A stretch of DNA of 41,176 nucleotides from an uncultured Synergistales bacterium (GCA_905233725.1 CAJOEM010000012.1:1-41176); one strand, 5' to 3'; shown: positions 1 through 41,176, numbered from the stretch's first letter. A program made the numbers and translations. Notes: generated by a model from the sequence alone, not told the origin.

Positions 1-959
1 TTCCTGAGCAGCCAGTCGAGCCCGAGCCAGAAATTCCTGAGCAGCCTGTCGAACCTGAGCCAGAAATTCCCGAGCAGCCCTTCGAACCTGAACCAGAGAT
101 CCCAGAGCAGCCCGTCGACCACGAGACAGAGTTTCCTGAGCAACCCGTCGACCCCGAGTCGGAAATTCCCGAGCAGCCCATCGAGCCCGAGCCAGAGATT
201 CCAGAGCAGCCTGTCGAGCCTGAACCGGAAATTACCGAGAAAACCGAAACTTACCAAATCGATTTCGAACCGTTAAAGCGCGAACACCTAACACCAATCC
301 CCGAAAGTTTAACAAAGCCAATCGAGATAAATTTCGGAACTCATGACGGAAACATCACAGATTCAGAATTCGTCAACATGTGCGCAAATTCAACGCCGGA
401 AATTATTCAGGACGCAATTTCTAACAAAAACGCAAACGTAAACGCTCGCGGAACTTTCGAGAAAACTCCACTCATGAACGCTATCGAGAAAAATCCGGAT
501 ATTAACGTCGCGAAAATTCTCATCGAAGCCGGCGCAGATGTCAACGCTAAAGACAAAGTCGGCATGAACGCTCTCATGTACGCCGCAACCTTCCAAAAAA
601 ATCCAGAGTTCGCAAAAATCCTTCTCAACGCAAAATCTGACCTGAATGCACGCGACTCTTCAAAACGTTCGGCTCTGATAATTGCCGCTCACAAAAATAA
701 TCCAGACGTTCTCAAAACTCTACTCGACGCTGGTGCTGAAACTGATTTCGCAGACAAAATCGGCTGGACAGCTCTGATTTACGCATCGTATTTCGGCGAC
801 AATGAGCAAATGATTCTGGATTTACTCGACGCTGGTGCTGAACCAAAAACTCGCGGTCATGAAGGTGAACGTGCAATCGATTACGCTCGCAAAAACAAGA
901 ATCTACAAGGAACTGACGCTCTCAAAAAACTCGAAGAATTAAGCCTATTGCAATATTAA
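1..959 (+). CDS. Pro/Glu-repeat and ankyrin-repeat protein (5' end outside window)
   Basis: The frame is open from the left edge, so the N-terminus and start are missing. The first visible ~77 residues are seven copies of an 11-residue unit of the form PEQPVEPEPEI. A short linker (about residues 78-125) follows, then four to five ankyrin repeats. Typical ankyrin phrases are visible, such as LIEAGADVNAKD, TALIYA and LLDAGAE, each about 33 residues apart. The last repeat decays into a charged helix ending in LSLLQY. Ankyrin repeats bind proteins; the Pro/Glu tract probably forms an extended rigid spacer, as in TonB-like or wall-spanning linkers. It lies 23 bases before the next gene of a same-strand operon of exported proteins, so a periplasmic or envelope role is likely but not shown, because any signal peptide lies outside the window. 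An ATG at 378 exists but would cut off the repeats, so I do not favour it as the true start. Confidence 0.85.
   Translation, partial: PEQPVEPEPEIPEQPVEPEPEIPEQPFEPEPEIPEQPVDHETEFPEQPVDPESEIPEQPIEPEPEIPEQPVEPEPEITEKTETYQIDFEPLKREHLTPIPESLTKPIEINFGTHDGNITDSEFVNMCANSTPEIIQDAISNKNANVNARGTFEKTPLMNAIEKNPDINVAKILIEAGADVNAKDKVGMNALMYAATFQKNPEFAKILLNAKSDLNARDSSKRSALIIAAHKNNPDVLKTLLDAGAETDFADKIGWTALIYASYFGDNEQMILDLLDAGAEPKTRGHEGERAIDYARKNKNLQGTDALKKLEELSLLQY
3..233 (+). repeat. 33-bp in-frame tandem repeat, seven copies
   Basis: Seven consecutive 33-base units start at 3, 36, 69, 102, 135, 168 and 201. Each encodes an 11-residue Pro/Glu unit. Copies differ mostly at synonymous sites and a few residues (for example VDHETEF in copy 4), so the array is not freshly expanded. 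The array may continue to the left of the window. Confidence 0.95.
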
Positions 960-982
960 ATATATCAGGAGGATTTAGAACC

Positions 983-2773
983 ATGTCAAGAATTAGAATC
1001 ATAGCTTGCTGTGTCTTGGCTGCAAATATCTTCTCGGGCACAGCTTCAATCGCGCAAGAATTATCTCGCGAGGAAAGATTACGTGAACGTGAGCTATCAC
1101 TGCCAGCTCGGACTATCCAACTCGACGAGTGGCAACAAGAACTCGAACGTCAAACAGCCGAACTCGAAAGCATCAAGCAATCTCTCGCAGAACGCGCAAT
1201 GCAAATTCCAGAGAAAGAACTGCAAATCGCCGAACAACAAGCAGACCTGGATAATCGCAAACAAGCTCTGGACTCATTCGCACAAACTCTCGAAGAACAT
1301 GCTCAGGAAATTCCCCTGCGTGAAATCGAGATACGTGAACAGAAAATCAATCTCGATCGCAGAGAAGCTGAAATCGCACAAATCGAATCCGGACTTTCTC
1401 AACAGAAATCCTACGTTGAACAGGCAGTCGCTGAGTTAAATTCCAAAGCTGCAGAACTCGAGAAAGCTCGCAAAATCATCTCGGAAAATGACGCAAAAGT
1501 TACGGCAAATGCTCAGGCAATCATCGCCCGTCAGAAAGAATTTAACGCACAGGTTCGGGCATTCACAGAAGAGAAAAAAGCTTTCGAAACAAAAATTGCT
1601 GAATTACGCGAACTCGAACAGAAACTGAAATCTCAATCGGACAATGCTGCAGCAGAACTCAAGAACGAAATCGCAGCCAAGAAATCCGAACTGGCAAAAA
1701 TATCGCAGGATTTGAAAGAACAGCGTGACATGTTGGCTCAGTATCGCGAGAAAATTCTCGAAGCCGAACACAAAATCAAGATTCTCGAATCACAGGTCAG
1801 CAGCCTGAACAACGAAGTCGCAGCTTACAGAGAGACCGCAAGCACAGAACGCCACAGAGCCGATGCTCTCGAAGAAACGCTCAGGAAACAAAGTGCTGAA
1901 CTCGAAAAACTCAGAGCACAATTCGACGAGAAAATGGACGTGAAAATGATTACGGAGTTTATTGCGCAGATTAACTCAGACGTTCCGGTGAGAATCAATC
2001 ACGCTGTCACAAGTTCGGACGGGGCTTTCATGAACTGGTCGGAAAATTACATGGAAGGAACAGGCATGGCAGCAATTCCCACGAAATACAAAGACACAGC
2101 TCAGGGTGTTGCACTCGCTCGACGTGGCGCAATTCTGGATTTACAGCGAAATTTGCTCGAAGCTATGAAAGGCGTGAATATTAATTCCGAGACCAAAATG
2201 GAAGATTTCATGGCTACGGATTCAGTTCGTTCAGCAGTCGAAGGCACGATTAAAGGTGTCGAAGTCTACGAGGGAAAACAGAATGGTGACATGTATATCG
2301 TAAAAGGCAGAATCAGGCTTGATAAAATACATGACGAAACAGCAAATCAACTCTCGAAAACTCAGCGCGAAGGTGATCCGGTCGAATACTCGAATCGTCG
2401 CGGGAAAAAATCCAGAGCAAGAGCACGCGTCGTACGTTCAGGAGATTTCACAGGCTTAATAATCGATGCCAGACATTTGCCAATTCAGCCGTCAATGTTC
2501 ACGAGAATCTTGGACGAAGATGGCAGACCAGTTTACGGCGTGAATTTCGGCAATCGCGATATTCAGAATCAGTCTGGCTTATACGTTTGGTACAGCAGAA
2601 TGGTCTACGCGCGTGACGAGCAGCGTGTTGGAACTCGTCCGATGATTATCAAGGCTCAGAGATTGTCAAATGCCGATCATGATCTCGTAATCCCGAATTA
2701 TGCAGCACACGAAATTCGCAATAACTCGTATAATTTCAGACGCGAATGCAGAGTCATAATCGTAAAGAATTAG
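983..2773 (+). CDS. Exported coiled-coil protein with LPP20-like C-terminal domain
   Basis: The start is set by a strong AGGAGG at 968-973. A signal peptide (about residues 1-24, ending TASIA/Q) is followed by roughly 300 residues of Glu/Gln/Lys/Leu-rich heptad sequence predicted to form a long coiled coil. From about residue 330 a globular part follows. It includes an LPP20-like stretch (ALARRGAILDLQRNLLEAM, then a V-E-G-T-I-K-G-V motif), then a C-terminal segment with TGLIIDARHLP and ILDEDGRPVYG, a pattern I associate with LPP20-type lipoproteins. There is no lipobox Cys, so it is probably soluble periplasmic or anchored through partners. LPP20 domains occur in FlgP, the outer-membrane-side flagellar ring protein of Vibrio. 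The gene lies 4 bases before a FlgT-like gene. A long helical rod with an LPP20 head suggests a spacer or scaffold. Function is inferred. Confidence 0.75.
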   Translation: MSRIRIIACCVLAANIFSGTASIAQELSREERLRERELSLPARTIQLDEWQQELERQTAELESIKQSLAERAMQIPEKELQIAEQQADLDNRKQALDSFAQTLEEHAQEIPLREIEIREQKINLDRREAEIAQIESGLSQQKSYVEQAVAELNSKAAELEKARKIISENDAKVTANAQAIIARQKEFNAQVRAFTEEKKAFETKIAELRELEQKLKSQSDNAAAELKNEIAAKKSELAKISQDLKEQRDMLAQYREKILEAEHKIKILESQVSSLNNEVAAYRETASTERHRADALEETLRKQSAELEKLRAQFDEKMDVKMITEFIAQINSDVPVRINHAVTSSDGAFMNWSENYMEGTGMAAIPTKYKDTAQGVALARRGAILDLQRNLLEAMKGVNINSETKMEDFMATDSVRSAVEGTIKGVEVYEGKQNGDMYIVKGRIRLDKIHDETANQLSKTQREGDPVEYSNRRGKKSRARARVVRSGDFTGLIIDARHLPIQPSMFTRILDEDGRPVYGVNFGNRDIQNQSGLYVWYSRMVYARDEQRVGTRPMIIKAQRLSNADHDLVIPNYAAHEIRNNSYNFRRECRVIIVKN

Positions 2774-2777
2774 CATC

Positions 2778-4067
2778 ATGAGAAAAATTTTACTGGCAAT
2801 TCTTGTATTAATCTTGTTATTGAATCCGGAGAATTTGTACGCAGCTCAGAAACGCAAATCTCAACGCAAGAAATCTCAGGCTCAATCGCAAAGTCAGGCT
2901 CAGAATTTGATCCGTGTTGAAGTCGAAGGTGTTGCGCCTGTCATAAACGAGAATCTAAACGAAGCTCGTGGAAGTGCAAGGCGTGACATGATGCGAAACG
3001 CTCTCGAAAATGCAATCGGAACGTTCGTGCAATCTGTATCAAAAATGGAAAATTTCGAGGTCGTAAAAGATCGAGTTTTCACACAAACTCAGGGACTTGT
3101 GAAACGTGTCGATGTTAAACGCGAATGGGTTGACGCTGATGGCTTGCTGCATTTATCCGGAACTTGCGATGTTGCTGAGAAAAATCTCGACGCAGTTTTG
3201 GGACCGGCAGTTATTGATGCTTTGGGAAATCCTAGAATCGTAATCTTGATTGACGAACGTGTCGGGAATAAAGTCTCGTTCATGTCCACGGCTGAAGGCG
3301 AAGTTCACAAAGTTTTCGAGCGCGCAGGCTTCACGATTATCGATCACAGACTCGTCCTGAATGACGGCGCGATTGACGTTGCTGCCACGATGATGTCGCA
3401 GAGTCCAGAGGGATTATTGCAAGTTGCGAACGCGTGTAATGCTGACGTTGTGATTTGCGGCACAGCTTATTCTGAGCAAATTTCGCATCAAAGGCGCTTG
3501 GGTGTGAATCTTTATAATATGCGAAGTCGTGTGAGATTGCGTGCGATTCTGGTTGATACGAGACAAACTCTGGGCTTCGAGGAAGGTTCGACGCATAATA
3601 ACAACAATCGTCCGGTGAACTTGAATAACGCTCTAGGACAAACTCCGGAGGACGGGGCTGTTCGCGGATTGAGACCGTCTGCTGAATCTGCCGCGAAAAA
3701 TATCGTGAATCGCATTGCGTATGCTCTGGCATCTGGAAATTCTAACGGGATTTCTGGTCGAACGGTGAAGATTATAATTTCCGGGATCGATTTCAGAACG
3801 GGAAGATTGTTGCGTGAGAAGTTGCAAAATCTTGGCGGAGTGAACGGAGTTTATCAGCGTAATTTCAAGAATAACAGGCTTGAACTCGATATAGTATCCG
3901 ACAAAAATTCCGAGGAAATTGCAGAATATCTTTCGGATAACAAGTTCGAGATAACCGGCGTATCCGGCGCGCAAGTTGAGGCGAATGGTGCGAGTTATGA
4001 TTCGAATCAGGTGAACGATGATGCAGGTGATTCTGGCTTTGAGTTTTTCGGGGATTGCTTTTGCTGA
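2778..4067 (+). CDS. FlgT-like exported protein
   Basis: 429 residues with an N-terminal signal peptide (about 1-23, ending LYAA) and a basic Gln/Lys/Ser tract after it. Residues ~45-140 fit the FlgT N-terminal pattern: VEVEGVAP, then A-R-x-x-A-x-R-D-x-x-x-x-A-L-x-x-A-I, a long amphipathic stretch, QGLVKRVDV and a closing beta hairpin. The middle (~150-310) resembles a TolB/CsgG-type nucleotide-free alpha/beta domain (PRIVILIDERVGN, ADVVICGTA). The C-terminal ~90 residues form a small alpha/beta module (TVKIIISGID, KLQNLGGVNGVY). FlgT is a periplasmic flagellar H-ring protein in Vibrio. Here the neighbours are LPP20- and CsgG-like, the same families as FlgP and FlgO. No Shine-Dalgarno is obvious, so translation is probably coupled to the gene 4 bases upstream. 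Its last 50 bases overlap the next gene. Confidence 0.7.
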   Translation: MRKILLAILVLILLLNPENLYAAQKRKSQRKKSQAQSQSQAQNLIRVEVEGVAPVINENLNEARGSARRDMMRNALENAIGTFVQSVSKMENFEVVKDRVFTQTQGLVKRVDVKREWVDADGLLHLSGTCDVAEKNLDAVLGPAVIDALGNPRIVILIDERVGNKVSFMSTAEGEVHKVFERAGFTIIDHRLVLNDGAIDVAATMMSQSPEGLLQVANACNADVVICGTAYSEQISHQRRLGVNLYNMRSRVRLRAILVDTRQTLGFEEGSTHNNNNRPVNLNNALGQTPEDGAVRGLRPSAESAAKNIVNRIAYALASGNSNGISGRTVKIIISGIDFRTGRLLREKLQNLGGVNGVYQRNFKNNRLELDIVSDKNSEEIAEYLSDNKFEITGVSGAQVEANGASYDSNQVNDDAGDSGFEFFGDCFC

Positions 4068-4437
4068 GTACAGCGTGATGGATCTGTTCGAGATGACTAA
4101 GCAAAGTCTTGTGTGTGACCGTGAGAATAATCTTGCGTCTGTTCTAGGCGTTGGGAAATTCAAAACGAGTGATTCACATTCGGTACTTCTGGCACGTCGG
4201 GCAGCGTTGACATCGGCGCGTCGAGGCTTGTTAATCTTGCGTGAGAGAATCTTGACTCAGGACGAAATTTCTCAGGAAGATTTGCGAATTTCTGGAACAG
4301 TTCCGCCGCTGAGATTAATTTCCGAGGACACGAATCCGGAGCAAAAATTATATTTCGTGTCAGTACAGGTTTCATTGTCAGAGCTTCTTGGAGAGAATGC
4401 TTTGAAAGCGCTGTCTGAGATTCAAAATTTGCAGTGA
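4018..4437 (+). CDS. Small exported LPP20-like protein
   Basis: 139 residues. An in-frame TGA at 4012-4014 forces the start to be ATG 4018 or ATG 4021. AGGTGA at 4009-4014 is better spaced for 4021. The N-terminus (VILALSFSGIAFA/E) looks like a signal peptide but is short and lacks the usual basic n-region, so export is likely but not certain. The central stretch (ARRAALTSARRGLLILRERI) matches the A-x-x-A-x-x-x-A-x-R pattern that opens LPP20/FlgT_N-like domains, followed by a beta-rich tail. It overlaps the FlgT-like gene by 50 bases in a different frame, so the two are surely co-translated. Likely a partner subunit of the neighbouring envelope proteins; exact role unknown. Confidence 0.65.
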   Translation: MMQVILALSFSGIAFAEYSVMDLFEMTKQSLVCDRENNLASVLGVGKFKTSDSHSVLLARRAALTSARRGLLILRERILTQDEISQEDLRISGTVPPLRLISEDTNPEQKLYFVSVQVSLSELLGENALKALSEIQNLQ

Positions 4438-4463
4438 GTAATAAATTCTCGTGAGGTGAAAAT

Positions 4464-4991
4464 ATGCGTAAATTTGTATTTGTTGTAAGTGTAATAATCG
4501 GGATTTGTGCTTTGAGTGGTATAGCGTCTGCTGCTGCGTTGCCGTCGAAGGGAGATATTGCAGTTCTGGTTGAGGGCGACGATCCGCAACACATAGCTAC
4601 TGCTGAGGCGATAATAATTGACACTCTCGTGTATAACGGCTACAGAGTTGTTGATGAAGCGAAGATGCGCCGAATCAAACTTGCTGCTGCTAAGGCAAAA
4701 GCTGCACGATTAGCAATGCAGGGAAATCTTGCTGCGATCCTGAAGATTAACGCGAGTTACAGTGTTGCTGCGACAGTTATTGCGCGGGTCAGAGCTGGAG
4801 AACCAATTTTGAACGAGTTTTCGCTCTACACTGGGACATCATCGGCTGCGATAATTGCCGTGACATCTCGTGGCGTGAAACTTGGCGGAAGAACTGCTCA
4901 GGGGAAACAAGTCGGCTACACTCCGGATGAGGCTCAGCAGAAAGCGATTGAACAAGCTGTGCAGTCTGGAATGGAACAAATGTTTTATTAA
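4464..4991 (+). CDS. Exported small protein of the CsgG/FlgT cluster, function unknown
   Basis: 175 residues, preceded by GAGGTG (4453-4458) at good spacing. A signal peptide (residues 1-23, ending IASAA) precedes a compact domain. The first part reads AVLVEGDD...AEAIIIDTLVYNGYRVVDE, the fold pattern of the TolB/CsgG N-terminal half, in which a strand and helix select a low-copy 'second system' element. The second part (SYSVAATVIARVRAG, then G-Y-T-P-D-E-A-Q-Q-K-A-I-E-Q-A) matches the end of FlgT-middle/CsgG-like domains. It lacks Cys and membrane segments, so it is probably periplasmic. Its position between the LPP20-like gene and the two CsgG-like genes suggests it belongs to the same assembly. 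I do not recognise a named family with certainty. Confidence 0.6.
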   Translation: MRKFVFVVSVIIGICALSGIASAAALPSKGDIAVLVEGDDPQHIATAEAIIIDTLVYNGYRVVDEAKMRRIKLAAAKAKAARLAMQGNLAAILKINASYSVAATVIARVRAGEPILNEFSLYTGTSSAAIIAVTSRGVKLGGRTAQGKQVGYTPDEAQQKAIEQAVQSGMEQMFY

Positions 4992-5009
4992 GAAGGGAAG
5001 GTTATTATC

Positions 5010-5630
5010 GTGAAGAAAAATTTGTTAAGTGTAATTGTGATCTTACTGGTATTAGTTTGCGCTGTGACTTGTGACGCGAGACCCAGATTGGCGATCCGTC
5101 CGTTTGCGAACAAGACTACGAACCCGAATATTCCGGCTGATGCGATAACTGACATGATGACGACAGAATTGAACAAGGCTAGAATATTCAGCTTGATGGA
5201 ACGTGAAAGACTTGATTACATCGGCGAAGAGATCAGGCTCGGTCAATCCGGCTTAATGGATCCGTCAACTGCTCCGAGAGTCGGCAAAATCAAAGGTGCG
5301 CAATACACAATGACAGGAGCTGTTACGGTTTATCACTTCAACAAGAGTGGCGGAATTGCAGCTGTTCCTGGATTGGCTGGAGGTGCTGCGGCGAAAACTG
5401 CGTATGTTGTGATTGACTTGCGAATCGTTAATAACGAGACGGGTGAAGTTGAATACGCTGAAGTTCGTCAAGGTTCGGCGAAACGTGAAGCTGCTGGAAT
5501 GGCTGCGGCGTTTCCTGGATTTTTTGTGGCTGGTGGCAGCAGGTCATACGGCGGAATTTTAGCGTCGGCAACTCGTGACGCTGTTATGCAACATGTGAGA
5601 GCTTTACAGGAATACACCTGGTATGAATAA
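5010..5630 (+). CDS. CsgG-like exported protein (copy 1)
   Basis: 206 residues. GTG start, chosen because AAGGGAAGG (4994-5002) lies 7 bases upstream and a signal peptide begins there (about 1-22). The mature part opens LAIRPFANKTTN and continues with LMERERLDYIGEEIRLG, VGKIKGAQYTMTGAVT and a DLRIVNNETGEV strand, the order expected for the CsgG family. CsgG forms outer-membrane oligomeric pores for curli, and related FlgO-type proteins support flagella. No lipobox Cys in standard context (CAVTCDA is not a good lipobox), so pore formation as a classical CsgG lipoprotein is doubtful. There is a Gly/Ala-rich insertion around residues 118-130 and another near 165-180 in the region that would form the membrane hairpins. 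It is a clear paralogue of the next gene. Confidence 0.8.
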   Translation: MKKNLLSVIVILLVLVCAVTCDARPRLAIRPFANKTTNPNIPADAITDMMTTELNKARIFSLMERERLDYIGEEIRLGQSGLMDPSTAPRVGKIKGAQYTMTGAVTVYHFNKSGGIAAVPGLAGGAAAKTAYVVIDLRIVNNETGEVEYAEVRQGSAKREAAGMAAAFPGFFVAGGSRSYGGILASATRDAVMQHVRALQEYTWYE

Positions 5631-5676
5631 TAATTTTGACTTGAAATTTTGATTTGAAATCGGAGGAATGTGTGTC

Positions 5677-6930
5677 ATGAAGAAGTTTTTGAAATTTGCG
5701 CTGTGTTTGTTAATCGTAATTTTTGCGTGTGAAGCTGCGTTCGCGAGTATAAGGCTCGGTGTCATGCAGTTCGTTACGAAAGCGGACGGTGTGACGGAAT
5801 ATCAAGCTTCGGCTGCAGGAGATGTTTTCGTGAGAATTTTGGCGAATAACACGAGTAATATATCGATTCTTGAGCGTGAGAGACTTGATGAAATCGGCGC
5901 GGAGATTCGCTTGGGAATGTCCGGACTTGTCAGCGCTCACACGGCTGTTCAGGTCGGGAAAATTGCTGGCTGTCAGTACATGTTGATGGGCTCAGTTACG
6001 AATCTGAAATCCAAGAGTTCAAACATAACTTTGCCATTTACAATCGGAATTGGCGTTCGTGAATCAGCGGCTACAGCTACAATTGATGTGCGAATTGTTG
6101 ACGTTGAGACAAGCGAGATTGTCGGTGCGTTGAGTGATTCAGGAACGGGCAAACAATCCGGGACAAGCCTCTCGGTTATGGGAGTTGCGTTTGATAGCGA
6201 CGAGTTGAGCGGAATGGAAGCAGAAGCAATCGCAAAAGCCTCGGAGAAATTAGCTCCCAAAATCGAGAAATTGTTGCTAAAAAGAGCAGGCAGCTCCGGA
6301 AATCCTGGCGACATAAGTTTCAGACCTTCACGCACTGCCTCGACCTACGCTGAACAGAGAGCTGAAGAAGCCATGACTCAAGCCCGAACGAATACTCGCA
6401 AAACTCCGGCCAAGAGAACAAGAGTCACAACACCAACACCTGCACCAGCACCAGTTGCACCAGCCGCACCTGCTGAAGAAAATTACGAAGATTATTATGA
6501 TTATTCTCAGCAGCAAGTCACGGCTCCAGCTCCGGCTCAAACGCAAACGCAAATGCAATCCGGAGAATTTGAGAATTACTCGACGAACCCTGAAGATGTG
6601 ATCCCGACATACGGACTTGACGAGAAGCAATCTGAGAATTTAATCACGGCGCATAAGCGATTCTGGAATGCAAATAACAAACGTTCGGCATATGATCGAT
6701 TCGTTGGCTTATACAACAGCAATAGCAACGATTACTTGGCTGCATATCGAGCGGGAGTTTTGGCGCAACAGCTGGGAATGCGCGATGATGCGAACGCCTG
6801 GTTTGAAACTGTACTGAGCATTAACCCGAATTACGAACCGGCTCAGAAAGCGAAAGCTAGTGTGAATGCCCGTTCGAGTTCGAGTACGAAGAAATCTTCG
6901 AGTTCAAAATCCAAACGCAGGAGAAAATAG
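5677..6930 (+). CDS. CsgG-like exported protein with TPR-like tail (copy 2)
   Basis: An ATG at 5668 sits directly against CGGAGGA (5661-5667). ATG 5677 has proper spacing and starts a normal signal peptide, so I chose it (417 residues). After cleavage near AAFA/S the CsgG-like domain runs to about residue 210, with ILERERLDEIGAEIRLGMSG and VGKIAGCQYMLMGSVT matching the preceding gene. A ~90-residue low-complexity linker (Pro/Ala and Gln rich, containing TPTPAPAPVAPAAPAEE) leads to a C-terminal helical region (~310-395) with a TPR-like phrase (AAYRAGVLAQQLGMRDDANAWFETVL..NPNYEPA). The end is a Ser/Lys/Arg-rich tail (KSKRRRK). This is probably the linker-tethered interaction subunit of the operon. 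It is the last gene before the terminator at 6965. Confidence 0.8.
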   Translation: MKKFLKFALCLLIVIFACEAAFASIRLGVMQFVTKADGVTEYQASAAGDVFVRILANNTSNISILERERLDEIGAEIRLGMSGLVSAHTAVQVGKIAGCQYMLMGSVTNLKSKSSNITLPFTIGIGVRESAATATIDVRIVDVETSEIVGALSDSGTGKQSGTSLSVMGVAFDSDELSGMEAEAIAKASEKLAPKIEKLLLKRAGSSGNPGDISFRPSRTASTYAEQRAEEAMTQARTNTRKTPAKRTRVTTPTPAPAPVAPAAPAEENYEDYYDYSQQQVTAPAPAQTQTQMQSGEFENYSTNPEDVIPTYGLDEKQSENLITAHKRFWNANNKRSAYDRFVGLYNSNSNDYLAAYRAGVLAQQLGMRDDANAWFETVLSINPNYEPAQKAKASVNARSSSSTKKSSSSKSKRRRK

Positions 6931-6964
6931 CTCGCGAAAATATTTTTGCGAAAAATAATTCTAG

Positions 6965-6990
6965 CCACTGGTTTCGAACCGGTGGTTTTT
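6965..6990 (+). terminator. Rho-independent terminator of the envelope operon
   Basis: CCACTGGTT/AACCGGTGG (9 bp with one T-G pair, loop TCG) is followed by TTTTT and then ATTTT. It lies 34 bases after the last CsgG-like gene and just before the 3' end of the convergent gene. Confidence 0.85.
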
Positions 6991-6999
6991 ATTTTGCAG

Positions 7000-8022
7000 T
7001 TATGCTTTTTTCTTGAGAAGTTTTTTAATAATATTCTTAACACTATTTGGAAGAATGCTTATTATAATTGGACGTATTGTTTTGATAAATCTCTTAGGGA
7101 AGCTTTGGTCTTTTACCACCGCGTAATGGAGTCCCTTTGTTGTTAAATGTTTATCGAACATTTCCCAAGTTTGTGATTTTTTCCTGGTTTTGTAGTACAT
7201 TGTGTTATGGGATAATGCAAAATCTACATCAGTTCTTTGGAGCTTAAATTCGTTTTTGTTGATTTTAGCGATTAACTCTTCGCCACGTTCAGTTCTTACG
7301 ATAAAAATTGAAACTCCATTCTGGTTATACTCTTTCATATCAGGAGTTAGTCCCCAATAATCTCCAAGCGTGAGATCAGCCTGATGATTTTTACCCCTGA
7401 ACTTGCATGAGTAACATGAAAGTCTTGCATGAACGCTAAACGCATAACCATAATCGGAAGCGTAAAAATTTTTTGTGAATATTTTCCCGTTCTCGAACTT
7501 CGCGAAAATATAAGCAGGTGTCCAACCATGTTTTTTATATCGCACTGAAAAATCAATTATTTTCGAAGCGAATCTTTTTTCAAGAGAATCAGTGTATTGC
7601 TTTGCTACTTCTGAAGAAGTTGGACCATAACAAATTAAATCTACAGTAAATAGCGATGAGGTGTCAACGTTTTTTGCTCGTAAAAAAGAATACAAAGCTG
7701 CGACATCACAGCCCAATCCCGTGAACAACACGGTACTTCCAGATTGTAATTTTTCTGCGACCGCGAGATATATTGACTTATATTCGCCATTTTGAAAAAT
7801 TCTTTTTGAGGTCTCAATATATTTTGAAGTTTTCAGTTTATGTAGTTCTTCGAGTTTTTCAACGCAGGCAAATTCAGCGCTCTTAAAATCTTTGGAATAA
7901 CACGCTCCAAAAACTACTCCTCCTTCGTTTATTATGGCTTCAGATATTGCAGAAGCTCCACCACCCGACGACGATTGCAATAATTTTTCTTTGTCAAGAT
8001 AGTAGCCAGAATACGCTGACAA
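7000..8022 (-). CDS. F420 hydrogenase/dehydrogenase beta-subunit-like protein lacking its ferredoxin domain
   Basis: 340 residues from a TTG at 8022. The protein begins near SSSGGGASAISEAIINEGGVVFGA, the point where the catalytic part of this family starts. Full-length relatives carry an N-terminal 2x[4Fe-4S] ferredoxin domain with two CxxCxxC clusters, which is absent here. The typical YSCKFRGKNHQADLTLGDYWG motif (two Cys, then D-L-T-L-G-D-Y-W-G) is present, as is FTGLGCDVAAL. Such proteins often occur in surface-polysaccharide loci and are thought to be flavin-dependent redox enzymes or pyruvyl/sugar-modifying partners; the substrate here is unknown. The upstream frame extends only 16 codons to a TAG (8071-8073) and has no ATG or GTG. 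The gene is isolated, AT-rich compared with its neighbours and carries heptamer repeats in its leader, so I regard it as acquired or eroded but with an intact frame. Confidence 0.75.
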   Translation of the reverse strand: MSAYSGYYLDKEKLLQSSSGGGASAISEAIINEGGVVFGACYSKDFKSAEFACVEKLEELHKLKTSKYIETSKRIFQNGEYKSIYLAVAEKLQSGSTVLFTGLGCDVAALYSFLRAKNVDTSSLFTVDLICYGPTSSEVAKQYTDSLEKRFASKIIDFSVRYKKHGWTPAYIFAKFENGKIFTKNFYASDYGYAFSVHARLSCYSCKFRGKNHQADLTLGDYWGLTPDMKEYNQNGVSIFIVRTERGEELIAKINKNEFKLQRTDVDFALSHNTMYYKTRKKSQTWEMFDKHLTTKGLHYAVVKDQSFPKRFIKTIRPIIISILPNSVKNIIKKLLKKKA

Positions 8023-8040
8023 ATTTGAAGAATCAAATTC

Positions 8041-8064
8041 TCCTGATTCCTGATTCCTGATTCC
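8041..8064 (-). repeat. Heptamer tandem repeat in the leader of the F420-beta-like gene
   Basis: TCCTGAT is repeated three times (8041-8061) and followed by TCC. On the coding strand each copy reads ATCAGGA and so carries an AGGA Shine-Dalgarno-like core. Seven is not a multiple of three, so copy-number change would shift any upstream reading frame and alter spacing to the start. Confidence 0.9.
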
Positions 8065-8091
8065 ATTATGCTATTTAACAAAGCTTGTCAA
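8063..8091 (-). promoter_or_regulatory. Candidate sigma-70 promoter of the F420-beta-like gene
   Basis: On the minus strand a perfect TTGACA (8086-8091) is 17 bases before TAATGG (8063-8068). The expected transcript start is near 8056, inside the heptamer repeat. Confidence 0.55.
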
Positions 8092-8265
8092 CCTTCTTTT
8101 TATGTATTTTTGTGTCAATATGAACGCTTAATATATTATATACAAGATTTTCAGAACACACAAATTTCATTCAAAACTTCGAGACATTTTTGTTTTTTCT
8201 GGAAAATAACGGAGATTATTTTTTCGTATTGCGAGATAAAATATATATAAATTTTCGAAAGGTGT

Positions 8266-8631
8266 GTGAATGTTATGTGCAGAAAAATTTTCTCAAGTGC
8301 GATTTTGGTCGCGTTGGTGTTATTGGTTTCGGGTTGTGCGTTTGCTGAGAATTTGCCGTCAATAACGATGCTCTCGACAAAAACGTGTCCGGCGTGTACT
8401 CAAATGGAGAAGGTCATGAAGCAGTTAAGATCCGAATATCGCGGAAAAGTCTCGACGGTTCATGTGTATCTCGAAGATAATCCAGACATCGCGAAGAAAT
8501 ATAATATCCGCTATGTTCCGACGTTGATATTCAGGGACGGCACTGGCAAAATGATCGCGCAACAGATCGGCTACAGGTCACTCGATGATGTGTTGCTGAC
8601 GTTCGCAGAATCTGGAATTACGTTTAATTAG
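8266..8631 (+). CDS. Small thioredoxin-fold lipoprotein
   Basis: 121 residues from GTG 8266, or 118 from ATG 8275; neither is ideally spaced from GAAAGG (8257-8262). The signal sequence has a hydrophobic core and a VSGC lipobox (Cys ~24 from the first start), so it is probably lipid-anchored at the membrane. Cleavage by signal peptidase I after CAFA is an alternative. The mature part is a minimal thioredoxin fold: SITMLSTKTCPACTQMEKVM with a CPAC active site, DNPDIAKKYNIRYVPTLIF with the cis-Pro of thioredoxins, and an end helix. A thiol-disulfide exchange role in the envelope follows from the family; partners are not evident. It is monocistronic, with a terminator right behind. Confidence 0.85.
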   Translation: MNVMCRKIFSSAILVALVLLVSGCAFAENLPSITMLSTKTCPACTQMEKVMKQLRSEYRGKVSTVHVYLEDNPDIAKKYNIRYVPTLIFRDGTGKMIAQQIGYRSLDDVLLTFAESGITFN

Positions 8632-8639
8632 CAAGCATG

Positions 8640-8686
8640 AAAAAAGAATCTCTCGGGAAAATACAGTTCGGGAGATTCTTTTTTTA
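8640..8686. terminator. Bidirectional Rho-independent terminator
   Basis: AAAGAATCTC...GAGATTCTTT forms a 10-bp stem extended by T-G, C-G and G-C pairs, with an A-run on the left and a T-run on the right. It can end both the thioredoxin-like gene (plus) and hom (minus). Confidence 0.9.
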
Positions 8687-8703
8687 CGTTTACGTGTAAT
8701 AAT

Positions 8704-9720
8704 TTATAAGCTGCGAATTTTCTCGTCAGTTGTGATTGGCGAGACTTCTGCCGGCTGTAAATTTTCAAGACCGTTCGGGATATTTTTGCCGAAATTTTTC
8801 AGGCACTCGATTACATCCGAGACTACTGCGCTCGCTGTTGGCAATTTTCCAGCACCTTTGCCGTAAAACATCACATCGCCGAGCATATTCCCGTGAATTA
8901 ATATCCCGTTGAAAACATCGTTCACGTTATACAGCGCGTGATCTGACTTCACAAAGAACGGGGAGACAAGAATTTGCGATTTCTCAGCGTCAAACATTCC
9001 GAGTAATTTTATCGTCGCGTGATTCTTTTCGGCATCGAGAATATCTTGCTGCGTGATTTGCGTGATACCGTTGCAATGAACCTGTTCGTACGAGAATTTT
9101 TTCCCGGAGACAAGCGTTGCCAGGATTGCGATTTTTCGCGCAGTGTCATGACCTTCGACATCAGCGGCTGGATTTCTCTCAGCGAAGCCGTTGTCCTGAG
9201 CTTCACGTAACGCAGCCTGAAAATCTGAGCCGGAACGCATCTTCGTCAAGATATAATTGCAAGTTCCGTTCAAGATTCCGGTTATGCGCGAGATTTTTTC
9301 GTGAGCACAAGCTTCCCGCAACGTTCGCAAAATCGGAATGCCGCCGCCGACACTCGCCTCGAACAAATAGCTGCAATTATTCCTGGCCGCAATTTCGCTC
9401 AATTCACAGCCGCACGCATCGACTAATTCTTTATTTGACGTGCAGACGCTGATTCCGTGTTCGAGAGCAAGCCTTGAATATTCGTACGCAGGTTTTTTGC
9501 CGCCCATTGTTTCGCAAACGACTTTAACTTCAGGATCATTCACGATTACGTTAATATCATTCACAAGATTTTTCACGCCCGGAAATTCCCGAATGTCAAG
9601 AATATATTTCACGCGGACTTCCTGACCGAGAATTTTCTGGATTTTCGCCTGATTTTTCTCGACGACTTCAGCCACACCGCCGCCGACAGTTCCGAGACCT
9701 AAAATAGCTATATTCAACAT
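8704..9720 (-). CDS. hom: Homoserine dehydrogenase without ACT domain
   Basis: Reduces aspartate semialdehyde to homoserine with NAD(P)H, on the route to threonine and methionine. The NAD-binding loop is GLGTVGGG near the N-terminus. SVGGGIPILRTLREA, GILNGTCNYILTKM and DVEGHDTARKIAILA carry the substrate-binding and catalytic lysine signatures. I chose ATG 9720 because GGGTGA lies at good spacing; a GTG at 9729 is the alternative. At about 338 residues the protein ends at PITTDEKIRSL, where homologues of ~430 residues pass into the ACT domain that binds threonine for feedback control. The gene follows asd by about a dozen bases, so the two form one unit. Absence of the ACT domain suggests no direct allosteric control of this step. 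Confidence 0.95.
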   Translation of the reverse strand: MLNIAILGLGTVGGGVAEVVEKNQAKIQKILGQEVRVKYILDIREFPGVKNLVNDINVIVNDPEVKVVCETMGGKKPAYEYSRLALEHGISVCTSNKELVDACGCELSEIAARNNCSYLFEASVGGGIPILRTLREACAHEKISRITGILNGTCNYILTKMRSGSDFQAALREAQDNGFAERNPAADVEGHDTARKIAILATLVSGKKFSYEQVHCNGITQITQQDILDAEKNHATIKLLGMFDAEKSQILVSPFFVKSDHALYNVNDVFNGILIHGNMLGDVMFYGKGAGKLPTASAVVSDVIECLKNFGKNIPNGLENLQPAEVSPITTDEKIRSL

Positions 9721-9732
9721 GATTTTCACCCG

Positions 9733-10842
9733 TTATTTTTTCGCGATAAATTTCTGAGCAACGAGCAATTCCGCACATTCCACAGCACCGCCAGCCGCGC
9801 CTCTGAGAGTGTTGTGTGAAAGTCCAACGAATTTCCAGTCATAAATACTATCCTTGCGCAATCTTCCGAATGAAACGCCCATTCCGTTTTCATAATTCAC
9901 GTCTTTGGCGACTTGCGGACGGTCATCTTCGTCGAAATACTGAATGAAATTTTTCGGAGCGCATGGAAGCTCTAATTCTTGAGGAACGCCTTTGAACTCG
10001 CGTAATTTTGCGATTAATAATTCTTTGTCATTCGGATTTTTGCGGAATTTCACGAACGTTGCAGCTGTGTGTCCGTACAAAACCGGAATCCTGACGCACT
10101 GTGCAGAAATCACTGGCTCTTTTGCCGGGACAATTTCGTCGCCCTGAATTTTGCCGAAGATTCTCAGTGGTTCTTTCTCACTTTTTTCTTCTTCACCGCT
10201 GATGAACGGGATCACATTTCCGACCATTTCGGGCCAGGTATTAAAATTTTTCCCTGCTCCGGATATTGCCTGGTAAGTTGTCGCGATCACTTCATACGGC
10301 TCGAATTCACGCCATGCAGCCAATGCCGGCGCGTAACTCTGAATCGAACAGTTCGGTTTTACGGCGATGAAGCCTTTGCTTGTTCCCAAGCGTTTTCTCT
10401 GAGCGTGAATAATTTCTGAGTGTTCCGGATTAATTTCTGGAATTATCATTGGTACGTCCGGTGTCCAACGATGCGCGCTGTTGTTAGATACGACGGGTGT
10501 TTCGGTTTTAGCGTAATCTTCCTCGATTTTTTTTATCTCATCTTTTGAGAGGCTGACCGCACTGAACACAAAATCCACACTGTCCGCGATTTTGCGAACG
10601 TTGTTGACGTTTTCGAGCTTGATATTTTTCACGTTCTCGGGGATTGGCTCGTCCAAAAGCCAGCGATTGCTAACTGCTTCGGAATAATATTTCCCTTCGC
10701 TATTTGGACTTGCAGCTATAACTGAGATATTAAACCACGGATGATTGTGCAAAATCTGAATGAAACGCTGACCGACCATTCCAGTTCCGCCGAGTATTCC
10801 TACGCTGAATTTTTTTCCCTGAATTTCTTGCATTTCTCGCAA
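9733..10842 (-). CDS. asd: Aspartate-semialdehyde dehydrogenase, archaeal/fungal-type
   Basis: Reduces aspartyl phosphate to aspartate semialdehyde. The TTG start at 10842 is chosen because AGGAG (complement of 10852-10856) is 9 bases away, whereas the ATG at 10833 would be 18 away. The NADP loop is GILGGTGMVGQRFIQIL. The active-site Cys is in KPNCSIQSYAPALAAW and the catalytic His in RIPVLYGHTAATFVKF. Length (369) and the PNCSIQ-type motif with RWTPDVPMIIPEINPEH place it in the branch common in archaea and fungi rather than the shorter E. coli type. It stands 40 bases behind rfbB and directly before hom. A candidate extended -10 promoter overlaps the rfbB stop codon, so asd-hom may be expressed separately from the rhamnose genes. 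Confidence 0.95.
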   Translation of the reverse strand: MREMQEIQGKKFSVGILGGTGMVGQRFIQILHNHPWFNISVIAASPNSEGKYYSEAVSNRWLLDEPIPENVKNIKLENVNNVRKIADSVDFVFSAVSLSKDEIKKIEEDYAKTETPVVSNNSAHRWTPDVPMIIPEINPEHSEIIHAQRKRLGTSKGFIAVKPNCSIQSYAPALAAWREFEPYEVIATTYQAISGAGKNFNTWPEMVGNVIPFISGEEEKSEKEPLRIFGKIQGDEIVPAKEPVISAQCVRIPVLYGHTAATFVKFRKNPNDKELLIAKLREFKGVPQELELPCAPKNFIQYFDEDDRPQVAKDVNYENGMGVSFGRLRKDSIYDWKFVGLSHNTLRGAAGGAVECAELLVAQKFIAKK

Positions 10843-10881
10843 CTGAAAGAACTCCTTCTCAAATAAAAAAATTTTTGCAAT

Positions 10882-10890
10882 ATTATAGCA
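10882..10890 (-). promoter_or_regulatory. Candidate extended -10 promoter for asd-hom
   Basis: TGCTATAAT on the minus strand overlaps the last codons and the stop of rfbB. No good -35 is visible, as expected for an extended -10 promoter. Expected start near 10875. Confidence 0.4.
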
Positions 10891-11872
10891 GCTTTGAGAG
10901 TAAAGGCTTCCACCAAGATTCGTTATTCAAGTACCAGTCAATCGTTTTCTTGATTCCGTCCGCGAATTTCGTTTCAGGTTGCCAGCCGATTGCGTTATGA
11001 ATTTTCGTGGGGTCAATCGCGTAACGCAGATCATGTCCTTTACGATCCGTTACAAAGCTGATTAATTCTTCGGGTTTTGCGAGCTGCCTGAGAATTAATT
11101 TCACGATGTCTATATTTCGCATTTCGTTATGACCGCCGACGTTATAAATTTCGCCGATTGTGTTTTCATTCTGGATTATCATGTCGATTGCGCGACAGTG
11201 ATCCTCGACGTAAAGCCAATCTCGAACGTTCAAGCCCTGACCGTAAACAGGCAATTTTTTATCATGAAGCGCGTTGATTATCATTAACGGGATCAATTTC
11301 TCCGGGAACTGGTACGGACCGTAATTATTCGAGCAACGACTGATGCTGACGGGCAATTTGTACGTGCGATTATACGCGAGTGTGAGCAAATCCGCGCTAG
11401 CTTTCGATGCAGAATACGGCGACGAGGCTCTCAGCGGCAAATCCTCCGTGAAAAACAAATCCGGGCGATCCAGCGGCAAATCACCGTAGACTTCATCTGT
11501 TGCAACCTGATGAAAGCGTTTTATGCCGAATTTCACGCACGCGTCCATCAAGACAGCCGTTCCCAAAATATTGGTCTTGAAAAAAATATCCGGCGTTTCG
11601 ATTGAGCGATCAACATGAGATTCTGCTGCAAAATTTACGATTACGTCTGGTTTATCTCGCGCAAATATCTCGTAAATAGCTTCTCTGTCACAAATATCGT
11701 TTTGATAAAACGTGATTTTATTCTCAGCAATTATTTTATCCAGTGTGTGAATGTTTCCGGCGTAAGTCAATTTATCGACGCAGATTATCTCGAAATCCGG
11801 GTGATGTTCGAGCATGTAAAAAATAAAATTGCTGCCAATAAATCCAGCGCCACCCGTAACTATAATTTTCAC
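10883..11872 (-). CDS. rfbB: dTDP-glucose 4,6-dehydratase
   Basis: Second step of dTDP-L-rhamnose synthesis: oxidises and dehydrates dTDP-glucose to the 4-keto-6-deoxy sugar, using bound NAD. A short-chain dehydrogenase fold is clear. TGGAGFIGSNF binds NAD, ATDEVYGDL carries the Thr-Asp-Glu catalytic trio, YSASKASAD carries the Tyr-x3-Lys pair, and NNYGPYQFPEKLIP is the substrate loop. GTG start at 11872, whose GTGA overlaps the stop of rfbC by 4 bases, so the two are translationally coupled. Length 329 is normal for the family (about 330-360). Last gene of the rfbADCB run. Confidence 0.97.
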   Translation of the reverse strand: MKIIVTGGAGFIGSNFIFYMLEHHPDFEIICVDKLTYAGNIHTLDKIIAENKITFYQNDICDREAIYEIFARDKPDVIVNFAAESHVDRSIETPDIFFKTNILGTAVLMDACVKFGIKRFHQVATDEVYGDLPLDRPDLFFTEDLPLRASSPYSASKASADLLTLAYNRTYKLPVSISRCSNNYGPYQFPEKLIPLMIINALHDKKLPVYGQGLNVRDWLYVEDHCRAIDMIIQNENTIGEIYNVGGHNEMRNIDIVKLILRQLAKPEELISFVTDRKGHDLRYAIDPTKIHNAIGWQPETKFADGIKKTIDWYLNNESWWKPLLSKLL

Positions 11873-12432
11873 TTGTAAATTCGCTCCTTGAAATCTTGAA
11901 AATTGCCCCAGCGTTTGTCTTTTTCTGAGAGTATTAACGGGCAGGAAATCTCTGGGAATTTTATATTTATATCCGGATCGTTGTAAATTATTCCGCCCTC
12001 GTCGTTAGCGTGATAGAAATCGTCGCACTTGTAGCAAAATTCCGCTTCATCTGATAATACCAGGAATCCGTGAGCAAAATTCTTCGGGATCAAAAATTGC
12101 TTGTGATTCTCAGCCGATAATTCAAGCCCGTAATATTTCCCGAACGTCGGACTGCATGGGCGTAAATCAACCGCTGCGTCAAAAACTCTGCCACGAATTA
12201 CGCGTACTAACTTTGTCTGAGGGTGATTAATCTGGAAATGCAATCCGCGCAAAACTCCTTTCACACTGCTGCTCTGATTATCCTGAACGAATTTTATGTC
12301 AAAGCCAGCTTCACGCATATCGTTCTCGTTATACGTTTCCGAAAAATATCCGCGCTCATCACCATGAACAGCCGGAGTAATTACGCACAAACCTTCGATG
12401 CCGTTTAGATTATATTCGACTTTAATTTGCAT
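11869..12432 (-). CDS. rfbC: dTDP-4-dehydrorhamnose 3,5-epimerase
   Basis: Third step of dTDP-L-rhamnose synthesis, a cofactor-free epimerase of the cupin fold. Family signatures are visible: FSETYNENDM, GVLRGLHFQ with the catalytic His, RVIRGRVFDAAVDLR, and NFAHGFLVLSDEAEF with the conserved Tyr/His region. 187 residues is the usual length. It overlaps rfbD by 11 bases and rfbB by 4 bases, so it is embedded in a tightly coupled operon. Confidence 0.97.
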   Translation of the reverse strand: MQIKVEYNLNGIEGLCVITPAVHGDERGYFSETYNENDMREAGFDIKFVQDNQSSSVKGVLRGLHFQINHPQTKLVRVIRGRVFDAAVDLRPCSPTFGKYYGLELSAENHKQFLIPKNFAHGFLVLSDEAEFCYKCDDFYHANDEGGIIYNDPDINIKFPEISCPLILSEKDKRWGNFQDFKERIYK

Positions 12433-13339
12433 GATGTTCTAAATATCTCCTTAATGCGTTCTGCCAAGCAGGCAATAATTCAAAACCCGATTCTTGCAAT
12501 TTGCTCTTGTCGAGTCGTGAATTAAAAGGCCGTTTGGCTTTTGATAATCCGTATTCTTCAGTTGTAACCGGAATAACGTTCACGTTCACATTCGCCTGTC
12601 TGAAAATTTCGCAGGCAAAATCGTACCAGCTGATGAAGCCGCCCTCATTTGTTGCGTGATATATGCCGAATTTGTCGGTCTCATTAATATCAACGAGTAA
12701 TCTTGCTAAATCCGGCGTGTAAGTTGGCGTGCCGATCTGATCATTTACAACTCTGAGCGTGTCATGTTTTTTCGCGATATTCAGCATCGTCTCGACAAAA
12801 TTTCTGCCGTTCGCACCGAATGCCCAGGCGATCCTGACTATGAAAAATTTCTCGAGATTATCACGTACTGCAAATTCTCCGTCAAGTTTGCTCTGACCGT
12901 AAAAATTCAGCGGCTCAAATTTCTGTTCGTCAGGCTTCCATGGCTCGACACCGTTTCCGTGAAAAACGTAATCCGTGCTGATATACGTCATGACGCAATT
13001 ATTTTTCCTGCAAGCTTTGGCTATATTCTCAGTTCCAGTTACGTTTACAGCTCGAACTATTTTTTTATTAGCTTCGTCCTCAGCAGCATCCACAGCCGTC
13101 CACGCAGCACAATGAATCACGCGATCCGGCTTCACGGATTCTATAACTTTCTCAACTTGTTCATGATTCGTAATATCGAGTTTTACGTACCTGAAATTCT
13201 CTGCGCCTGAAAAATTCTCGGTTATGTCGGAGCCGACGCATTCGTAATTCCGCCCCAAAATTTCGCGCACGAGGTCCGTTCCTAATTGACCATTCGCGCC
13301 CGTCACAAAAAATCTAATTTTCCCGTTACTATTTCGCAT
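12422..13339 (-). CDS. rfbD: dTDP-4-dehydrorhamnose reductase
   Basis: Last step of dTDP-L-rhamnose synthesis, NAD(P)H-dependent reduction at C4. [15 protein letters not shown] is the nucleotide-binding loop, [10 protein letters not shown] and [11 protein letters not shown] carry the Ser/Tyr-x3-Lys catalytic set, and [19 protein letters not shown] follows the family pattern. 305 residues, slightly longer than average (~290). Overlaps its neighbours by 11 bases on both sides. Rhamnose made here would feed lipopolysaccharide or surface glycans; no glycosyltransferase lies in the window. Confidence 0.97.
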
Positions 13340-14222
13340 CTATATATTTCCCGTCCAAAACATCTCGCAAATATTGCCCATATTGATTCTTAATTAGCAA
13401 TTCCGAAACTTTCATAACTTTGTCTCTGTCAATCCAGCCGTTTAAATAAGCGATTTCCTCCAAGCAAGCTATCTTTCTGTGTTGATGTGTCTCGACAGTC
13501 TTAACAAAATTCGTAGCGTCAACTAAGCTCTCGTGAGTTCCTGTGTCCAGCCACGTAAAGCCCTGACCGAGCAATTCAACGTTCAAGTTGCCCTGATCCA
13601 GATAAATTCGATTCAGATCCGTAATTTCGAGTTCACCGCGCTTTGATGGCTTGAGATTCTCCGCGAAATTCACGACCCTGTTGTCATAAAAATACAGTCC
13701 CGTGACGCAATAATTGCTCTTAGGCTTCTGGGGTTTTTCCTCGATTGAGATTGCATGACCGTGTTTGTCAAATTCCACGATGCCGAATCTTTCCGGATCA
13801 TCGACGTAATAGCCAAATACAGTCGCGCCACGTCCGGATTCTGCATTGTCTACAGCAACTTTCAAACGCTTCACTAGCCCCTGTCCCGAGAAAATATTAT
13901 CGCCAAGAATCATCGCTACACATTCAGAGCCGATAAATTTCTTGCCGATTATGAACGCTTGAGCAAGTCCATCTGGTGAAGGCTGTTCCTCGTAGAAAAA
14001 ATTAACACCGAAACGAGAGCCATCGCCTAATAATTTCTCAAATCTTGGCAAGTCGTCCGGTGTTGAAATTATGAGAATGTCCCGTATTTTCGCCTGCATT
14101 AAAATCGAAACTGGATAATAAATCATTGGCTTGTCATAAACCGGCAGTAATTGCTTTGACGTAACGAGTGTGAGCGGATATAAGCGTGTGCCGCTGCCTC
14201 CTGCCAGAACTATGCCCTTCAT
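13329..14222 (-). CDS. rfbA: Glucose-1-phosphate thymidylyltransferase
   Basis: Joins glucose-1-phosphate to dTTP to give dTDP-glucose, the first committed step of dTDP-rhamnose synthesis. [13 protein letters not shown] is the nucleotidyltransferase signature, [16 protein letters not shown] follows it, and LGDNIFSG carries the metal-binding Asp. [13 protein letters not shown] near the C-terminus is typical of RfbA. I chose ATG 14222 (297 residues) because AGGGGGTC is 9 bases upstream; an upstream ATG at 14246 would place the ribosome site inside the coding sequence. First of the four rfb genes and 32 bases from the tRNA-Leu gene on the same strand. Confidence 0.97.
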
Positions 14223-14254
14223 TGCGAGCTGAGACCCCCTTGTCATGAAAATTT

Positions 14255-14338
14255 TGGTGCGGGGGAGGGGACTCGAACCCCTACGTCGTTAGACACCAGA
14301 TCCTAAGTCTGGCGCGTCTGCCATTTCGCCACCTCCGC
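14255..14338 (-). tRNA. tRNA-Leu (anticodon TAG)
   Basis: The minus strand folds as a class II tRNA with a long variable arm. Anticodon stem/loop CCAGA-CTTAGGA-TCTGG, T-arm AGGGG-TTCGAGT-CCCCT, and an encoded CCA end are all clear. The acceptor stem GCGGAGG/CCCCCGC has one A-C mismatch at pair 5-68. Confidence 0.95.
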
Positions 14339-14351
14339 AAAAAACATGTCT

Positions 14352-14360
14352 ATTTTAGCA
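14352..14360 (-). promoter_or_regulatory. Candidate extended -10 element before tRNA-Leu
   Basis: TGCTAAAAT lies on the minus strand between purF and the tRNA. No clear -35. It could start a transcript for the tRNA and the rfb genes. Confidence 0.35.
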
Positions 14361-14368
14361 TACTTGTG

Positions 14369-15766
14369 TTAATTTCGCGCATTTACAGGAACTTCCATCG
14401 GGTAATTGCCATCAAAGCACGCTTTGCAATACAAATCTTCCCCGCAAGCTTCACGCAAATTTTCCTCACTCAGATACACGAGCGAATCTGCTCCGATATA
14501 TTCGCGGATTTCCTCCGGGGATTTCTGGACTGCGATTAATCTATCACGATATGGCGTATCGATGCCGAAATAGCACGAAAATTTCACAGCAGGTGAAGCT
14601 GAACAAACGTGAATTTCTCTCGCACCAGAGTCACGAAGATTTTTCACGATTCGCTTTATCGTCGTGCCACGCACAATCGAGTCGTCAATCACGATTAAGC
14701 GCTTATTTTCGATATTACGCTTTATCGTCGCAAGTTTTATTCTAACGGCAGTCTCGCGCAATTCCTGTGTCGGCTGTATGAACGTTCTGCCCATGTATTT
14801 ATTCTTGATCAAGCCCTCTCCGTAAGCAATTCCGGATTCTTCTGCATAGCCAATCGCAGCAGGGATTCCAGAATCCGGGATAGCCATCACAACATCGGCT
14901 TCGATTTTCTTCTGACGAGCCAGCAGCATGCCGCAACGCCTGCGGAAATCATACACGCTCACTCCGTCAAGAACGCTATCAGGTCTGGCAAAATACACAA
15001 GCTCGAACACGCACAAATTTTTCCTGCACCAGTGCGAAGGCTCAATCGATCTCACGCCGTCATAATCTGCAATTACGATCTCACCCGGCGTAATATCCCG
15101 GACAAATTCAGCGTCAATAGCCTCGAGTGCGCAACTTTCCGACGCAAGAACCCAGCCCGAATCATCGCGAAATTTTCCAAGACACAACGGGTGCAATCCA
15201 TGCGGATCACGAACTCCGATTAATTTATCGCCAATCGTTATAACCAGAACATACGCGCCTTTAATCAAGCTCATAGCGTTCTTGATCCCGGCTTCGATCC
15301 CGTGACGGCCGCCATGCTGACATATCAAGTTCAAAATCGATTCTGAATCGCTCGTCGTGTGAAAAATCATGCCTTGATCCGTCAACATTTCCTTCAAGCT
15401 ATCAGAATTTACGAGATTGCCGTTATGAGCCAGTGCCAAATCACCGAGGCGACATTTCGCAGCCAGCGGTTGTGCACTACGAACGTCGCTTTCACCTGCA
15501 GTCGAATATCTCACATGGCCGATCGCAATATTTCCGCGCAATTCATCCAGAGCATCTCCCCTGAAGACTTCACCAGCTAATCCGAGACCTTTCTTGGGCG
15601 TGATATTCCCGTTAGAATTTGCAGCAATCCCGGCACTTTCCTGACCTCTGTGCTGCAGCGCATATAATCCGTAATAAACAAGCGGAGCAGCGTCTTTAGT
15701 CTTGTCATTCCTGAAGACACCAATCACTCCGCATTCCTCGTGTAACTTATCGTCTAAGATTCGCAT
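14369..15766 (-). CDS. purF: Amidophosphoribosyltransferase
   Basis: First committed step of purine synthesis: glutamine plus PRPP gives phosphoribosylamine. An 11-residue propeptide (MRILDDKLHEE) precedes the nucleophile Cys12 in CGVIGVF, so the protein is probably matured by propeptide removal. HRGQESAGIA and HNGNLVNS mark the glutaminase half. RLIVIDDSIVRGTTI is the PRPP-binding loop of the transferase half. Several Cys in the C-terminal half (RRRCGMLLA, CSASPAVKFSCYFGIDTP, LYCKACFDG) fit the Fe-S-containing Bacillus-type enzyme. Starts 3 bases after the purC stop, so the two are co-transcribed. Confidence 0.97.
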   Translation of the reverse strand: MRILDDKLHEECGVIGVFRNDKTKDAAPLVYYGLYALQHRGQESAGIAANSNGNITPKKGLGLAGEVFRGDALDELRGNIAIGHVRYSTAGESDVRSAQPLAAKCRLGDLALAHNGNLVNSDSLKEMLTDQGMIFHTTSDSESILNLICQHGGRHGIEAGIKNAMSLIKGAYVLVITIGDKLIGVRDPHGLHPLCLGKFRDDSGWVLASESCALEAIDAEFVRDITPGEIVIADYDGVRSIEPSHWCRKNLCVFELVYFARPDSVLDGVSVYDFRRRCGMLLARQKKIEADVVMAIPDSGIPAAIGYAEESGIAYGEGLIKNKYMGRTFIQPTQELRETAVRIKLATIKRNIENKRLIVIDDSIVRGTTIKRIVKNLRDSGAREIHVCSASPAVKFSCYFGIDTPYRDRLIAVQKSPEEIREYIGADSLVYLSEENLREACGEDLYCKACFDGNYPMEVPVNARN

Positions 15767-15769
15767 GCT

Positions 15770-16486
15770 TTATTTCGCGTTAATCCGGCTGAAAATTTCC
15801 TGATAAGCTTCTTCTACGCCACCAAGATCTCGCCTGAATCTGTCTTTGTCAAGTTTCTCGTTAGTTTTCGCGTCCCAGAATCTGCACGTGTCCGGTGAAA
15901 TTTCGTCCGCTAAAACAATCGTTCCGTCGGGTAATTTGCCGGCTTCGATTTTGAAATCAATCAGCTTCACGCCCAATCCAGCGAAAAACTCACGCATCAC
16001 GTCATTCACTTTGAACGCGAGCGTCTTGATCTCAGCGAGTTCTTTTTCATTCACGATTCCGAGTGCCAGAATGTGATAATCGTTAATCAGCGGGTCATTC
16101 AACTCGTCATTCTTAAGCGAAAATTCCAGCGTAGGATTCTTTAATTCTCGCCCTTCTTCGACACCGTATCTTTTCGAGAACGAACCTGCTGCGACGTTGC
16201 GAACGATAATTTCCAGCGGCACAATCTTCACGGCCTTGACCAGTGTTTCACGATCGCTCAGCTGCTCGACAAAATGAGTTTTCACACCGTGCTTCTCTAG
16301 TAGCGCGAACATTATATTGCTCATCTTGTTATTAATCACGCCTTTGCCTGTAATCGTGCCTTTCTTGAGTCCATTGAAAGCCGTAGCGTCGTCCTTGTAA
16401 TCCACGATGTAATATTCAGGATTATCCGTTGCGAAAACTTTCTTAGCTTTACCCTCGTATAGCTGCTCTAATTTCTTGACATTCAT
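15770..16486 (-). CDS. purC: SAICAR synthetase (phosphoribosylaminoimidazole-succinocarboxamide synthase)
   Basis: Joins CAIR and aspartate using ATP in purine synthesis. [13 protein letters not shown] opens the ATP-grasp-like domain as in E. coli Pur[21 protein letters not shown] and [14 protein letters not shown] are the two family signatures. The frame is open to 16570, but ATG 16486 gives the standard length (238) and start. An alternative ATG at 16501 directly abuts AGGAAGGA. Lies between an orphan ParA gene and purF on the same strand. Confidence 0.96.
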
Positions 16487-16514
16487 AATTAAACAAAACA
16501 TTCCTTCCTGATAA

Positions 16515-17300
16515 TTATTTTCCCAGGAATCTATTTCCCGGGAATTTTTGCTTCTCTGAGCCTGCTTCAAAATCCGAACCAGATTCTACAGCTTCGTCTT
16601 CATCTTCATCATAATAATAATTTTCCTCGACACTCTCATTCCCCCAGGCTTCCTCGAATTTTCCAGTGTCCTTGATGACTTGCACAGCGTTCTCTATTTT
16701 GCGCAGAATTGCGTTGTAATACTCACGCTGAGTCGCAGTCAGTCCAACCGACCAGATATTTCCACGCGCAATATTATACGGAATGTGCTTCAACAGTGGA
16801 AGTTCGCCGATAATCGGGTACTCGCAATCGTACAGCAGCTCCTCAACATGGCGCGCAATCTTCGAGTTATCAAAGCCGAGTTTCACAATCGGGAATTGAT
16901 TCTTAGCCTTTTGATTATTCTTGTCGAGATTCACCGTCTTGTAAATCACGTTCAAATTTACAATCGAGAAAACGTCCGGTCTAATTGGCACGAGAACCAT
17001 GTCCGCGAAACTCATCGCCTCACGAACTCTGTCACTCATACTTGGCGGGCAATCCAGAATCACGAGATCTTCCGGAGCTTTTGCGTCACGTTCCGGTTCC
17101 AAGTTTTTTTTAACTCGCAGCGTGTTCTTGAAATAATTTCCCAGATACAACAATCCGTCGCTGAAATTCCTCTGCGGATCTAAATCTATCGCGAGAACTT
17201 TCTTGCCCCTGAACAGCGCTAACTCAGTCAGTATTATCGACAGTGTAGTTTTTCCGACTCCGCCTTTGACATTAGCTATTGCGATTGCCATTTCCGACAT
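16515..17300 (-). CDS. Orphan ParA/Soj-family ATPase
   Basis: ParA-type ATPase of about 261 residues. The deviant Walker A is [11 protein letters not shown] (signature Lys at the start), Walker A' is AIDLDPQRN and Walker B is [12 protein letters not shown] 17300 has AGGGTG at 9 bases; a GTG at 17312 is the alternative. The C-terminus (~30 residues, [13 protein letters not shown]...) is strongly acidic and probably disordered. There is no ParB gene and no parS-like palindrome nearby, so chromosome partitioning is unlikely. Position or polarity of a cargo protein is the common role of such orphans (as in MinD, MipZ, PpfA). It sits inside a metabolic operon (trpF-like, DMT transporter, purC, purF). 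Confidence 0.85.
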
Positions 17301-17327
17301 GTAATTAATCACCCTTTCGCAAAAAAA

Positions 17328-18182
17328 TTATTTTCTCATCGATAATATTATGCCAGAAATTACAAGAATCATTCCGACTAAATTCACGAATCCGATTTGC
17401 TCCGAGTAAATCACGCTGCCAATCAACACCGCTGTAACCGGTTCAATCGACGCAACTACCGGAACTTTGCTCATGTCCGAACTCGATAATTTTCCAATCC
17501 CTGCGTAATATACCACGTATGTCAACGCCGTCGGAATCAATCCGTACAGGAAGCCCAGTCCGAGAAATTTCGCCTCAAAAATTCCGAAGCCAGGCGGCAC
17601 AAACACAGCCAAGAATATCGCCGCGAAAATGAAGCTATACGCGCTGACTATCAACGGATCAGAATCATCGCCGGATAATTTCGCAAAAATCGGAGCCATG
17701 CCGTAGCAAAATCCCGAGCCAATTCCGCAGCAAATGCCGATTAACGAAACTTCCGGATTCAGAATATTTCCGCCAGTTACCGTCAAGATGCAGCCGAGAA
17801 TATTTATCGCAAGAGCAAGAATTTTCACGCGCGAGAATTTTTCACCAAACAGAATTTTCGACGCTATCGACGTGAAAACCGGTGCCGTGTACATCAGGAC
17901 CGCAGCAATCGCCATGCCGTTAAGCCTAATCGAGTTGCTGTAAAAAATATTAAATACGCCGTTCGAAATTATTCCGAGCAAAACACACGCTAAGAAAACT
18001 CTCCTGCTCACGTGAAAAAATTTCTCACGAGATCTCACCAGCGAAAATCCAAACGTTATCAAGAACGCGAAAGACATTCTCAGGAAAATCGATATCGAAC
18101 CCTCAGCTCCAAACGCAGCGAAAGTCTTCTCGAAAATGCCAATCGTCCCCCAAAGAACGCCGGATAAAAATATCAGCAACAT
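17328..18182 (-). CDS. DMT-superfamily (EamA) transporter
   Basis: 284 residues with about ten hydrophobic helices in two repeated halves, the EamA layout. FLSGVLWGTIGIFEKTFAAFG and, in the second half, ASIEPVTAVLIGSVIYSEQ are typical phrases (S-x-x-E-P-V-x-A). An inner-membrane exporter or importer of amino acids, nucleotides or other metabolites; the substrate cannot be told. Starts 2 bases after the trpF-like gene stops, so co-translation with it is likely; a link to aromatic or purine metabolites is speculation. Confidence 0.9.
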   Translation of the reverse strand: MLLIFLSGVLWGTIGIFEKTFAAFGAEGSISIFLRMSFAFLITFGFSLVRSREKFFHVSRRVFLACVLLGIISNGVFNIFYSNSIRLNGMAIAAVLMYTAPVFTSIASKILFGEKFSRVKILALAINILGCILTVTGGNILNPEVSLIGICCGIGSGFCYGMAPIFAKLSGDDSDPLIVSAYSFIFAAIFLAVFVPPGFGIFEAKFLGLGFLYGLIPTALTYVVYYAGIGKLSSSDMSKVPVVASIEPVTAVLIGSVIYSEQIGFVNLVGMILVISGIILSMRK

Positions 18183-18184
18183 GA

Positions 18185-18808
18185 TTACTCGAAAACTTCA
18201 GCCTTTGATTCGCGAACTGTGTTTATGAACTTCATGACCTTGCGAAAATCTTTCAAGCGCTTCGCCTCGACACCTGAGCAAACGTCCAGACAATACGGCA
18301 CGGGATTTAATAACAAAGCTTGCGTAACATTTTCCGGATTCAAGCCGCCTGATAAAAAATATTTCCGCCGCGCATGACTGACATATGACCAGTCGAATTT
18401 GTCGCCATCTTTGCTGCCACCGCTCAACATAACGAAATCTGCTCTCGAACCCATAGCGCGTTCAACGTCCATCGCTGTGTGAATCTCGAATGACTTGATA
18501 ATCTGGCAATGTGTGTACTCACGCAAAGCAGAAACATATTCGCCGTTCTCATGACCGTTAAGCTGCACGAAATCAAGCCCGGCAGTCTCAGCAGTCATCG
18601 CAACAGTCTCGAGCGTCTCGTCGTAAAACACGCCAACTGCTTCGATATTGCTGCGTAATTTTGCGCGTAATAAGCCGGCATATTCTGGCGCGACAAATCT
18701 GCGACTGTTCGGCAAAAATATAAATCCTGCGTAATCCGGTCTGAAATCATTTATAAGCTTTATTTCCATTTCGTTGCGAATCCCGCAAATTTTTACTTTG
18801 ACTTTCAT
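18185..18808 (-). CDS. trpF: TrpF-like (phosphoribosylanthranilate isomerase) protein with altered active site
   Basis: 207 residues, normal TrpF length, (beta/alpha)8 fold. The catalytic base motif KICGIRN (Cys8) is intact and LSGGLNPENV and DVCSGVEAKRLKD match the family. However, the segment that normally reads L-L-D-x...G-G-T-G-x-x-F-D-W reads VMLSGGSKDGDKFDW: the general acid Asp is replaced by Ser (or is shifted), and the phosphate-binding GG(T/S)G loop is changed. QLHG is also QLNG here. No other trp gene is in the window. It may be a weak or repurposed isomerase, so the symbol reflects family and not proven activity. First gene of a minus-strand run; AGGGAGG lies upstream. Confidence 0.8.
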   Translation of the reverse strand: MKVKVKICGIRNEMEIKLINDFRPDYAGFIFLPNSRRFVAPEYAGLLRAKLRSNIEAVGVFYDETLETVAMTAETAGLDFVQLNGHENGEYVSALREYTHCQIIKSFEIHTAMDVERAMGSRADFVMLSGGSKDGDKFDWSYVSHARRKYFLSGGLNPENVTQALLLNPVPYCLDVCSGVEAKRLKDFRKVMKFINTVRESKAEVFE

Positions 18809-18826
18809 GTGCGTTAGAGCCTCCCT

Positions 18827-18854
18827 CTTGAAACTTGAAACTTGAAACTTGCAA
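18827..18854. repeat. Heptamer tandem repeat between divergent genes
   Basis: CTTGAAA three times (18827-18847), then an imperfect fourth copy CTTGCAA (18848-18854). It lies between the trpF-like gene (minus) and cobU (plus). The minus strand reads TTTCAAG repeated. Confidence 0.9.
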
Positions 18855-18868
18855 TTTGAATGTGTGAA

Positions 18869-18874
18869 TATAAT
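18869..18874 (+). promoter_or_regulatory. Candidate -10 element (TATAAT) for cobU
   Basis: Perfect TATAAT ends 11 bases before the cobU ATG. Possible -35 elements (CTTGCA or TTGCAA, 14-15 bases upstream) are short of ideal spacing. If used, the transcript would start about 5 bases before ATG and be almost leaderless. Confidence 0.4.
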
Positions 18875-18885
18875 AATATCAGGTT

Positions 18886-19437
18886 ATGCTAATATTTATC
18901 TCAGGAAGTTCGAGAAGCGGAAAAAGTTCGTTCGCCGAATCACGATTAACAGCATTTGCAAAAGATTCGCCAAAGATTTACATTGCAACGTCAAGAATCA
19001 ATAACTCAGACCCGGAAATGCTGCGACGAATTCAAAATCACAGGCTCATGCGCAGAGACAAGAATTTCACAACAATCGAGAAATCCGAGGACCTGCACGA
19101 AATCCTGAAGCAAATTCCGGAAAATTCCGCGATATTACTCGAGAGTTTATCAAGTCTTGCTGCTAACGAAATGTTTCGGGAAAATCGCGTGCTCTCACCT
19201 GAAATTGTCTTCGCGAAAATTTGGCGTGATATTGCGAATTTGCGTGATAAAGCTAAAATCCTGATAATAGTCTCGGACGATATATTTTCCGACGGGATTG
19301 CTTACGACGAACTGACCATGAAATATATTAAATTGCTCGGGAGGCTTCACGTGAAAATCGCGAGTGAAAGTGATGAAAATTGCGAAATTTTTTCGGGTAT
19401 AATAATAAATTATGAGCGGACAATTAAATTTAAATGA
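18886..19437 (+). CDS. cobU: Adenosylcobinamide kinase/guanylyltransferase (CobU-like)
   Basis: Bifunctional enzyme that phosphorylates adenosylcobinamide and then forms GDP-cobinamide for cobalamin assembly. The P-loop GSSRSGKSSFAE starts at residue 7, YIAT follows as in CobU, and RRIQNHRLMRRDKNFTTIE holds the His that takes the GMP moiety. LESLSSLAANEMF stands for the usual D-C-L-T-x-W-x-x-N. LGRLHVKIA matches the C-terminal G-x-x-N-Q-x-x-A region but with LH for NQ. Divergent but recognisable, length 183 normal. There is no good Shine-Dalgarno. It overlaps the Mrr-like gene by 26 bases. Confidence 0.85.
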   Translation: MLIFISGSSRSGKSSFAESRLTAFAKDSPKIYIATSRINNSDPEMLRRIQNHRLMRRDKNFTTIEKSEDLHEILKQIPENSAILLESLSSLAANEMFRENRVLSPEIVFAKIWRDIANLRDKAKILIIVSDDIFSDGIAYDELTMKYIKLLGRLHVKIASESDENCEIFSGIIINYERTIKFK

Positions 19438-19966
19438 CGATATTAATATTAATAACAAGAAAGATATTTCCGGGATAAATCCTGACGACGAATCTGAATA
19501 TCAATACATAGCTGAGCAAATTCTTGCGCACCTGAACACACTTTCTCCTTCAGGCTTCGAGCAGCTTGTCACAGATTTGCTCATAAAAATGGGCTACGAA
19601 GTCTTCAAGAACGCACGACGACGAGCCAGCAGTTCAGCAATTCAGGGAATAATCGTCGAAGATCGCCCGGGATTTCGCCCGATATATTTTCAGACGCGAA
19701 AACTTGAGAAAGGCAGCATAATCACTAGCTGGAACATGCATAATTTCACAGACGCAACATCTCGAAAAGGCGGTCGTGGATTAATCGTGACGAATGCAAG
19801 CTTCTCAAAACCCGCTCAGGATTACGCAACTCAGAAAAAAATAATCTTGATTGACGGAAATATTCTTGCGCGCCTCATGATCGTGCATAATTTCTGCGTG
19901 AACGTGAAAGAAGTCGTCGAAGTTAAGTCAGTCGATCCGTCTGCTTTCAGTGAGTACGAGTTCTAA
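19412..19966 (+). CDS. Mrr-like restriction endonuclease-fold protein with damaged active site
   Basis: 184 residues. A charged Asn/Asp-rich N-terminus (1-35) precedes an Mrr catalytic-type domain: LSPSGFEQLVTDLLIKMGYE, GIIVEDRPGFRPIYFQTRK, GGRGLIVTNASFSKPAQDYA and IILIDGNILARLMI follow the order of the family. In active Mrr proteins the core reads G-D-x-G-I-D-G-I-I and Q-A-K. Here the Asp is Gln78 (AIQGII), the G-D-x-G is SSSA, and Q-x-K is Q94-T-R96, with Lys only at 97. DNA cleavage is therefore doubtful. The N-terminal winged helix of full Mrr (about 300 residues) is missing. It overlaps cobU by 26 bases and cbiA by 17 bases, so it is part of the cobalamin operon and not a defence island. 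Confidence 0.8.
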   Translation: MSGQLNLNDDININNKKDISGINPDDESEYQYIAEQILAHLNTLSPSGFEQLVTDLLIKMGYEVFKNARRRASSSAIQGIIVEDRPGFRPIYFQTRKLEKGSIITSWNMHNFTDATSRKGGRGLIVTNASFSKPAQDYATQKKIILIDGNILARLMIVHNFCVNVKEVVEVKSVDPSAFSEYEF

Positions 19967-21311
19967 ACACAATCACAATCCCGGAATATTAATCTCCGCT
20001 GCAAATTCCAATTCCGGCAAAACGATCACAAGCTGCATAATCCTGCGTGCCCTGAAAAAACTCGGCGTGAAAACCTGCGCGTACAAAACTGGTCCGGACT
20101 ATCTCGACACGAAATATCTGCGCTTTTTCGGCGATTGCGACGTGTATAATCTTGACTCCTGGCTAATCGGCGAAAAATCCGTGAAAGAACTTTTTACCCA
20201 GACTTCACGTGATTGCGACGTTGCCATAATCGAAGGCGCTATGGGGCTTTACGACGGCGGCAAATTCAGTTCGGCTGAGATTGCGAAATTGCTGAACGTG
20301 CCGGTGATTCTGGTTTTGAATGTGAAATCAATCGGTGAAAGTGCAGCAGCTATGGCTCTGGGATTCAAGAATTACGACGAGTATATCAATCGCAATTTTG
20401 CGGGCGTAATTCTGAATTGCATTGGCTCTGAATCTCACGCGAAAATAATCTCAAACGAACTCGCGAAACATGGCGTGAAAATTCTTGGCATTATCAAGCG
20501 CGATGAAAATCTCAAATTCCCGGACAGACATTTGGGCTTGATACCGATCAATGAACTCGAAAATATTGCTAAGCCTGACGCACTCGAAAATTTTGCAGGA
20601 AATATAAATCTTGACGCAATAATACAAATCGCGAACTCGAATCCAAAAATCAAAACTCAAACGCAAATCTCACGCGCAATATCAGCTTCAGAAATTTCAC
20701 TCGCTATAGCATACGACGAAGCATTTTCATTCTACTATTCCGAGAGCCTCGAAGCCTTGAAAAATTCCGGGATCAATCTCAAATTTTTCAGCCCGATTCA
20801 CGACACGAAAATTCCAGATGCAAATGGCTATTTATTCGGCGGCGGTTATCCTGAAATATACGCTGCAAAACTTCAAAAAAATTCCGAAATTCGCGCGCAA
20901 ATTCTCAACGCAGCAAACTCCGGGAAAATTATCCTGGCTGAATGTGGCGGCTTAATGTATCTGTGTGAATCAATCACTAATCTTGACGGCAAGAAATTCG
21001 AAATGTGCGGCGTAATCCCAGACGATTGCGTCATGACAAACAGACCTGTAATCGGCTATATCGAAGCTAAAGCTCTGCGTGAAAATATCCTGTGCAAAAA
21101 AAACGAACTCATACACGCGCACGAGTTCCATTTCTCAAAATTGATTAACAAACATGTAGAGAATGCATTTGAACTGAAACGAAGATCCACTGGAAGCACA
21201 TGGTTGGGTGGATATTCTACGAAAAATATCTTAGCCTCATATATGCACATAAATTTCTGGGGAAATAAGACGTTACTCCGAAATTTGATTGACTCCCTCA
21301 GAAACGCATAG
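19950..21311 (+). CDS. cbiA: Cobyrinate a,c-diamide synthase
   Basis: Amidates the a and c side chains of cobyrinate using glutamine and ATP, in cobalamin synthesis. GTG start at 19950 inside the end of the Mrr-like gene. The N-terminal dethiobiotin-synthetase-like half carries ISAANSNSGKTITSCII (P-loop) and KTGPDYLDTKYL. The C-terminal class I-like glutaminase half carries GGGYPEIYAA, LAECGGLMYLCES with the catalytic Cys, and HAHEFHFSKL with the His. 453 residues is the usual length. Other cob/cbi genes must lie elsewhere. Confidence 0.95.
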   Translation: MSTSSKHNHNPGILISAANSNSGKTITSCIILRALKKLGVKTCAYKTGPDYLDTKYLRFFGDCDVYNLDSWLIGEKSVKELFTQTSRDCDVAIIEGAMGLYDGGKFSSAEIAKLLNVPVILVLNVKSIGESAAAMALGFKNYDEYINRNFAGVILNCIGSESHAKIISNELAKHGVKILGIIKRDENLKFPDRHLGLIPINELENIAKPDALENFAGNINLDAIIQIANSNPKIKTQTQISRAISASEISLAIAYDEAFSFYYSESLEALKNSGINLKFFSPIHDTKIPDANGYLFGGGYPEIYAAKLQKNSEIRAQILNAANSGKIILAECGGLMYLCESITNLDGKKFEMCGVIPDDCVMTNRPVIGYIEAKALRENILCKKNELIHAHEFHFSKLINKHVENAFELKRRSTGSTWLGGYSTKNILASYMHINFWGNKTLLRNLIDSLRNA

Positions 21312-21340
21312 CTTCACAAATTTTCACAAACTTTACAAAC

Positions 21341-21415
21341 TGGAGCCGGTGAACGGATTTGAACCGTTGACCTGCGCATTACGAGTGCGCTGCTCTGCCA
21401 CTGAGCCACACCGGC
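21341..21415 (-). tRNA. tRNA-Thr (anticodon CGT)
   Basis: Full cloverleaf on the minus strand: acceptor GCCGGTG/CACCGGC, anticodon stem/loop GCGCA-CTCGTAA-TGCGC, T-arm AACGG-TTCAAAT-CCGTT, discriminator T and encoded CCA. Confidence 0.97.
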
Positions 21416-21432
21416 ATCTTTCACAAGCAAAG

Positions 21433-21461
21433 ATTTTAACAGCAGATTTGCATTTTGACAA
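21433..21461 (-). promoter_or_regulatory. Promoter of tRNA-Thr
   Basis: TTGTCA (21456-21461) and TAAAAT (21433-21438) are exactly 17 bases apart on the minus strand, with the tRNA start 17 bases downstream of the -10. Both elements are near consensus and point at the tRNA. Confidence 0.75.
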
Positions 21462-21482
21462 GCTTATCGCAAAAAAAATTTT

Positions 21483-22280
21483 TCACGGCACGACTGCACG
21501 CCACGAAACTATCGCTGCCAACGCAAATTCAATCCATCGTTCGAACTTCGTGAAAATAAAATCCATCGTCAACGGCAACATAACCGTCAAGACCATGAAG
21601 CCCAACGCAACTTTCACTGGCAATCCCACGACAAACACATTCATCTGTGGCACAGTCCTCGCAAGAAATCCAAGTCCAATATCTGCCAAAACCAGCGCGC
21701 AATAAAACGGAATCACCATGCGAATCGCTAACACGAACAAATTTTGCAGCCAAGTTCCCAGCGACATGTCATTCACCGGGAAAATTACCAGCTGACCAAG
21801 CGGCACGAGCTTCAAACTTTCAATCAGGCTTTGAACCATCAATAAATGCCCGTTCCATCTGAAATAAAACCACAACGCCATCAGAAAATTCAGCTGCCCA
21901 AGAATCGAAGTCTCGCTCTGTGTCGTCGGGTCCATGACTTGAGCCATCGAGAAGCCAATAACGCTGCCGGTCTGTTCACCAGCAACACGCAACGCCTGCA
22001 GCGGTAACGCCGAAATAAATCCCAGCGCAATGCCGATTAATAATTCACGAACTCCCAACGCTCCCAGAAATATCACGCTGTCGAAATATACCAACGGGAT
22101 TTCATCTGCCTTGATAATGCCAATCGAACACACAGCAAGCATAACCGAGAAAATATATCTCAACGGCGTCGGAGCCATAACAGAAACAAACACCGGCGAA
22201 CTGAACATCAATCCCAAAAATCTCAGGTGCAGCAAAACGTAGACTAATATCAAATTCGCTGGCAGATTTATTTCGCGCAT
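21483..22280 (-). CDS. fliR: Flagellar export gate protein FliR
   Basis: 265-residue inner-membrane protein of the flagellar type III export gate, with five or six hydrophobic helices. The N-terminus LILVYVLLHLRFLGLMFSSP and VRELLIGIALGFISALPLQA fit the SctT/FliR family. Starts at ATG 22280, overlapping the fliQ stop by one base. It is the last gene of the operon: where many genomes continue with flhB and flhA, here a tRNA-Thr and the cobalamin genes follow, so flhB/flhA must be elsewhere. Confidence 0.95.
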   Translation of the reverse strand: MREINLPANLILVYVLLHLRFLGLMFSSPVFVSVMAPTPLRYIFSVMLAVCSIGIIKADEIPLVYFDSVIFLGALGVRELLIGIALGFISALPLQALRVAGEQTGSVIGFSMAQVMDPTTQSETSILGQLNFLMALWFYFRWNGHLLMVQSLIESLKLVPLGQLVIFPVNDMSLGTWLQNLFVLAIRMVIPFYCALVLADIGLGFLARTVPQMNVFVVGLPVKVALGFMVLTVMLPLTMDFIFTKFERWIEFALAAIVSWRAVVP

Positions 22281-22555
22281 TAATTTACGAATCGCTCAAG
22301 CTGTCCGAGAATCTCGCGCGTCATCATGAGCATTTTCTGACCCATCCACGGCGATAATAATACAATGCACAAGAACACCGCCAAAATCTTCGGGATAAAT
22401 ATCAGCGTCTGCTCCTGAATCGACGTAGCTGTCTGCAAAATTCCGATTAATAATCCTACGACCATCGCAACGAGCAATATCGGCAACACGACTGACAACA
22501 TCGTCCAAATTGCCTCGTTCATAATATCCGACAAACTCAAAACAGTCGGCTGCAT
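22280..22555 (-). CDS. fliQ: Flagellar export gate protein FliQ
   Basis: 91 residues with two hydrophobic helices ([21 protein letters not shown] and [14 protein letters not shown]), the standard SctS/FliQ size and layout. The phrase [16 protein letters not shown] matches the conserved Q-x-x-T-x-I-x-E-x-T-L-x-F-x-P-K motif. Four or five copies pack with FliP5R1 in the export gate. Overlaps fliR by one base. A 12-bp tandem repeat fills the gap to fliP. Confidence 0.97.
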
Positions 22556-22573
22556 TCTAACTCACTCACTTTC

Positions 22574-22596
22574 ACTCAATCAATTACTCAATCAAT
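22574..22596. repeat. 12-bp tandem repeat between fliP and fliQ
   Basis: ACTCAATCAATT (22574-22585) is followed by ACTCAATCAAT (22586-22596), an exact duplication apart from the last base. Confidence 0.9.
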
Positions 22597-22609
22597 CTAC
22601 ACGAGAATT

Positions 22610-23497
22610 TTACGGCACGTTTGTGAAGCTCTTCAATATGCTGACGACAACAAGATTCCAGCCATCAGCCATAACGAATAATAATATCTTGAACGGCAGC
22701 GAGATCATCATCGGCGGCAACATCATCATGCCCATCGCAAGCAAAACGCTCGAAACAACCATGTCAACAACTATGAACGGGATATAAATCACAACTCCCA
22801 TTTGAAACGCCGTTTTCAATTCGCTCAACATGAACGCAGGAACTAATACTCGTGTTGGCACGTCATTCTGATTCGCTGGTCTCTGAATTTCAGACATAGA
22901 TACGATTAACGACAACTCTTCCTGGCGCGTGTACCTGAACATAAAATTGCGAACTGGCTCAATAGTCTTGTCCCAGGCTTCCTCAATCTGTATATTCCCG
23001 GACATGTACGGCTCGATTGCGTCAACGTAAACTCGATTCCAAGTCGGGTACATCGTGAACAGCGTCAAGAACAACGCCAGGCCTGCCACAACTTGCTGCG
23101 GGGGTGATTGTTGCAAGCCAATCGCTCTCTGGACAAATCCCAAAACGATTATTATTCGCGTGAAACTCGTAAGCATTAGCAAAATCGCTGGCACAAGGCT
23201 CAAGACAGTCATCAATGCCAGGACTTGAAGCGTCAACGCAACATCAGCCGGTGAATCCGCACGACCTAATCCGAACTGAATCGACGGCAGCGGCAAATTC
23301 GTATTCAGATTTACACTCGAACTTGAACTCGAACTTGAATTTCCAGAACTAGAGCTTGAACTTGCACTTGAACTCCGCGAACTCTGAGCCGCACTAGAAA
23401 AATCCGCGGGAATCAACACGAAAATAATCACGAGAATCACAATCCAGAATTTATTTCTCAATTTGCTTCTCAGTCTTGGCATTAATCCACTCGTCAT
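22610..23497 (-). CDS. fliP: Flagellar export gate protein FliP with Ser-rich insert
   Basis: Core of the flagellar export gate. 295 residues; ATG 23497 is supported by AGGTGG a few bases upstream. A signal sequence (FWIVILVIIFVLIPADFSSA) is followed by a ~30-residue, almost pure Ser stretch before the conserved part. TILSLVPAILLMLTSFTRI-like sequence, QRAIGLQQSPPQQVV and GLALFLTLFTMYP match FliP, but the usual P-P-N-Q reads P-P-Q-Q. At the C-terminus GVVIYIPFIVVDMVVSSVLL and MGMMMLPPMMISLPFKILLF are typical. The start overlaps fliO by 47 bases. The Ser tract, absent from textbook FliP, would be periplasmic after signal removal. Confidence 0.95.
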   Translation of the reverse strand: MTSGLMPRLRSKLRNKFWIVILVIIFVLIPADFSSAAQSSRSSSASSSSSSGNSSSSSSSSVNLNTNLPLPSIQFGLGRADSPADVALTLQVLALMTVLSLVPAILLMLTSFTRIIIVLGFVQRAIGLQQSPPQQVVAGLALFLTLFTMYPTWNRVYVDAIEPYMSGNIQIEEAWDKTIEPVRNFMFRYTRQEELSLIVSMSEIQRPANQNDVPTRVLVPAFMLSELKTAFQMGVVIYIPFIVVDMVVSSVLLAMGMMMLPPMMISLPFKILLFVMADGWNLVVVSILKSFTNVP

Positions 23498-23744
23498 AAG
23501 TCCACCTGCCCATCAATCGCGCTCCGGAATTTCCCGAAATCACAATCGCAAGAACATAATCGCCGCATCGCAGCACAAAAAACATGTCCCTGACACTCAG
23601 GCGCAGGGACGAAATTATCTTCACATTCTCAGAATCGCCGACACGTCCTTTAGACTTCATGTAGCGCACGAAAATCACCGCACCTACACAGAATACCGCA
23701 AGCGTTACAAGAACTTTCGCAAAATATAACGCTTCAACAGACAT
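23451..23744 (-). CDS. fliO: Flagellar protein FliO-like
   Basis: 97 residues, one N-terminal membrane helix (FAKVLVTLAVFCVGAVIFV) and a small cytoplasmic beta domain (ISSLRLSVRDMFFVLRCGDYVLAIVI), as in FliO. FliO aids assembly of the FliP ring. Sequence identity in this family is low, so the call relies on size, topology, and its place directly before fliP, which it overlaps by 47 bases. There is no good Shine-Dalgarno; a 10-bp duplication puts a second, out-of-frame ATG ten bases upstream. Confidence 0.85.
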   Translation of the reverse strand: MSVEALYFAKVLVTLAVFCVGAVIFVRYMKSKGRVGDSENVKIISSLRLSVRDMFFVLRCGDYVLAIVISGNSGARLMGRWTYDEWINAKTEKQIEK

Positions 23745-23760
23745 AACTAGACATAACTAG
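23741..23760. repeat. 10-bp tandem repeat at the fliO start
   Basis: ACATAACTAG twice in perfect register. The first copy contains the fliO start codon (complement of CAT). Confidence 0.95.
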
Positions 23761-23808
23761 AAACTGGACATGTTCGCGCGAGAAAATTACTTTTATGCTT
23801 TTACACTT

Positions 23809-24171
23809 TTACGCTAAGACTTTCGTAATGGCTTCGACAACTCTCTCGGGCTGGAACGGCTTGACGATAAAATCATTCGCTCCGGCTTGAATTGCTTCGA
23901 TTACCATTGGCTGCTGACCCATTGCAGAAACCATGACAATCTTCACACCAGGGTCAAGAGCTTTGATCGCTTTCACCGCTTCGATACCGTTCATTTCGGG
24001 CATCGTTATATCCATCGTGATAATATCTGGCTTATATTTCTGATAAGCTTCGACCCCAGCTTTGCCGTTTTCTGCTTCAGCGACGACTTCGAAATCGTTC
24101 TTGGTCAATATATCCTTCAGCATCATGCGCATGAACGCCGCGTCATCAACTATAAGAACTTTCTTACCCAT
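23809..24171 (-). CDS. cheY: CheY chemotaxis response regulator
   Basis: 120-residue single receiver domain. The acidic pair is in LIVDDAAFMRMML, the phosphoryl-accepting Asp54 in IITMDITMPEMNG, the switch Ser in VMVSAMGQQ and the conserved Lys in FIVKPF. CheY-P binds FliM (and FliY) to change motor rotation. It lies between the switch genes and the export-gate genes, as in Bacillus-type and many other bacteria. A -10 element precedes it, so it may also be expressed apart from fliM-fliY-fliN. Confidence 0.97.
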   Translation of the reverse strand: MGKKVLIVDDAAFMRMMLKDILTKNDFEVVAEAENGKAGVEAYQKYKPDIITMDITMPEMNGIEAVKAIKALDPGVKIVMVSAMGQQPMVIEAIQAGANDFIVKPFQPERVVEAITKVLA

Positions 24172-24219
24172 GATAAATCTTTCTCCCTTGTTATTCTCAA
24201 ATTTCTAAATACACTTCGC

Positions 24220-24225
24220 ATTATA
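24220..24225 (-). promoter_or_regulatory. Candidate -10 element before cheY
   Basis: Perfect TATAAT on the minus strand in the 80-base gap between the fliN-like gene and cheY. The -35 region (TTTTCG at 17 bases) is weak. An internal promoter for cheY-fliOPQR is possible. Confidence 0.4.
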
Positions 24226-24251
24226 CCAAAATATTCTCACAACGAAAATAT

Positions 24252-24626
24252 TTATGCACTTCGCGATGCCGTAGCCTTGATAACGCCGCCGCCACCGCTG
24301 ACTATGTCTACAACTCGCACTCCGAAATTCTCGTCAATAACGACAACTTCACCGTGCGCAAAAACTTTCCCGTTCACAAGCATGTCAACCGGTTCTCCAG
24401 CCTGGCGATCAAGCCTGATAACATTTCCGACTTTGAAAGCCAGCACTTCCGAAACAGTCTTGCGCGCTTTTCCCAATTCAACCGTGATCCTAACCGGAAT
24501 ATCCGCCAGAAAACTTATCGGAATGTCACGAGCCTGAACTTGCTCCGGATTTTTCACACTCAGAGGCTGAAATTCTGCGGGTCTGACATCAACAGGATTT
24601 TGTTGCGTTTGCGTTACCATTGTCAT
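24252..24626 (-). CDS. fliN: FliN-like flagellar switch protein
   Basis: 124 residues: a disordered N-terminus (~40) and one SpoA domain, FLADIPVRITVELGKARKTV to NFGVRVVDIV. FliN forms the lower C-ring and binds the export ATPase complex (FliH). Nearly the same domain ends the FliY protein encoded just upstream, so the genome has both a fused and a free copy. Starts 3 bases after the fliY stop without a clear ribosome site, hence probably coupled. The C-terminal tail is Gly-rich (SGGGGVIKATASRSA). Confidence 0.92.
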   Translation of the reverse strand: MTMVTQTQQNPVDVRPAEFQPLSVKNPEQVQARDIPISFLADIPVRITVELGKARKTVSEVLAFKVGNVIRLDRQAGEPVDMLVNGKVFAHGEVVVIDENFGVRVVDIVSGGGGVIKATASRSA

Positions 24627-24629
24627 TTT

Positions 24630-25679
24630 CTACGCAGCTCCATTCAAGTCCGTGATTCGCACTCCGAAATTTTCCTCGATTACGACGACTTCACCGTGTG
24701 CGATTACTTTGCCGTTCACAAGAATATCAACAGGTTCTCCGGCAACTTTGTCAAGCTCGATAACTGCTCCACTTGAAAGCGCGAGAATTTCCGAAACACT
24801 CTTGCGTGATTTTCCCAACTCAACCGTCACACGCACAGGAATATCCGCGATAATATCAATCGGCGTAGGGCTTGAATTTCCACCGCCACCGCCTACAAAC
24901 GACGGAAAACTCGCAGGCTTTGCACCAGAACTTGCAGCCGAACTTCCAGCTCCAAATCCGCCGCCGCTCGAACCAGAACTTGCAGGCGAACTTGAACTTG
25001 CAGCTGTCTTGTCATCTTTGCCCTCGAGAATATCGCGAATCAAATACGACAAATCTCTTGCTGTATCCAGAGGCAAGACCGTCCAAATATCAAACGGCTT
25101 GAAACCCTCGATTGCAATATTTACCGGACTTAGCCATAATTTCGTCTCAACAGGCTCAACCGAGAATACGCGCCAATCGTCCTCACCGAGTGCAGCTCCG
25201 GAATTTTCAGGCGACAAACGCTTGCCCTTCATCTTGTTGCTAAGACCTGTGAACGCCGCGCTAATAATCTGATTCAGACCCTCTTGAGCTGCTCCCCAGA
25301 ATAAATCATTTGGCTCTGGGATCTCAGCTCCGCCACCCATCATCATGTTCGCGAGTGTCAAAGCTCCGTGCTGTTCGACAACCAATGCAACAAGCCTGTC
25401 CTCGAAGCCACCGAACGTACTCGAAAACAAGAACGGCGGTTCAACGAATCTCGACGCAAATTCCTCCTGATTCATGATCTCAGAATTTCCGACGCTAACA
25501 TTTACATTCTTGCCCGCGAGCATTCCGATTACGCTTTGTTCCGAGTCCGCAAAGATTTTCGCAACGTCATCGAGCCGCGCAGAATCTTCTTCCGATAAAT
25601 CATCAACATTCCCATCCGAAACATCGCCGCCGGATAACAACGCGCTTATTTCGTCCGGGCTTAGTAAATCATCAGGCAT
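24630..25679 (-). CDS. fliY: FliY flagellar switch protein/CheY-P phosphatase-like
   Basis: 349 residues. N-terminal peptide LLSPDEISALLSGGD resembles the CheY-P-binding end of FliM/FliY. Residues ~60-220 are CheC-like; one active-site set is partly visible in WGAAQEGLNQII, with Glu and Asn of the S/D-x3-E-x2-N motif kept but Gly in place of Ser/Asp. A ~55-residue Ser/Gly/Ala-rich linker then leads to a C-terminal SpoA domain (IPVRVTVELGKSRKSV ... ENFGVRITDL) equal to FliN. In Bacillus and Thermotoga FliY replaces FliN and dephosphorylates CheY-P. Here a separate FliN follows. Good GGAGG upstream. Confidence 0.95.
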   Translation of the reverse strand: MPDDLLSPDEISALLSGGDVSDGNVDDLSEEDSARLDDVAKIFADSEQSVIGMLAGKNVNVSVGNSEIMNQEEFASRFVEPPFLFSSTFGGFEDRLVALVVEQHGALTLANMMMGGGAEIPEPNDLFWGAAQEGLNQIISAAFTGLSNKMKGKRLSPENSGAALGEDDWRVFSVEPVETKLWLSPVNIAIEGFKPFDIWTVLPLDTARDLSYLIRDILEGKDDKTAASSSSPASSGSSGGGFGAGSSAASSGAKPASFPSFVGGGGGNSSPTPIDIIADIPVRVTVELGKSRKSVSEILALSSGAVIELDKVAGEPVDILVNGKVIAHGEVVVIEENFGVRITDLNGAA

Positions 25680-25698
25680 AAACTTTCTCTAACCTCCA

Positions 25699-25718
25699 TT
25701 TCTCAAAATTTCTCAAAA
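25699..25718. repeat. 10-bp tandem repeat between fliY and fliM
   Basis: TTTCTCAAAA twice in perfect register, in the 74-base spacer. Confidence 0.9.
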
Positions 25719-25745
25719 CTCGAAAATTTATCATAACACTACACT

Positions 25746-25765
25746 AACCAGATTTAACCAGATTT
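25746..25765. repeat. 10-bp tandem repeat at the fliM stop
   Basis: AACCAGATTT twice in perfect register; the second copy lies in the last fliM codons and the junction holds its stop codon. Confidence 0.9.
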
Positions 25766-26773
25766 CTGCTCACTCGACGGCATTACAATCTCTTCAGGCT
25801 GCGACAAAACTTTCGTCAATTCGACAGCCATTTTGCCATTCAGCGTCCCGGGGCGAGCCTTGAACCTAATCTGATTTCCGACACGAACGCTAATATCCGA
25901 ATCTTTCGTCTCATCGAGTTTAATCACATCGCCGACCTGCAATCCATACACGTCCGTCAAACTCAGAATCGTGTGACCAAGTTCCATTGCTAGCGGCATT
26001 TTCACTTTATTCATCGAGATCAGAAGATTCTTTCGAACTTCATCATCGCCCTTGTGACTTGTCGAGGCGAACCACTGCTGTGACGATAGCCTGTCCATGA
26101 TCGGCTCCATCAGAAAATACGGGAAGCAAAGACTCAGCATTCCCTCAACATCAGCAACGCGCAATTTCATAATTACGACCAGAACCATATCACTCGGCGA
26201 ACAAATCTGCACGAAGAACGGGTTACTCTCCATGCTCTCAAACCTGAATCGAACATCAACAACTGTGCTCCAACTGTCCTCGAGCAATTCCAAAATTCGC
26301 ATAATCACGCGCTCTATAACAGTCTTCTCAATATCCGTCAATTCGCGAACATTCCCAGAAAAAGTTCCTCTGCCTCCGAGCATTCGATCAATTATCGCGA
26401 AAACGAGCCCGGGATTTATTTCGACTAACATGCTGCCATCGAACGGGTGCATTTCGACCATGCCGATTACCGTAGGCTGCACCATGTAATTCACGAACTC
26501 TTCATAAGCCAGCTGCTCAACCGACGCAACTTCACACGAAACAATCGAGCGAATCAGCGTTGACATTACAGTCGTAGTCTGACGCGCGAATGACTCGTGA
26601 ATCATCTGGATCGCCCTTAGCTGGTCTTTGCTGAATTTATCCGGACGCTTGAAGTCATAGACTTTTAATTTCTCGTACTCCTCTGCCTGAGCTATATCGT
26701 CAAGATTAACCGTGCCTGCTTGAAAATTTCCGAGTAGCTTGTCTATTTCCTCTTGCGACATCATGTCGGGCAT
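25754..26773 (-). CDS. fliM: Flagellar motor switch protein FliM
   Basis: 339 residues. The N-terminal MSQEEIDKLLGNF is the CheY-P-binding peptide. The middle domain carries LVEINPGLVFAIIDRMLGGRG, the FliM/CheC-like signature (G-G-x-G), and the C-terminal SpoA domain runs from MPLAMELGHTILSL onward. FliM forms the C-ring with FliN/FliY and sets rotation direction. ATG 26773 (with GGTGA close by) or ATG 26764 are both possible starts. Standard length and context: fliL upstream, fliY downstream. Confidence 0.97.
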   Translation of the reverse strand: MPDMMSQEEIDKLLGNFQAGTVNLDDIAQAEEYEKLKVYDFKRPDKFSKDQLRAIQMIHESFARQTTTVMSTLIRSIVSCEVASVEQLAYEEFVNYMVQPTVIGMVEMHPFDGSMLVEINPGLVFAIIDRMLGGRGTFSGNVRELTDIEKTVIERVIMRILELLEDSWSTVVDVRFRFESMESNPFFVQICSPSDMVLVVIMKLRVADVEGMLSLCFPYFLMEPIMDRLSSQQWFASTSHKGDDEVRKNLLISMNKVKMPLAMELGHTILSLTDVYGLQVGDVIKLDETKDSDISVRVGNQIRFKARPGTLNGKMAVELTKVLSQPEEIVMPSSEQKSG

Positions 26774-26805
26774 CGTTCATCACCACGCTTTCACATTCAT
26801 CATCA

Positions 26806-27261
26806 TTACTGTAAAACTATGCTCTCGAACAGAACTCTCTCAATCGGTGCGGAGCCGCCAACATCGGGCAACATCGCGTTCAAACTGCGCTTAATATCAC
26901 CGGCGAATTGCAACGTTCCCTCAGCACTCGTCAAGTCATCATAAACTCGATCTTTCACAAGCATGAAAATCTCATTGCGAATCCTGACCAGCCAGCCAGG
27001 ACTCTGAATTAACGCTGCTGCTCCGTCCTTATCGACGAGTTCAAGCGATAACGTGAAGCTAATCACATGACGTCCCGAACCAGCCAAGTTGCTCGTAAAT
27101 TCACCGATCGAAACTACCGGACCAGGATTCTCGATTTTTCGCCCTGCTCCGACGCCGTTCTCATCAGTCGGCGACATTGTGCGACCGAGAATCAATCCGC
27201 CGCCAAAGCCAGCTCCGAACATTACAAGCCCTACGATTGCAAATATCAAAATCCGTTTCAA
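26806..27261 (-). CDS. fliL: Flagellar basal-body-associated protein FliL
   Basis: 151 residues: one membrane helix near the N-terminus (LIFAIVGLVMFGAGFGGGLIL) and a periplasmic stomatin-like domain with GEFTSNLAGSGRHVISFTLSLEL. FliL rings surround the stator and help torque. The TTG start at 27261 is well supported by AGGGAGGA eight bases upstream. It ends 32 bases before fliM, in the expected order. Confidence 0.93.
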   Translation of the reverse strand: MKRILIFAIVGLVMFGAGFGGGLILGRTMSPTDENGVGAGRKIENPGPVVSIGEFTSNLAGSGRHVISFTLSLELVDKDGAAALIQSPGWLVRIRNEIFMLVKDRVYDDLTSAEGTLQFAGDIKRSLNAMLPDVGGSAPIERVLFESIVLQ

Positions 27262-27298
27262 AAACTATTCCTCCCTGAATCTATAATATCAAATCAAA

Positions 27299-27320
27299 AT
27301 ATTTGCTCTATATTTGCTTA
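27299..27320. repeat. 11-bp imperfect tandem repeat between fliL and motB
   Basis: ATATTTGCTCT followed by ATATTTGCTTA, nine of eleven bases identical. It sits in the 68-base spacer. Confidence 0.8.
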
Positions 27321-27329
27321 CTTATTTTC

Positions 27330-28058
27330 TCAGCGTTTCGGATATTGCGACAAGAACACGATCTCGACGCGACGATTTAGCGCTCTGTGTTCACTCGTAT
27401 CATTCGGAACGATTGGCTGCGTTGAACTATAGCCAACTGCCTGCAATTTCAGCGGATCGAATCCTCCAGCCGTCTCCATGTAACTGGCAACTGCTGCTGC
27501 TCTCATAGCCGACAATCCCCAGTTATCGCGATAAATTCCTCCGCGCAGAACTCCTGAATCCGTGTGACCTTCAACCGCTGCTGCTGGAACTCGATTGCGA
27601 ACTAACTCCGAAATTTTATACAACGCTCTCTGTCCTTCCGGGCGAATTTCTGCGCTTCCCGGCAAAAACAAGAACTGGTCACTGATCGAAACTGCAACTC
27701 CGCGCTGATTAATCGAGACCTGAATATCTCGCGTCAAATTCTCAGAGCGCAAATACGAATTCAGCGTGTAGGCTACGTGTCTTGTGTCAAGTTCTACGCG
27801 TTCAGATGCTCCGGGACTTGTGCCGACTTCACCGCTTCTGTTCGGGTCAGTAGATTCTTCAGTCGTAACTCCGCCCTTCAAAACTCCGAGCGAGCCTCGC
27901 AGTGATAAAAGCGCCTTCTGAAATTTCTGTGAATCTACCGACGACATCGCGAATAATAATATAAAAAAGCACAATATCAACGTGACCATGTCGCCATACG
28001 TTCCCATATAGAACGGCGCACTCAATCCGGGTTCTTCGGGTTTCTTCTGGCGTGCCAT
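27330..28058 (-). CDS. motB: Flagellar stator protein MotB
   Basis: 242 residues. One membrane helix with the proton/sodium-binding Asp in TYGDMVTLILCFFILLFAM, then a plug region and an OmpA-like peptidoglycan-binding domain (VEGHTDSGVLRGG, NWGLSAMRAAAVASYM, NRRVEIVFL). Two MotB anchor five MotA to the cell wall. ATG 28058 overlaps the motA stop by one base and has AGGAGC before it. The ion type cannot be judged safely from the sequence. Confidence 0.97.
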   Translation of the reverse strand: MARQKKPEEPGLSAPFYMGTYGDMVTLILCFFILLFAMSSVDSQKFQKALLSLRGSLGVLKGGVTTEESTDPNRSGEVGTSPGASERVELDTRHVAYTLNSYLRSENLTRDIQVSINQRGVAVSISDQFLFLPGSAEIRPEGQRALYKISELVRNRVPAAAVEGHTDSGVLRGGIYRDNWGLSAMRAAAVASYMETAGGFDPLKLQAVGYSSTQPIVPNDTSEHRALNRRVEIVFLSQYPKR

Positions 28059-28831
28059 TATTGCTCCTCCTGATTAAACGCTTCTCGCATCTTCGGCGGC
28101 AAATAGACTTTCAACTTTTCTTCGACTATTCTCGGGTTTTCGCCTGCCTGAATCGCCAAAATTCCCTCGACCATCAATTCCATTAATTTGACTTCCTGTG
28201 CCGAGCGCGCGCCGAGTTTCTTACTCACCGGAATAGCGAACATGTTTGCAAGCATTGATCCGTACATCGTTGTTATCAATGCGACAGCCATACCAGGTCC
28301 CAACGCGCTGACATCCTGCAAGTTTCCCAACATCGCTATCAATCCAATCAACGTTCCGATCATTCCGAACGATGGACCAAATTCTGCCAATGTGTCAAAA
28401 ACAGATTTATTCGCCGAATGCCTGTCCTCAAAAACTCCGATCTCAGTGTCAAGAATCGCCCGCACAAGTTCTGGATCAGTTCCGTCAACTACAAGCTGAA
28501 TTGCCTTGCGCATGAAATCATTATCAATTTCCGCAATGTCGCCCTCAAGTGCAAGCAATCCCTCACGACGCGCTTTCTCCGCAAAACTCGTTATCATCTG
28601 AACCATGCCGACTAAATCCGCTTCTTTATTTATAAAAACACTGCGCAAACTTCCGGTTACTGCCTTCAATCTCTCGCCGGGATTCGAAATAATCGTTGCT
28701 CCAATAGCTCCGCCCAACGTGATCATGATCGACGGAACGTCAACATATGCTCCGAAATTTCCTCCAGATGCCATCGACGCAAGAACCAAAATCCATGTTA
28801 CAAGAAACCCAATCAGACTCGTTAAATCCAA
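28058..28831 (-). CDS. motA: Flagellar stator protein MotA
   Basis: 257-residue inner-membrane protein with four membrane helices (for example GFLVTWILVLASM and FGMIGTLIGLIAML). The cytoplasmic loop contains the FADRS/VRAILDTEIGVFE-like charged region that meets FliG. The conserved G-x-x-P-S-F-G-M-I-G-T-L-I-G-L motif is present. TTG 28831 is the only suitable start, with GGGGTGAAGGA upstream. It lies first in the stator pair, behind flbD. Confidence 0.97.
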   Translation of the reverse strand: MDLTSLIGFLVTWILVLASMASGGNFGAYVDVPSIMITLGGAIGATIISNPGERLKAVTGSLRSVFINKEADLVGMVQMITSFAEKARREGLLALEGDIAEIDNDFMRKAIQLVVDGTDPELVRAILDTEIGVFEDRHSANKSVFDTLAEFGPSFGMIGTLIGLIAMLGNLQDVSALGPGMAVALITTMYGSMLANMFAIPVSKKLGARSAQEVKLMELMVEGILAIQAGENPRIVEEKLKVYLPPKMREAFNQEEQ

Positions 28832-28870
28832 AATTCCTTCACCCCTGAAAACGTTATTTCTGACACGACA

Positions 28871-29092
28871 CTATTCACGCGACTCCTCAGCCGTGTTCGA
28901 CACAATGCACGTATAACCGGCAAGCTTCCTGAACGAAATTATTCGCTTGTAAACTTCCGCAACTTTTTCACGCACAACGTAACGATGACCGTTCAACAAC
29001 CTGACAACCGTGTCTGGCGTGGTGTCAATCGTCTCTATCATGTCTGAATTAAGCAGGAAAGCCTCTCCGTTAAGACGATGCACTTCTATCAT
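28871..29092 (-). CDS. flbD: FlbD-like flagellar protein
   Basis: 73 residues. MIEVHRLNGEAFLLNSDMIE, TTPDTVVRLLNGHRYVV and a short end helix match the small FlbD (SwrD-like) family found before motA in many bacteria; in Bacillus SwrD is needed for full motor torque. The frame is open to 29218, but ATG 29092 gives the family start. A ribosome site (GGAAGGG) is 14 bases away, so spacing is loose. First gene of the flagellar operon in this window. Confidence 0.9.
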   Translation of the reverse strand: MIEVHRLNGEAFLLNSDMIETIDTTPDTVVRLLNGHRYVVREKVAEVYKRIISFRKLAGYTCIVSNTAEESRE

Positions 29093-29141
29093 TATATTAC
29101 AACGCATTCCCTTCCAAAAAATATTTTTTTCAGCTAATATT

Positions 29142-29147
29142 ATTATA
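29142..29147 (-). promoter_or_regulatory. Candidate -10 element of the flagellar operon
   Basis: Perfect TATAAT on the minus strand, 50 bases before flbD. No good -35 and no clear sigma-28 box. It would start the flbD-to-fliR transcript near 29135. Confidence 0.35.
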
Positions 29148-29240
29148 CGATTTTGAACGGAAAAAGCGATAAAATTATTTCTCAAATTCAAAATCAAATC
29201 GCAAATCATAATAATCATAATTCAGGAGGTACTCTCAAAA

Positions 29241-30680
29241 ATGGATTTTAACGAGCTATACAAGAATATCGACTTCATTCTCGGGGGCGGCGCTCTCAAA
29301 TGCTTAAGCGATTTCCTTGGCACGAAAAATTTTCACGCAATCGTAATCGAAAAAGCAAATTCTGAATCTCAGGATTCGTTCAACTCGTTCAACATTATCG
29401 ATTCTGTCGGCATAATTCCGTCAAGTTTAACAATCAATTTCCAAGATAATAACCCTGCAAAAATTTTTCCGGACGCGATCCTGAAAGATTCTTGCGAATT
29501 AAATTACCAAGACTTTTCCGCAGAAATTCTCGGCAACAAATTTCAATCCGTAATCAGAATGCGCGGTCTGCCTGAATGGGAAATTTTCGTGCTGATTCAA
29601 GAAAATATCGCAAAACCAGAATCATTCATTCAGGAACTCGAACCATACGCAGGTTTAATCAGACTTTGGCAGACGTTCAAGAAAATCTCTGACACTGAGA
29701 AAAAATTATCGCGCTTGTCTTACATGATTCTCGCGACAAAGAACACTCTCGCGTCAATCTTCGAGCCGATGCCACTGCAGTATTTCGCGTCATTCCTCAA
29801 CGACGTAATTCAGGAAAGCTTGTTCCCGAAATCAATCGCAATTCTCAAAGACGAGGGCAATTACCTGACCGTACTCAAAGGACACAGCGATTCCGTAAAA
29901 AATATTCCCGAACGCACAGGAATTTTCGCGTCACAAATTCTTCCGCCGAATCCCGTAGTATTAGCTCAACAAGATAACAACGTCGAAATCGTTTTGCCAA
30001 TCGCAGAAGGAGACTTCAGATTATTTTGCGTAATCAAATGGGACAGAATGCCGGATTCACAAACCATGAATTTTCTCGAATTGCTCGGGAATTTAGCCGT
30101 TCGTGCTGTCGCGATTAATAATTTGCGAAAACAGAGCGTACAATCAAAAATCGACATTTCCTCCGAAGAATTTACGGTCTTATCACTGTCAAACGTCCTG
30201 AAAATTCTCAAAGGCGCGGAATCCCGTGGCAGATTCTTGTCACTCTTAATCGACATCTTCATGGAACAGTGCCGAATGAAAAACTGCCTGCTTGCAATTT
30301 GGGACAAATCCAGATCTGGCTACACTCTCTCCGAACGCAGAACCGGACATTTCCGCTCAAATTCCGACCCAACACTGCTGCCATCAGCGGCTCCCGTGAA
30401 AAATTCCGACGTTCACGAGTCAATTTACAATCTCGACGAACAAAGTCCGGACTCTGTGTTCAAATCCTGGGGCTTAGGCGGCTGTCCATGGAAAGAAATT
30501 CTCAAAGCTTCAGACATGAAATATATTTTCCCGCTTTGTGACGAAAATTCTCTGGTCGCAATCATCGCAATCGGCTCAGGGCAAAATCAATCCGATTACA
30601 ACGTTCTCAACAGGGCACAACTCGCGTCGATGCAACTAATCGCGCAATTTGCTGCCTACGAGTTCAGACGATTCGAATAA
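29241..30680 (+). CDS. GAF-like two-domain protein of unknown function
   Basis: 479 residues with a strong AGGAGGT (29224-29230). No signal peptide or membrane helix, so cytoplasmic. The N-terminal ~130 residues are unlike anything I recognise. Residues ~150-295 look like a GAF domain (a long helix EKKLSRLSYMI..., FLNDVIQESLFPKSIAIL, EIVLPIAEGDFRLFCVIKW), with another GAF-like unit at ~330-479 (FLSLLIDIFMEQCRMKNCLLAIWD ... SLVAIIAIGSG). No kinase, GGDEF, EAL or DNA-binding part follows, so an output domain is missing. It runs directly into dxs (1 base apart) and diverges from the flagellar operon. A ligand-sensing or adaptor role is guesswork. Confidence 0.6.
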   Translation: MDFNELYKNIDFILGGGALKCLSDFLGTKNFHAIVIEKANSESQDSFNSFNIIDSVGIIPSSLTINFQDNNPAKIFPDAILKDSCELNYQDFSAEILGNKFQSVIRMRGLPEWEIFVLIQENIAKPESFIQELEPYAGLIRLWQTFKKISDTEKKLSRLSYMILATKNTLASIFEPMPLQYFASFLNDVIQESLFPKSIAILKDEGNYLTVLKGHSDSVKNIPERTGIFASQILPPNPVVLAQQDNNVEIVLPIAEGDFRLFCVIKWDRMPDSQTMNFLELLGNLAVRAVAINNLRKQSVQSKIDISSEEFTVLSLSNVLKILKGAESRGRFLSLLIDIFMEQCRMKNCLLAIWDKSRSGYTLSERRTGHFRSNSDPTLLPSAAPVKNSDVHESIYNLDEQSPDSVFKSWGLGGCPWKEILKASDMKYIFPLCDENSLVAIIAIGSGQNQSDYNVLNRAQLASMQLIAQFAAYEFRRFE

Positions 30681-30681
30681 C

Positions 30682-32514
30682 ATGCAATTTCTCAAGCCGG
30701 GATTCACTCACAAAGATCTATTAGCAATTCCTGACGACAAATTACCTGAACTGGCCTCAGAAGTCCGGGAAGTTATTCTCGATACAGTCACGAAAAACGG
30801 CGGACATTTAGGCTCCTCACTCTGTGCTGTGGAATTAATTATCTCAATGCTGAGAAATTTCGACCCGTTCAACGATCGCATAATCTTCGACGTTGGGCAT
30901 CAGTCATACGCGTACAAAATTCTCACTGACAGATTCGACAAATTCCAAACTCTGCGATTAAAAAACGGCTTGTGCGGCTTCCCACGACGCAGCGAAAGTC
31001 CCTGTGATCATTTCAACACCGGTCACAGCAGCACGTCAATTTCGGCGGCTCTGGGTTACGCGAAAGCCCGGGATTTACTCGGGGAAAATCGCAATATAAT
31101 CGCATTCATCGGTGACGCATCATTAATCAACGGACTTGCACTCGAGGCTCTAAATTACGTTCAGGAAACCAAAACCAAGATCATAATAATCCTGAACGAT
31201 AACAAGCACTCAATCAGCAATCGTATCGGCGGCTTCTCAACTTTGCTGGCGAAACTCTCAGCGAACAATTTCTACAACGCAACAAAAAACTCAATACGCA
31301 AAATCTGCTTATCACTTCCGAACGGCAAAAGGCTTTACGAATACTTGAGCGGCTTCCGTGATCACGTGAAAAATCTGCTTATACCCGAGAATTTCTTCGA
31401 CGATTTGGGCATAAATTACTGGGGACCATTCGACGGTCACGATCTCAAGACTTGCGACACGATCTTCGAACTCGCGAAAAATTACGAACGCCCGGTACTC
31501 TTGCACTTCAACACGATCAAAGGCAAAGGCTTCCCCGACGCAGAGAAAGATCCAACGAAATATCATCAAGTCGCTCCCAAAAGTTCCGGCAAAAAATCCC
31601 GAACATGGAGTGAAGCAGCGTCACAAATCATGGAATCATTAGCAGCTCAGGATAAGCGTATTGTGTGTTTTACGGCAGCGATGGTCACAGGCGTAAAGCT
31701 TGAGAACTTCAGCAAGAATTTCCCCGAGAGATTCTTTGACGTTGGAATAGCCGAAAGTCACATGCTAACGATGGCAGCAGGTCTCGCAGCAGGTGGGATG
31801 AAACCTTGGGTATTCATTTACTCGACGTTCTTACAACGCGCAATGGATCAATTAATGCACGATATAGCTCTGCAAAACTTGCCGGTAGTCCTGATGGTTG
31901 ACCGTGCTGGATTAGTCGGCTCGGACGGCGATACTCATCAGGGATTGCTCGACGTTTCCTGGTCACGCGCAATTCCGAATCTCGAGATATACTCACCATG
32001 CGACGAAAATTCACTGCGTCAGGTCATGCAAATCGCAGCAAAACGCAATGCTCCAACTTTGATTCGCTATCCCAGAGGCAATATTCCGGAAACAAATCTC
32101 GAAGCGAAAAATTCCGCAATCATGAAAATCTCCGATGGTGAAAAATACGCGTTACTCGGTCACGGAATCATGCTCGAAATTATGCTCAAAGCGCGGGAAC
32201 TCGCAATCACGAAAAATCTCACGCCGCCAGCAATCTACAATATTCAGCGCATCAAGCCGCTCGACACGAAATTATTATCCGAAATCATCGAACGTTACGA
32301 GACTATAGCAACTCTCGAAGAAAATTATCTAGCCGGTGGTTTGGGTGAAGCGATCGCTGCGTTTATCTCAGAACATCAATCACAGCATCAATCACGCGCA
32401 AGATTATTCAGATTCGGAGTTCCGGACGTGTGCGTTCAACATGCTACATCAGAACAACAACGCGAATTATTCGGACTTACTCCGGAGAATATCATCTCGA
32501 AAATTTACGCGTAA
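30682..32514 (+). CDS. dxs: 1-deoxy-D-xylulose-5-phosphate synthase, divergent
   Basis: Makes DXP from pyruvate and glyceraldehyde-3-phosphate, the first step of the MEP isoprenoid route, also used for thiamin and pyridoxal. 610 residues from ATG 30682, one base after the previous stop. GGHLGSSLCAVEL, FNTGHSSTSISAALGYA, NDNKHSISN, FDVGIAESHMLTMAAGLA and DRAGLVGSDGDTHQG place it in the family. Unusual changes: the thiamin-diphosphate motif G-D-G reads GDA (IGDASLING), and the usual A-E-Q-H reads AESH, though the catalytic Glu and the His residues stay. No second isoprenoid gene is near. Confidence 0.93.
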   Translation: MQFLKPGFTHKDLLAIPDDKLPELASEVREVILDTVTKNGGHLGSSLCAVELIISMLRNFDPFNDRIIFDVGHQSYAYKILTDRFDKFQTLRLKNGLCGFPRRSESPCDHFNTGHSSTSISAALGYAKARDLLGENRNIIAFIGDASLINGLALEALNYVQETKTKIIIILNDNKHSISNRIGGFSTLLAKLSANNFYNATKNSIRKICLSLPNGKRLYEYLSGFRDHVKNLLIPENFFDDLGINYWGPFDGHDLKTCDTIFELAKNYERPVLLHFNTIKGKGFPDAEKDPTKYHQVAPKSSGKKSRTWSEAASQIMESLAAQDKRIVCFTAAMVTGVKLENFSKNFPERFFDVGIAESHMLTMAAGLAAGGMKPWVFIYSTFLQRAMDQLMHDIALQNLPVVLMVDRAGLVGSDGDTHQGLLDVSWSRAIPNLEIYSPCDENSLRQVMQIAAKRNAPTLIRYPRGNIPETNLEAKNSAIMKISDGEKYALLGHGIMLEIMLKARELAITKNLTPPAIYNIQRIKPLDTKLLSEIIERYETIATLEENYLAGGLGEAIAAFISEHQSQHQSRARLFRFGVPDVCVQHATSEQQRELFGLTPENIISKIYA

Positions 32515-32567
32515 AAAAAAGCTCCCGATCTCATCACACGATCCAACATGATCCAGATCAGGAGCTT
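32512..32567 (-). terminator. Terminator between dxs and the MFS gene
   Basis: AAGCTCC-C-GATCT pairs with AGATC-A-GGAGCTT (about 12 bp, one internal mismatch). The minus strand ends in a long T-run, so it serves mainly the MFS/galT transcript; the stem can also slow the plus-strand dxs transcript. Confidence 0.85.
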
Positions 32568-32597
32568 CGTTTATGCTTATTCAAGTTCCAGAATCAG

Positions 32598-33887
32598 CTA
32601 TTCCAGAATTAGCAATCTCACGGCAAGTCCAACTAGAAACGTCGTCGGAGCTACAAGCAAGAATATCTGCGAAATCGTCAATCCCATCGAGATCAACAGG
32701 CTCGCTGCCAACGCTGCTGTAGCCATGAAAATCGAATCCGTTATGTTCGAACACGCAATCACTCCGGAGACTTTTTCCTCAGGAGCGCGTGTCTGCATGA
32801 CGGCGTAGAGCGGCACAATATACAAGCCTCCGCAAAACGCTATAACAAACAAACATGCTATAATCGTCCAATTCGATGGCTCCGCGAAAAATTCCCACAA
32901 TCCGATAATTTCTGTTCCGGGCGCAACCGGTGGCTTACTGCTGCTAACAAACCACAGCAACAAACTCGCCAAAGCAATTCCATACGCTGAAGACGCTACA
33001 TATTTCGTTGTGACTTTGCTCTTCAAAAGCGCGTTACATGCCATCGAGCCCAAGCCTATGCCACACGAGAATATTGCGAGAAAACTTGTTGCTACACTTT
33101 CATCTGCTCCGAGATTCAATTTCGCAAACGTTGGGAACTGCGCAAGAAACGTCGCTCCAACCAACCAGAACCACGAAATCGCTAACATTGCTCCGAAAAC
33201 TTTTCTCATCGGCACAACATCACGGAACATTTCCAACGTGCGTCCAACGATATTAAACGAAATTTTGCGTTCAGGCTCAATCGGCTTCGTCGGGGGAATT
33301 AACAGACTGCTCAGCCAACCTGCAGCTGCGATACTAACCGCCAAAGCTCCAACCCAATAAATGCCATTCTCGCGCAAAATCAACAAGCCACCGAAAATCG
33401 TTCCCGTTAAAATTGCCAGATACGTTCCCATTTGAATCAATCCGTTTCCGGCTATTAATTCGTCCTCGTGCAAATGTTGCGGAAGAATGCTGTATTTAGC
33501 AGGACTGAAAAACGTCGATTGCGCACCCATCATGAACAGCACAATCATCAACATGAATACATTATGCACGTGAAAACCAATCGCTGCTGCAGCCATGATT
33601 ATTATTTCCGCAAATTTCACCCAGCGCATAAGCGTCGAGCGATCATATCTATCGGCTAAATCACTCGCAGGAGCTGCAAATACGAAAAACGGCAGTATAA
33701 ATATTCCCGCAGCAACGTTCACCAAAATTCGCGAATCAATTCCAGTAGCATCGCTCAACCTGTACGTTATAAGCATCATTAATGCACTCTTGAAAAAATT
33801 ATCGTTGAATGCTCCCAAAAACTGCGTCAAAAATAACGGCATGAATCTTCGCGTCAACAATAACGCAAACTGATTCTTACTGCTCAT
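32598..33887 (-). CDS. MFS transporter, LplT-like
   Basis: 429 residues with about twelve hydrophobic helices. The opening FMPLFLTQFLGAFNDNFFKSALMMLIT is the hallmark of the lysophospholipid transporter LplT and of the MFS half of LplT-Aas fusions. SPAKYSILPQHL and RYDRSTLMRWVKFAEI are further family phrases. LplT flips lysophosphatidylethanolamine inward for re-acylation; the matching acyltransferase (aas) is not in the window. Its ATG overlaps the galT stop by 4 bases, so both are coupled. Substrate is inferred from family only. Confidence 0.85.
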   Translation of the reverse strand: MSSKNQFALLLTRRFMPLFLTQFLGAFNDNFFKSALMMLITYRLSDATGIDSRILVNVAAGIFILPFFVFAAPASDLADRYDRSTLMRWVKFAEIIIMAAAAIGFHVHNVFMLMIVLFMMGAQSTFFSPAKYSILPQHLHEDELIAGNGLIQMGTYLAILTGTIFGGLLILRENGIYWVGALAVSIAAAGWLSSLLIPPTKPIEPERKISFNIVGRTLEMFRDVVPMRKVFGAMLAISWFWLVGATFLAQFPTFAKLNLGADESVATSFLAIFSCGIGLGSMACNALLKSKVTTKYVASSAYGIALASLLLWFVSSSKPPVAPGTEIIGLWEFFAEPSNWTIIACLFVIAFCGGLYIVPLYAVMQTRAPEEKVSGVIACSNITDSIFMATAALAASLLISMGLTISQIFLLVAPTTFLVGLAVRLLILE

Positions 33888-35395
33888 GCTATCACACTTT
33901 CCACAAATCTATCAAATGCTGCGAATCCATCAGAATTACGCTTGAAAACTCCACTGTCACTCAGGACTCGCGCGAATACGTGACCAATTTCATCACGCAG
34001 AATTTTTTCAACATCAGGCTCTTTCGACTCAGCATATTTCTCACGGATTTCTCGATACCAGTTCTCGTGAAGCTTCAAATCCTCGGGCAAATCGTTCAGA
34101 CCAGCAATCCAGGCTTCAGACATTCTCTCAATCGCTGACTTCAATCGCGCCGGCAAAACTGCAAGCCCCATCACTTCGATCAATCCGATATTCTCTTTCT
34201 TAACATGATGAACGTCCGAATGCGGGTGAAAAATTCCTAACGGGTGCTCTGGACTTGTGCGATTATTCCGCAAAACCAGATCCAGCTCGTAAAAATTTCC
34301 CCGTCGTCTTGCAATCGGCGTTATCGTGTTATGAGCTTCTCCGTCAGAATACGCAAGAATTCCGACGCTATCATCTGTCCATTCGCGCCAAGCTTCCAGA
34401 ATCTTATTCGCAAGTTTCACAAGTAAATCAGGCTTCTCTGAACTCAGCCTCAACGCTGACATCGGCCACTTGATTCGCCCAATCTCGATTCCTGATTCAT
34501 ATTCGTATTTTTTCTCGAACACGGCGTTATCCATCGCAAATCTGTAGCGCCCGCCCTGATAATGATCATGCGACAGAATCGATCCGCCAACAATCGGCAA
34601 ATCCGCATTCGAGCCGACAAAATAATCCGGGAATTTCGTAACAAACTCCAGCAAATTCTCGAACGTCTCTCGCGAAATCAACATTGGAACATGCTCACGT
34701 CCCAAAACTATACAATGCTCGTTATAATAACTATACGGCGAATACTGCAAAAACCAGTCTTTGCCATTCAGCTCAAGCGGGATCAAACGCAAATTTTCGC
34801 GCGCAGGGTGTGCGTGGTGTCCGTAAAATCCCTCGTTCTCGCGGCATAATAAACATTTCGGATAACCTGACGACTTAATCAGCTTAGCTTTGGCAATATC
34901 TCTGGGATCTTTCTCTGGCTTCGAGATATTAATCGTAATGTCAAGTTCACCGTATTCAGTGCGAGTTTTCCAGCAGATATTCTTGGCTGTGCGCGCTGAC
35001 CTGATATAATTCGACGAAATCCCCAATCCGTAAAAATAATTCGTTGCTTCAAGCGGCGACTTCTCGTAATTCGACCAAAATTCACGAATAACATCCGAGG
35101 GTCTTGGTGTCAAAACTCCCATCAGTTTCGTATCAAGCAAATCCCGCTCAGTTTCCGTATCCTCGATAATTCCAGCTTCAACCGCGTAATCCAGAATCTT
35201 CGAGAGAATCATATCCGGAGAAGTCCCAAATTCAGATTCAGAATCAGAATCATATTCTTCAGGCGAAAATTCGTTCACTCCCAAAATCCCTATAAGCGAA
35301 TTTGCTGCGTAGAAAAAATCTTCGCGTTCGATCAAATTCTTCGAGATTGCAAATCGTAACAGATTATTAATCTCGTGATTTAGATTTAGATTCAT
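33884..35395 (-). CDS. galT: UDP-glucose-hexose-1-phosphate uridylyltransferase, type 2
   Basis: Leloir-pathway enzyme that exchanges UMP between UDP-glucose and galactose-1-phosphate. ~503 residues, the size of the Firmicutes-type GalT-2. Signatures: the active-site S-H-D-H-Y-Q-G-G (instead of H-P-H-x-Q in type 1), NEHCIVLGREHVPM, and C-terminal GIFHPHSDVHHVKKENIGLIEVMG. ATG 35395 is preferred; a GTG at 35410 sits on top of GGAG. No galK or galE is near. Coupled to the MFS gene behind it and close (5 bases) to the secreted protein before it. Confidence 0.93.
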   Translation of the reverse strand: MNLNLNHEINNLLRFAISKNLIEREDFFYAANSLIGILGVNEFSPEEYDSDSESEFGTSPDMILSKILDYAVEAGIIEDTETERDLLDTKLMGVLTPRPSDVIREFWSNYEKSPLEATNYFYGLGISSNYIRSARTAKNICWKTRTEYGELDITINISKPEKDPRDIAKAKLIKSSGYPKCLLCRENEGFYGHHAHPARENLRLIPLELNGKDWFLQYSPYSYYNEHCIVLGREHVPMLISRETFENLLEFVTKFPDYFVGSNADLPIVGGSILSHDHYQGGRYRFAMDNAVFEKKYEYESGIEIGRIKWPMSALRLSSEKPDLLVKLANKILEAWREWTDDSVGILAYSDGEAHNTITPIARRRGNFYELDLVLRNNRTSPEHPLGIFHPHSDVHHVKKENIGLIEVMGLAVLPARLKSAIERMSEAWIAGLNDLPEDLKLHENWYREIREKYAESKEPDVEKILRDEIGHVFARVLSDSGVFKRNSDGFAAFDRFVESVIA

Positions 35396-35400
35396 ATTCG

Positions 35401-36033
35401 CTATTTCCACTCCAATTTAAGCGACAGAATAGACCAGGTATCGTGCTTATTCCAGACATACGGCTTGGCTGTTGCTACGAATCTTGCCGGACGGTCGGAC
35501 TTGTTCTTCGTGTCGTAAATTTCGCCCTTCATCGTGATAATTCCTGCTTTCTGACTTACGCTCTGAACATCTGCGTAATAAACTGCTTCGGATTCATCCT
35601 GCTTCTCAAAATGATACAATTTGCCATCGTAAAAACATTCCGGCGATGAATTTAGCAAACTCTGATTCTCAATCGACATGTCAAAATATTTCTTCACACT
35701 CGATGCAACCGCTGCTCCAGAAACCGTCAACGAGCCGTATTCGCAATTAGCATCCGTGCATTTCTTAATCGTAGTCTTTGGATTATTAATCACGTTATGC
35801 TTAATTCCGAAGCGAATCAATTCGCCAACGTTCTCAGGATCAGCCAAGTGCATGACATCGTCGTTACCAGATTCAGCGACATCAAAATCGTATAATCCGA
35901 CCTCCGTGAAATTGCTAACGAATATGCTCATGCGCTTAATTTCACCGCCGGGTTTCTCAGCAGCAAAACCACTCGCCACAAGCAATACCACCAACATTAA
36001 CGCGACACACGTAACTTTTAAAATTCTTGACAT
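35401..36033 (-). CDS. Small secreted protein, function unknown
   Basis: About 210 residues. ATG 36033 with AGGAG upstream. A clear signal peptide (ILKVTCVALMLVVLLVASGFAA/E) precedes a domain with only two close Cys (CTDANC, a likely disulfide) and one further Cys (ECFYDG). It contains an alternating beta pattern with YGSLTVSGAAVASSVKKYF and YVWNKHDTWSILSLKLEW at the end. I do not recognise the family. It precedes galT on the same strand by a few bases, so it is co-transcribed, yet a common function is not evident. Confidence 0.65.
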   Translation of the reverse strand: MSRILKVTCVALMLVVLLVASGFAAEKPGGEIKRMSIFVSNFTEVGLYDFDVAESGNDDVMHLADPENVGELIRFGIKHNVINNPKTTIKKCTDANCEYGSLTVSGAAVASSVKKYFDMSIENQSLLNSSPECFYDGKLYHFEKQDESEAVYYADVQSVSQKAGIITMKGEIYDTKNKSDRPARFVATAKPYVWNKHDTWSILSLKLEWK

Positions 36034-36069
36034 CAAAACTCACTCTCCTAAAATATTTCTTCGCTATAT

Positions 36070-36101
36070 TATAATTATACAGGGGAAATTGACTTGAACA
36101 A
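36070..36101. promoter_or_regulatory. Overlapping divergent promoter region
   Basis: An AT palindrome gives TATAAT on the plus strand (36070-36075, toward uvrA) and TATAAT on the minus strand (36074-36079, toward the secreted protein, with TTGTTC 16 bases upstream at 36096-36101). The two -10 elements share bases, so the promoters would compete. No LexA-type box is seen. Confidence 0.35.
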
Positions 36102-38913
36102 CGCTATAATAATTCGTGGCGCAAAAGAACACAATCTGAAAAACATCAATCTAGAAATCCCGCGCGGAAAATTAATCGTAATAACTGGACCGTCTGGTTC
36201 GGGGAAATCTTCGCTGGCATTCGACACATTATACGCTGAAGGTCAAAGACGTTACGTTGAATCGCTTTCTGCATATGCCCGGCAATTTCTCGGCGTTCAG
36301 AAAAAACCTGACGTAGATGAAATCTCCGGACTCTCACCGGCTATCTCAATCGAACAGAAAGGCACCGGACACAATCCACGCTCAACCGTCGGAACTGTGA
36401 CGGAAATTTACGATTATTTCAGGCTGTTATTCGGCAGGATCGGCACGCCATATTGCCCAAAATGCGGAAAACCTGTCGAACGTCACTCAATCGACGAGAT
36501 ATTATCATACATTCTCACAAACGAATCCGGAAAAAAAATCGAAGTTCTCTCACCACTCGTCAAAAACAAAAAGGGCGAGTTCAAAAATCTATTCAGCCAA
36601 GTCAGCGAAAAAGGCTTCACTCGCGCAAGAGTTGACGGCAGCGTTTACTATCTCGAAGAAGCTATCACTCTCGACAAGAACAAGAAACACAATATCGAAA
36701 TCGTAATCGACCGCCTGAAAATTTCACCTGATAGACGCTCAAGGCTTGCTGAATCCGTCGAAGCTGCTCTGAAATTATCCGACGGCTACGTGCTGATCAA
36801 TCCAGAAAATTCCAGCGAATACACCATGACCGAAAAATATTCCTGCCCAGATTGCGAAATCGGAATGCCAGAAATCGAGCCAAGATTATTCTCGTTCAAC
36901 AATCCGGTCGGAGCTTGTCCAGATTGCGGCGGCTTGGGTAGTCACGAACATTTTTCACGCGAATTAACAATCGATCCCGAACGCTCAGTTTTGGATGGTG
37001 CTGTAATTCCATGGAAAACGAAACCCTACACGATCAAGAAACTCGAAATGTTCGCGGAAAAACACGGCTGGGATTTGAGCGTAGCCTACAAAAATCTTTC
37101 ACCTGAAATTCAGGACTTCATCTGGAACGGCAGCGGCGACGAGAAATTACCCATGATTTTCGACGAGAACGGAATCGCTAGACCCTACATGGGACGTTAT
37201 GAAGGCGTAACAGGCTGGCTCGAAGCTAAACTCAAATATTTCGCGGATAACGAGAATGTACTTGACGAAGTTGCGTTATATCGCGAGGAAGATATTTGCA
37301 AATCATGCAACGGCTTGAGACTCAGACCCGAAGCTCTCAACGTGAAAGTCTCCGGCTACAACATCGGCGATTTAATCACAATGCCAATCGAGAAATTATT
37401 GCACGTAATGCAAAATCTCACGCTAACAAAATCTCAGTCCGAAATCGTTTCGCAAGTTCTGCTCGAGATCAACAAGCGTCTCGAATTTCTGAACAACGTC
37501 GGTGTAGGCTATCTTTCACTCTTGAGGCGTGCGGACACTTTATCAGGCGGAGAATCTCAGCGTATCAGGCTTGCAACTCAGATCGGCTCAAATCTCAGCG
37601 GTGTATTATACGTTCTTGATGAACCAACAATCGGACTTCACCCACGCGATACAGAAAAATTAATACGCTCATTGACATCGATTCGTGACTTGGGAAACAC
37701 TGTCGTTGTCGTCGAACATGATCGCGAAACTATGCAAGCTGCGGATAATCTGATCGAGATGGGACTGGCTGCCGGAGAAAATGGCGGGGAAATAATCAAC
37801 TCTGGCTCATACGATCAAGTCCTGAAATCTGACGGCTTAACTGGAAAATATCTGCGCGGAGAATCTTGCGGAATCGTTCGAAAACAATCGCGGCGTGTTC
37901 CGGAGAAATGGCTGCGTGTGAAATCTGCTGCTCACAACAATCTCAAGAACATCAACGTGAAAATTCCTGTCGGCTGCTTCACGTGCATCAGCGGCGTATC
38001 CGGTTCAGGCAAAAGTAGCTTCCTGTACGACGTGTTATACAAAGGCATGCGCAGAATATTGGATAGAGATTTCCGTGAACGTCCCGGGAAATTCAAGTCA
38101 ATCGATGGCACAGAATTTTTCGATAACATAGTACTCGTAGACCAAAGCCCAATCGGCAGAACTCCGCGGTCAAATCCTGCGACATACACGGGCGTATTCT
38201 CACTAATTCGCGAATTTTTTGCAGGATTACCTGATGCGAAATTCAGAGGCTATACTCCGGGAAGATTCAGCTTTAACGTAAAGGGCGGCAGGTGTGAAGC
38301 TTGTGGGGGAGCTGGCTCTGTGAAAACTTCGATGCTGTTTTTGCCGGATATTTACTCAGATTGCGAAGTTTGTGGCGGCACGAGATACAATCACGAAACT
38401 CTGGAAGTGCGTTTCAAAGACAAGAATATTGCTGACGTATTAGCTATGACTGTCGATGAAGCTGCGGAATTTTTCGGCGGTATTCCAAAGATACTGGCAA
38501 AACTCAAATTGATTCAGGAGGCTGGCTTGGGATATATTCGTCTTGGACAATCGGCTCTGACTTTATCCGGCGGTGAAGCTCAGCGCGTGAAATTATCCAA
38601 GGAACTCTCTAAGAAATTCGGCGGACGAACTCTGTATTTGCTCGACGAACCCACAACCGGATTATTCTACACGGACGTGAAGAAATTACTCAGCATAATT
38701 CACCGGATAATCGACCACAACAAGAGCACAATCGTTTTCATCGAACACAATCCAGACGTGTTATTATCCGCGGATTACATAATCGATCTTGGTCCCGAGG
38801 GCGGCGAAAATGGCGGCGAAATTATTTGTGAAGGCACTCCCGAAGAGATCATGAATGGCGACAAAGGTTACACGGCGAAATTCCTGCGAGATTACGCGAA
38901 AGAACTGAAATAA
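36094..38913 (+). CDS. uvrA: Excinuclease ABC subunit A
   Basis: DNA-damage recognition ATPase of nucleotide excision repair. TTG start at 36094 with AGGGGAA 6-7 bases upstream; 939 residues is the standard length. Two ABC units are clear: Walker A GPSGSGKSSLAFDT and SGVSGSGKSS, signature TLSGGESQRIRLATQIG and TLSGGEAQRVKLSKEL, Walker B LYVLDEPTIGLHPRDT and LYLLDEPTTGLFYTDV. Zinc-binding Cys sets lie in CPKCGKPVE, CPDCEIGMP..ACPDCGG and RCEACGGAG...DCEVCGG. In the second unit the usual G-L-H after the Walker B reads GLF. The divergent promoter lies upstream, and no SOS box is visible. Confidence 0.97.
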   Translation: MNNAIIIRGAKEHNLKNINLEIPRGKLIVITGPSGSGKSSLAFDTLYAEGQRRYVESLSAYARQFLGVQKKPDVDEISGLSPAISIEQKGTGHNPRSTVGTVTEIYDYFRLLFGRIGTPYCPKCGKPVERHSIDEILSYILTNESGKKIEVLSPLVKNKKGEFKNLFSQVSEKGFTRARVDGSVYYLEEAITLDKNKKHNIEIVIDRLKISPDRRSRLAESVEAALKLSDGYVLINPENSSEYTMTEKYSCPDCEIGMPEIEPRLFSFNNPVGACPDCGGLGSHEHFSRELTIDPERSVLDGAVIPWKTKPYTIKKLEMFAEKHGWDLSVAYKNLSPEIQDFIWNGSGDEKLPMIFDENGIARPYMGRYEGVTGWLEAKLKYFADNENVLDEVALYREEDICKSCNGLRLRPEALNVKVSGYNIGDLITMPIEKLLHVMQNLTLTKSQSEIVSQVLLEINKRLEFLNNVGVGYLSLLRRADTLSGGESQRIRLATQIGSNLSGVLYVLDEPTIGLHPRDTEKLIRSLTSIRDLGNTVVVVEHDRETMQAADNLIEMGLAAGENGGEIINSGSYDQVLKSDGLTGKYLRGESCGIVRKQSRRVPEKWLRVKSAAHNNLKNINVKIPVGCFTCISGVSGSGKSSFLYDVLYKGMRRILDRDFRERPGKFKSIDGTEFFDNIVLVDQSPIGRTPRSNPATYTGVFSLIREFFAGLPDAKFRGYTPGRFSFNVKGGRCEACGGAGSVKTSMLFLPDIYSDCEVCGGTRYNHETLEVRFKDKNIADVLAMTVDEAAEFFGGIPKILAKLKLIQEAGLGYIRLGQSALTLSGGEAQRVKLSKELSKKFGGRTLYLLDEPTTGLFYTDVKKLLSIIHRIIDHNKSTIVFIEHNPDVLLSADYIIDLGPEGGENGGEIICEGTPEEIMNGDKGYTAKFLRDYAKELK

Positions 38914-38920
38914 AAATCCC

Positions 38921-38960
38921 GGAAAATTGCTAAAATATAGCCCAGATTTACAAATTTTCC
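38921..38960 (+). promoter_or_regulatory. Inverted repeat before the protease gene
   Basis: GGAAAATT (38921-38928) pairs with AATTTTCC (38953-38960), just upstream of the AAGGAGG ribosome site. The 24-base loop holds TAAAATATAG, a possible -10. It could be a weak operator or hairpin controlling the protease; evidence is limited. Confidence 0.3.
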
Positions 38961-38974
38961 AAGGAGGTTTCAAA

Positions 38975-41176
38975 ATGTTCAGGAAATTTTCTGCGTTGAT
39001 TCTATTTTGCTTGATGACGTTTTTTTCATGTGTTCCATCTGTGAACGCTGCAGGAGACGACATCTACACTACGACGACTAGTAATCTGAGATTCCAAATT
39101 ACCCCAACTGGGAACGCTACAGAAACTCCCACACGCGCACCAGTTGCGAAGGAATTTCTGGAATGGACGGGTTCTAGAGCCGAAACCGACGCTCCAGACC
39201 GAAACACTGGCGAGTATTATTCGACGGGCGACATTCCCTCACCGTTAGATTTGTCTCACCTGAAGAACAATCCGCCACGATTCTGGGAAACTCAGGGCGT
39301 AAATCGCGACAAAAATATTGAACTGCAATTCCCCTCGAAATATGATTTGCGCGAGCATGGCAGGCTGCCTGCAGTTCGTGATCAAAATCCGTGGGGAACT
39401 TGTTGGGCGCACGCGTCGATTGGTGCGATGGAATCGAATGTTGTATCAGAAACCGGTACTGAAATCGATCTCTCGGAATTTCACTTGGCATATTTCGTTT
39501 ACGGCGACACTCGCTCCGGAAAATCTTTCGGTAAATACGACAACGGTGATATTATGGATCAGGGCGGCAACCCAGACCAGACAATCGCGTTTTTCGCACG
39601 ACTTGACGCACCGACGGACGAAGCGAATTTACCATACGCAGGCTACAACTACACAACACCATCCGGGAATCCAAACGATTATCCCAGACGCCTAGATTTG
39701 CGAGAAGCTTATCGACTCGGTGAAGTAACATCTGAGAACATGAACTCTATCAAAAACCTGATCCAAAATTACGGCGCGGTTCAGATCAGTTATTACGCTG
39801 GCGATGGAGCAGTAACTGGTGAAGGCACTGGCACGACGGCGTATTTCGACAACAAACACAGTAACTCTACGAATCATGCTGTGTTACTCGTTGGTTGGGA
39901 CGATAATTTCTCACGCGAAAATTTCGACGCAAACATGAGACCTGAGAATGACGGAGCTTGGCTGGTCAGAAATTCTTGGGGTGATAGGTGGGGCGACGGT
40001 GGATATTTCTACATGTCCTACGAACAGTACATGACACGTGCGACGGTGTTTGTGGCGGATGTTGCTGACCCGACTCTAAAGCAATACGGCTACGATGATT
40101 TGGGCAACACGTCATCTTACGGTTACGGCAAAACCACAGCTTGGGGCGCGAATATTTTCCAGATCACAGGTGATAACGAATCGCTGCAATCCGTTGGCTT
40201 CTACACGAACGATAACAACGCGCAAATTTCTGTCTCAGTTTACGATCTCGGCTCTGCAAAATCCACAAATCCCACTAACGGAACACTTGTTACAACAGCT
40301 TCGGGATTTTACGCTTACTCCGGCTATCACAGATTGCAACTTCCCCAGCTCATAGAACTTCCAAAGGGCGAATATTTCTCAGTTGTTGTGAAATTTGAGA
40401 ACGAAAGCTACACATTCCCGCTTCCAGTCGAATCCAGCAGCACATGGAGCAACGGCAGAGCTTACGCAACTCCGGTTGTAAATTCCGGCGAAAGTTACGA
40501 ATCTCATAACGGTAGTCTTTGGAGCGATATTTCAGCCCAATCCGGCGAAAACGTCTGCATCAAAGCGTTCACAATTACGAGAGATTCAACTCCTGAAATA
40601 ATTGCTCCGGTAATCATGACTGATTTACTTCCAAGTTTACTTCCAAGCTGCAAGGTCGGCGAATATTATCAAGCGAAACTCGAAGCAACCGGGACTGAAC
40701 CAATAACTTGGACAGCTGAGAATCTTCCAAATGGTCTCACGTTATCTTCAAGCGGTGAAATTTTCGGAACTCCGCAAGAATCCGGGACATTCTTGGTGAC
40801 TTTGACAGCGGAAAATTCAGCAGGTTCTGTTTCAGAGCAAATTATGTTTATCGTCGAAGAATCTGGCGGCGGAAGAATTATTCCGGCAATCACGACTGAT
40901 TCACCACTTCCAAGCGGCAAGGTCGGCGAATATTATCAAACGAAACTCGAAGCGACCGGGGCTGAGCCAATAATCTGGAAATTAAATGATTATGTACCAT
41001 TGCCAGACGGTCACAAAGCAAATGACAAAGCAGCATCGTACTGGAATATTCTTCCTGATGGTCTAACGCTCTACGCAACCGGCGAAATAATGGGAACTCC
41101 GCAAAAAGCCGGGACATTCACGTTCACCGTTGTAGCTGAAAATTCATATGATAGTTATTACAAAGATTTCACGATT
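38975..41176 (+). CDS. Secreted papain-family (C1) protease with tandem Ig-like repeats (3' end outside window)
   Basis: Open for 734 codons to the right edge without a stop. ATG 38975 follows a strong AAGGAGG. Signal peptide 1-26 (ends VNAA/G). A pro-region (~27-115) precedes the C1 domain: oxyanion Gln and Cys143 in VRDQNPWGTCWAHAS, His301 in NHAVLLVGWDDN, Asn333 in LVRNSWGDRWGDGGYFYMSY. After it comes a ~180-residue beta-rich domain (C-terminal lectin-like type) and then Ig-like putative-Ig (He_PIG type) repeats, beginning near residues 562 and 651 with the shared GEYYQ-x-KLEATG-x-EP. The second repeat holds an insertion rich in charged residues. Likely exported and acting on host or environmental proteins. 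The C-terminal anchor lies outside the window. Confidence 0.9.
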   Translation, partial: MFRKFSALILFCLMTFFSCVPSVNAAGDDIYTTTTSNLRFQITPTGNATETPTRAPVAKEFLEWTGSRAETDAPDRNTGEYYSTGDIPSPLDLSHLKNNPPRFWETQGVNRDKNIELQFPSKYDLREHGRLPAVRDQNPWGTCWAHASIGAMESNVVSETGTEIDLSEFHLAYFVYGDTRSGKSFGKYDNGDIMDQGGNPDQTIAFFARLDAPTDEANLPYAGYNYTTPSGNPNDYPRRLDLREAYRLGEVTSENMNSIKNLIQNYGAVQISYYAGDGAVTGEGTGTTAYFDNKHSNSTNHAVLLVGWDDNFSRENFDANMRPENDGAWLVRNSWGDRWGDGGYFYMSYEQYMTRATVFVADVADPTLKQYGYDDLGNTSSYGYGKTTAWGANIFQITGDNESLQSVGFYTNDNNAQISVSVYDLGSAKSTNPTNGTLVTTASGFYAYSGYHRLQLPQLIELPKGEYFSVVVKFENESYTFPLPVESSSTWSNGRAYATPVVNSGESYESHNGSLWSDISAQSGENVCIKAFTITRDSTPEIIAPVIMTDLLPSLLPSCKVGEYYQAKLEATGTEPITWTAENLPNGLTLSSSGEIFGTPQESGTFLVTLTAENSAGSVSEQIMFIVEESGGGRIIPAITTDSPLPSGKVGEYYQTKLEATGAEPIIWKLNDYVPLPDGHKANDKAASYWNILPDGLTLYATGEIMGTPQKAGTFTFTVVAENSYDSYYKDFTI
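40624..40647 (+). repeat. 12-bp in-frame tandem repeat in the protease gene
   Basis: TTTACTTCCAAG twice in exact register (40624-40635, 40636-40647) gives L-L-P-S-L-L-P-S before the first Ig-like repeat. The matching place before the second repeat has one copy only (SPLPSGK). Confidence 0.9.

Follow-up and report, generated by a model that had tools for sequence, protein, structure and literature searches.

The window analyzed here is a stretch of 41,176 nucleotides from an uncultured Synergistales bacterium, and it opens with a plus-strand operon in which six genes are complete and the first is truncated by the end of the contig. The window start is the edge of contig C12, in a genome of 1.87 Mb and 57 contigs. 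From gene 1 to gene 7, the intergenic distances are 23, 4, -50, 26, 18 and 37 bases, and the last of them becomes 46 bases when the second methionine (5677) is taken as the start of gene 7; with that start, our ORF calls agree with the original prediction of same-strand genes separated by 4-46 bases or overlapping. An intrinsic terminator-like hairpin with an 11-bp stem and a T-rich tail (6963-6987, plus strand) lies at the 3′ end as the single terminator that had been proposed, and the gene that follows (7000..8022) runs in the opposite direction. Sec-type N-termini were found in genes 2-7, matching the expectation of at least six signal-peptide-like N-termini, and no convincing lipobox was found in the operon proteins of the window, genes 6 and 7 included. 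The operon itself is real; however, because its 5′ end lies outside the window, seven genes are a minimum.

Gene 2 (983..2773, plus strand) encodes a FlgP-like protein of the LPP20/SHS2 type with a signal peptide. When compared with the PDB, its family profile (A2) matched Campylobacter FlgP (9hmf_C) with an E-value of 4.6e-16 and Vibrio FlgP structures with E-values of 8.3e-7 to 6.7e-5. The SHS2 domain lies at about 2030-2320 (plus strand). A2 aligns to 66-158 of 9hmf_C with single-residue gaps only, and the insert, which in this alignment sits between the SHS2 helix and the second strand, is matched at full length. This insert of the FlgP SHS2 domain has been associated with ring formation (PMC12222027). 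We assigned the N-terminal ~300 residues (1061-1957, plus strand) to a coiled coil because the segment has a hydrophobic period of 3.5 residues and contains four Pro/Gly in 299 residues. Only one subclade of the genus has the coil, and the coiled-coil "rod" that had been proposed is accordingly no general part of the system. The C-terminal domain (about 2450-2770, plus strand), which carries a TGLIIDxRHLP...YG...GL motif, shows a weak likeness to a portion of Tp0624 from Treponema pallidum (5jir, E 0.0013), a hint that spirochaete envelope proteins share this domain.

Gene 1 (3..959, plus strand, no start at the contig edge) encodes a Pro/Glu repeat stalk followed by ankyrin repeats (Pfam Ank_2, 2.5e-25). 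The stalk is encoded by a 33-bp tandem repeat at positions 1-233, which, at the contig end, is the likely cause of the assembly break. Relatives of gene 1 have signal peptides, and its ankyrin repeats are therefore probably periplasmic. The ankyrin gene was found only beside the coiled-coil-bearing FlgP, and it lies just upstream of that gene wherever the contigs of the subclade reach that far.

Gene 3 (2778..4067, plus strand) encodes a FlgT-like protein with an N-terminal SHS2 domain (FlgT_N), a middle domain of the CsgG/FlgT_M type and a C-terminal domain. Foldseek found the N and M domains, and the C-terminal domain is of the alpha/beta type. In the Foldseek search of the AF2 model (pLDDT 82.7) against the PDB, the top two matches were both Vibrio FlgT, namely 8z5n_0 (2.3e-11), from the LPHT ring, and 3w1e (3.6e-11). 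These matches span ~400 columns, the full length of the model, and rank above CsgG, GNA1162 and LpoB. The global TM-scores were low (0.24-0.28), as would be expected if the domain orientations differ, and we relied on the E-values and the ranking. The FlgT insert appears in the model as a helix at moderate confidence and not as a hairpin. The N-terminal ~215 residues also matched the NCBIfam model of LipL46 at 62.9 bits, below its equivalog cut-off of 400. In the window's own proteins, Pfam FlgT_N and LPP20 went undetected; both were detected further afield, FlgT_N in 19 of the 26 gene 3 relatives and LPP20 in 4 of the 14 gene 2 relatives. Profiles, AlphaFold models searched with Foldseek, and Pfam matches of relatives back the FlgT_N, LPP20 and CsgG folds of the original prediction.

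The two genes that follow encode secreted proteins related to genes 2 and 3. Gene 4 (4018..4437, plus strand), which overlaps gene 3 by 50 bases, encodes a small SHS2/FlgP-like protein with a shortened insert: its family aligns to A2 in hhalign (P 96%, E 3.4e-9), and its profile A4 matches 9hmf_C at 2.7e-5, leaving about 17 residues of FlgP without a counterpart where the insert lies. Gene 5 (4464..4991, plus strand) encodes a single domain of the PelC/CsgG/FlgT-middle fold. Its AF2 model (pLDDT 88.6) matched 7rxu (4e-7), GNA1162 (2e-6), PelC in PelBC (3e-5) and CsgG (3e-5), as well as FlgT in the LPHT ring (1e-4). In hhalign, the gene 5 profile pairs with the central portion of the gene 3 family (A1; P 96%, E 1.6e-9), and in other families gene 5 is also homologous to the C-terminal part of gene 3.

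Gene 6 (5010..5630, plus strand) encodes a secreted CsgG/LpoB-type domain without a lipobox, with Pfam matches to CsgG (95 bits, cut-off 20.8) and LpoB (48 bits); its family profile A5 matched CsgG structures at 4e-7. Gene 7 (5668..6930, plus strand) combines a CsgG-type domain (5818-6240; Pfam CsgG 68.5 bits, cut-off 20.8), a Pro/Ala-rich linker and a C-terminal TPR (6739-6834), and it aligns to the gene 6 family in hhalign (E 1e-45). Among 20 relatives of gene 7, FlgT_M is present in 13 and FlgT_C in 12, both placed between the CsgG domain and the linker, and TPRs are present in nearly all; FlgT_C has been lost from the window's copy. Judged by these domain matches, the operon of the relatives would encode FlgP plus all three FlgT domains, divided among several genes. 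No FlgO family was found among the Pfam matches of the window proteins or of the gene 7 relatives, and the CsgG-type genes 6 and 7 could be FlgO stand-ins.

Some genomes of the genus carry, downstream of their FlgT-like gene, tandem expansions to four to five CsgG-type genes whose products reach ~850 aa (locus L042, 2699-8604; locus L043, 11843-17957). In L043 (G009:C125:37000-56900), the product of a minus-strand gene at 5430-6437 starts with a TIR-like domain and also has a transmembrane helix and a domain similar to gene 5/FlgT_M. This protein adjoins two large CsgG-type proteins, lies near a second FlgT/gene 5/CsgG cluster (9772-17957), and may be a case in which the gene 5/FlgT_M fold serves in sensing or defence.

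A CsgG-type pore was among the structures first suggested for this locus, and we found nothing in its favor. No CsgA/B/E/F partner is encoded among the operon's proteins, as had been noted for CsgA/B, and neither gene 6 nor gene 7 has a lipobox; a curli system or CsgG pore is thus unsupported. A broader alternative is a non-flagellar outer-membrane complex, in which CsgG/PelC-type rings or pores would export protein or polysaccharide, or LpoB-type proteins would activate cell-wall synthesis, with LPP20/FlgT_N proteins as the scaffold. CsgG and LpoB are indeed the strongest Pfam matches of the operon, gene 5 resembles PelC and GNA1162, and gene 3 resembles leptospiral LipL46. Against this, no curli, Pel or other export partner turned up alongside the module, the NCBIfam match to LpoB, the PBP1B activator, reaches 37.6 bits compared with an equivalog cut-off of 110.55, and the top fold match of gene 3 is FlgT.

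The module is conserved well beyond the window. Most of the 30 loci around gene 3 relatives keep the order FlgP-like, FlgT-like, small LPP20, gene 5, CsgG and CsgG-TPR, or this order with parts missing, and in families outside the window's order (L101-L104) the arrangement is FlgP, FlgT, small LPP20, CsgG/TPR and gene 5. The arrangement is beyond chance, as many Synergistota genomes from several families repeat it, and because it is common to two orders of the phylum, the module is old within Synergistota. A single-sequence scan of genome contigs gave no match; an alignment-based scan gave 56 loci, all but one titled Synergistota or Synergistales, and Fretibacterium fastidiosum was among the genomes with relatives of the module. 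A cultured strain, L-13, has the FlgT-like gene as F. fastidiosum does. The one exception, a bin named Phycisphaerales (L078, LVBB01000095.1), carries a typical Synergistota FlgT-like gene and is probably a case of misbinning.

The window also holds a flagellar operon (22610-29218, minus strand) with fliP, a cheY-like gene, two fliN/FliY-like genes, fliM, fliL, motB, motA and flbD. Its distance of 15 kb had been offered as support for a flagellar role; we rejected this closeness as evidence and regard it as incidental, as 300-890 kb separate the module from fliM in genomes with a single-contig or near-complete chromosome (G049, G057, G087, G119 and G123). The flanks of the module checked in family f11 are housekeeping genes (TatD, MetG) and an MCP, and the non-flagellar character of the flanking genes is a further point for a non-flagellar complex. 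The genome of the window encodes FlgH and FlgI, so that L/P rings are available to decorate. A scan for sigma-28 and sigma-54 flagellar promoters upstream of 27 relatives gave one chance-level match. This weak test is of little value, because the strict motifs are likewise absent from the window's own flagellar operon.

We then compared the distribution of the module with that of flagella in 188 Synergistota genomes, of which 135 were counted as flagellated (FliM or FliG present) and 53 were not. FlgT-like genes were found in 82 genomes, FlgP-like genes in 70, CsgG in 109, FliM in 127 and FliG in 129. The FlgT-like gene is present in 80/135 flagellated versus 2/53 non-flagellated genomes (Fisher 1e-13), or in 28/41 versus 1/22 when counted by genus, and the FlgP-like gene in 68/135 versus 2/53; all these comparisons ignore shared ancestry. 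Eight carriers are fliM-negative: six have fliG and are incomplete genomes, and the other two also lack rod-protein matches. Of these two exceptions, G076 has a FlgT-like fragment of 184 residues located where a contig ends. The FlgT-like gene of G186 shares 72% identity with those of family f5, which is flagellated, and is a probable transfer or misbinning to judge by this identity. Within family f3, the FlgT-like gene occurs in 7/7 flagellated g11 genomes and in 0/6 non-flagellated g36 genomes, five of which retain CsgG. CsgG is present in 98/135 flagellated genomes and also in 11/53 non-flagellated ones, and CsgG alone was therefore rejected as a flagellar marker. Conversely, 55/135 flagellated genomes have no FlgT-like gene, and the module is thus inessential for flagella. 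It is therefore accessory, almost never present without flagella and often missing where flagella exist.

These counts bear on both alternatives. If the operon encoded a non-flagellar complex, its link with flagella would be indirect, both being retained by free-living motile lineages, and CsgG genes do exist without flagella; the FlgP- and FlgT-like genes, however, are nearly confined to flagellated genomes, whereas CsgG alone is not. We consider such a complex unlikely, although it is the leading competitor of the flagellar reading. Alternatively, the operon might hold general surface or periplasmic proteins of SHS2 and CsgG folds (LPP20/LipL46-type) that were duplicated in Synergistota and merely co-transcribed, with no common machine. 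Both folds are widespread and reused, the number of paralogues varies, with tandem CsgG expansions, and 13 genomes have FlgT without a detectable FlgP. Nevertheless, the gene order is fixed across two orders of the phylum, and the presence of the two genes is correlated (69 genomes with both, one with the FlgP-like gene only), which makes this reading quite improbable. Two results had been named beforehand as refuting a flagellar ring, namely equal occurrence in non-flagellated genomes and the wrong folds; the set instead co-occurs with flagella, and neither refuting result was found. For this reason, of the ring, pore or bushing originally suggested, a flagellar ring is now the best reading and the pore is unsupported; we infer the place of the ring at the motor.

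Overall, we provide a putative model in which the operon probably encodes a diverged outer-membrane scaffold of the flagellar motor, of the H-ring or basal-disk type. Its products would encircle the L/P rings in the periplasm as a ring or disk lining the outer membrane from inside, with a role comparable to that of the H-ring in Vibrio (FlgO/FlgP/FlgT) and of the basal disk that FlgP forms in Campylobacter. The FlgP-like protein of gene 2 would polymerize sideways via its long SHS2 insert into one or more rings, and the FlgT-like product of gene 3, which combines SHS2 and CsgG/FlgT_M domains, would form an adjoining ring coupled to the basal body. Gene 4 and genes 5-7 may supply further ring layers or caps, with the TPR tail of gene 7 as a docking surface. 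The assembly might brace the outer membrane or aid the flagellum in crossing it. In the window's subclade, FlgP has acquired its coiled coil, up to ~44 nm long, and the operon its ankyrin protein, and these additions would presumably act as spokes or tethers. We describe the module as one that would work like an H-ring or basal disk and not as a proven member. We withheld full H-ring membership because of the lack of lipoprotein signals, the lack of a Pfam FlgO match, the missing FlgT_C in the window, the lack of linkage to flagellar genes and the 13 FlgP-less genomes.

We further speculate, doubtfully, that the Synergistota scaffold has a new layout, with a disk of FlgP, FlgT and CsgG folds that, in a gut-associated subclade, would be bridged to peptidoglycan or the stators by coiled-coil spokes of up to ~44 nm, one from each FlgP subunit, and the ankyrin protein on its Pro/Glu stalk. 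PflA/PflB of Campylobacter bridge likewise, although their parts are unrelated to the coiled-coil/ankyrin set of Synergistota.

Flagellar rings of the FlgT type have been described chiefly in gamma-proteobacteria and Rhodobacter, and disks of FlgP in proteobacteria and Campylobacterota. Synergistota is a phylum with two membranes, and our literature search, with most subscription journals outside it, found no outer-membrane flagellar rings or flagellar tomography for it. The scaffold described here is probably a flagellar outer-membrane ring previously undescribed in Synergistota. If so, outer-membrane rings of the FlgP, FlgT and CsgG-fold type would seem to be older or more widespread than thought, and the presence and absence of the module among close relatives would provide natural deletions for probing ring function. 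The splitting of FlgT domains over genes, with CsgG-type beside FlgP/FlgT-type proteins, also bears on how such rings evolved from general envelope folds. FlgP outside proteobacteria has a precedent in, e.g., Acetonema longum, whose FlgP sequence has served as a search query (PMC5758724).

Compared with known systems, the operon has the CsgG/PelC/LpoB superfamily in common by Pfam and fold in genes 6 and 7 and by fold in gene 5 and the middle of gene 3. However, genes 5-7 lack a lipobox, the match covers the periplasmic core only, and the operon has no curli or Pel partner. Leptospira LipL46 is matched by the N-terminal part of gene 3; gene 3 nevertheless scores far below the equivalog level and does not encode a lipoprotein, and we know of no flagellar role for LipL46.

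In Vibrio, the H-ring (FlgO, FlgP and FlgT) surrounds the L/P rings beneath the outer membrane, and in its mutants, the flagellum fails to cross the outer membrane or the stators are unassembled (PMC7990780, PMC6375700). The Synergistota module resembles it in having a FlgP-type SHS2 protein with a long insert, FlgT-type N and M domains, FlgT_M and FlgT_C in the gene 7 family, secretion, near-restriction to flagellated genomes and accompanying L/P-ring genes. In contrast to Vibrio, where FlgP and FlgO are outer-membrane lipoproteins, the operon proteins carry no lipoprotein signals; some Helicobacter, too, have a FlgP that is not a lipoprotein (PMC11756786). Moreover, the Synergistota FlgT domains are distributed over several genes, two CsgG-type proteins stand in a set with no Pfam FlgO match, small FlgP-like, PelC-fold, TPR, coiled-coil and ankyrin parts are added, and the module lies away from the flagellar genes.

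The Campylobacter basal disk is made of FlgP (PMC12222027). Unlike the Synergistota set, epsilon-proteobacteria were found to have no FlgT-like proteins (PMC5758724). Campylobacter FlgP is a small lipoprotein, whereas gene 2 adds a C-terminal domain and the subclade-specific coiled coil of ~300 residues. Nevertheless, Campylobacter FlgP (PDB 9hmf) is the closest sequence match to both gene 2 and gene 4, and its insert is equal in length to that of gene 2.
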